Assembly (NCBI RefSeq): GCF_006937785.1
Contig: NZ_SJEE01000045.1
Span: 1-36,240, forward strand
Length of the DNA: 36,240 bases
DNA from: Pseudanabaena sp. UWO311
Lineage (GTDB): Bacteria; Cyanobacteriota; Cyanobacteriia; Pseudanabaenales; Pseudanabaenaceae
Reading direction: 5' to 3'
The notes beneath the pieces were generated by a model. It did no database searches and was not told the DNA's origin. It saw only the letters and a program-made list of their open reading frames with translations. The position numbers and the translations under genes were made by a program. Position 1 is the stretch's first letter. Every line of letters starts with the position of its first letter. This document shows positions 1 to 36,240 of the stretch, piece after piece.

Positions 1-2
1 CG

Positions 3-287
3 GCTATTAGCGACAAGAGTGACGTTCATGCTAATCATAATGAGGCAAACAACAGTGCCTTACGAAGACGCTGTAGCGCATATCGTCGCAGGCAAAACTT
101 GTATGCTAAGAATACTGAAGGATTGCAACGAGCAGTCACTGTGCAAAGATTAGTTCACAACTGGGTGCGTCCTCATGGGGGCTTAGAGAAGAACAAGACT
201 CCAGCTATGGCGATCGGGTTATATCATCGACCGATTTCCTTGCTGGAGTTGCTTTCATTGTGCGGCTTTCACTGTCTCACGTCTTAA
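3..287 (+). CDS. transposase, C-terminal fragment
   Basis: The frame is open from the left edge of the window to the stop at 285-287, giving about 94 residues, so the gene starts outside the window. The visible part has an Arg-rich stretch (ALRRRCSAYRRR) and then the segment VHNWVRPHGGLEKNKTPAMA. This kind of C-terminal tail is seen in DDE-type transposases of cyanobacterial insertion sequences, where the N/H/R residues near 'NWVRPH' close the catalytic core. The IS family cannot be fixed from this part. I could not recognise a terminal inverted repeat in the following bases (about 288-330). It may be the end of a complete element or a fragment. Confidence 0.7.
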   Translation, partial: AISDKSDVHANHNEANNSALRRRCSAYRRRQNLYAKNTEGLQRAVTVQRLVHNWVRPHGGLEKNKTPAMAIGLYHRPISLLELLSLCGFHCLTS

Positions 288-419
288 CTGACCAGTGCCG
301 GACATTTGGAAAGATTTGTAAACGCCAAATACTGGGAAGCGATCGCTTAAATTATGAGAATAAATGTTAAATGTAAATTCATTTATGAAAAACAAAACAG
401 CGACTACACCAAACTCGTA

Positions 420-518
420 TCAAGGAGCGTTCGCTGAAAACTTAATCTCAACCTTCTGATTGAGAGCGCCAGCAATTTTCTGTAACATTGACAGCGAAGG
501 CACATCATAATCAGTGCG
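420..518 (-). pseudogene. remnant of XRE/HigA-type antitoxin (C-terminal end only)
   Basis: On the minus strand, reading from 518 down to the stop at 420-422, the frame encodes TDYDVPSLSMLQKIAGALNQ followed by KVEIKFSANAP. The pattern PSLSxLxKIAxAL plus a basic/hydrophobic end is the last helix region of XRE-family helix-turn-helix antitoxins such as HigA. An in-frame TAG at 519-521 and the lack of any upstream HTH show that only the tail remains. It lies between the transposase end and cimA. The rest of 288-536 shows nothing else recognisable. Confidence 0.55.
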
Positions 519-536
519 CTATCCATAGAAAATTAT

Positions 537-2144
537 TTAAGATTTTGTACATCGCACAGTAGATAGAAGTCCATACTCTAAGCCTTCCACAAGAGCTTTA
601 CAAGAAGCGTCGATGATATTATTTGATACTCCAGCCGTTGACCAGCGCCTTTTACCATTACTGAATTCGATTAATACTCTAGTAATTGCATTAGTTCCAG
701 AATCACTATTAAGAATGCGCACTTTATAGTCGGTAAGATAGAAGTTAGCAATTTCAGGATAGAAGCTAACCAGAGCTTTACGTAGCGCGATATCAAGAGC
801 AGCAACTGGCCCATTACCTTCGGCGGCGGTCAGATGCTCTTCATGATTGACCATCACCTTAACTGTCGCTTGGGAATTGACCAATCCAGTGTGGTGAGCT
901 GATTCCGTTGAGCAGTAAACATGAAAACTGCTAATTGTAAAAAATTTAGGGCGATCGCCTAATGCCTCGCGAACTAATAGTTCAAAACTGGCTTCAGCTG
1001 ACTCAAACTGATAGCCGAGTTGTTCGAGCTCTTTCGTCATTTGCAAGATTTGCCGACAGGCGGGATCTTCTTTGCGTAGACAAATGCCGAAGGTTTCGAC
1101 TTTGGAGATCACATTGCTGATACCTGCCTGTTCAGAGATAACAATGCGGCGATTGTTACCAATACTTTCAGGAGCAATATGCTCATAGGTCAGGGGATTG
1201 CGCTGTACGGCACTGACATGGATGCCTCCCTTATGGGCAAAGGCTGAAGCACCCACAAAAGGAGCATGGTCATCAGGCGCAAGATTAACAATTTCGCTGA
1301 CTTGACGTGAGACTTCAGTGATCTGGGCTAATTTTTCTGCATCAATGCAGTCATAACCCATTTTTAGTTGCAAATTAGGAATCACCGTGCAGAGATTGGC
1401 ATTACCGCAGCGTTCACCATAGCCATTAATCGTGCCCTGCACCATAGTTGCTCCATGCTGGACAGCAGCGATCGCATTAGCGACAGCCAAGCCCGCATCG
1501 TTATGAGTATGAATGCCAATTTGCGGGTTACCTCCCCATTGACGTAACCGCTCATTCACAACTTCGGTAATTTTTGCCACTTCATCGGGCAAAGTGCCGC
1601 CATTGGTGTCGCAGAGGACAAACCACTCAGCTCCAGCATCAAGAGCCGCTTTTAAGGTTTGTAATGCATAGTCAGGATTGTTTTTGTAGCCATCAAACCA
1701 ATGCTCAGCATCATAGATCAGACGGCGATCGCAACTTTTCAGGTAGGCGATCGTATCGCTGATCATGGCAAGATTTTCTTCAAGGGTTGTACGTAATCCC
1801 TCAATGACATGGAGATCCCATGATTTACCAAAAATAGTAATCCACTTAGTCTCCGCAGCGATAATTGGCACAAGCATCGGATCATCCTTTGCTTTGATTC
1901 CAGCACGTCTTGTCGAACAGAAGACCACTAGTTCGGCACTGCTAAGGCGATATTCTTGCATTCGTCGAAAAAATTCACCATCCTTAGGATTTGCACCTGC
2001 CCAACCACCTTCGATAAAGGCAACTCCCATCTGATCGAGGCGAACAGCTATGCGCACCTTATCTTCAACTGACAGCGACAACCCTTCGCGCTGTGTACCA
2101 TCGCGAAGGGTTGTGTCGTAGATCAAAATATTTTGATTTTCCAT
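537..2144 (-). CDS. cimA: (R)-citramalate synthase
   Basis: It condenses acetyl-CoA with pyruvate to (R)-citramalate, the first step of the threonine-independent route to 2-oxobutyrate and isoleucine. The 535-residue cytosolic protein has the family's N-terminal TIM barrel: DTTLRDGTQ at residues 10-18, the metal-binding HTHND at 212-216 and GERCGN at about 243-248. A C-terminal LeuA-type dimer/regulatory domain covers roughly residues 390-535, the usual site of end-product feedback. Length and order fit the CimA branch rather than 2-isopropylmalate synthase or homocitrate synthase. I chose the ATG at 2144. The frame stays open to 2195, but the extra 17 codons run through a perfect hairpin (2167-2199). 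It lies downstream of tatC on the same strand. Confidence 0.93.
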   Translation of the reverse strand: MENQNILIYDTTLRDGTQREGLSLSVEDKVRIAVRLDQMGVAFIEGGWAGANPKDGEFFRRMQEYRLSSAELVVFCSTRRAGIKAKDDPMLVPIIAAETKWITIFGKSWDLHVIEGLRTTLEENLAMISDTIAYLKSCDRRLIYDAEHWFDGYKNNPDYALQTLKAALDAGAEWFVLCDTNGGTLPDEVAKITEVVNERLRQWGGNPQIGIHTHNDAGLAVANAIAAVQHGATMVQGTINGYGERCGNANLCTVIPNLQLKMGYDCIDAEKLAQITEVSRQVSEIVNLAPDDHAPFVGASAFAHKGGIHVSAVQRNPLTYEHIAPESIGNNRRIVISEQAGISNVISKVETFGICLRKEDPACRQILQMTKELEQLGYQFESAEASFELLVREALGDRPKFFTISSFHVYCSTESAHHTGLVNSQATVKVMVNHEEHLTAAEGNGPVAALDIALRKALVSFYPEIANFYLTDYKVRILNSDSGTNAITRVLIEFSNGKRRWSTAGVSNNIIDASCKALVEGLEYGLLSTVRCTKS

Positions 2145-2166
2145 TTTTTTAATATAAAATCCCAAG

Positions 2167-2199
2167 ACCTGTGCTTCCTGAGCATCAGGCAGCACAGGT
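2167..2199 (-). terminator. hairpin between tatC and cimA
   Basis: The arms ACCTGTGCT-N-CCTGA and TCAGG-N-AGCACAGGT enclose a 3-nt loop (15 bp with one internal mismatch). It begins 7 bases after the tatC stop, and cimA starts 23 bases beyond it. No strong T-tract follows, so it may attenuate rather than end transcription, or stabilise the tatC mRNA 3' end. Confidence 0.6.
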
Positions 2200-2205
2200 T
2201 ATTGT

Positions 2206-3033
2206 TTATTTACCCATAGCCTTGACTAAGAAAATGCCACCAAAGTACAAAATGGCAACTGCACCAGCAAGCAAACTTTGGGTCATGGGATCTGTTGATG
2301 GAGTTAACACTGCGCCGAGGATGACTGCGCCAAGTACCACATAGCGCCAACCAGCAAGCATTCGGGTGGAATTGACAATACCTGTCATTGCTAATAAGGC
2401 TTGAATAACGGGGATTTGAAAGGCCAAACCAGTACTAAATAACAGCAATAATACAAATTCAAAATATCGATCAATTGACCAAAACTGCTCAACGACATCG
2501 CCGCCATAGCTAATAAAGAAATTGAGGGCAGCAGGAATCAGTAACTCGTATGCAAAGACAATGCCAAGGACAAATAAAATACTAGAGCCAAAAACAATTG
2601 GCGCGATCGCTCGTTTTTCTTTGCGGGTTAGCCCTGGCAAAATAAAGCGCACAATCTGATACAAGATCGCAGGGCTTGCCACCAATAAGCCACTATAGCC
2701 AGCAACTTTGATCGATACAAAGAAGTATTCACCAGGCGCAAGTTGCAAAAATTTGACCCCTTGGGCAGGAATTTCTAATAAAGCCACAATTTTGTTGACA
2801 ACAGCAAAGCAGCCAACTATTCCTACAAAGATGGCAATTAAGGCATAGAAAATCCGCGATCGCAATTCTTCGAGGTGATCGAATAAAGACATCTCGACAT
2901 CTTCAATTACTTCTAGATCTTCATCAACAATTGGAGGATCGACAACAGCGATCGCAGCCTCATTTATGTCATCAATGGCTTGTGTATTAGACAAATCCTT
3001 TGGTTGATCTGCTTCAGTTACCGTCTCTAGCAT
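2206..3033 (-). CDS. tatC: twin-arginine translocase subunit TatC
   Basis: This is the polytopic core of the Tat machinery, which recognises twin-arginine signal peptides and exports folded proteins across the thylakoid and plasma membranes. The 275-residue protein has an acidic N-terminal extension of about 48 residues. The TatC signature HLEELRSR follows at 53-60, then six hydrophobic segments between about 62 and 272, including the LTPSTDP region before the last. An N-terminal extension is common in cyanobacterial and plastid TatC. An in-frame ATG at residue 48 ([10 protein letters not shown]) could be an alternative start. No clear Shine-Dalgarno precedes either. No tatA/B lies nearby, which is usual in cyanobacteria. 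Confidence 0.95.
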
Positions 3034-3058
3034 GGTGTCGTTACTAAAATCTACTTGT

Positions 3059-3096
3059 CGATTGCTTAACCCGATTGCTTAACCCGATTGCTTAAC
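3059..3096. repeat. 13-bp tandem repeat, three copies
   Basis: CGATTGCTTAACC occurs at 3059-3071 and 3072-3084, and a third copy missing the last base at 3085-3096. It lies just upstream of tatC, within its 5' region. Confidence 0.85.
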
Positions 3097-3177
3097 AAAC
3101 TATCAAATAATCGAAGTATATCGATACTATAGCAACCAAACCCAACTTTAGAGTTGTCATGATGCACAGGGCAGCAT

Positions 3178-3232
3178 AAAAACCAAAAAGTATGAGGCGG
3201 TGCTTTGCACCGCCTCATACTTTTTGGTTTTT
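3178..3232. repeat. 26-bp perfect hairpin in a divergent intergenic region
   Basis: The arms at 3178-3203 and 3207-3232 are perfectly complementary around a TTT loop (GGTGC-TTT-GCACC at the tip). It lies between the divergent tatC (minus) and the plus-strand gene at 3346, so it is not downstream of either gene. That makes it look like a mobile or dispersed repeat rather than a simple terminator. The rest of 3034-3345 contains only the tandem repeat at 3059-3096 and presumed promoters. Confidence 0.85.
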
Positions 3233-3345
3233 GTGTTAACTTTCTGACATTTAGCTAGAGCGAAACAATAAAAAATGATAGGTTAAGTAAGGGCAAGGAA
3301 ATATTACATGTTGCAGTTCACCATGTTAAATTTCAGGGGCAGTAA

Positions 3346-3741
3346 ATGGCTTCATTCAAAATTTTAGGTTTATTGGCGATCGCGAGTACTGTATTTTCCT
3401 TAAACACAGACTCTCTGACAGCCCAAGTGACAATTGGCAATAGTTCTGCCAATGCTTTATCTCCAGCACATCAGATGCTACTGGAAATGCAACAAAGCAA
3501 TGCTCCAGCAGTTGGTGGTGGCAGTATGCAGTTGTTGCGATTTACAGATAGAGCCGTTTCATTTGCCCCTTTGGAAGGGTTAGATCGTCTCTTCAATTGG
3601 CAAGTTTCAGAAGAAGAGGGCGTTGTGACCGAGAAAACTATGGGCGATCGCGTTGAAAAATTCAAGTTAAATCAACGTCAGCAAATAGTTTCCGATAGCC
3701 AGATGTTTCAAGCGATTAATCGCATTAAAAGCCAGAATTAA
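3346..3741 (+). CDS. small exported protein, unknown function
   Basis: The 131-residue protein has an N-terminal hydrophobic segment (about residues 4-19) and then LTAQ, which reads like a Sec signal peptide cleaved near residue 26. The mature part is soluble, with no cysteines and no motif I recognise. Its C-terminal third is rich in charged and Gln residues. Start ATG 3346 has a G-rich stretch (AGGGGCAG) just upstream. It is transcribed alone between a divergent hairpin and a terminator-like pair of hairpins. The coding frame contains HIP1 sites like its neighbours, so there is no sign of recent transfer. Confidence 0.7.
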   Translation: MASFKILGLLAIASTVFSLNTDSLTAQVTIGNSSANALSPAHQMLLEMQQSNAPAVGGGSMQLLRFTDRAVSFAPLEGLDRLFNWQVSEEEGVVTEKTMGDRVEKFKLNQRQQIVSDSQMFQAINRIKSQN

Positions 3742-3744
3742 CGG

Positions 3745-3818
3745 TAGTGCTTTGCACTAAAACATGTAAACCTAAAAGCTGTTTCGCCCGCTACGAGGGT
3801 GAAACAGCTTTTAGGTTT
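3745..3818 (+). terminator. two hairpins after the 3346 gene
   Basis: A short stem TAGTGC-TTT-GCACTA (3745-3759) starts 3 bases after the stop codon. A 22-bp stem follows (3768-3789 with 3797-3818, 7-nt loop, one G-U type pair). This fits an intrinsic terminator for the 3346 gene, although the trailing T-tract is short. Confidence 0.65.
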
Positions 3819-3909
3819 GGTTAAAACATTTGCGCCGTGATCTGAGACAATTAAAATTATATTTTTCTATCGATTTAATCTATTTATTTTTTAGACAATA
3901 TAACTCACT

Positions 3910-4137
3910 ATGTTTGACATCCCAGAACTGAACTCGATTGCAGAGGCTACCCCTCAAGAATTAGCAGAAATGATCTCTGAGTTAGAGCAGTTTCGCGAAA
4001 GAATTGTAAATGATACTCTCGCCACAGCGCAGCGAGCCAAAATCATGAAAAGCCAAGCTCTAGCGACTTTAGAGCCAAACCTAGCCAAAATTGATACTAC
4101 CCTCCAGACACTTCGCCAACATCAAAGTAAAGCCTAA
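3910..4137 (+). CDS. small conserved helical protein, unknown function
   Basis: The 75-residue protein is predicted mostly alpha-helical. An acidic N-terminal helix (TPQELAEMISELEQFRERI) is followed by a central Ala/Lys-rich helix and a final amphipathic helix (LAKIDTTLQTLRQHQ), compatible with a short coiled coil. It has no signal peptide, no membrane segment and no cysteine. It ends 35 bases before the HEAT-repeat gene at 4173 and is probably co-transcribed with it. Function unknown; a small adaptor of the HEAT protein is possible but unsupported beyond proximity. Confidence 0.65.
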   Translation: MFDIPELNSIAEATPQELAEMISELEQFRERIVNDTLATAQRAKIMKSQALATLEPNLAKIDTTLQTLRQHQSKA

Positions 4138-4172
4138 ACACTTTCCTTTAATTTCGTCATCGACATTTAACA

Positions 4173-5042
4173 ATGGATAATCAAGTTCTAGATATTCAAG
4201 CCTCAAACGACATTCTAATTCAAAAGGTAAATGAGCAAATTTCCCTTGGGACTTTTGACAATAGCGATCGTCAACTCCTCAGCCAACTAGTCGAAGGGCT
4301 AGGCGATCCTAGGGGTCTAGTTAGACTTAGGTTTGCCGAAACCATTGGTGAAATTGGCGAATTATTTACCCCATTTCTAACGGAAGCACTAGCTAGTCAC
4401 TCGAATGTAGTCCTTCGTAGAGCAGCTGCTAAAACCCTAACAATCATTGCCGATCCAAGTGCAGTGCCAAGCTTAATCCATTCTTTCCTGAATGATCCTG
4501 ATACGGTTGTGAGAAGTTCATCAGCGGGAGCATTAGCCAGAACTGGTGAGGCTTCAGCAGAAGCTTTACTTGAGATTTTGGAATCTCCTGATCAACCTCA
4601 AGATACTAAAGGTCATGCTGCATGGGCTCTAGCCTTTATCGGCGCTGATGCAGCGGAACATCTGTATAAAGCTGTGAATTCTGAATCTCTAGATGTTCGT
4701 TGTGCAGTTATTGGCGCAATTGGGCATGTCGCGCAAGAGCAGTTAGATGAGAAATCTTGCAATATTCTTGTGTCTGCGCTAACTGATCCTGAGCCGATTA
4801 TTCGGACTGAGGCTACTGCGGCTTTTGGACAAGTTAATTATCCTCCAGCAATTCCGCATCTAATATTAGCCCTACAAGATTCTGATTTAGGTGTTCGCAA
4901 AGCGGCAATTAATGCACTTGGCAAGATTGGCAATCCAAGCGTCATCAAATCTTTGCAACCATTATTAGATGATGAACTAGAGGTATTAAGAGTATTAGCA
5001 AAATTAGCGATCGCCCAAATCAATCGCCAAGAACAAGAATAA
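4173..5042 (+). CDS. HEAT-repeat protein, phycobilin lyase / NblB-like
   Basis: The 289-residue soluble protein is almost entirely HEAT-like repeats of about 31 residues. Repeated patterns include DPRGLVRLRFAETIGEIG, DPDTVVRSSSAGALARTG, EPIIRTEATAAFGQV and DLGVRKAAINALGKIG. In cyanobacteria such proteins belong to the CpcE/CpcF/NblB superfamily, which attaches or removes phycobilins or acts in phycobilisome degradation. The family assignment is firm at HEAT-repeat level. Choosing NblB over a bilin lyase is inference, since no phycobiliprotein gene is adjacent. It lies downstream of the small helical protein and convergent with the bestrophin gene, which shares its terminator hairpin. Confidence 0.8.
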   Translation: MDNQVLDIQASNDILIQKVNEQISLGTFDNSDRQLLSQLVEGLGDPRGLVRLRFAETIGEIGELFTPFLTEALASHSNVVLRRAAAKTLTIIADPSAVPSLIHSFLNDPDTVVRSSSAGALARTGEASAEALLEILESPDQPQDTKGHAAWALAFIGADAAEHLYKAVNSESLDVRCAVIGAIGHVAQEQLDEKSCNILVSALTDPEPIIRTEATAAFGQVNYPPAIPHLILALQDSDLGVRKAAINALGKIGNPSVIKSLQPLLDDELEVLRVLAKLAIAQINRQEQE

Positions 5043-5083
5043 CCAAAATAAGAAAGGGTGCTTTGCACCCTTTCTTATTTTGG
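5043..5083. terminator. bidirectional hairpin between convergent genes
   Basis: A perfect 19-bp stem (5043-5061 with 5065-5083) closes on a TTT loop. It starts right after the HEAT gene stop and contains the stop codon of the opposing bestrophin gene (5075-5077), so it can serve both transcripts. Confidence 0.8.
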
Positions 5084-5956
5084 GCAGTAGGCGATCGCTT
5101 GTTCTACACTAGCTGCCACGCCTTCACAGATTGTGTCGATTGGTAAATCATTCAAGTCATGTCCAAATGGATTTTCGATTTCGTTACCTATTTGTTCAAT
5201 TCCTAAAAGGATAAAACTAACCAACCCAACTGCGATCGCTGTTAACCAATCGATCTCCACAACAAGGTGGAATGGTAACCCAATGCAGTAAATCAAAATC
5301 AAGCGCTTTAAATAGATACAATAAGCAATCGGTAATGGGGTTCTCAGAATCCTTTCACAACTGGTTAGCCCTTCTACCAGAGCATTGAGATGACTATTCA
5401 TTGTTACAAAATAATTAGTATCAATGCGATCGCTTTGCACTTGCTTTTGCAAATAGTCTCCTAACCATAGTGTCAATTCTAAAGGAGCATGTTTAGAGCT
5501 GCGAAGCTTTACGATGTCTTCTTCAGAAAGGATTTCATCAAGATCCTTCTCGATGGCTTCACTCCGAAGATGAAGTTTTGTCGCGATCGCAAAAGCTGCT
5601 AACAACTTGATCGATTTTTCTCTTTGCTGCTTTTCCTCTTCAGGACAGTTAGTTGAGATTTGCATTAATCTGGATAAATTGCGAATATTCACCACCAGAG
5701 CTCCCCATGCTTTGCGTCCCTCCCAATAGCGATCGTAGGCGGTGTTTGTCCGAAACACCAAGAGAAGTCCTAAAACTAGATTAAAGACGACATTGTTAGT
5801 CAGATCACCCAAAACCTTGAGAGAGATCTGTGGTTCATAGTAGTGAAAGAGCGAGACTCCAAAGGCAAATCCTGCAAAAATCAACACTCTTGGTAAAATA
5901 ATCGGCGCAACAGAACCCTGAAACTTAAATGCAAGATTGAACCACTTCAAAGTCAT
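5075..5956 (-). CDS. bestrophin-family anion channel
   Basis: The 293-residue membrane protein of the bestrophin/UPF0187 family has the characteristic block FRTNTAYDRYWEGRKAWG at about residues 68-85. Hydrophobic segments lie near residues 20-40, 50-66, 210-232 and 236-255. Bestrophins form pentameric anion channels. In photosynthetic organisms they are proposed to pass chloride or bicarbonate across thylakoid membranes. Full family length, with no truncation. The start ATG is followed by a short amphipathic N-terminus (MTLKWFNLAFKF). The gene is convergent with the HEAT gene and downstream of the GH57 gene, from which a hairpin separates it. Confidence 0.88.
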   Translation of the reverse strand: MTLKWFNLAFKFQGSVAPIILPRVLIFAGFAFGVSLFHYYEPQISLKVLGDLTNNVVFNLVLGLLLVFRTNTAYDRYWEGRKAWGALVVNIRNLSRLMQISTNCPEEEKQQREKSIKLLAAFAIATKLHLRSEAIEKDLDEILSEEDIVKLRSSKHAPLELTLWLGDYLQKQVQSDRIDTNYFVTMNSHLNALVEGLTSCERILRTPLPIAYCIYLKRLILIYCIGLPFHLVVEIDWLTAIAVGLVSFILLGIEQIGNEIENPFGHDLNDLPIDTICEGVAASVEQAIAYCPK

Positions 5957-6003
5957 AATCTTGATAGGCGTGAAAAATTGATAGGTTCAAAAATTGTATA
6001 ATG

Positions 6004-6050
6004 CTTTGTAGTCTAAAGTTGGCACTAAGTGCCAACTTTAGACTACAAAG
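6004..6050 (-). terminator. hairpin at the 3' end of the GH57 gene
   Basis: A perfect 22-bp stem (6004-6025 with 6029-6050) closes on a TAA loop. The GH57 stop codon (6043-6045) lies inside the stem. It separates GH57 from bestrophin on the same strand. Confidence 0.75.
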
Positions 6051-7527
6051 ATTCGCCACGTCGATAGAGTTCGCGGGCATAGTCTGTCCATGTGCCTTGT
6101 CCCCAGTAGCGGAAGCAGCTAGTTTGGACTAAGAGATTGTAGAGCAGAGCTTGCTGGTAATCCGATCGCTTAGTAATTGATGGATCTTGTGCTACCAATT
6201 GATCGTATTTTTCATGGAACTTGGCACTGAGTTTATTCATTGGCTCCAATACATTTTCATAGCCATGTACCCAACTCATACTATTTGTCCATGAAGCACC
6301 GTCCATATGAAATTGATGATCGGTTGCTTTTAGCTCGGTAATGGCTCTTTCTACGATCGCAGTACTGAGATTACTGCGATCGCCGCTTTGATCGACCTTA
6401 TTCCAAACTTTATGCTGTTGCACTGCTTGCACGACTGGGTAATCAAGGGGACTTACACCAGCCGCCTCGATCATTTCCAGATATTCAGTTCCATTTAGTC
6501 CGACAACACCTGAACTTCCACGACCATTATTTTTAAGTTGATCCCAGACCAATGGATAATCACGGGGAAACTCATTCATCATTACGCCGCCATTCTCGCC
6601 ATCGGCAATTTGCGACACGAGAGAAGGTACGGAAATATTACCAAGCATCTGTCTACCCCGACCTTTTGCCTCATGATAAGGCTGCATTTGGGCTACAAGC
6701 TTCGTATCTGAGCCTTGAGTTTTAATCAGAGCAGTGATACTAATCGATTCGCCTTTGGAATTCATGGCAACGAGTCGATTGGGCAAATATTTTTGATCTT
6801 GGGTGAGTCCTGAGCCATCAAGACGTTCTACAGAGTGTTCCTGAACCATCAACCAACGATAGCCGCATTCTTTGAGGGCTTTGATGTATTCATAGAGTGT
6901 GTCAGGATGATTGGGGAGATGCATCTCAGGCGGTGAGAAACCTTTAACACGTTTTAGAGCATCAATACCAAAGATCGAAGCAAAATGACTTTGCCATGCT
7001 TGAATATGTAGCTTCACATCGGGAATTGGCGTAGATGGAATTACTGCATGACTCCACATCGTGCCGAGCCATTCTACATAGGGTTGATATTGGCGATCGC
7101 AGGTAATGCGCTTGAGATTATCCAAAATGTCATGGCGCTGCATTTGCTGCAAGCCCCAGAGCAGATTTCCTGAATAGTCCAACATAATCCGAGGATTACT
7201 GCCCTGTGCGACTAATTGGGGGATAAAATCTCCCATACGGCTATAGCACCATGCAAACACAGAAGCGTTGTGATTATCACCTTCGCCCTGATGTTCAAAC
7301 ATATTTTGCAGATTACAAATTAGCGCTCCATTTGCTCCTGCGGGAATGGTCGGCTGATGCATATGCAAAGCACAGGCAAAGGCTGAGGTAATCTCTTCAA
7401 TGCGAAGATTATTATTAGGTAGAAATACTGGTGCATCTTCTAGCACAGCGCGTTGAATTACATCTTCATTTCCGCAAATAGCTGGGAAATCAGAGGCGAC
7501 AAAGCTTGATGGTATAGCTGTAATCAA
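6043..7527 (-). CDS. glycoside hydrolase family 57 protein
   Basis: The 494-residue protein has GH57-type conserved regions: LHMHQP (HQP at 57-59, region 1), GNLLWG at 120-125 (region 2), FSPPEMHLP with the candidate nucleophile Glu201, and ADGENGG with the candidate acid/base Asp309. GH57 enzymes act on alpha-glucans (amylase, amylopullulanase, branching or 4-alpha-glucanotransferase activity) by a retaining mechanism. The exact substrate cannot be read from the sequence. There is no signal peptide, which suggests a cytosolic role in glycogen or maltodextrin metabolism. Assignment of the catalytic residues is by motif analogy. The gene is monocistronic, with a palindrome just upstream and a terminator hairpin at its stop. 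Confidence 0.85.
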   Translation of the reverse strand: MITAIPSSFVASDFPAICGNEDVIQRAVLEDAPVFLPNNNLRIEEITSAFACALHMHQPTIPAGANGALICNLQNMFEHQGEGDNHNASVFAWCYSRMGDFIPQLVAQGSNPRIMLDYSGNLLWGLQQMQRHDILDNLKRITCDRQYQPYVEWLGTMWSHAVIPSTPIPDVKLHIQAWQSHFASIFGIDALKRVKGFSPPEMHLPNHPDTLYEYIKALKECGYRWLMVQEHSVERLDGSGLTQDQKYLPNRLVAMNSKGESISITALIKTQGSDTKLVAQMQPYHEAKGRGRQMLGNISVPSLVSQIADGENGGVMMNEFPRDYPLVWDQLKNNGRGSSGVVGLNGTEYLEMIEAAGVSPLDYPVVQAVQQHKVWNKVDQSGDRSNLSTAIVERAITELKATDHQFHMDGASWTNSMSWVHGYENVLEPMNKLSAKFHEKYDQLVAQDPSITKRSDYQQALLYNLLVQTSCFRYWGQGTWTDYARELYRRGESL

Positions 7528-7550
7528 AACTTGTAAAACCTCAATAAATT

Positions 7551-7596
7551 TATAACGGATTTGAGAATAGCCTAGGCTATTCTCAAATCCGTTATA
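7551..7596. repeat. 46-bp loopless perfect palindrome
   Basis: Both halves (7551-7573 and 7574-7596) are exact reverse complements with no spacer, centred on CCTAGG. It lies 23 bases upstream of the GH57 start codon on that gene's own strand, in its 5' leader or promoter, not at a gene end. Confidence 0.85.
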
Positions 7597-7635
7597 TTAC
7601 ATTCTGACAGTACTTGAGATTAAGAATTAATCAAT

Positions 7636-7670
7636 TCAAGAAATGGTGTGCTCTGCACACCATTTCTTGA
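7636..7670 (-). terminator. hairpin after hspA
   Basis: A perfect 16-bp stem (7636-7651 with 7655-7670) with a TCT loop directly adjoins the hspA stop codon at 7671. Confidence 0.75.
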
Positions 7671-8120
7671 TTAGGAAGCAGGTAACTCGCCAGTGACGTT
7701 GACCTTAAAGGCTTTGACTTCATTAGCTTTAGGCAAAGTCAATGTGAGGATACCATTGGTATATTCAGCTTTCACTTGTTCATGTTCGATCGCAACAGGT
7801 AAAGCAAATACACGGCGGAATTTACCATAGCTCATTTCGCTCCAGTAATAGCCTTTTTCAGATTCTTCCTTGCGTTCAACATGGCGTTCACCAGCAACTG
7901 AGATCGAATCCTTGGTTACTTGAATATCAAGATCCTTAGCTTCGATTTCAGGAAGTGTGAGTCTCAGAGTTAAATTGTCGCCATCATCACGCAGCTCACT
8001 AGCAGGAACCCATCCGCCTTTCGCGGTTTCCTGATCTAATGGTGCAAATTCACGGAATAAGCGATCAAATTGACGACGAACTTCTTCCATTTCTTGGAAA
8101 GGTTGCCAACGTACTAACAT
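7671..8120 (-). CDS. hspA: small heat-shock protein (Hsp20 / alpha-crystallin)
   Basis: This is an ATP-independent holdase that binds unfolding proteins and membranes under heat or oxidative stress. The 149-residue protein begins MLVRWQPFQEMEEVRRQ, close to the usual cyanobacterial HspA N-terminus. An alpha-crystallin domain covers about residues 36-140 and carries the YTNGILTLTLPKA signature. I chose ATG 8120 because AAAGG lies 8 bases upstream. The alternative GTG at 8129 overlaps that ribosome site. No CIRCE (TTAGCACTC) element is visible upstream. The leader can fold around the ribosome site (see 8121-8141). Confidence 0.93.
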   Translation of the reverse strand: MLVRWQPFQEMEEVRRQFDRLFREFAPLDQETAKGGWVPASELRDDGDNLTLRLTLPEIEAKDLDIQVTKDSISVAGERHVERKEESEKGYYWSEMSYGKFRRVFALPVAIEHEQVKAEYTNGILTLTLPKANEVKAFKVNVTGELPAS

Positions 8121-8141
8121 AAATATCACCTTTAACTATTT
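8121..8141 (-). promoter_or_regulatory. candidate RNA thermometer over the hspA ribosome site
   Basis: In the mRNA, AAAUA-g-UUA pairs with UGAUAUUU, an A-U stem with one bulged G and one G-U pair. It encloses an AAGG tetraloop that is the Shine-Dalgarno core, ending one base before AUG. A weak stem over the ribosome site is how the cyanobacterial hsp17 thermometer works. The pairing is visible; the function is inferred. Confidence 0.35.
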
Positions 8142-8250
8142 CAAAACAACGATGGAACGTTCAGAAGTAGATTAAGAATTAAGTTGATGTTTCGTACTTC
8201 TATTTCGTTCACAGTTTTATTATGAAATAACTGCAAAGCTATGAGCAGTA

Positions 8251-8389
8251 GGAGAACCACACTTTTGAAGTGTGGTTCTCCGCACAGTTATCTCCATGAA
8301 CAAAAGTGCGATCGCACTTTTGTTCATGGAAAATTAAACTCAACAATAGTTTTAAAAAGCAGAAACTGGCGTAGCCAGTTTCTGCTTTT
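8251..8389. repeat. cluster of three hairpins between hspA and the 8533 gene
   Basis: Three separate perfect stems occur: 8251-8281 (14 bp, loop TTG), 8293-8330 (loopless 38-bp palindrome centred on GCGATCGC) and 8355-8389 (16 bp, loop GTA). They lie between divergent genes, so none is a simple terminator. The remainder of 8142-8532 holds the presumed hspA promoter and a partial inverted repeat AGAAGTA/TACTTCT (about 8165-8200). No gene was recognised there. Confidence 0.75.
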
Positions 8390-8532
8390 GATTTTTAAGT
8401 TTTGTAACGAGTCGCGTAGATTGTGCGGTGACCGATGACAGGTGGATAAATGAGTCAAAAGCTGAGTCCATAAATGAGCCTTTTGAACTCAACATTTTTG
8501 GCAATCTATTAAATATCAGTTGAGGAAAAGGT

Positions 8533-8739
8533 ATGAGACTATTTTTAAGCAATGGCTTTATCGTTATTATCGCGATCGCATCAGCTTGTACTAATTCTTT
8601 AGACGCGATCGCTATCAATGCCAATAATTATGTCCCTGCTCACAACGATCTATCTCAGTCTTCTTTAAGTCATCCAACGAATATTTCTGTTATTTCTCAA
8701 AACAACCCTCGTCTACCCCGTCCCAAGGGAAGTCGATAA
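8533..8739 (+). CDS. short exported peptide or lipoprotein-like protein, unknown
   Basis: The 68-residue protein has a strong N-terminal hydrophobic stretch (FLSNGFIVIIAIASAC, residues 4-19). Cys19 follows A-S-A, so a weak lipobox is possible; otherwise it is a Sec signal peptide. The mature part is polar, Asn/Ser-rich, and ends with Pro/Arg (LPRPKGSR). It is supported by a good ribosome site (GAGGAAAAGG, 1 base before ATG on the purine run) and by HIP1 sites in frame. No family recognised. It stands alone and is convergent with the 8775 gene. Confidence 0.55.
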   Translation: MRLFLSNGFIVIIAIASACTNSLDAIAINANNYVPAHNDLSQSSLSHPTNISVISQNNPRLPRPKGSR

Positions 8740-8774
8740 ATTAATTTAAAAATCCTGAATGATTTTGAGAATCT

Positions 8775-9707
8775 TTATGCTCTCTGCGGTTGCTTCTTTG
8801 ATAAGATTTTTCTGAGATAGCCACCTGCGATTGCTACGGGAATTGTTAGATAAAGTGCAGTTGTAAAGAACCAAGAAGGCGAGGGTGAAGGGTTTGTATA
8901 ATGCATCAATATCCCCAAACTCGTGGATATAGTCCCAGTTAAAGCCGCATTAAAGATTTCATTTTGTTTCGCACAGTGAGCCGAGAAAAAACCTCCTGCA
9001 CTGGAAAATGTTAATCCGATACATAGATAGATAATCAAAAATAGATTGCTTGAGAATTCTGATTGCATCTGGTAGGGGCTTTTCCCCTGAAGGGTAAGCA
9101 ATACAGTCGCGATCGAGGTAAAGAAAAAACCTGCCGCTTCTGAACAAATAATATCTAGCAAAAATCCATAGATTGCAGCTCTAAGGTTAAAGCAACTACT
9201 TAATTGGGTGAGTAATTGGATTAGGAAATTAGATTTTTTATTTCTGTCAGATTTGTCCGCAGATTCCTTGATTAGTGGTTTTGAGTCTGTAATCAGGACT
9301 CCTTGAGAATCTTTTGCTTCAGTACTCAAGTTTTGCTGAGATCCTTCTAGCATATCAGGTGTAATTTCTTGCCTATAAATTGGAGGAAGCGGATTTAAAT
9401 CTACTTTATGGCTCCAGTTAGGAATGTCGGAGCTTGTTTCCTTTCCATAAATTTCTAGGGTGTTGATATTGGCGATCGCTAAATTTTGGATGCCCGTGAG
9501 AACCATTGACACGTATTTTGACTGTTCTGGTACTTTTCCAGATTCCAATAAAATCTGTAGACAATCTTCTTTAAGTCGAACTGAAGCAGTTACGCCGCGA
9601 CGTTGGAAAGAGCGATTCATCAAGATAGAAATGGCTTTTATATTTCCTCTTTGAGCCTGTTCTTTGAGATTGCTTCCCTTCTTAGGATCTTGAGCTTGGT
9701 CTTCCAT
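8775..9707 (-). CDS. membrane protein with a soluble N-terminal domain, partner of the PrsW-TPR gene
   Basis: The 310-residue protein has a soluble N-terminal domain (about residues 1-85: KEQAQRGNIKAISILMNRSF ... GVTASVRLKEDCLQILLESG). I have seen this pattern in cyanobacterial proteins but it has no function I know. A polar linker (about 100-165) precedes four hydrophobic segments (about 175-290), ending in a basic tail. The start codon lies one base after the stop of the upstream PrsW-TPR gene, so translation is probably coupled. It could be a regulator or substrate of that protease. The function is unknown. Confidence 0.7.
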   Translation of the reverse strand: MEDQAQDPKKGSNLKEQAQRGNIKAISILMNRSFQRRGVTASVRLKEDCLQILLESGKVPEQSKYVSMVLTGIQNLAIANINTLEIYGKETSSDIPNWSHKVDLNPLPPIYRQEITPDMLEGSQQNLSTEAKDSQGVLITDSKPLIKESADKSDRNKKSNFLIQLLTQLSSCFNLRAAIYGFLLDIICSEAAGFFFTSIATVLLTLQGKSPYQMQSEFSSNLFLIIYLCIGLTFSSAGGFFSAHCAKQNEIFNAALTGTISTSLGILMHYTNPSPSPSWFFTTALYLTIPVAIAGGYLRKILSKKQPQRA

Positions 9708-9708
9708 A

Positions 9709-11442
9709 TTAGCGAACTCCTTTCTTGGCTATTTTACGCATGATTTTTTGTTGGGATTGTTGGACTTCTTCCCAGTCAGGATAGAGGACTAGAGCGCGAT
9801 TATATGATTTTAGAGCTTCGCGATCGCGCCCTAATTCTTCTAAAACTAAGCCTTGACTATACATAGCACGGGCATATTGGGGATCGATTTGGAAAGCTTT
9901 TTCGTAAGCGACAATCGCCTCTGGATAACGTTTTAGTTCGTACAGTATATCTCCGCGTTGATGCCAGATATAGGCATAGTTGGCAATTTCGATCGCTTTG
10001 TCGATCGCTTTTAAAGCTTCTTGATTTTTCTTGGTATAGCCAAGTGCTAAGCTACGGATATACCAAGCAAATACATGCCGTGGATTGATTTCAATTGCGC
10101 GATCGGCTGATGCAAGAGCTTCTGAAAATCGACCTAACCGACCTAGTGCGTCGCCTCGATTGGCATAGATATCTGCAAGGCGTTTCTTCCCTTTGCTACC
10201 TAAGTCGCCTTTGGCTTGAATTGCTAAATCATAATCTGCTAAGGCTAAGGTGTAATTCTCTTGATAAAAGTATGCTTCAGCGCGATTATAATATGCCAAA
10301 GCATATTCAGGATCAAAGGCGATCGCTTGGCTATAGTTGTCGATCGCTGAGTCCACATTGTTTAGAAAGAAGTTTGCAATTCCTTTATAGTTATAGGCTA
10401 CAGAGTTTCGTGGATTTTTGCTTAATATGCGATCGCAGTCGCGAATCACGCCTGCATAGTCTTTACGTTCATATTTTGCCTTAACTTGATAGATGTCGCC
10501 ATCATCATTATCATCATTGCTAGCAACGGCGCTAGATTCACCACTACTATTGCTATAGCGTCCAGCCAATTTACTCATACTCTGAGGTATCCAATAACTA
10601 GCCGCGATCGCTGTGGCAACTCCGACTAACCACAAAATCGGAGAATGCCAATGCCAAGCCCACCATTTCCGACTATTTTTATTGGTGCTTTGCTTGCTTG
10701 ATAGATTCTCATCTGTTGTTGGAACTAGATTAAGTTTTTGGAAATAGCGCACTGTAAAGAAGACGCTACCAAATAAGCCAATAAATACAGCTAGAGAACT
10801 GAGCCAAGTATGGAGAAATAGCAAAGAGTTAAAAGTGCCATGCAGAAGAATCGCGGCAAATAATGCTTTGAGTGCAATCCATGGGCGATGTCGATCGGCG
10901 CTTTTTGCTTCTGCGAGAATGCTACCCATGATGACACCTGCGATCGCGTGCATCGGCAAGCTTACAAAGGCTCTGGCTTGAGCAATGTAATGCCCCATTT
11001 TGCTATGCAGCATAAACACATACATAATGTTCTCAATACAAGCAAATCCTAAGCCAATGCAGACCGTTAACATAATGATGTTGGTTTTGGTCTTAAAGGA
11101 TTCGCTTTTCTTGAATGCTGCTAGCAATATTAATAGCTTTAAGGCTTCTTCGATGAGTGCTGATAGGATGAATCCTCCTAATAAAGCATCTGGCAAAGAG
11201 AACGAAGGAGTATCTATTGAGGTATTCATCTGTTGGAAATAGTTAGCGACTTTATTCCCAGATAAAATATACGCGCCAACTCCTTCGACAAATCCCGCTG
11301 GAATGATGCAAGCCATTCCCATCAAGAGAGCTTTGAACTTGTCTTGATAGGGTTCACCAATTTGGCGATCGCATTCATAGAAGTAACAAAGAATGGCGAT
11401 CGCGGGTGCGATCGCGATAAAGAAACTCCAGAATAAAGACAT
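9709..11442 (-). CDS. PrsW-family intramembrane protease fused to TPR repeats
   Basis: The N-terminal half (about 240 residues, 7-8 hydrophobic segments) carries all PrsW/CPBP-like motifs: EExxK (IEEALK, about 97-102), GFACIEN (about 132-138), HAIAG with His165 and LHGTFN with His201 (numbering from ATG 11442). PrsW proteins are glutamic-type intramembrane proteases, such as the one that cuts RsiW to release SigW. After another membrane segment (about 263-280), residues 315-575 hold about seven TPRs (for example NPRNSVAYNYKGIANFFLNN) for protein binding. I chose ATG 11442; a GTG at 11457 would add 5 residues. The likely role is regulated cleavage of a TPR-recruited membrane substrate. It is the first gene of a two-gene operon. 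Confidence 0.85.
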   Translation of the reverse strand: MSLFWSFFIAIAPAIAILCYFYECDRQIGEPYQDKFKALLMGMACIIPAGFVEGVGAYILSGNKVANYFQQMNTSIDTPSFSLPDALLGGFILSALIEEALKLLILLAAFKKSESFKTKTNIIMLTVCIGLGFACIENIMYVFMLHSKMGHYIAQARAFVSLPMHAIAGVIMGSILAEAKSADRHRPWIALKALFAAILLHGTFNSLLFLHTWLSSLAVFIGLFGSVFFTVRYFQKLNLVPTTDENLSSKQSTNKNSRKWWAWHWHSPILWLVGVATAIAASYWIPQSMSKLAGRYSNSSGESSAVASNDDNDDGDIYQVKAKYERKDYAGVIRDCDRILSKNPRNSVAYNYKGIANFFLNNVDSAIDNYSQAIAFDPEYALAYYNRAEAYFYQENYTLALADYDLAIQAKGDLGSKGKKRLADIYANRGDALGRLGRFSEALASADRAIEINPRHVFAWYIRSLALGYTKKNQEALKAIDKAIEIANYAYIWHQRGDILYELKRYPEAIVAYEKAFQIDPQYARAMYSQGLVLEELGRDREALKSYNRALVLYPDWEEVQQSQQKIMRKIAKKGVR

Positions 11443-11646
11443 AAAATTTACCAACACGTCTTTGTCATATAGTTAATTCTAGAGAATCAAAAGCTATGCA
11501 ACAAAAAATGTTGATATGTTTTACATAAAGCCTTACCACCTAGCCTTTATCCCACAGAATCGAGTGCCAATGTTTCTGCGATCGCTTTTATTTTCTCGCT
11601 CAGTCTATAGTAGTGTTATCACATAAAAATATCATGCAGTCTTAAT

Positions 11647-13407
11647 ATGCCAAGTCTCAGCCTCAAGCCATCGCACAAGCCGATTAAAAATTACTATGAA
11701 GCTTTGGATCGCTATGGCAAGTTAGGCATAGTGCATGAGGGTGCGGTGCTGTCAGCTTTTCAGCAGTTGTTAGAGTCCTGTGGGCGACAGTTTGACTGGA
11801 CTTTAGAGCAGCAATTTGCGATTAAGCGATCGCAAAAACAGCCAATTCGCATTGATGGGGCATTAGTAGATATTTATCGTTTACAGCGTGCTTATTGGGA
11901 AGCGAAGGATAGCAAGGATGATCTGAAGAAGGAAGTTCAGAAAAAGTTTGCGGTGGGCTATCCCAAAGACAATATTATTTTTCAGCAACCCGATCGCGCC
12001 ATTCTTTATCAAGATGGCAAGTTGGTAATGGATGTGGACATTACCAAAGAGCAGGAACTTGTGGATGTGGTGCGCCAGTTTTTTGAATATCGTGCGCCTG
12101 CGATCGCGCAATGGGAAAAGGCGGCTGAGGAATTTGGCGATCGCGTAAAGGATCATGCTACGGCTTTGCTGGAGCTAATCCGTACACAGGAGAAGACTAA
12201 CAAAAAGTTTATTGATGCGTTTGCGGCGTTTATGCAGCTTTGTCGTCAGTCGATTAATCCCAATCTGGCGGAGTCAGCGGTTGAGGAGATGTTGATTCAG
12301 CATTTGCTAACGGAACGGATTTTTCGGAGTGTGTTCAATAATCCTGATTTTGCGCAGAGAAATATTATTGCGGTTGAGATTGAGAAGGTGATCAATGCTT
12401 TGACTTCTAAGCATTTTAGCTGCGCTCATTTTTTGAGTAGTTTGGATCGGTTTTATGGGGCGATCGAGGAGACGGCGGCAACGATTGATGATTTTTCGCA
12501 AAAGCAGGATTTTCTGAATACGGTCTATGAGAAGTTCTTTCAGGGCTTTTCGACAAAGGTGGCTGACACGCATGGGATTGTGTATACACCGCAGCCGATT
12601 GTGAATTTCATGGTAAACAGTGTGGAGGAGATTTTGCAACGGGAGTTTGGGAAGTCTCTGGTGGATAAGGGTGTGCATATTCTCGATCCGTTTGTGGGAA
12701 CGGGAAATTTCATCATACGGGTAATGCGCGAGATTGCGGAAATTCAGAAGTCGGCTTTGCCTCATAAGTACGAGCATGAGTTGCATTGCAATGAGGTAAT
12801 GTTGTTGCCCTATTACATTGCTTCGATGAATATTGAGCATGAGTATTTTGAGCAGACTGGGAAGTATGAGGCTTTTGAGGGGATTTGTTTAGTGGATACG
12901 TTTGAGGATCAGCGTATTGAGCAGTTGGGTTTGTTTACGCCTGAAAATATGAAACGGGTAGAAAGACAAAGAGAATCAGATTTGTTTGTGGTGATTGGGA
13001 ATCCTCCGTACAATGTGGGTCAGTTGAATGAGAATGACAATAATAAGAATCGCAAGTACACGACTAAAAATAAGACTGGGATTGACGATCGCGTAGCGGC
13101 TACCTATGCCAAAGCTTCAAAGGCGACTTTGAAAAACTCTCTTTCCGATCCTTATGTAAAAGCAATTCGTTGGGCAAGCGATCGCATCGGTGATGAAGGT
13201 GTAGTGGCTTTTGTGACCAATAACAGTTTTATCGATGGGATTGCGTTTGATGGGATGCGCCAATATCTAGAACAGGAGTTTGATCAAATTTATGTGTTTG
13301 ATTTAGGCGGCAACATTCGCAAAAATCCTAAGCTGTCAGGCACAACTCATAATGTTTTTGGCATTCAAGTTGGGGTAAGTGTTAATATTTTTGTAAGAAA
13401 GCGTTAG
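11647..13407 (+). CDS. type ISP-like restriction-modification enzyme, N-terminal part (interrupted gene)
   Basis: The 586 codons hold a PD-(D/E)xK-type nuclease segment (Asp75...Glu85-Ala-Lys87 in DIYRLQRAYWEAKD), a helical spacer, and an N6-adenine methyltransferase core with DPFVGTGNF (347-355, SAM binding) and GNPPY (451-455, catalytic). No helicase domain is present, so the layout resembles single-chain nuclease-methylase-specificity enzymes. The frame stops at FVRKR, where family members continue into the target-recognition domain. That continuation is found in the same frame at 14137. The stop is therefore caused by an inserted toxin-antitoxin pair. The fragment keeps both catalytic centres but has lost its specificity domain. 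Confidence 0.85.
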   Translation: MPSLSLKPSHKPIKNYYEALDRYGKLGIVHEGAVLSAFQQLLESCGRQFDWTLEQQFAIKRSQKQPIRIDGALVDIYRLQRAYWEAKDSKDDLKKEVQKKFAVGYPKDNIIFQQPDRAILYQDGKLVMDVDITKEQELVDVVRQFFEYRAPAIAQWEKAAEEFGDRVKDHATALLELIRTQEKTNKKFIDAFAAFMQLCRQSINPNLAESAVEEMLIQHLLTERIFRSVFNNPDFAQRNIIAVEIEKVINALTSKHFSCAHFLSSLDRFYGAIEETAATIDDFSQKQDFLNTVYEKFFQGFSTKVADTHGIVYTPQPIVNFMVNSVEEILQREFGKSLVDKGVHILDPFVGTGNFIIRVMREIAEIQKSALPHKYEHELHCNEVMLLPYYIASMNIEHEYFEQTGKYEAFEGICLVDTFEDQRIEQLGLFTPENMKRVERQRESDLFVVIGNPPYNVGQLNENDNNKNRKYTTKNKTGIDDRVAATYAKASKATLKNSLSDPYVKAIRWASDRIGDEGVVAFVTNNSFIDGIAFDGMRQYLEQEFDQIYVFDLGGNIRKNPKLSGTTHNVFGIQVGVSVNIFVRKR

Positions 13408-13421
13408 AGGTTAAATCAGCT

Positions 13422-13850
13422 ATGCAATTTGCGAGAATTACAACTAATCCTCAAAAGATGGGCGGCGTGCCATGTATTCGATCTTTGAGAATACCTGTTA
13501 CGACTGTCGTTGATATGTTTGCTGACGGAATGCGAGATCAAGAAATTTTACAAGCATTACCTAGTCTAGAAGCAGAAGATATACACGAAGCTCTTCAGTA
13601 TGCGGCTACAACATTAAGAGTCAATCTAGAGACTCAAGGACTCAAAGAAGTTGTTCAACAGACTGTCCAAGAGACGATGAATGGGGTTTTGAGAAAAGAG
13701 AAATTTGCTTTTATCTTCTCTCAGATGCCTTATGTCAGTGATGAGGAACAAGCGGACATTGAGGAACATTTTGGTTCGCCATCTGATTATGACAGATCTG
13801 AATTTGTAGATATGACAGATTGGGTGAGAGATGAAACTAGTTTTAAGTAA
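13422..13850 (+). CDS. DUF433-domain antitoxin with a toxin-neutralising tail
   Basis: In this 142-residue protein, residues 1-62 match the DUF433 pattern (NPQKMGGVPCIRSLRIPVTT ... DMFADGMRDQEILQALPSLE), a small HTH-like domain common in antitoxins. A helical linker follows. The C-terminal part, MPYVSDEEQADIEEHFGSPS through VDMTDWV, is a tail seen in separate antitoxins that pair with RelE/ParE toxins. The whole therefore looks composite: a DNA-binding end and a toxin-binding end. The ribosome site AGAGG overlaps the stop of the broken upstream gene. The frame overlaps the toxin gene by 20 bases, as is typical for type II pairs. It is AT-rich and lacks HIP1 sites. Confidence 0.8.
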   Translation: MQFARITTNPQKMGGVPCIRSLRIPVTTVVDMFADGMRDQEILQALPSLEAEDIHEALQYAATTLRVNLETQGLKEVVQQTVQETMNGVLRKEKFAFIFSQMPYVSDEEQADIEEHFGSPSDYDRSEFVDMTDWVRDETSFK

Positions 13851-14106
13851 AAATGCGATTAAGTTTCTTGAAAAGATTCCACCCAAAGATAGCGAAAAAA
13901 TCAAAGCTAAAATCCTCTATTTACTTGATTTAGCAGAAAAGCCAGATTCAATTATCTCTAAAGAACTTGATGTCAAGCCATTAAAAGGTTCTTGGGATGG
14001 CTTTTCAAGACTAAGGATTGGGAAAATCAGGGTTGTATATGTAATTGATTTTGAACAAAATGAATTACTCATTTATGCGATAGATTTTAGGGGAGATATT
14101 TATTAA
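13831..14106 (+). CDS. RelE/ParE-family toxin
   Basis: This 91-residue basic protein has the RelE/ParE fold pattern: an N-terminal strand and helix (LSKNAIKFLEKIPPKDSEKI), a central KPLKGSWDGFSRLRIGKIRV segment and the final strands VVYVIDFEQNELLIYAIDFR. RelE-like toxins are ribosome-dependent mRNA endonucleases, while ParE toxins poison gyrase; which applies here cannot be told from sequence alone. Length is full and no frameshift is seen, so the toxin looks intact. It overlaps the preceding antitoxin by 20 bases and is very likely co-translated. Confidence 0.85.
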   Translation: MKLVLSKNAIKFLEKIPPKDSEKIKAKILYLLDLAEKPDSIISKELDVKPLKGSWDGFSRLRIGKIRVVYVIDFEQNELLIYAIDFRGDIY

Positions 14107-14127
14107 TGTTAAGGTTAAAACTGAATT

Positions 14128-15288
14128 ATGAGAAAGGCTAAGATTTATTATGCGCGGATGGATGAGTTTTGGCGCAAGGAACAGAAGTTAAGTTGTTTGG
14201 AGAAGTTTGAGAATCTACAAGATATTGATTGGCAAAAGATTCAACCAAACTCAAAATATGTTTGGTTAACGGAAGGATTTGAGGATGATTTTGATAGTTT
14301 TATTGCGTTGGGAAGCAAAGAAACTAAAGCATCAAAGGTAGATGTAACTGATTGTATTTTTAAAATTTTTAGCAATGGAGTTAAAACTAATCGCGATTCT
14401 TGGGTTTATAATTTTAGTTATAGAGATTTAGAAATAAATATCCAAAGAACAATTGATACTTATAATGATCAATTAATTAGCTGGAAGCAAAAAGGTAACA
14501 AATCTCTTAATATTGACGATTTTGTTACCTGTGATGACACTAAAATAAGTTGGAGTAGTACTCTTAAAAACTACTTAAATGCAGGTATTAAAATAGATTA
14601 TTTTTTAGAAAGAATTAGGAGTTCACTTTACCGACCTTTCTGCCTACAGTTTCTCTATTTTGATGAGATATTAAATGATCGTCGTGGACAATTTCCATTA
14701 ATATTTACAACAGTTAAGGAGGAAGAGGAAAATAGAATAATTTGTGTTAGTGGTCTTGGTAGCAATAAAGAGTTTCAATCTTTAGTTACTAAACTAATTC
14801 CTTGCTTTGATATGTTAGAAAAAACTCCGTGTTTCCCTTTCTATATCTATGATGAAGATGGAAATAATCGCCAAGAAAACATTACAGATTGGGCGTTAGA
14901 ACAATTCCAAACCCATTATCAAGATCCCAAAATTACCAAATGGGACATCTTCCATTACACCTACGCCCTACTCCATCATTCCCAATACCGCGATCGCTAC
15001 GCCGCCAACCTCAAACGAGAACTACCGCGCATCCCCTTCGCACCAGAATTTCAGGGTTTTGCGATCTCAGGAAAACGCCTCACCGAAATCCATATCAACT
15101 ACGAACAACAACCCGAATATCGCCTCAAACATATCGAAAACAAAGACCTCCCAATCGATTGGCGAGTCGAAAAAATGCGCCTCAGCAAAGACAAAACCCA
15201 AATCAAATATAACGACTTCCTCACCCTTACAGGCATTCCCCCAGAAACCTTTGAATACAAACTAGGCAACCGTTCCGCCCTAGACTAG
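14128..15288 (+). CDS. type ISP-like restriction-modification enzyme, specificity part (interrupted gene)
   Basis: The 386 codons continue the enzyme begun at 11647. KIYYARMDEFWRKEQKL directly follows the methyltransferase core in family members, and the remainder is the target-recognition region (Type_ISP_C-like), with conserved blocks near LYRPFCLQFLYFDEILNDRR and DWALEQFQTHYQDPKITKWD. The ATG at 14128 is probably accidental, since it overlaps the insertion border. The frame ends at TAG 15286-15288 inside GNRSALD-stop-IIDQYQV, where a Trp codon (TGG) is expected. Bases from about 14150 to 14880 are AT-rich without HIP1. From about 14890 the composition changes to C-rich with HIP1. Confidence 0.8.
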   Translation: MRKAKIYYARMDEFWRKEQKLSCLEKFENLQDIDWQKIQPNSKYVWLTEGFEDDFDSFIALGSKETKASKVDVTDCIFKIFSNGVKTNRDSWVYNFSYRDLEINIQRTIDTYNDQLISWKQKGNKSLNIDDFVTCDDTKISWSSTLKNYLNAGIKIDYFLERIRSSLYRPFCLQFLYFDEILNDRRGQFPLIFTTVKEEEENRIICVSGLGSNKEFQSLVTKLIPCFDMLEKTPCFPFYIYDEDGNNRQENITDWALEQFQTHYQDPKITKWDIFHYTYALLHHSQYRDRYAANLKRELPRIPFAPEFQGFAISGKRLTEIHINYEQQPEYRLKHIENKDLPIDWRVEKMRLSKDKTQIKYNDFLTLTGIPPETFEYKLGNRSALD

Positions 15289-15462
15289 ATCATCGATCAA
15301 TACCAAGTCAGCACCGACAAACGGAGCGGCATCACCAACGATCCTAATCGTCTTGATGACGAAGAATACATCGTGAGATTGATTAAGCAAGTCATCACCG
15401 TTAGTTTGGAAACCGTTAAAATTGTCAAAGGTCTACCAGATTTAGGACTACCAAAGGATTAA
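15289..15462 (+). pseudogene. stranded C-terminal tail of the restriction-modification enzyme
   Basis: The frame continues past the amber codon for 57 residues (IIDQYQVSTDKRSGITNDPN ... VITVSLETVKIVKGLPDLGL) to TAA at 15460-15462. It has no start codon or ribosome site of its own. Its sequence is the usual end of this enzyme family. With the insertion removed and TAG read as Trp, the ancestral protein would have been about 1026 residues. Confidence 0.8.
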
Positions 15463-15463
15463 C

Positions 15464-15772
15464 ATGATAATTACTTTGACACCTGAACAAGAAAAATTCG
15501 TGTTTGAGCGAGTACAAAGCGGTCAATACAAAGGTGTTGACGATGTTATCGACTTTGCATTTCAGCTTTTAGAAAAATATGAGTTGAAGAAGCGAGAGGA
15601 TGAACTCAAACAAAAAGTGATCGAGGAAGTTCGTCAAAAAGTTCTTGTAGGAATGGAAGATATTCGACAAGGAAGAGTTGTTGATGGAGAAGTTGTGTTT
15701 GAGCAGCTACAAGAATGTTTATCTAAAAAATCACAAGAGAGATTTGCTTTGCTTTTATCGCAATTACCGTAG
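15464..15772 (+). CDS. ParD-like antitoxin without an adjacent toxin
   Basis: The 102-residue protein has an N-terminal LTPEQEKFVFERVQSGQYKG pattern and a VIDFAFQLLE helix, the ribbon-helix-helix DNA-binding region of ParD/CopG-type antitoxins. A charged coiled helix and a C-terminal segment VVDGEVVFEQLQECL follow. It starts one base after the end of the restriction-modification frame. No ParE or other toxin frame is present in the 125 bases downstream, nor on the other strand nearby. It may be an orphan, may silence a distant toxin, or may have belonged to the restriction operon. Confidence 0.7.
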   Translation: MIITLTPEQEKFVFERVQSGQYKGVDDVIDFAFQLLEKYELKKREDELKQKVIEEVRQKVLVGMEDIRQGRVVDGEVVFEQLQECLSKKSQERFALLLSQLP

Positions 15773-15897
15773 ATCTAAAATATAAAGTACAATTATGAAA
15801 ATCATTGGTTTTCGTCTAAATTAACTGAACTAACATCTAAAATATGCATCTTTATAGAAGCCGCTAGGAAAGTTTATTTATCTTTATCAAGAAACTT

Positions 15898-16653
15898 ATG
15901 AAATTTTTTAAAAAGCATAATTCAGCGATCGCTTACCTACTCACCTTATTTACATTGACAAATGTAATAGGATGCAGTCAGGAATCTCCCCAAGTAAAGA
16001 CCGCACCAAATACAACAACTCCAGCAATAACAGCTTCACCCGTAGCCGCGAATGCAACAACTCCAAAGAGAACCTTTACGCCTGAGATTGTTAAGGCTTA
16101 CGTAGAAGGCTGTCAAGCATCAGGTGGAACAAAAACATATTGCAACTGTTTTATCGGGAAAATCAAAGTGTCATTCAGTCCAGATGAATTTGACCAAGCT
16201 GGTGAGACCTTTAAGTTAAAAGGCAAGATTCCCGATGCTATAACCAAATCTATGAAAGCATGTGAACCTGCCCCAGTTCCCACAGCAAAACCAACGACTC
16301 CTTCAACAAATCAACCACAAAATCAGTCAGCACCTTTACCTGCGCCTGCAAACGATAATGCAGAACAACAACTTGCACAGCACCTGAAGAAAATTGGAGC
16401 AGTTATGTATGGCACTTATTGGTGTCCATACTGTACTAAACAGAAACAGCTGTTTGGAGAGGCAATTAGTGAAGTTCAATATATTGAGTGCGATCCAAGG
16501 GGGAATAATGCAAGCCCAGAGCTTTGTGAGAGTTTTGGTGTGAGGAGCTTTCCTACTTGGCAAATTAATGGTCAGTCTTATAGCGGAAGTCGCGATCTTA
16601 AAGATATTGCCACAATTTCTGGCTATACAGGCTCTCGCAACTTTAAATATTAA
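15898..16653 (+). CDS. thioredoxin-like lipoprotein with a WCPYC motif
   Basis: The 251-residue protein has a lipoprotein signal ending VIGC (Cys26). A Thr/Pro-rich linker leads to a small cysteine-containing domain (residues 58-122: Cys72, Cys82, Cys84, Cys122), then a second Pro-rich linker and a thioredoxin-like domain (165-251). That domain has the CXXC WCPYC at 175-179, extra Cys198 and Cys210, and a cis-Pro before the last strands (SFPT, Pro219). It resembles the thioredoxin domain attached to cyanobacterial VKOR, but no VKOR part is present. The gene starts the cluster and ends 5 bases before ccdA. It probably exchanges thiols on the outer side of the membrane. Confidence 0.82.
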   Translation: MKFFKKHNSAIAYLLTLFTLTNVIGCSQESPQVKTAPNTTTPAITASPVAANATTPKRTFTPEIVKAYVEGCQASGGTKTYCNCFIGKIKVSFSPDEFDQAGETFKLKGKIPDAITKSMKACEPAPVPTAKPTTPSTNQPQNQSAPLPAPANDNAEQQLAQHLKKIGAVMYGTYWCPYCTKQKQLFGEAISEVQYIECDPRGNNASPELCESFGVRSFPTWQINGQSYSGSRDLKDIATISGYTGSRNFKY

Positions 16654-16658
16654 AGTCT

Positions 16659-17519
16659 ATGTCACGCATTAACAAGCTTATTCAGACGTTTTCCAAGACT
16701 TCCTATGGGAGATTGTTTATTTCGACTATGCTTTGCATTGCTACGATAATTACAGTCTTAGGGATCAGCCAAGTTAATTGGACATTACTATTCCAACCAG
16801 TTCAAGATTTTGTGTTTCAGGTGGATTCTAGCTATCACAATTGGTTTAGCCAACAGACAACTACAAATCCATTTATATTAGTTCCATTAGCATATACTGG
16901 TGGTCTGATCGCGAGTATCTCTCCATGTATATTAGCTTTACTTCCAGTTAATCTCAGTTATATTGGAACCCGTGAAATTACATCACGATGGGATGCCTTT
17001 ATCAAAGCTGGTGGCTTTGTTTTGGGAGTTGTAACTGTTCTTTGTATACTTGGGCTTTTTTCTTCCCTTGCTGGGTTTGTAATGATTAAATATCGAGGAT
17101 ACATTCATACTCTTGTGGGAATTATTATCCTTTTAATGGGATTAAGCCTCTGGGGTGTTTTTCGCTTACCCTTACCTCAAACAAACTTTAGGTTGCCTGT
17201 TCTTGGTTCTTATGGAATTGGTTTAACCTTTGCTCTCTTAAGCTCTCCCTGTTCTAGTCCAATTCTATTCGCTGTGCTGGCTGCCGCCGCCACTTCAGGC
17301 TCTCAGCTTTACAGTGTTTTAGCTATGATTAGTTATGCATTGGGTTACACCACCATTATTTTCTTAGCAAGCCTATTTACGGGTTTGGCGAAGCAAGCGC
17401 GATCGCTAATGAAGCATTCTGAAATGATTACCCGCATTGGTAGTATTGGCTTAATCCTAATGGGAGGATTTTATCTGATGACAGGTATGCAGTGGATTGT
17501 AGCAGTATTAAAGATTTAG
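16659..17519 (+). CDS. ccdA: CcdA-family transmembrane thiol-electron carrier
   Basis: The 286-residue protein has an N-terminal membrane anchor (about 19-38) and then six hydrophobic segments from residue 72. The two membrane cysteines typical of CcdA/DsbD-beta are present: Cys90 in ISPCILALLP and Cys198 in SSPCSSPIL. The family moves reducing power from cytosolic thioredoxin across the membrane to extracytoplasmic thioredoxin-like proteins, classically for cytochrome c maturation. Here its obvious partner is the lipoprotein 5 bases upstream. The N-terminal extra segment of about 70 residues is not part of the core family. Confidence 0.88.
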   Translation: MSRINKLIQTFSKTSYGRLFISTMLCIATIITVLGISQVNWTLLFQPVQDFVFQVDSSYHNWFSQQTTTNPFILVPLAYTGGLIASISPCILALLPVNLSYIGTREITSRWDAFIKAGGFVLGVVTVLCILGLFSSLAGFVMIKYRGYIHTLVGIIILLMGLSLWGVFRLPLPQTNFRLPVLGSYGIGLTFALLSSPCSSPILFAVLAAAATSGSQLYSVLAMISYALGYTTIIFLASLFTGLAKQARSLMKHSEMITRIGSIGLILMGGFYLMTGMQWIVAVLKI

Positions 17520-17573
17520 TCTAGACGAATTCCAGATATATGTTTGATTGTTAATTTATATGTGTAAAGTCCT

Positions 17574-18824
17574 ATGAAATTTACAAAAAAGCATAATACA
17601 ACTCTTGTCTATCTCCTGATCTTGTTTGTATTAACAAATATGATTGGGTGCGATCGCAAATCACCACAGATAGCTCCACCAGTTGTCAAAACTGATCCAA
17701 CAATACATTGTCAAAAAGAATCGGCAACGAGTTTTTTAGTGATTGGCGGAGGTGGTGCGCCCAATAATAACGAAATTGCACTAGAAAAGAATCTACTGTA
17801 TTTTCAGCGATCGCTTTGTGAAATGGGATATGCACCCAAGCAAGCAAAAATCTTTTTTGCTAATGGTAATAATGGAGATGCCACGATTAGATATATTGAT
17901 AAGTCTAATCAGGAGCGATATAAACCGCCCAACATCCCCAATCTTAATGGAAGTTCTACTTACAGAAATTTAAAGGGTTCTCTTTTAGAAGATCAGTCTA
18001 TAAAGCCTGTGTTTTTCTATTTTACAGGGCATGGCTTGCTAAACAAAAAGAATAATAATGATAACACTATAATTTTATGGAATGAGCAATATGTGAGCGT
18101 CAAACAATTGGCAAAAGTCCTCGATCAAATGCCATATCAAAAACCTTTTGTAACAATGATGTCGCAATGTTACTCTGGCTCATTTACTAACTTAATTTAT
18201 AAGAATGGCGATCGCAGACAGCCAATAGCCAAGCAACGACGTTGTGGCTTTTTTGCAACTATTAAGACTTTACCTTCAGTAGGATGCACTCCTGAAGTTG
18301 ATGAAGCTGATTATCAAGACTATAGTTCGAGTTTTTATGCTGGATTAACGGGAGTTAATCGCGTCAATCAACCCGTTCCTTCTGCTGATTATAACCTCAA
18401 TGGCAAGGTCGCTTATAATGAAGCCCATGCCTATGCCAAAATCGATGATAAGAGTACGGATTTGCCAATTTCCACATCAGAGGCTTGGCTTCAGGATCGA
18501 GCATCTCAAAAAGATCGAGATGTGATTGTAAATCAGCCGATCGCATCTTTGTTAGTAAGCGCTCGTCCTGAGCAGCACTTCGTGGTTAGTTCCATAATCA
18601 AGATGCTTAATATAAATAGTGCTCTATCGTTTAATCAAAACAAAAAAGTTTTAGCTTTAATACTAAATGATGAAATCAAACAGACTTATTTGGAACGATT
18701 GCGAATGGAATTAACTAATATTGTTATGGAGCAGCAGATTCGTAAATTAGGCGATCGCAATAATATTAATATTATTGATCGCTTAATTGAATGTGAAAGT
18801 GGCTCTTGGGAGAATAATTCTTGA
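17574..18824 (+). CDS. caspase-like (C13/C14-type fold) lipoprotein
   Basis: The 416-residue protein has a lipoprotein signal ending MIGC (Cys26). Residues 50-320 fit a caspase-hemoglobinase fold: an initial beta strand (SFLVIGGGG), FYFTGHG with the candidate catalytic His153, and MMSQCYSGSF with the candidate Cys199. Subfamily (legumain-like C13 or metacaspase-like C14) is undecided. The C-terminal 100 residues are helical and unlike anything I know. The signal peptide closely matches that of the thioredoxin-like lipoprotein two genes upstream. The gene follows ccdA by 54 bases. Substrate unknown; periplasmic or lumenal exposure is inferred from the lipobox. Confidence 0.75.
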   Translation: MKFTKKHNTTLVYLLILFVLTNMIGCDRKSPQIAPPVVKTDPTIHCQKESATSFLVIGGGGAPNNNEIALEKNLLYFQRSLCEMGYAPKQAKIFFANGNNGDATIRYIDKSNQERYKPPNIPNLNGSSTYRNLKGSLLEDQSIKPVFFYFTGHGLLNKKNNNDNTIILWNEQYVSVKQLAKVLDQMPYQKPFVTMMSQCYSGSFTNLIYKNGDRRQPIAKQRRCGFFATIKTLPSVGCTPEVDEADYQDYSSSFYAGLTGVNRVNQPVPSADYNLNGKVAYNEAHAYAKIDDKSTDLPISTSEAWLQDRASQKDRDVIVNQPIASLLVSARPEQHFVVSSIIKMLNINSALSFNQNKKVLALILNDEIKQTYLERLRMELTNIVMEQQIRKLGDRNNINIIDRLIECESGSWENNS

Positions 18825-18886
18825 TAGTTGCATAGGTGAGGATATCCGAGAAATAGTAAGTCAACAGGACAGTTATAGAAATTGTT

Positions 18887-20272
18887 ATGAAAGCAAGCCA
18901 TTATTGGCAATTTGTGAAATTAAAGGCGACAGGGCAATGCATCCGCGAAACGATCGCAAATGCTAGAGAGTTTTTCTTGCAGCAATTTTCGGCAACAGAT
19001 GATCTTGATGCTGTTCCTGAATTGACAGATTTACAAATTCAAAAACAACTATGGCAATTGCGGCAAAATGGCGAAGCGATCGCAGAAATTTGCTTGCGAT
19101 GCTTTATTTCTAATCAAATCGAACAAACCTGTTATCAGATCGCTAATCAGTTTGGGACTGTGCATGGATTCCGATATCACGATCTGTTGATTTTTGTACT
19201 GAATGATTATATTGAACGCCATCAAAATCAGAGCAAATTCATTTCAGAAGCCTGTGAAATTCTAGACAGCTTTGAGCCAGAGCGCAGTAACTTAGCAACT
19301 TGGACAAGTCGTAAGGTTAAGCAAAATCGTGAGTTAAATGCTTTTTTATTGGAGCATGGCGTTTATCTCGTCAGCGATTGGGCAATACTCAATGACACTA
19401 GTCCTAAGCAATTGGAACGCATTTATGCAGGGTTTTATCAAACTGCTCAATATTCCATTCAACAGACAAAAAATCTATTGGAAGCCTATCATGCGGTTTA
19501 TCGGATGGATCGATTGCAATCAAGATTAAATGGAAGCAAAGGTCAATGCCCTGTCCCCTCGTCAGAACAGTTACAAAAGATTTACGAATATCTAGTAGCA
19601 AATCATGCTGAAAATCATGTTGTACCTACAGCGCCAACAAATATTCTGGATAAATTGCAAGAGATGGCGAGCAGATTACGTCAATATCGCATACAGGCTA
19701 GGGGTGGTAAATCCCGACAAATATCCCTCGATCAACCGAATTTAGCAATTAATCCTGAGGCTTTATTAGCTAATTCTGAAAATGAGAATGAAGCATTTTC
19801 TTTCCTAGCGGCCTATCGCCAGCAGTTTGAGCACTGCTTAGAGAAAGCGATCGCAAAAGTAACTGACATTCGTCATACAAAACTCAAACAGAGATCGCCT
19901 GTGCAAGCTGCAAACTTTCTAATTGGTTTGAGCTTATTTCACTGTCGTGGTCAAACTATGGCTGAGATTGCATCTGAGATAGGGTTAGAGGCTCAATATC
20001 AAGTAACGCGGCTTCTTAAGCTCAAGGAATTGCGATCGGATATTCGCCGTGAAATTTTAGGCGATTTGCGTGAAGAAGTAATCGGACTAGTCAAGTTCTA
20101 TGCTGAGCCTTCTTTGTTATCGGAACTTGATCAAAAACTTGATGTTATTTTACAAGAATTAGTAGAGGAAGAAATGGAATGCGCCGAAGCCGAAAGTATC
20201 AAAAGCAAAGGAATTCCTCTACAAAGTCGCTTTGCTGTAAGGCTTTGTAAGTATTTGCAGCAACTCAGATAA
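18887..20272 (+). CDS. sigma-70-like protein of a DUF1822/CHAT gene set
   Basis: The 461-residue soluble protein has a central segment FEPERSNLATWTSRKVKQNR (about 130-149) resembling the sigma region 2 helix pattern. A second HTH-like region near residues 345-395 (GQTMAEIASEIGLEAQYQVT) resembles region 4. It is much larger than an ordinary ECF sigma factor, and the similarity is weak, so real sigma activity is uncertain. The same order (sigma-like, DUF1822, CHAT) recurs at 26218-32547, which supports the assignment. It is followed by a 250-base gap with an inverted repeat and then DUF1822. Confidence 0.6.
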   Translation: MKASHYWQFVKLKATGQCIRETIANAREFFLQQFSATDDLDAVPELTDLQIQKQLWQLRQNGEAIAEICLRCFISNQIEQTCYQIANQFGTVHGFRYHDLLIFVLNDYIERHQNQSKFISEACEILDSFEPERSNLATWTSRKVKQNRELNAFLLEHGVYLVSDWAILNDTSPKQLERIYAGFYQTAQYSIQQTKNLLEAYHAVYRMDRLQSRLNGSKGQCPVPSSEQLQKIYEYLVANHAENHVVPTAPTNILDKLQEMASRLRQYRIQARGGKSRQISLDQPNLAINPEALLANSENENEAFSFLAAYRQQFEHCLEKAIAKVTDIRHTKLKQRSPVQAANFLIGLSLFHCRGQTMAEIASEIGLEAQYQVTRLLKLKELRSDIRREILGDLREEVIGLVKFYAEPSLLSELDQKLDVILQELVEEEMECAEAESIKSKGIPLQSRFAVRLCKYLQQLR

Positions 20273-20297
20273 TGAATTTCCTGCTACTAGCGTGGCA

Positions 20298-20370
20298 GGG
20301 CAACCACGGGGGGATTGCCCCTACCTGAAATAATTCATGTTTTGTAGGGGCTGTGCCCCCGTGCCAGCCC
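20298..20370. repeat. inverted G/C-rich repeat pair
   Basis: A 27-base G/C-run-rich segment (20298-20324) faces a diverged inverted copy (20344-20370) across 19 bases. The core is GGGGGGATTGCCCCTAC against GTAGGGGCTGTGCCCCC. Such elements recur in cyanobacterial intergenic regions. It follows the sigma-like gene and could end its transcript. The rest of 20273-20525 is unremarkable. Confidence 0.65.
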
Positions 20371-20525
20371 CAGACTTCCGCCATTGCAGGAATTTCTTCA
20401 ACGTAATATCAGAAAGATAACATTGCATAACTCTCAACAAACTAGCGCTATGAATAGACAACAAATTAGAATAGGTAAGTACCATAATGATGGCATTAAA
20501 TTTACTCAATACTGGGGGAAAGACA

Positions 20526-21662
20526 ATGCTTAGTGACTTTGAAACGCTCCCTATTGAATCGATCGCTTTGTCGCCCGAAATTATTCATCAAGCGATCGCC
20601 TTTTCACAAAATGCTAGTAACCAATGGCAGACATATCTAGATGCGATCGCCTATTTGACGATATGCGAATGGCTACATGAGCGCTCACCTAGTCTTGCTT
20701 CGGTAAAGCATTCTGGAGACAGCACTAATTGCCAAGCAAATATTCATTATCTCAAGGTGAACGGCTTTACGCTTTATGTCCGAGGAAAAACGCCAGCTTC
20801 AGATGATTTGGTGGAAATACCTGCCGATATTTTGCAGCCGCAAATCCCTACGAGTGAAAACAATCAAGCTTCAAGTAATACTTTTATCGTCATTGTCGAA
20901 ATTTACGAAGAGATTGAAGAGGCGTTAATTTTAGGATTTAGTAGTCATCTACAATTAGTCAAACATCTTGCGGATCTAAAACGCGATCGCCTTGAGAATA
21001 CCTACCAAGTGCCGCTATCCCTATTTGATGACCAATCAGAGCGCTTGTTACTTTATCTCCAACATTTGGAACCCGTATTAGAAACCATAAATGCGTCTCA
21101 CCCAGAAGCGATCGCAGAATCGTCTCAAGTGAATATGACTGAGTTAATTCTCAATACTGGACTATGGTTGCAATCACAACTAGATGAAATCGCCCAAACC
21201 TTAGCTTGGCAACTATTGCCAACTTGGCAGCCCAATTATGCATCAGCACTACGCTCTCCTGCTACAGAAATGCAAACAATTATCAGTGAAGTAGCGCGGC
21301 TAACGGCTGATATTCCTGCCCATGCAAAAGCCGCCTATCATGACTTTCAACTTGGCGATCGCCATTTGCGTCTATATGCGACGGTGTGGGCAAATGGCGA
21401 TCGCACAGAAAATCCTGAGTGGTCATTATTACTTGTACTTGGTTCTCAATCCAGCAACGAGATTCCCTATGGTGTGAGAATGCGAATTCGCGATCAGCAG
21501 CAAGTTTTAGTAGATCGCAGACTAGAGCCAAATACTAGTGACCTATATCTTTATGCTTGCGTCACAGGCGAACAAAATGAAGTGTTTACAGTGTCGATTT
21601 CTTTGCCCAGTGGTGTTATGTTAACCTTACCAGCTTTTGCATTTTATCCCAATGCACTCTAA
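20526..21662 (+). CDS. DUF1822-family protein
   Basis: The 378-residue soluble protein follows the DUF1822 pattern: an N-terminal helix region with SNQWQTYLDAIAYLTICEWL, a middle domain with NCQANIHYLKVNGFTLYVRG and VEIPADILQPQ, then a 'GFSSHLQL' strand, and a C-terminal beta-rich domain (LRLYATVWANGD onward). The function is unknown; the family is largely cyanobacterial and often sits beside sigma-like and CHAT/CHASE2 genes. I chose ATG 20526 because GGGGGAAAG lies just upstream; an ATG at 20487 would add 13 residues. The stop TAA abuts the ATG of the next gene, so the two are translationally coupled. Confidence 0.85.
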   Translation: MLSDFETLPIESIALSPEIIHQAIAFSQNASNQWQTYLDAIAYLTICEWLHERSPSLASVKHSGDSTNCQANIHYLKVNGFTLYVRGKTPASDDLVEIPADILQPQIPTSENNQASSNTFIVIVEIYEEIEEALILGFSSHLQLVKHLADLKRDRLENTYQVPLSLFDDQSERLLLYLQHLEPVLETINASHPEAIAESSQVNMTELILNTGLWLQSQLDEIAQTLAWQLLPTWQPNYASALRSPATEMQTIISEVARLTADIPAHAKAAYHDFQLGDRHLRLYATVWANGDRTENPEWSLLLVLGSQSSNEIPYGVRMRIRDQQQVLVDRRLEPNTSDLYLYACVTGEQNEVFTVSISLPSGVMLTLPAFAFYPNAL

Positions 21663-24119
21663 ATGCCGACTTATTATCTAGAAGTTGAGAAAATCGAAGC
21701 ACAAAGTCGATTTATGTGCCGATTCCTGTTGTCTTGGGGAAAGAACCAACGCTTACCTGTAGTTGCGATCGCCTACTCAGAAAGCCTTGCTACTAGCTAT
21801 AGTGAATGGCAGTCAGCCTATCTCAACTATTACCGCAATGTTGCATTAGGGGAATCCTTACGCGGTCGAGTTCAAGGCAGTGGCAGTTTTTCGCCTTCAA
21901 CTGTGGATTGGTATGAGAAACTACGAGAATCCGAAGAAAGACTACTCAGAGAATTTAACTTTTGGTTGCGCAGTCCAGAGCTTTATGAACTTTGGGAAGA
22001 AATCAAGCGATCGGCACGGCTGATATCCACTCAATTAGCCAAATCCACATCAGCTCATATTGATTTACTGATCACTTGCTCCGAAGAGTTGAGCTGCTTA
22101 CCTTGGGAAGTATGGAAATTGCAAGATGAATTTGCCTCGCTCGATACGGTACGCATCGCCAGAACCGTCTACTCCAATATCGAGTTGTCCATTCCTCAAT
22201 ATCATCGCCGTCCGAGATTATTAGCAATTTTTGGGGATGAAACAGGCTTAGACTTTCAGCACGATCGCGTTGCCATGCAGATTTTATCGGGATTAGCGGA
22301 AATCCATACGATTTGCTGGGAGGCTAACACAGTAGATAGAATCAATCAAAAACAAAAAATTTGTGAGGCGATCGCCGATGAACAGGGGTGGGACATTCTC
22401 TTTTTTACGGGACATAGCGATCAAACGGATTTTACGGTAGGAAAATTGCTGATCGCACCCAATAGCTCTTTGACTATGAGCGATATTGAGCCTTATCTAC
22501 AGCAAGCTAAAAAGCGAGGTTTACAGATCGCAATTTTCAACTCTTGCAATGGTACTGCGATCGCCTCATGGTCAATCAGCAAAGTGGGAATCCCGCAAGC
22601 GATCGCCATGCGTGAACCAATCCACAATCAAGCCGCTCAGAGCTTTTTGGTACAGTTCCTTAAAAATCTTGCCCAATATCAAGATGTGCATACATCCATG
22701 CTGGGTGCTTGCCGTTATTTACAAGAATCGAGATTATTATTGCCCTCTGTTTACTTGATTCCTTCTCTATTTCGTCATCCTGATGCACAGCTATTTCAGC
22801 TATTGCCAACAGGTTGGAAGTCAATCTTGAGAAGAATTGCCCCAAATCCTTTGCAAGCGATCGCGCTCAGTAGTTTGCTAGCAATTAGCTGTATTCCCTC
22901 TCTGCAAGAATGGATGCTCGATAGTCGTGTTTGGCTGCAAGCCATCTATCGTCAGCAAACCCAGCGTATTCCCCAAGCACCGCCACCCGTTCTTTTAGTG
23001 CAAATCGATGAGGCTTCTTTACAGAAAGCTGCGATCGCCGATCCGTCCCCGATGGATCGGCAATATTTAGCGAAGTTAGTCGATCGCTTAGCTAGCCAAA
23101 AAGCTCAAATCATCGGCATTGATTATTTACTCGATCGCTCCCATCGCAATCTCAAAGATGGCAAAGATAATGGTCAAAGCGATCGCCTTTTAGGTCAGTC
23201 GCTCCAAAATGGTATAAATCAAAAAGATGGAGCTTGGTTTGTCTTAGCTTCCGTTTATAGTGAAGGCAATTGGCTAGAGACATTGCCTGAAATTGCCAGC
23301 AAAAATGGCACAGTGGATGGACATATTCATATGTCGGTACAGTATTTGCCGTTAGTTCAAACCGATGTGCCCAAATTGCCCTTTGCTTATTTACTAGCTG
23401 GATTGCATCGAGTCAGACAAACGCAAAATTTGCGATCGCCTTTAACTCCAGATGCTAGCCTCTTCACCCAAGTCTCTGACAGATTAAGTCTATATGGGAA
23501 GACATTTCGTAATCTGCTGTCACCCACTGCACAAATGCAACCAGTTACTAATTTTGCTCAAGATGAGATCGCTCAGTCGTGGCTACATCCCATTGTTGAT
23601 TTTTCGATTCCCCCCGATCGCATTTATCAGACAATTCCTGCATGGCAATTATTACAGGACAACCCACAAATTCTTGATTTGCAAAACAGTTCTCAAATCG
23701 TAATCATTTCCGCCAACTATTCCGAAGCAGGTGTATTTAAGCAAGGCGAAGATTCCTTCGTGCAACCTGCCGCGATTCGCTATTGGCTACAGCAATCAGC
23801 GCAAACCAAACAACGTGAGACCTATACAGGCGGAGAAGTGCAAGCCTATGCAGTTCATCATTTCTTGCGCGATCGCTATGTTGTGCCAATCCCTGACTCA
23901 TGGATGATACTTTTGTCTCTCTTTAGTGGTGCGATTCTGGTGGGATTTTGGCAACCGCGATCGCGCCGACAGGTATATATTTTGCTCAGTATGAGCTTTA
24001 GTATATATACATTAGCGAGTATCGAGATTTATATTTCTGGGGGGATTCTCTTGCCCATCGTCTTCCCTGCGATCGTTGCGATCGTTTACTGCGCGCCTAA
24101 ATTCATGAAACCTTCATAA
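21663..24119 (+). CDS. CHAT-CHASE2 membrane protein
   Basis: In this 818-residue protein, the N-terminal region (about 1-120) is shared with the CHAT protein at 30727 (compare FNFWLRSPEL with LNQWLRSPSF). Residues 130-380 form a CHAT caspase-like domain with His251 in LFFTGHS and Cys295 in IFNSCNG, the expected dyad. A membrane segment (about 395-411) leads to a CHASE2-type extracytoplasmic sensor domain (about 415-740, with VLLVQIDEASL and IIGIDYLLDR). Hydrophobic segments lie near 760-815. The layout suggests outside sensing controlling an inside protease, the reverse order of most CHASE2 receptors. Its start directly abuts DUF1822. Confidence 0.88.
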   Translation: MPTYYLEVEKIEAQSRFMCRFLLSWGKNQRLPVVAIAYSESLATSYSEWQSAYLNYYRNVALGESLRGRVQGSGSFSPSTVDWYEKLRESEERLLREFNFWLRSPELYELWEEIKRSARLISTQLAKSTSAHIDLLITCSEELSCLPWEVWKLQDEFASLDTVRIARTVYSNIELSIPQYHRRPRLLAIFGDETGLDFQHDRVAMQILSGLAEIHTICWEANTVDRINQKQKICEAIADEQGWDILFFTGHSDQTDFTVGKLLIAPNSSLTMSDIEPYLQQAKKRGLQIAIFNSCNGTAIASWSISKVGIPQAIAMREPIHNQAAQSFLVQFLKNLAQYQDVHTSMLGACRYLQESRLLLPSVYLIPSLFRHPDAQLFQLLPTGWKSILRRIAPNPLQAIALSSLLAISCIPSLQEWMLDSRVWLQAIYRQQTQRIPQAPPPVLLVQIDEASLQKAAIADPSPMDRQYLAKLVDRLASQKAQIIGIDYLLDRSHRNLKDGKDNGQSDRLLGQSLQNGINQKDGAWFVLASVYSEGNWLETLPEIASKNGTVDGHIHMSVQYLPLVQTDVPKLPFAYLLAGLHRVRQTQNLRSPLTPDASLFTQVSDRLSLYGKTFRNLLSPTAQMQPVTNFAQDEIAQSWLHPIVDFSIPPDRIYQTIPAWQLLQDNPQILDLQNSSQIVIISANYSEAGVFKQGEDSFVQPAAIRYWLQQSAQTKQRETYTGGEVQAYAVHHFLRDRYVVPIPDSWMILLSLFSGAILVGFWQPRSRRQVYILLSMSFSIYTLASIEIYISGGILLPIVFPAIVAIVYCAPKFMKPS

Positions 24120-24130
24120 TCTATCCCAAT

Positions 24131-24187
24131 CAAAAACAAACCCTGTAAGGGTTTTAAAAGCACAAAATGGCTACGCCATTTTATGCT
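24131..24187. repeat. dispersed hairpin element, copy 1
   Basis: Two hairpins, AAACCCT-GTA-AGGGTTT (24138-24154) and AGCA-N-AAAATGGC-TAC-GCCATTTT-N-TGCT (24159-24187), stand in the same order and spacing as in a second copy at 30425-30479. Here the element lies between convergent genes (CHAT-CHASE2 and psb28) and could act as a terminator. Confidence 0.8.
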
Positions 24188-24195
24188 GTGGAGAA

Positions 24196-24603
24196 TTACG
24201 ACTCCTTAAGAATAGTCTTGGTCAAATCTACAGGTTCTTGAGCTGCCGCGAATTCCATGCCATTTGCCTCAGCATAGCGCTGCATAAATCGCATAAAGCG
24301 ATCCCAATGTTCATCTGAGCCTACATTAAACACGATTTCAATTTTTGCCAATTCTTCATCATCGCCTTTATCTTTCCAAAACAACTTGGAACTTTTCGGC
24401 TCAATTGAAATCGTGCCTTCACTATCAACTAGACGAATATCATTAAATGATGCCTTAGCAAAACTATTTACCCCTTGCACAGCCTTAATATTTACAAAAG
24501 TCATTTTAACTGAATTCTCGCCTGTTGAACGATCTCGCCTCAACCGTACATCACTCAATTCTTCGGGAATCCCTGCAAAAAATTCTATGGATGGAGATGT
24601 CAT
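24196..24603 (-). CDS. psb28: photosystem II assembly factor Psb28-type
   Basis: The 135-residue soluble protein follows the Psb28 pattern: SIEFFAGIPEELSDVRLRRD, then MTFVNIKA, the strand FNDIRLVDSEGTISIEPKSS and the C-terminal HWDRFMRFMQRYAEANGMEF helix. Psb28 binds the cytoplasmic side of CP47 during photosystem II assembly and repair. Cyanobacteria often have two versions; this divergent one may be Psb28-2. I chose ATG 24603 (MTSPSIEFF); an upstream in-frame start at 24639 would add 12 residues without family support. It is divergent from pfkA and convergent with the CHAT-CHASE2 gene. Confidence 0.85.
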   Translation of the reverse strand: MTSPSIEFFAGIPEELSDVRLRRDRSTGENSVKMTFVNIKAVQGVNSFAKASFNDIRLVDSEGTISIEPKSSKLFWKDKGDDEELAKIEIVFNVGSDEHWDRFMRFMQRYAEANGMEFAAAQEPVDLTKTILKES

Positions 24604-24866
24604 GATAATCACTTTGTGGTTAAAGTAGATGCATTTCATACTATGTATATTCCATTCTCTAATTTCTGGCTAAATAACAACAAGAAAAACATAAAACTTA
24701 AATACTCTAGAGGTGTGTATGAACTTGTGTTGCAAGATCTGAGAGGTTTTCTTAAGTTTTGTCGTAACTGAGGATTTGACGCTCTAAAAGCGAGAAAATA
24801 GGATGCGATCGATTGTTCATTTGTTCATCCTGAATTGATGAGATTATCCATAAATGGAAAGATGAA

Positions 24867-26048
24867 ATGGTAAGCAACCACAAGCCAAAACGTATTGGCA
24901 TTTTAACTAGTGGAGGAGATTGTCCTGGGCTTAATGCTGTCATTCGAGCAGTTGTGAAAGTGGCTACATATAAGTACGGATGGGAAGTCTATGGTATCCC
25001 CTATGGAACCGATGGCTTTATCGAGCTATTAGTTGGGAAACGACAACCTGAAGATTTACGCATTAAGGAACACGGTTATGATATTCCTGGTTTGGTACAG
25101 GGGCTAGATATCCTTTACTTTCTTAGTGGTAGTGTTTTGGGTTCGATTAGTAAAGGCGATCCCGAACGCCATGCCGACGATATTATCAAAGGCTATGAGA
25201 AATTAGGTTTGACCGCATTGATTGTTATGGGTGGAGATGGAAGTATTGAAATTTTAGACGGATTAGCGCAAAAAGCTGCTGATCAAGGTGCACTGTGGAA
25301 TTGGGTCGCCATCCCCAAAACCATTGACAATGATATTCCATTTACTGAAGCCTCAGTGGGCTTCGATACAGCTGTGAATCGGGTGACTCAAGCTCTTTAT
25401 GATCTTACCTTTACCGCCGCTAGCCATGATCGCGTGATGATCGTCCAAGTGATGGGGCGAGATTCGGGCTATCTGGCGATGGAAGCAGGGCTTGCTGGTG
25501 GCGCAGATGCGATCTTAATCCCCGAATTGACTCCTGTTTTAAATGAGGAGGTAATCATGGGAATCTGTCGTCATATTGGACAATTACAGCAGAATGGTAG
25601 AAGGTTTGCACTTGTAGTAATTGCTGAGGGCGTAAAAAATTATCTTGGTCAAAAGGAACATTACATAGGAGACTATCTCGCTCGTCAAGTCCAAGAGTGT
25701 AGTAACAAGCTTTGCGATATTGATTCTCACATCTATCCCTTTGACACTCGCGTTACGGTGTTGGGACATGTCCAGAGAGGAGGTACGCCTACTTACACCG
25801 ATCGCCTTTTGGCAACTGCTTTTGGTCGGGAGGCGGTAGATTTAATTGCTAATGGTAATTATAACCAGATGGTGATCTGGGAAAATGGTAGGGTTAGCAG
25901 TGTTCCTATCAGTCGAGTGATTGAGCAGATTAAAAAGGGTCGCAGAGAGAAGAAAGCACCTTCGCGGGTTGATCCTCAAGGCTTTTTAGTAAGAACGGCG
26001 CGAGATATTGGTATTTATGTGGGAGAAGTAAGTAGTGACGATCAGTAG
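24867..26048 (+). CDS. pfkA: 6-phosphofructokinase
   Basis: It phosphorylates fructose 6-phosphate to fructose 1,6-bisphosphate in glycolysis. The 393-residue protein has SGGDCPGLNAVIR (15-27), the nucleotide-site GGDGS (122-126), the catalytic PKTIDND (150-156, Asp154 and Asp156) and VMGRDSGYLA. Gly in GGDGS is the pattern of nucleotide-using enzymes, whereas Lys in PKTIDND is the pattern of pyrophosphate-using ones; mixed signatures are known in the longer PFK clade. Donor preference (ATP, ADP or PPi) cannot be settled here. GGAAAGA precedes ATG 24867. A long hairpin follows the stop. Confidence 0.93.
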   Translation: MVSNHKPKRIGILTSGGDCPGLNAVIRAVVKVATYKYGWEVYGIPYGTDGFIELLVGKRQPEDLRIKEHGYDIPGLVQGLDILYFLSGSVLGSISKGDPERHADDIIKGYEKLGLTALIVMGGDGSIEILDGLAQKAADQGALWNWVAIPKTIDNDIPFTEASVGFDTAVNRVTQALYDLTFTAASHDRVMIVQVMGRDSGYLAMEAGLAGGADAILIPELTPVLNEEVIMGICRHIGQLQQNGRRFALVVIAEGVKNYLGQKEHYIGDYLARQVQECSNKLCDIDSHIYPFDTRVTVLGHVQRGGTPTYTDRLLATAFGREAVDLIANGNYNQMVIWENGRVSSVPISRVIEQIKKGRREKKAPSRVDPQGFLVRTARDIGIYVGEVSSDDQ

Positions 26049-26071
26049 TTCCAGCAATTACCGATCAAATG

Positions 26072-26130
26072 AACCAAAGAAAATTTTTGAAAGTGTTGCT
26101 TTGCAACACTTTCAAAAATTTTCTTTGGTT
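26072..26130 (+). terminator. 28-bp perfect hairpin after pfkA
   Basis: The arms 26072-26099 and 26103-26130 pair perfectly around a TTT loop, 23 bases after the pfkA stop. A T-rich GGTTTGGTTTT follows. It is a strong terminator candidate and also a member of the local TTT-loop hairpin group. Confidence 0.8.
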
Positions 26131-26217
26131 TGGTTTTGAGCGCAAAGCGTTGTAAAGTGAGAGTCATTGCGATCGCTGTGACTAAGTTAAAATAACTATT
26201 ATTAATAGACTTCTAAA

Positions 26218-26868
26218 ATGATCGATTTAGAGCAACAACTAGCAGAGCTTGTTATAGAAACTTGTCAGCATCCACAAGGAACTATTGCTCGACAGTACGG
26301 ACTAACTTCATTAATTCGGTTAATTAATCAATCGCAAAAACTTTGGAAAGATAATTCTCCCTACTATGAAGATGCTTTACAGCTAACATGGCTATATTTC
26401 TGTCGAAATCTTTGTGAGGCGACTACTGCAAAATCTGCCTACGATTCCGATCGCAGTAATGTTATTACTTGGATGAATGCCTACCTTAAATATCGATTGC
26501 AAGATATGTATATCGAAAACCATCAACAGCAACTAAAATCTGGATTAGCGGAAAGAGATAATATCGATGACGCTGGTATAGATCAGGTAATAGATCGCAT
26601 AGCTGCACCTGTACAATCCTCTGATTTATTGGAGCAAATCCGACAATGGGCGAAATTAGATAGGACAAAAATTTTGCGTCGTACTTATATTCGCGATCGC
26701 GCTGATGTTAATGCTCAGGTTCTAATTCTCAAACGATTACCTCCTGAGACTAATTGGCAAATTCTATCGCAAGAGTTTTCGCTACCCATCTCGACTCTCA
26801 GTAGCTTTTATCAACGCAAGTGTATTCCACTATTAAAAGAATTTTATGAAAAAAGCAGGGTTGCCTAG
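26218..26868 (+). CDS. small sigma-70-like protein of the second DUF1822/CHAT set
   Basis: The 216-residue soluble protein has YEDALQLTWLYFCRNLCEAT and then YDSDRSNVITWMNAYLKYRL (about 74-93), a pattern like sigma region 2. The C-terminal HTH NWQILSQEFSLPISTLSSFY (about 178-197) resembles region 4. Its size is near that of ECF sigma factors. It matches the 18887 protein at the R-S-N-x-x-T-W block. No anti-sigma gene is adjacent; DUF1822 follows after 98 bases. It has no clear Shine-Dalgarno. Sigma-like is well supported by pattern; promoter recognition is inferred. Confidence 0.72.
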   Translation: MIDLEQQLAELVIETCQHPQGTIARQYGLTSLIRLINQSQKLWKDNSPYYEDALQLTWLYFCRNLCEATTAKSAYDSDRSNVITWMNAYLKYRLQDMYIENHQQQLKSGLAERDNIDDAGIDQVIDRIAAPVQSSDLLEQIRQWAKLDRTKILRRTYIRDRADVNAQVLILKRLPPETNWQILSQEFSLPISTLSSFYQRKCIPLLKEFYEKSRVA

Positions 26869-26966
26869 CACAGCAAGCCACCAACAATTCGTGAAAGTAC
26901 TTCGTACCAATATCTTTAAGAATTGTATTGCATACCTTAGTTATGCAAAGCGCTATATGATCAATT

Positions 26967-27932
26967 ATGTTTAATATTAAAGACAGTTTTTTATCACTAC
27001 CAATTGTCAACGAGCATCGTGACATTGCTCGTTCTTTTGCTGCGAAACAATCTTTTTTAGATATTGCAGAGCGAGTGGAGCGTAATACTCTTGCGGTGCT
27101 GGTGATGCGTGACTACCTAGAGATGATGGGGATCTCAACGAGCTTAGAGTCAAGTGATAGTTGGAACCCTGTTGTGCAGATATGTGCAAATGTTGCTGAT
27201 CTAGATATTGAGGGGGTGGGTAAGGTGGAATGCCGATCGCTGAATGAGGGAGAGTCAACATGTTATGTGCCTCCTGAAGTATGGGGAGATCGTATTGGTT
27301 ATACATTTGTTCAACTAGATGCGAATTTGCGAGCGGCAACAATTTTGGGCTTTATGCCACAGGTGGAGATGGAATCAGTAGCGATCGATCTTCTCGAACC
27401 AATTGAACGTTTGTGTGTAGCGATCGCAGGTTTACGCGCATCTACTCCACAAGTTTCTGGTAATTCAAATGCGATCGCGAATCTTAGCAATTGGTTGCAG
27501 AATCTTTTTGAGTCAGGTTGGCTAGAGCTAGAAACTTTACTGGACGGTAATCAACCTCAATATGCTTGGCGTAATCGAGAATTTTTAAGTTCTATTGCTA
27601 ACGAATCTAATCTGACAGAAGTACGACGAGGTAAGTTGATAGATCTTGGCTTGCTGATGTCTGGGTGTTTAGTCGCGCTAGTTATCACAATTTCGCAAAT
27701 TTCGCAAAGTGAGACTAGTATTCGTCTAGCTATTTATCCAATGACGGATACATTTCTGCCTGAATTCCTTAAATTAGCGGTTTTAGATGATGTCGGGAAT
27801 ATTTTTCTACAGGTTCAAGCGCGAAGTATCGATAATTATATTCAGCTTCAATTGAGTGGCAATACAGGAGAAAATTTTAGTGTTCAAGTCTCTCTTACGG
27901 AAGTATTGCTGACAGAAAATTTTGTTGTTTGA
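26967..27932 (+). CDS. DUF1822-family protein, second copy
   Basis: The 321-residue soluble protein has the DUF1822 organisation seen at 20526: an N-terminal helix with NTLAVLVMRDYLEMMGI, then VGKVECRSLNEGESTCYVPP, FVQLDANLRAATILGF and a C-terminal beta-rich region (about 215-318). It is shorter than the first copy by about 55 residues, mainly in the last domain. Function unknown. Its position between a sigma-like gene and a protease/CHAT cluster repeats the first gene set, so the three probably act together. A structured repeat separates it from the next gene. Confidence 0.8.
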   Translation: MFNIKDSFLSLPIVNEHRDIARSFAAKQSFLDIAERVERNTLAVLVMRDYLEMMGISTSLESSDSWNPVVQICANVADLDIEGVGKVECRSLNEGESTCYVPPEVWGDRIGYTFVQLDANLRAATILGFMPQVEMESVAIDLLEPIERLCVAIAGLRASTPQVSGNSNAIANLSNWLQNLFESGWLELETLLDGNQPQYAWRNREFLSSIANESNLTEVRRGKLIDLGLLMSGCLVALVITISQISQSETSIRLAIYPMTDTFLPEFLKLAVLDDVGNIFLQVQARSIDNYIQLQLSGNTGENFSVQVSLTEVLLTENFVV

Positions 27933-27941
27933 ATCAAATAC

Positions 27942-28052
27942 GCCAAGAACTCAAGTTCTTGGCTAAAAGCTCAAGTCGGTTGAAACCGACTAAAGAAATT
28001 TGAAATTTAACCCGTTTCAACGGGTTTGAGCTTTTATACCGCACTTTAGTGC
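27942..28052. repeat. multi-stem intergenic repeat
   Basis: Stems seen: GCCAAGAACT with AGTTCTTGGC (27942-27963); an outer stem AAAAGCTCAA (27965-27974) with TTGAGCTTTT (28026-28035) enclosing AGTCGGT/ACCGACT (27974-27991) and AACCCGTT/AACGGGTT (28009-28026); then GCACT/AGTGC (28041-28052). The enclosed pair forms a multi-branched structure when transcribed. It could end or attenuate the sigma/DUF1822 transcript. Confidence 0.75.
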
Positions 28053-28135
28053 AGGGTTGATTTTGCATAGCTTGCGATCGCCTAGAACTAAATCAGTCTA
28101 GAAAGATACAGGCAAGTTATAGAAGCTTAAGTCGT

Positions 28136-28447
28136 ATGGAAGTCTCGGCTATATTTTTAATTTCTTTTGGATTAGTGACGTTGATTATGTTGCTTACACT
28201 ATCGCGTCCTCGTCAACTTCGATGGGGTAAAAAGTTAGGATTATGGTTGTCAAATCTGCGGAAATGGTGGCAAGATTTACAGGAAGGTATTGAATGTGCG
28301 CCCTTGGAGCAAAGGCTTAATGAATTGGTAAAGAGACGATGGGATGTTGCCGAGCGTTTGCTAAAAGCACAAAAGCTTAGAAATCCTAATCAAAAGAGAA
28401 AATGGTATTTAGAAAAAGTTATTTACGATCTTAAACGCGGACGGTGA
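28136..28447 (+). CDS. small single-pass membrane protein
   Basis: The 103-residue protein has one N-terminal membrane segment (about residues 4-22, IFLISFGLVTLIMLLTL) followed by a strongly basic, Trp/Lys/Arg-rich helical tail. The positive charge right after the segment (RPRQLRWGKK) predicts a cytosolic C-terminus. No family recognised. It ends 6 bases before the M48 protease gene and is almost certainly in the same operon. It may be an accessory subunit or anchor of that protease; this is inference from spacing. Confidence 0.7.
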   Translation: MEVSAIFLISFGLVTLIMLLTLSRPRQLRWGKKLGLWLSNLRKWWQDLQEGIECAPLEQRLNELVKRRWDVAERLLKAQKLRNPNQKRKWYLEKVIYDLKRGR

Positions 28448-28453
28448 GAATCT

Positions 28454-30376
28454 ATGACTCAAGAGAAATTTGATGAATTGGTTCAGCAATTGGAAGTATA
28501 CTCGCAGCAACATCCTAATCTGTATAAATTGCGTGTAGCTGCGTTAGCTACATTTGGATATGTATATATTTTTGTGGCGATCGCCTTTTTATTATGGTGT
28601 GCAGTTCTAATCGCTTTCATTGCCATTTACGGTCGCTTTTTCGCTAGTGGACTGTTTGCAATTTTAATAGTGTCAATATTTTTGCTATTGCGATCGCTGT
28701 GGGTCACATTTCCTGATCCAACTGGCAATAGACTAAAGCGCAAGCAAGTTCCCGAACTTTTTGCATTGGTAAAACGTTTAACCAAATCCTTACAAGCGCC
28801 ACAATTTCATCAAATCATCTTAACCTCAGAGTTCAATGCATCGGTAGTTCAAGTTCCTCGTTTGGGCATCTTTGGTTGGCAGAAGAACTATCTCATTCTT
28901 GGTTTACCATTAATGCAAGCCCTCTCTCCTGAACAATTTCAAGCCGTATTAGCTCATGAAATCGGGCATCTATCTGGCAATCATAGTCGCTTTGCTGGAT
29001 GGATTTATCGAGTACGCAAAACATGGATGCAAATTTTAGAACGTTTCCAAACCGAGCAAGGCGCTGAAGTTGTGGCGATGAGTTTCTATGGATTTATCAA
29101 TTGGTATTCACCGCTATTAAGTGCGTATTCATTCGTGTTAGCAAGGGCTAACGAGTACGAAGCCGATCGTTGTGCGGCTGACTCTGTGGGTAATCAACAT
29201 ACTGCCGAAGCATTGATTTTAGTTGGTGTGAGAAGTCAATATATTGACAATTCCTATTGGAAAAATATTTATCTTCAAGTTAATACTCAACCAGAACCGC
29301 CAAATTATCCCTTTGCCCAACTAGCTCAAGCCTTACAAGATGAAATAGCGCCTGAGACTTATCACAAATTATTAGCGCGATCGCTAACCCTCAAAACCGA
29401 TACTAGCGATACACACCCTTGTTTGCGCGATCGCTTGCAAGCTCTAGGTTTTAATCCATCAGCACTACCAATGATGAATTTTAGTCCTGTAACGGCTAGC
29501 CAAAAATTTCTGGGTAGTGCTCTTGCTAATTTGACCGAACAATTTGATCGGGAGTGGTATAGAAATGTTGAGGCTTCATGGAAAGAGCGATTTACATATA
29601 TCCAAGGGCTTCGTACCGCGCTGCAAGCCATTGAAGAAAAGGCTAAATCAGAAATATTAAATCTCACTGAAGCATGGAATCGCGCTTTCTGGACAAGTGA
29701 AATTATGGGTGATCGTATGGCTCTTCCTTTTGCTCAAAATGTAGTTGCGATGCAAGCCGATCATGCTGGAGCCAATTATCTATTGGGTAAAGTTTTGATT
29801 GAAGATGAAGACCCCAAAGGGATTGAGCATTTGGAAATTGCGATGCAAGGTGATGTAGATGCGGTTATACCGAGTTGCGAACTAATTTATGGATTTCTCA
29901 AACAAAATGGTAAAAATGATGAAGCATTGGAATACGAGCAAAAGCTAGCAATTCACTATCAAAAAGTTGGTTTGGCACAACAAGAAAGGGCTTCGGTAAG
30001 TTGCTTTGATGCTCTCATCACTCACGATCTGCCTGAAGAGGAGGTTAAAAGATTACATCATTATTTGTCGGGATACAAAGATATCGAAACTGTCTATCTC
30101 GTTCGCAAGCACTTAAAGCATTTCCCTGAAAAGCCCATGTTTGTTTTAGCAATTAAATGTAAGCATTCTTTCTGGACTAAGTTTCATTTGAGTGCCAGAG
30201 CACTAGAAAAAGAGAAAAAAGTGATCGCCAAAATTGCTAATGAATTTCAGTTTGTGTCCCATACATACGTGACTGTGTTTGCTTCTGACAGTAGTTTCCG
30301 AAAAAATGATTTTCCTTATGTCATATCAGAAGATTACATCAAGAAAGTTGCGGGTAGGTCAATTTACCAAGCCTAA
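28454..30376 (+). CDS. M48-family zinc metalloprotease with a C-terminal repeat region
   Basis: In this 640-residue protein, two membrane segments lie at about 32-60 and 64-84. The peptidase domain carries LAHEIGHLSG (HExxH 168-172; zinc ligands His168 and His172, catalytic Glu169). RANEYEADRCA near 235 supplies the third ligand Glu, as in HtpX/Ste24-like M48 enzymes. Residues beyond about 420 look like TPR-type helices (GANYLLGKVLIEDED onward). The last 90 residues are unassigned. The family degrades or trims membrane and envelope proteins. It is co-transcribed with the small membrane protein 6 bases upstream. The active site looks complete. Confidence 0.88.
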   Translation: MTQEKFDELVQQLEVYSQQHPNLYKLRVAALATFGYVYIFVAIAFLLWCAVLIAFIAIYGRFFASGLFAILIVSIFLLLRSLWVTFPDPTGNRLKRKQVPELFALVKRLTKSLQAPQFHQIILTSEFNASVVQVPRLGIFGWQKNYLILGLPLMQALSPEQFQAVLAHEIGHLSGNHSRFAGWIYRVRKTWMQILERFQTEQGAEVVAMSFYGFINWYSPLLSAYSFVLARANEYEADRCAADSVGNQHTAEALILVGVRSQYIDNSYWKNIYLQVNTQPEPPNYPFAQLAQALQDEIAPETYHKLLARSLTLKTDTSDTHPCLRDRLQALGFNPSALPMMNFSPVTASQKFLGSALANLTEQFDREWYRNVEASWKERFTYIQGLRTALQAIEEKAKSEILNLTEAWNRAFWTSEIMGDRMALPFAQNVVAMQADHAGANYLLGKVLIEDEDPKGIEHLEIAMQGDVDAVIPSCELIYGFLKQNGKNDEALEYEQKLAIHYQKVGLAQQERASVSCFDALITHDLPEEEVKRLHHYLSGYKDIETVYLVRKHLKHFPEKPMFVLAIKCKHSFWTKFHLSARALEKEKKVIAKIANEFQFVSHTYVTVFASDSSFRKNDFPYVISEDYIKKVAGRSIYQA

Positions 30377-30386
30377 GTTTTATACC

Positions 30387-30479
30387 AATTCACAAAAGTG
30401 TGATCACACTTTTGTGAATTAAAAAACAAACCCAGTAAGGATTTTAAAAACACAAAATGGCTAAGCCATTTTGTGTTTT
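30387..30479. repeat. palindrome plus dispersed hairpin element, copy 2
   Basis: A 34-bp loopless palindrome (30387-30420, centred on TGATCA) is followed by the second copy of the element seen at 24131. It contains ACAAACCC-AGTAAGGATTTTAA and the hairpin AAAACACAAAATGGC-TAA-GCCATTTTGTGTTTT (30447-30479). It follows the M48 gene and can end its transcript. The remaining bases to 30662 hold no recognised gene, only presumed promoter sequence. Confidence 0.8.
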
Positions 30480-30662
30480 GGTATTATTTGACCTTGTGGA
30501 GCTATGTGTGGCAAAAAAGTTTAAGTTTTGTAAATCAATGCGTAAGTTCTTTGCTTGAGCCAGATAGGTAAGTAAATAGTTGGATTTTTGCTGCATAGAT
30601 CAGCGATCGCTAGAGCTATGTGAGACTAAACAACTATTTTTATCTTTTACCAAGGTGAATTA

Positions 30663-30701
30663 ATGACAAACCTAAATAAAATGTGCATGATGAGTCTGTA
30701 G
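30663..30701 (+). CDS. possible 12-codon leader peptide before the CHAT gene
   Basis: ATG 30663 has an excellent ribosome site (AAGGTGA, 4 bases upstream) but encodes only MTNLNKMCMMSL before TAG at 30699-30701. It lies 25 bases before the CHAT start, whose own ribosome site is weak (GGAG about 12 bases upstream). It could be a regulatory upstream frame or the debris of a longer gene. Confidence 0.3.
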   Translation: MTNLNKMCMMSL

Positions 30702-30726
30702 ATGTTTTGATGGAGCGATCGCCATT

Positions 30727-32547
30727 ATGGGGAAGCTAGTAACCCTAAAATTTAGTGATGGTAATTTCGAGCAAGGATTTGTCGTCACTATTCAAATTGG
30801 CGAAGAAGGAGCGCTCCCGTCCTCGGAGATTGCGGCAAACTTGCCCCCATCAATGGAGTTACCTAAGCTCTATGATGCATGGCAGTCTTTGTACTTGAAG
30901 ATAGGTTCAACAACTCGGCTCTCAGCCGATGCGAATGCTGTTACTAATGTCTCCTTTCTCGAAGATTGTTATGATGCTGCTGAGAAGCTATCAGAGCAGC
31001 TCAATCAATGGCTGCGATCGCCATCTTTTCTCCCTGCTAGGGAGCTAGTCTCCGACAACATCTACAGAACCGATGAAGTGCGCGTACTACTGCAATCGGG
31101 AAATCCTTATTTACAGAAAATGCCTTGGCACTTGTGGGATTTATTCGATCGGCGCTTTACCAAGGCAGAAATTGCGATCGCTGCTCCTAGCTATTCCAGT
31201 ATCGAACCTTCACAAAAACACTCTGACAAGATTCGCATTCTCGTAATTCTCGGCAATAGTGAAGGTATCGATATCGGTGCCGATCGCACCATGCTAGAGC
31301 AATTACCAAATGCAGAGGTGACTCTGTTAGTAGAACCGAGGCGGCAGCAACTGAACGATCAGTTATGGCAGCAGCAATGGGATATTCTCTTTTTTGCGGG
31401 GCATAGCTCCACTCAAGAGGATATCGGTCGGATCTACATCAACGAGACGGAAAGTCTGCGGATGGAGCAGTTGCGTTATGCGCTGAGGACGGCTGTTAGT
31501 AACGGCTTGCGATTAGCGATTTTTAACTCTTGCGATGGTTTGGGCTTAGCGCGATCGCTATTCGACTTGCATATTCCTCAAGTGATCGTGATGCGCGAAC
31601 CGATTCCCGATGAAGTAGCCCAAAAGTTTTTGCGTTATTTTCTCGAAGATTTCTCAAGCGGAACTTCTTGCTATTTGTCAGTACGGAGAGCGAGAGAGCG
31701 CCTGCAAGGTATCGAAGATCGCTTCCCCTGTGCAACTTGGTTGCCCATCATTTGCCAAAACCCCGCAGAAACCCCTTTAACATGGTCGTACCCCAAGCAG
31801 GAGAAAGTGACAATGACTATACCAGTACCAGTATTAACAAAAACATCAAGCCCAGTATTAACGCCAATGATAGACATATCATCGCCAAAGCCGCCTAGTC
31901 GGAATAATAAAAGGACAAAGCTATTCCAATTGCCTCAAACTTATTTGCTTTTGGCAGGAACGGCTCTGGGCTTAGCTTGTTTTGTGACGGTGCTGCGTCC
32001 GCGTCCGATTGTGATTGCAAGTGGTGGTGCGATCGCGGCAATCATTTTTGGTGCGTGGTCGTGGCAAATCAAGAAAGAATTCGCTTGGTTGAATGAGAAT
32101 AATTTGCTCGATCGCTATGTATTTGCGTCAAAACTCGATGCATTGGAACGCAAATCTCTATCTACTGGAATGCAGTGGCGGAGAGCAAAGGCATGGGCGA
32201 GGGAGATTCATGCTTATGCCGAAAAAATAGTTGAGAAGGAGCCAGACCTGACGGTGGATATCTTAGAAACTCTGATCACTGTTTTGGAATTGGCTGGTCA
32301 GGTAGCGGATGCGATCGCTACTATCGGTCAGGTGAAGTCTGAGAACTATCGTGTGGTGGCGCAACGACGGCTACAAGCGAGTTACGATCGCCTCCAAGCT
32401 ACGCATGAACTTTTACAAAATTTACAAGATCAAGTTCTGTTGCTTTCGCTAGATCGAAATAGTTCCAATCTCAAAATGGAGCTACCTGCTCAGTTGAGAC
32501 TTGCGATCGATACGAACAAAATCACTTTGCAAGCAAACGAAAACTAG
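30727..32547 (+). CDS. CHAT-domain membrane protein
   Basis: In this 606-residue protein, the N-terminal region (about 1-120) matches that of the CHAT-CHASE2 protein. The CHAT domain (about 120-350) holds His226 in LFFAGHS and Cys269 in IFNSCDG, the caspase-type dyad. A Pro/Ser linker leads to two close membrane segments (about 405-423 and 430-447). The C-terminal 150 residues are helical and likely coiled. It lacks the CHASE2 sensor, so input may come from other subunits, perhaps the adjacent VWA/solute-binding lipoprotein. It ends 34 bases before that gene. Confidence 0.87.
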   Translation: MGKLVTLKFSDGNFEQGFVVTIQIGEEGALPSSEIAANLPPSMELPKLYDAWQSLYLKIGSTTRLSADANAVTNVSFLEDCYDAAEKLSEQLNQWLRSPSFLPARELVSDNIYRTDEVRVLLQSGNPYLQKMPWHLWDLFDRRFTKAEIAIAAPSYSSIEPSQKHSDKIRILVILGNSEGIDIGADRTMLEQLPNAEVTLLVEPRRQQLNDQLWQQQWDILFFAGHSSTQEDIGRIYINETESLRMEQLRYALRTAVSNGLRLAIFNSCDGLGLARSLFDLHIPQVIVMREPIPDEVAQKFLRYFLEDFSSGTSCYLSVRRARERLQGIEDRFPCATWLPIICQNPAETPLTWSYPKQEKVTMTIPVPVLTKTSSPVLTPMIDISSPKPPSRNNKRTKLFQLPQTYLLLAGTALGLACFVTVLRPRPIVIASGGAIAAIIFGAWSWQIKKEFAWLNENNLLDRYVFASKLDALERKSLSTGMQWRRAKAWAREIHAYAEKIVEKEPDLTVDILETLITVLELAGQVADAIATIGQVKSENYRVVAQRRLQASYDRLQATHELLQNLQDQVLLLSLDRNSSNLKMELPAQLRLAIDTNKITLQANEN

Positions 32548-32549
32548 TC

Positions 32550-32577
32550 AAGGAAAAGGGAAAAAGGAAAAGGGAAA
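32550..32577 (+). repeat. tandem 14-bp purine repeat carrying duplicated ribosome-site cores
   Basis: AAGGAAAAGGGAAA occurs at 32550-32563 and 32564-32577. Each copy has an AAGGA/AGGG Shine-Dalgarno-like core; the second ends 4 bases before the ATG of the VWA gene, so it likely sets that gene's start. Confidence 0.8.
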
Positions 32578-32581
32578 AATC

Positions 32582-34366
32582 ATGTCTATAAAAATGCTTG
32601 ATAAAAGTCTAGGTAAAATTGGCGATCGCCTATTCAGAAAGCTCAAAACTCTGTGGTCATTTTGGTTTGCGATCGGGCTGAGCATGACTTTACTTGTTGC
32701 TTGTGGAGCGATCAAAATTGACTCATTTGAGACAGCTAGTAAAGCAATTCAAAATGATTTTCTACCTAAAATTAGAATCGAGCAAGCGCTGGTTGCCGAT
32801 GCATCGGCGGCGAGATATTCCACTGATAGCATTAAAGAACCTCTGCCAAAGATTGAAGATTTTCCACTTTATGGCGCTCAGCCGACCAACGATCCAAAAC
32901 ACGTTTATGTCGAGATTTTTAGCTCGGCAGAAAAAGCTAATGCTCAGAAACAAGATGAGCGCTGGCTGGTTGATGTTGCCGAAGCCTTTAATGCTAAAAA
33001 CGTTACGGCAAAATCGGGACAAGTGATCCGAGTCGGCATCAGGAATATTGCCTCTGGCTTAGGTGAACGGTTGATTGCATCAAAAACATTTAAGCCTGCT
33101 GCCTATACTCCATCTAGCGATTTGTGGGTTGACATTCTTAAAAGTGATGGAATTATACCAAACACGATCGCACCAGTATTACAGCCCAATGGAACAGGCT
33201 TTGCCGTAAGAAATGATGCCTATCAAGAACTTGCTAAAGGCGGAGAAGTAACATTCGAGAGATTGCTAGATGCGATTACCACAGGCAAAATATCGATTGG
33301 CTACCCCAATCCTTATTCCAGTTCGACCGCTTTAAATTTGCTTTATACAATTCTCTGGCGAGCAGCAGGACACGATCGCGATAAACTACCGCTAACAGTT
33401 CAAGACTTAAAGGTTCCCCAAGTTAGTTCCGTATTTGATGCTTTCCAGAAGCAAGTGATCGTGACATCAGTTACAACCCTAGAGCTAAAAGAAATCTTCA
33501 TCCGCGATCAACAAAAAATGCAAGCCTTTCCCCTCGATGGAGTCGCCTTTAACTCACTGAAGAAGTTGCCAGGGTTTGAGCAAGTTGCCTATGTCCCCTT
33601 TGGCTTACCTCACAATGCGCCCTTGGTCGGATTCGATTGGAATACGCCCGAACAACAGGAAGCATTACAAAAGTTTGCTGAATTTGCAACATCTGAACCA
33701 ATGCAAAAGCTAGCTTTAACAACTCCTGAAATTTTGGAACATCTTAAACGAAAGGATCTACCCATTAATACTTCTGGAGAAGTCCTCAAAACTGCGCTTA
33801 CCTTCTGGAAGCAGCGTAAAGATGGTGGGCGAACTGTCTATATGATGTTGGTGATTGATACCAGTGGCTCCATGACTGGAGCGAGAATGCAAGCTGTTAA
33901 GGAAGGGCTCCGCATTGCCACTAAGGAAATCAATGCTGGCAATCAGGTCGGTTTGATCACTTTTAGCGATCGCGTCAAAAATGTGGTTAGTCTATCTCCC
34001 TTTGATGCCTTGCAACATAAGCGTTTACTAGCCGCGATCGATGCTCTTGAAGCGGATGGTAATACTGCTCTTTATGACGGCGCGATCGCAGGTTTGGCTC
34101 CTCTCATGGAACGCCGTAAAGCCGATCCTACAGGTTTATTCCGCTTGCTGTTACTCACTGATGGCGAAGTTACCACAGGATTGAAATTTGAAGAGGTCAA
34201 GGATTTAATGAAGTTTAGTGATGTGCGAATGTATCCGATCGCCTATGGCGAAGTCAATCAGAAAGAGCTTTCTGCGATCGCAGCTTTACGCGAGTCTACA
34301 GTCCAAGTCGGCACACCCCAAAACGTCCAAAACTTGCTTAAGGAAATCTTTCAAACTAATTTGTAA
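32582..34366 (+). CDS. lipoprotein with a solute-binding-like domain and a VWA domain
   Basis: The 594-residue protein has an N-terminal lipoprotein signal with the lipobox LLVAC (Cys41). Residues 105-385 resemble a periplasmic extracellular solute-binding protein (VYVEIFSSAEK, LDAITTGKISIGYPNPYSSS, LVGFDWNTPEQQEALQKFAE). Residues 418-594 form a VWA domain with a complete metal site: DTSGSM (426-431), GNTALYDG and LTDGEVTTG. Such hybrids can bind a ligand and a metal-dependent partner. I chose ATG 32582 after the purine-rich ribosome site. It is the last gene of the CHAT operon, and a hairpin follows the stop. Confidence 0.85.
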   Translation: MSIKMLDKSLGKIGDRLFRKLKTLWSFWFAIGLSMTLLVACGAIKIDSFETASKAIQNDFLPKIRIEQALVADASAARYSTDSIKEPLPKIEDFPLYGAQPTNDPKHVYVEIFSSAEKANAQKQDERWLVDVAEAFNAKNVTAKSGQVIRVGIRNIASGLGERLIASKTFKPAAYTPSSDLWVDILKSDGIIPNTIAPVLQPNGTGFAVRNDAYQELAKGGEVTFERLLDAITTGKISIGYPNPYSSSTALNLLYTILWRAAGHDRDKLPLTVQDLKVPQVSSVFDAFQKQVIVTSVTTLELKEIFIRDQQKMQAFPLDGVAFNSLKKLPGFEQVAYVPFGLPHNAPLVGFDWNTPEQQEALQKFAEFATSEPMQKLALTTPEILEHLKRKDLPINTSGEVLKTALTFWKQRKDGGRTVYMMLVIDTSGSMTGARMQAVKEGLRIATKEINAGNQVGLITFSDRVKNVVSLSPFDALQHKRLLAAIDALEADGNTALYDGAIAGLAPLMERRKADPTGLFRLLLLTDGEVTTGLKFEEVKDLMKFSDVRMYPIAYGEVNQKELSAIAALRESTVQVGTPQNVQNLLKEIFQTNL

Positions 34367-34373
34367 ACCTAAT

Positions 34374-34400
34374 GATAGGCGGCGCGAAGCGCTGTCTATC
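34374..34400. repeat. hairpin with paired G-U positions, copy 1
   Basis: GATAGGCGGCGC pairs with GCGCTGTCTATC around a GAA loop, with two G-U type pairs. It begins 8 bases after the VWA stop. A sister copy with the same two wobble positions lies at 34842-34870. Confidence 0.75.
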
Positions 34401-34419
34401 TCTGCCGCATCAAAAATCT

Positions 34420-34797
34420 ATGCATAAACTTAATCGTAAACTTTTAACTACTCTTGGTTTGGGATGGTTGGGATTTTGCCTTGTGGGCAGTGCGATCGCC
34501 GTTGCTTTGCCGCCCACCTCAATTACCATTCTCATCGATCGCAGTTTTTGTCCTCAAGACAAATGGCAAGCTATCGCCTCCACCTACAACGATCTCTACC
34601 AACAACACCAAAACCGCGATCTGCAAATTAAGGAAGTAATTGTTTTTGGCGATCTTGGGCAGGAGATACTTTCTGGAGTACCTTCACCTGACACTATACG
34701 ATCGCTCAATACCTATGGACGCTCTAATCAGGAACGGCAAAAGCAACTACAAAATAGCTACCCTCAAGCTAAATTGCTCTCATGTCAAACTACATAA
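34420..34797 (+). CDS. exported protein, unknown function
   Basis: The 125-residue protein starts with a clear signal peptide (KLNRKLLTTLGLGWLGFCLV, then SAIA-VA near residue 29). The mature part begins ITILIDRSFCPQDKWQAIAS and includes Cys residues at about 43 and 122, which could form a disulphide. No family recognised. I chose ATG 34420 because the upstream ATG at 34372 runs through the repeat hairpin at 34374-34400. It sits between two copies of that hairpin. Confidence 0.6.
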   Translation: MHKLNRKLLTTLGLGWLGFCLVGSAIAVALPPTSITILIDRSFCPQDKWQAIASTYNDLYQQHQNRDLQIKEVIVFGDLGQEILSGVPSPDTIRSLNTYGRSNQERQKQLQNSYPQAKLLSCQTT

Positions 34798-34841
34798 TTA
34801 TTTAATTCTTGACCAGCCAGAGCAATCTCGATTAGGATTGA

Positions 34842-34870
34842 GTAAAGGCGGCGCATCGCGCTGTCTTTAC
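34842..34870. repeat. hairpin with paired G-U positions, copy 2
   Basis: GTAAAGGCGGCGC pairs with GCGCTGTCTTTAC around an ATC loop. The GGCGGCGC/GCGCTGTC core is identical to that at 34374-34400, while the outer stem bases differ in both arms together, so pairing is kept. Confidence 0.75.
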
Positions 34871-34894
34871 TTTTTGAAGTTTAGAGATATTACC

Positions 34895-36052
34895 TTGACT
34901 ACTGTTTCGCTATCACAACGCGCTATTCAAATTAAAGAGTCACAAATTCGCGAAGCTTCCCGCTATTGTGAAAAGTTTGGCGCAATTAACCTTGCTCAAG
35001 GGTTGCCCGATTTTCCTGCTCCAGAAGCGATCAAAGAATCCGCAAGAGCAGCGATTACCTTGGATTTTAACCAATATGCAGATAGTTGGGGTTGGGACAA
35101 TTTGCGCGAGGCGATCGCTACAAAAATGCAACGTGACAACCAAATCGCAGTCAATCCTGATACTGAAGTCACCGTATGTTGTGGCGCAACCGAAGGCTTA
35201 AATATTGCCCTAATGACACTGATCAATCAAGGCGATCGCGTCTTAATTTTCGAGCCATTTTATGAAAATTACATCCCCAACCTCGCAACCGTTGGCGGTA
35301 TTCCTGAATTTATTACCCTGCAACCACCACAATGGGAAATCACCCAAGAAATCCTTGAGCCTGCGTTTAAAAAAGGAATTAAAGCTGTAATTATTAATAG
35401 TCCTGCCAATCCCACGGGCAAAGTCTGGACAAGAACGGAATTAGAACTAATTGCGAAGCTTTGCCAGCAGTATGATGTCTATGCAATTACCGATGAGATT
35501 TATGAATACATCATCTATGAAGGCGAACATATTAGCTTAATGAGTATCGAAGGAATGCGCGATCGCACGATTGTCGTGAATGGATTCTCAAAAACTTTTT
35601 GTATCACAGGTTGGCGGCTAGGTTACACCGTCGCAAGTCCTGAACTGACGGCTGCGATGCGGCGGATTCATGACTTCATCACGATTTGTGCCCCCGCTCC
35701 TCTGCAACATGCAGCCTTGACCGCTATGGAATTTGGGCGTGAATATTTCACCAAGTTGGCTCTAGATTACAAACGTAAGCGCGATATGCTTTATCCTGCG
35801 TTGGTGCAGCTAGGGCTATCTCCTGTCTTGCCTAGAGGCGCATATTACATCTGGACTGATAGCTCTGCGATCGCGCCCGATGCCGAAAGCGCCGCTTTTC
35901 GCCTCGCTAAAGAAGCCTTAGTTGCTGCTGTTCCAGGCAGTTGCTTTAGTCAACCTGAGCGTGAAAAGGTAAATGGTTTAAGGTTCTGTTTTGCCAAAAA
36001 AGACAGCACAATTGCGGCTGCGGTCGAAAATCTAAGTAAACTCAAACTATAA
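34895..36052 (+). CDS. PLP-dependent aminotransferase, class I/II fold
   Basis: A 385-residue fold-type I aminotransferase, with motifs in the expected order: INLAQGLPDFPAP (31-43), GATEGLN (97-103), NPTGK (172-176), Asp200 and Tyr203, the PLP lysine Lys233 in GFSKTFCITGWRLGY, and Arg241. The pattern is close to the kynurenine/glutamine-transaminase or methionine aminotransferase group; the amino donor cannot be fixed. I start at TTG 34895 because the family begins here and no ATG is suitably placed. The frame is open further upstream to 34640, but that would run across a repeat and an overlapping gene. A terminator hairpin follows. Confidence 0.85.
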   Translation: MTTVSLSQRAIQIKESQIREASRYCEKFGAINLAQGLPDFPAPEAIKESARAAITLDFNQYADSWGWDNLREAIATKMQRDNQIAVNPDTEVTVCCGATEGLNIALMTLINQGDRVLIFEPFYENYIPNLATVGGIPEFITLQPPQWEITQEILEPAFKKGIKAVIINSPANPTGKVWTRTELELIAKLCQQYDVYAITDEIYEYIIYEGEHISLMSIEGMRDRTIVVNGFSKTFCITGWRLGYTVASPELTAAMRRIHDFITICAPAPLQHAALTAMEFGREYFTKLALDYKRKRDMLYPALVQLGLSPVLPRGAYYIWTDSSAIAPDAESAAFRLAKEALVAAVPGSCFSQPEREKVNGLRFCFAKKDSTIAAAVENLSKLKL

Positions 36053-36089
36053 GCTCAGTCCCTTTGCGTAATAAAACCTAAAAAACGAG

Positions 36090-36116
36090 AAAAAGCATAG
36101 CTTTGCTATGCTTTTT
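36090..36116 (+). terminator. hairpin after the aminotransferase
   Basis: A perfect 12-bp stem (36090-36101 with 36105-36116) closes on a TTT loop and ends in TTTTT, 37 bases after the stop. It has intrinsic-terminator form. The last 124 bases of the window contain a G/C-run sequence (CCCCCCAGCCCCC) common in cyanobacterial spacers and no recognised gene. Confidence 0.8.
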
Positions 36117-36240
36117 AGTGGCAATTCTCATTATGAAACCAACTTTAGAAACCATTTAGGAATTGCTCTAGATCCCCCCAGCCCCCTTAAAAAAGCTACC
36201 GTGTACACTCATCTCAGTTTGTCTGTGAAATCAAGAGAAT

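Follow-up and report, generated by a model that had tools for sequence, protein, structure and literature searches.

The order of a sigma-like gene, a DUF1822 gene and a gene for a CHAT (caspase-like) membrane protein is found twice in a 36,240-nucleotide stretch of the Pseudanabaena sp. UWO311 genome (contig NZ_SJEE01000045.1; hereafter, the window), and this locus raises the question of whether the three families constitute a functional unit and what such a unit may do. The first-pass annotation of this DNA had described the repeated order, the fusion of the set A CHAT protein to CHASE2, and the two membrane segments and extra partners of the set B CHAT protein, all of which were borne out by the open reading frames, the Pfam assignments and TM prediction (Table 1), the last placing the two segments at residues 405–423 and 428–446. 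The closest named relatives of sets A (18887–24119) and B (26218–32547) are those of Pseudanabaena. Both sigma types are present in only 2 of 101 loci examined, the window and L062, and the adjoining of an A set to a B set is a local trait. The extra partners in set B, the M48 peptidase and the small transmembrane (TM) protein, were rejected as core components because the M48 gene was found by HMM in only 2 of the 101 loci, and genes on the opposite strand occupy the corresponding place in the Pseudanabaena SR411 locus.

Table 1. Genes of sets A and B in the window
Feature	Position	Strand	Evidence
Set A sigma-like protein, 461 aa, sigA-type family	18887..20272	+	HMM chain via L098, TIGR02937, PDB SigA
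Set A DUF1822 protein, 391 aa, proposed anti-sigma factor	20487..21662	+	PF08852 E 1.3e-24
Set A CHAT (caspase-like) protease, TM, CHASE2, C-terminal TM part	21663..24119	+	CHAT 5e-7, CHASE2 3e-21; dyad H251/C295
Set B predicted ECF-like sigma factor, 216 aa, sigB-type	26218..26868	+	AF2 model, fold comparison, hmmsearch
Set B DUF1822 protein, 321 aa, proposed anti-sigma factor	26967..27932	+	PF08852 E 2.4e-62; AF2 model
Set B extra, small protein, single N-terminal TM	28136..28447	+	ORF list, TM prediction
Set B extra, not core, M48 membrane metallopeptidase	28454..30376	+	PF01435 E 1.7e-15
Set B CHAT protease, two TM segments, dyad H226/C269	30727..32547	+	PF12770 E 1.7e-16

Gene pairing and the CHAT proteases

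In 30 whole genomes (picked from genomes with DUF1822 hits, mostly in few contigs, and not random), a sigA- or sigB-type gene is located within 1.5 kb of 85 of the 109 DUF1822 loci, against 0.42 expected; this count leaves out A1 hits with E values above 1e-30, most of which are general sigma factors, and 3 of the 48 sigB rows (two fragments and one at E 4e-4). The association of the gene sets is far above chance, contrary to the outcome that the first-pass annotation had named as evidence against a functional unit. DUF1822 is the next gene downstream of 50 of the 52 sigA-type hits among the matches listed, and of 34 of the 45 sigB-type hits, in these genomes. Likewise, in the 101 loci, which were mostly picked from best-scoring hits and not at random, 94 of the 108 DUF1822 ORFs have a sigA- or sigB-type gene within 1 kb, and for 86 of the 108 the sigma gene is upstream on the same strand at this distance, with a median gap of 27 bp (93 pairs). 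A sigma2–DUF1822 fusion (L159/L250) was set aside and not counted as proof of partnership because its CHAT neighbour is truncated. Among the DUF1822 ORFs of named loci, 60 of 86 have no sigma gene within 1 kb upstream; Nostocales account for 57 of these 60, and 14 of the 57 have a sigma gene elsewhere in the stretch.

The pairing is reflected in the DUF1822 tree (alignment of 104 of the 106 ORFs longer than 250 aa, leaving out L157:18117 and L149, the latter truncated by the end of its contig). Over its 86 cyanobacterial rows, the type of the partner sigma changes once (27.7 times when shuffled), whereas the presence of CHAT changes 15 times (28.6 when shuffled); the corresponding changes over all 93 rows are 2 and 16. 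CHAT was scored as present when encoded within 3 kb downstream and longer than 500 aa, and some of the absences, such as that of L062 set B, are not real losses because of this rule. When ORFs shorter than 250 aa and seven small-genome pairs were dropped, the distance correlation between sigA-type and DUF1822 proteins was 0.87, compared with 0.58 when partners were exchanged inside each genome (a value this high arose in 0 of 2000 swaps), and that between sigB-type and DUF1822 proteins was 0.72, compared with 0.63 (16 of 2000 as high). For the sigma–DUF1822–CHAT triples, with 3 informative genomes per family, no pair rose above the swaps (each at least 229 of 2000 as high). Linkage by itself can cause neighbouring genes to be inherited together.

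The CHAT gene is the more variable member. No CHAT gene lies within 2.5 kb of 50 of the 109 DUF1822 loci, and 27 of the 85 CHAT loci are without DUF1822 at this distance (A9 rows of the HetF-like/HetF kind and weaker were dropped); set B of the window is counted here as being without CHAT because two genes intervene. Moreover, 32 of the 57 sigA-paired DUF1822 ORFs have no CHAT gene in the stretch, 7 of the 32 being from the small-genome relatives described below. The idea of a functional unit, put forward in the first-pass annotation, is supported but does not apply equally to all three families: the evidence supports a core consisting of the sigma–DUF1822 pair, the steadier unit, with a CHAT protein that comes and goes.

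The alignment of CHAT-A with CHAT-B covers 352 columns at 31% identity (E 2e-36), and therefore their common part spans ~350 residues comprising the N-region and the CHAT domain, not only the 120 N-terminal residues proposed initially from a similarity that is itself confirmed. The His/Cys dyad, assigned in CHAT-B (H226/C269) by alignment to CHAT-A, is intact in both proteins, as already noticed at first pass, and is kept in 54 of 54 aligned CHAT relatives (H251/C295 in CHAT-A numbering; ORFs shorter than 550 aa left out). The C-termini are variable (n = 50), with CHASE2 in 31, Peripla_BP_6 in 7, nSTAND1 in 4, NACHT in 3, and WD40 in 2. Of the 27 CHAT matches in the genome of the window, the CHAT profile recovers only 2; its next matches after the family itself include HetF and a 528-aa HetF-like family, and it retrieves no PDB relative at E 0.01.

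Sigma-like and DUF1822 proteins

Neither the 18887 nor the 26218 protein matches a Pfam sigma family, and the former, searched by itself, has no sigma match in NCBIfam either. The connection of the 18887 protein to sigma factors is made by a chain of homologues, in which the HMM of its 6-member clade matches L098 (E 1.1e-11), itself above the sigma70-ECF cut-off (69.8 versus 42.9 bits). TIGR02937 is matched (E up to 0.1) by 49 of the 59 proteins of the sigA-type family, whose profile also matches cyanobacterial SigA in PDB (E 1e-24). The profile of the 18887 clade alone gives weak sigma matches with region-4 hints only, and the HMMs of 46 other family members or of seven small-genome sigmas do not find the 18887 protein, for which reason it was set aside as a secure sigma factor ('Sigma A') and is regarded as a more weakly supported, divergent sigma relative. 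Profile comparison of this clade with the small-genome sigmas gave a probability of 24.6 over the HTH only, and that of the sigB-type family gave 5.5.

The predicted structure of the 26218 protein (AF2; pLDDT, 77) resembles E. coli sigmaE (1or7_B; VIA Z, 9.6 over 156 residues; rmsd, 11.3, with a different relative arrangement of the two domains), and its region 2 is superposed well on that of sigmaE (4lup_A; Z, 9.0; rmsd, 2.1 over 86 residues). The best match of the model in Foldseek is also sigmaE (E 0.029, with none at E 0.001), and SigK and RpoE are the best matches of the family in hmmsearch (E 0.0035), supporting the assignment of the modelled protein as an ECF-like sigma factor. Iterated HMM searches with the sigA-type and sigB-type families yield no common matches, and comparison of the two profiles aligned 46 HTH columns (probability, 24.8); as far as tested, the 18887 and 26218 proteins appear to be related to each other through the HTH part only. 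Thus, the designation of both proteins as sigma-like stands for 26218 by fold comparison, and with weaker support for 18887; the fold searches did not give the result that had been stated in advance as damaging, namely no relation to sigma factors, for 26218, and the relation between the two proteins is confined to the HTH part. No autoregulated promoter, and no clear conserved one, was found upstream of the sigma genes in 4-row and 2-row alignments.

The DUF1822 family was matched in 240 of 386 genomes sampled across the phylum. Direct BLASTP between DUF-A and DUF-B gives no signal (E 0.22), and therefore their relation needs profiles: both match PF08852, and iterated HMM searches from either protein end in one set of 147 ORFs. 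The AF2 model of DUF1822-B (pLDDT, 80; pTM, 0.55) is composed of an α/β N-domain (~1–160), a low-confidence linker (~160–215), and a β-sandwich (~218–320). In comparison with PDB structures, the best rows are of Ig-like and other sandwich kinds (Z up to 7.0), and these comparisons bear little on the fold of the N-domain, as they span mainly residues 219–321; Foldseek gave no match at E 0.001. TPR families are absent among the best 25 of the 32 Pfam families listed for 104 scanned DUF1822 members, with HEAT_2 present in 7, and DUF1822-B is modelled as an α/β plus β-sandwich protein, not as TPR.

The relatives of DUF1822 in 40 small genomes (chosen for having a match; 2 of the loci truncated at contig ends, and a single DUF1822 gene frame-split) suggest the function of the family. 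In 31 of the 40, the DUF1822 N-domain heads a membrane protein encoded directly before a sigma gene with a gap of 67 bp or less; the adjacent sigma gene is missing in 6, and a strong TM segment is predicted in 33. A strict Hx3CxxC motif follows the N-domain in 13 of the 40, of which 8 have a sigma neighbour and 5 have none beside. The zinc anti-sigma domain zf-HC2, found in 4 of the 104 members by Pfam scan, is located right after the DUF1822 N-domain in L043 and L142 (28.8 and 28.1 bits, respectively, versus the Pfam cut-off of 22.2) and likewise in G016 of another lineage (25.5 bits). In addition to these 40 genomes, the seven relatives L142–L148 have a common plan consisting of the DUF1822 N-domain, the motif region (Hx3CxxC intact in 4, degenerate in 3), an acidic linker, a hydrophobic segment, and a conserved C-terminal part, and in 7 of 7 a sigma gene adjoins. 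The L142 sigma is above the sigma70-ECF cut-off (45.7 versus 42.9 bits), and the other two scanned small-genome sigma neighbours are below it (41.1 and 29.5 bits). Cyanobacterial DUF1822 and the zinc-motif relatives match in profile comparison (probability, 96.5; E 8.6e-10; 146 columns), which ties the DUF1822 N-domain to relatives, encoded next to sigma genes, with a membrane anchor and an anti-sigma zinc motif.

Membrane anti-sigma factors of the RseA/RsiW type have a zinc motif, a TM segment, a C-terminal end beyond it, and a sigma gene as neighbour. The DUF1822 relatives share these features and differ in carrying the extra N-terminal DUF1822 domain. In cyanobacteria, DUF1822 is soluble and has neither motif nor anchor, and it is the CHAT protein that has the membrane part. 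A remnant of the motif in cyanobacterial DUF1822 was discarded as a candidate, as 0 of 98 members have it even by a relaxed pattern; for this reason, sigma binding by the present-day proteins would rest on the homology of the N-domain. Anti-sigma domains without zinc exist. DUF1822 is probably an anti-sigma factor, as judged from these sequence relationships, and two marks of a sigma/anti-sigma pair, a sigma fold (in region 2 of the 26218 model) and adjacent same-strand genes, are found.

Proposed switch, precedents and alternative explanations

On balance, we favor as somewhat the more probable case that each set consists of a sigma/anti-sigma pair switched by a caspase-like protease of the membrane. 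The sigma and DUF1822 proteins would be made together from one gene pair, with DUF1822 binding to its own sigma factor and keeping it inactive. A signal, presumably sensed outside the membrane through CHASE2 in set A and at the membrane in set B, would activate the cytoplasmic CHAT protease, which may then cut DUF1822, perhaps in the flexible linker, and the freed sigma factor would turn on its target genes. A sensor–protease–transcription circuit, considered plausible in the first-pass annotation, is therefore the best reading by analogy with published precedents. In Type III-E CASP, Csx29 (TPR-CHAT) cuts Csx30, the inhibitor of CASP-sigma (PMC10028731, in which membrane anti-sigma factors of the RseA/RsiW type are also named); the proposed switch would have in common with it a CHAT protease, a sigma inhibitor as the substrate and an ECF-like sigma, and differs from that RNA-guided system in that a membrane or sensor part is built into the protease itself. 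The DUF1822 profile matched no Csx30 among PDB chains, although absence at the sequence level proves little. In Anabaena, HetF cuts PatU3, the inhibitor of HetZ (PMC12288457), which is similar to the cleavage of a transcription regulator's inhibitor by a cyanobacterial protease proposed here. The CHAT family of the window has HetF among its closest relatives; with the HetF model NF045509, CHAT-B scores 45.8 bits versus the cut-off of 1200, and CHAT-A has no match.

The gene set itself is not new to print, since an ECF sigma and DUF1822 are listed next to EACC2-caspase genes in PMC8195603. The window proteins resemble this description in having a constant N-region followed by a caspase-type domain with the dyad, a variable C-terminus such as CHASE2, and neighbouring sigma and DUF1822 genes; no match named EACC2 was obtained in Pfam/NCBIfam scans of the CHAT proteins. 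DUF1822 is called a TPR protein there, which agrees with neither the DUF1822-B model nor the Pfam scan. The retrieved part of that paper does not give DUF1822 the anti-sigma role that is proposed here, and our analysis differs from it also in treating the sigma–DUF1822 pair as the core, which has relatives in settings without CHAT.

According to an unlikely alternative, the locus is an EACC2 conflict system, in which CHAT, as the effector, would kill or arrest the cell in response to invasion or damage, the sigma factor would only amplify CHAT expression, and DUF1822 would serve as an adaptor. In the retrieved part of PMC8195603, EACC2-caspase systems are compared with the conflict systems of that paper, and activation by autopeptidase action together with a transcriptional step is proposed; moreover, the nSTAND1, NACHT, and WD40 domains found among the CHAT C-termini are consistent with such a role; however, CHASE2 and periplasmic-binding domains outnumber those of the STAND/NACHT type, and the sigma–DUF1822 pairs frequently without CHAT argue against it. 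The sign of the effect is not told by pairing and co-inheritance, and DUF1822 might instead be a positive cofactor or localisation adaptor of the sigma factor, so that cutting by CHAT would turn transcription off. The separate β-sandwich domain of the DUF1822-B model and the loss of the zinc motif in cyanobacteria would fit this explanation, which we rate slightly below the preceding one, since the relatives, linked to zf-HC2 and a membrane anchor and encoded next to sigma genes, show the classic plan of an inhibitor. A recent tandem duplication, or co-location by chance, is a very improbable explanation of the two sets: they lie within 14 kb in this genus (window and L062), but DUF-A and DUF-B share 20% identity and belong to separate deep clades of the tree, and the pairing count far exceeds the expected number. 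Recent duplication was rejected also because the two sigma-like families do not merge.

Extending the protease-gated sigma/anti-sigma switch to the whole family, about which we are slightly more doubtful than convinced, DUF1822 may be a large, mostly cyanobacterial anti-sigma family derived from zinc-type membrane anti-sigma factors, in which, in photosynthetic cyanobacteria, anchor and sensing were shifted to the CHAT protein, converting a one-piece into a two-piece caspase-gated switch, with several parallel copies per cell carrying different sensors. In the retrieved part of PMC9679502, DUF1822 is only a table entry, and no anti-sigma factor linked to a CHAT caspase in cyanobacteria was found in the open-licence PMC literature; new here is the anatomy of the locus, comprising the sigma–DUF1822 core, the anti-sigma proposal, the predicted sigma fold of 26218, and the modelled fold of DUF1822-B. 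A Pfam-domain survey of cyanobacterial sigma factors like that of PMC11119718, judging from its retrieved part, would probably not count the sigma-like proteins of the window because neither has a Pfam sigma match, and these two point to the likely existence of further sigma factors missed by Pfam in cyanobacteria. If the proposed switch is true, a function would be given to the large DUF1822 family, these caspase-like proteins would act in signal-gated transcription and not only in cell death, and a third circuit of CHAT protease, inhibitor, and transcription factor would stand beside Csx29–Csx30–CASP-sigma and HetF–PatU3–HetZ.

Gene sets and their association

The first-pass annotation had described a sigma-like, a DUF1822 and a CHAT gene as the same three families occurring twice. 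This held for DUF1822, as iterated HMMs of DUF1822-A and DUF1822-B converged on the same 147 ORFs, and for CHAT, whose two HMMs nearly converged (71 of 73 ORFs in common), but not for the sigma-like proteins (named 18887 and 26218 by start coordinate), whose families, sigA-type and sigB-type, remained separate. The architectures given for the two CHAT proteins and the extra partners in set B were confirmed. In the window, psb28 and a phosphofructokinase-like ORF part the two sets, unlike in Pseudanabaena sp. lw0831, where they abut, the sigma gene of set B starting 22 bp past CHAT-A; the same holds for another locus, L062. Among named relatives, lw0831 has the DUF1822 closest to that of set B (86% identity), and the genome carrying the window is 5.2 Mb in size. 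Near both sets in L062, a homologue of the Peptidase_C13-like ORF is also found; Peptidase_C13 is the legumain-type family, likewise related to caspases.

Features of the two gene sets and their surroundings
Feature	Position	Strand	Description	Basis
Methylase-like ORF	11647-14106		NPPY motif, DNA methylase-like; two small ORFs here resemble a toxin-antitoxin pair	by eye
Lipoprotein-like ORF	17574-18824		62 bp separate it from the 18887 gene	Peptidase_C13 similarity, E 7.6e-6
Set A sigma-like	18887-20272	+	461 aa	ORF
DUF1822-A	20487-21662	+	DUF1822	ORF, Pfam
CHAT-A	21663-24119	+	CHAT-TM-CHASE2-TM	ORF, Pfam, TM prediction
psb28	inside 24196-26048	opposite	between sets A and B	Pfam
6-Phosphofructokinase-like ORF	inside 24196-26048		between sets A and B	by eye
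Set B sigma-like	26218-26868		216 aa	
DUF1822-B	26967-27932		DUF1822	
Small protein	28136-28447		TM	
M48	28454-30376		peptidase	
CHAT-B	30727-32547		CHAT, two TM segments	
VWA ORF	32582-34366		directly after CHAT-B	VWA domain, weak solute-binding-protein match

Among 101 loci, a sigA- or sigB-type gene lies within 1 kb of 94 of the 108 DUF1822 ORFs, 86 upstream on the same strand. Because these loci were picked mainly among strong matches, 30 genomes were searched whole with the DUF1822, sigA-type and sigB-type profiles: a sigma gene was located within 1.5 kb at 85 of 109 DUF1822 loci (0.42 expected), and DUF1822 was next after 50/52 sigA-type and 34/45 sigB-type matches. With the CHAT profile, DUF1822 was found within 2.5 kb upstream at 58 of 85 loci (0.51 expected), and the suggested co-occurrence is thus above chance for both pairs. 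Unlike in these two surveys, a sigma gene was within 1 kb of only 26 of 86 DUF1822 ORFs in 80 named loci chosen by similarity to DUF1822-B, with CHAT within 2.5 kb downstream of 82 of the 86. Since 57 of the 60 ORFs without a close sigma gene belong to Nostocales (for 14 of these 57, the stretch holds a sigma gene at another place), the B-type DUF1822-CHAT pair is mostly separated from its sigma gene in that order. Five Nostocales loci viewed carry an ORF of 267-300 aa behind the CHAT gene; the one scanned, in locus L187 (13531-14334), encodes a DUF928 protein (222 bits), possibly a target or accessory of the circuit.

On the DUF1822 tree (a quick method, with several long branches), partner type switches once in 86 cyanobacterial rows against 27.7 when shuffled. 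CHAT presence, with 15 switches against 28.6, is clustered too, yet far less fixed; all 93 rows give 2 and 16 switches, respectively. The sigA-DUF1822 distance correlation is 0.87, compared with 0.58 when partners are swapped within genomes (0/2000 as high), and that of sigB-DUF1822 is 0.72 compared with 0.63 (16/2000). Among full triples, a smaller set with three informative genomes per family, no pair exceeds the swap control. Linkage by itself could explain part of the sigma-DUF1822 correlation; still, the two behave as a single inherited pair, to which the protease is an added part.

Sigma-like proteins

Although the 26218 protein has no sigma match in Pfam, and its family matches Sigma70_r4_2 in 5/38 and Sigma70_r2 in 4/38 members, its AF2 model (pLDDT 77) bears out the sigma-like assignment. 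All 50 VIA matches listed are sigma factors or sigma/initiation-complex chains. E. coli sigmaE scores best, at Z 9.6 with an rmsd of 11.3 over 156 residues, its two domains being arranged differently; region 2 alone gives Z 9.0 with rmsd 2.1 over 86 residues. The top Foldseek match is the same sigmaE in complex with RseA (E 0.029), with none at 0.001. Taken together, the family of 18887 is sigma-70 related by sequence: TIGR02937 matches 49 of its 59 members (E up to 0.1), and the family profile matches region 2 and regions 3-4 of cyanobacterial SigA (E 1e-24). For the 18887 protein itself, of a divergent clade, the assignment has weaker support, through its family and a chain in which the clade profile reaches a relative in locus L098 (E 1.1e-11) that exceeds the sigma cut-off (69.8 versus 42.9 bits), but not by the protein alone, which has weak region-4 similarity and is missed by HMMs of 46 other family members and of seven small-genome sigmas. 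It is probably a divergent sigma relative.

DUF1822 in cyanobacteria and other lineages

Many small genomes of the phylum (~1.5-2.5 Mb) outside the window's class, presumably Vampirovibrionia/Gastranaerophilales, have one DUF1822 match apiece. Seven such relatives (L142-L148) share the DUF1822 N-domain and a zinc motif position (Hx3CxxC in four, degenerate in three), with an acidic region and a hydrophobic segment beyond it. Their C-terminal part is conserved as well and resembles TonB_2 in the two proteins that were scanned individually. The motif following the N-domain matches zf-HC2 in L043 and L142 (28.8 and 28.1 bits; cut-off 22.2). In all seven, a sigA-type sigma gene follows immediately; that of L142 passes the sigma70-ECF cut-off of 42.9 bits (45.7), and two others scanned score 41.1 and 29.5. 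In 40 further genomes, selected for having a DUF1822 match, sigma is next downstream within 67 bp in 31, the strict Hx3CxxC is present in 13 and a strong TM in 33; the remaining nine comprise six orphans, two cut at contig ends and one whose reading frame is split, the sigma gene lying 2 kb further along. Eight strict-motif proteins have a sigma neighbour and five are orphans (L264, L271, L272, L275 and L282; 513-824 aa, strong TM, no recognisable sigma gene beside them); these are candidate orphan anti-sigma factors. Genome G016, of another lineage, has two DUF1822 genes with Hx3CxxC behind the N-domain, one matching zf-HC2 (25.5 bits) and the other preceded by 9 bp by a gene weakly matching sigma70-ECF (E 0.0032).

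The cyanobacterial N-domain is related to that of these proteins (profile comparison probability 96.5, E 8.6e-10), with the zinc motif found in 0/98 cyanobacterial members. DUF1822 was given as a TPR protein in a 2021 paper on EACC2-caspase systems (PMC8195603); the DUF1822-B model is not that of a TPR protein, but has an N-domain of alpha/beta type, joined by a linker of low confidence (~160-215) to a beta-sandwich at the C-terminus. In one 488-aa ORF (L159:8409-9875, identical to L250:2409-3875; minus strand), a segment of sigma region 2 (TIGR02937 E 7.6e-8) is fused with DUF1822; this locus may be decaying, because the adjoining CHAT gene is truncated.

CHAT proteases and the proposed circuit

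The window-type family is a separate CHAT branch, its profile picking up 2 of the 27 CHAT matches in this genome; among its next matches are a 528-aa HetF-like family (E ~1e-30) and HetF (E ~1e-17 to 1e-22). The His/Cys dyad noted earlier is invariant in 54/54 relatives. The C-termini (n = 50) are varied and sensor-like (CHASE2 31, Peripla_BP_6 7, nSTAND1 4, NACHT 3, WD40 2). CHASE2 is usually on the outer side of the membrane and the CHAT part is located ahead of the first TM; with CHASE2 so placed, the protease would face the cytoplasm, the compartment of sigma and DUF1822. The circuit probably works by a signal from outside that would activate CHAT, which would then cut DUF1822 and release sigma. 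Similar working is described for Csx29, which cuts Csx30, the binder and inhibitor of CASP-sigma (PMC10028731), and for HetF, which cuts PatU3, a restrainer of HetZ (PMC12288457).

The excerpted text of PMC8195603, which names ECF sigma and DUF1822 as neighbours, assigns DUF1822 no anti-sigma role, and no proposal of such a role was found among the open-licence papers searched on DUF1822, on anti-sigma factors with caspases and CHAT in cyanobacteria, on CHAT with CHASE2 and sigma, and on EACC2. Sigma/anti-sigma control as such is of a known kind; we propose its combination with a caspase-like membrane protease, and put forward a function for DUF1822.
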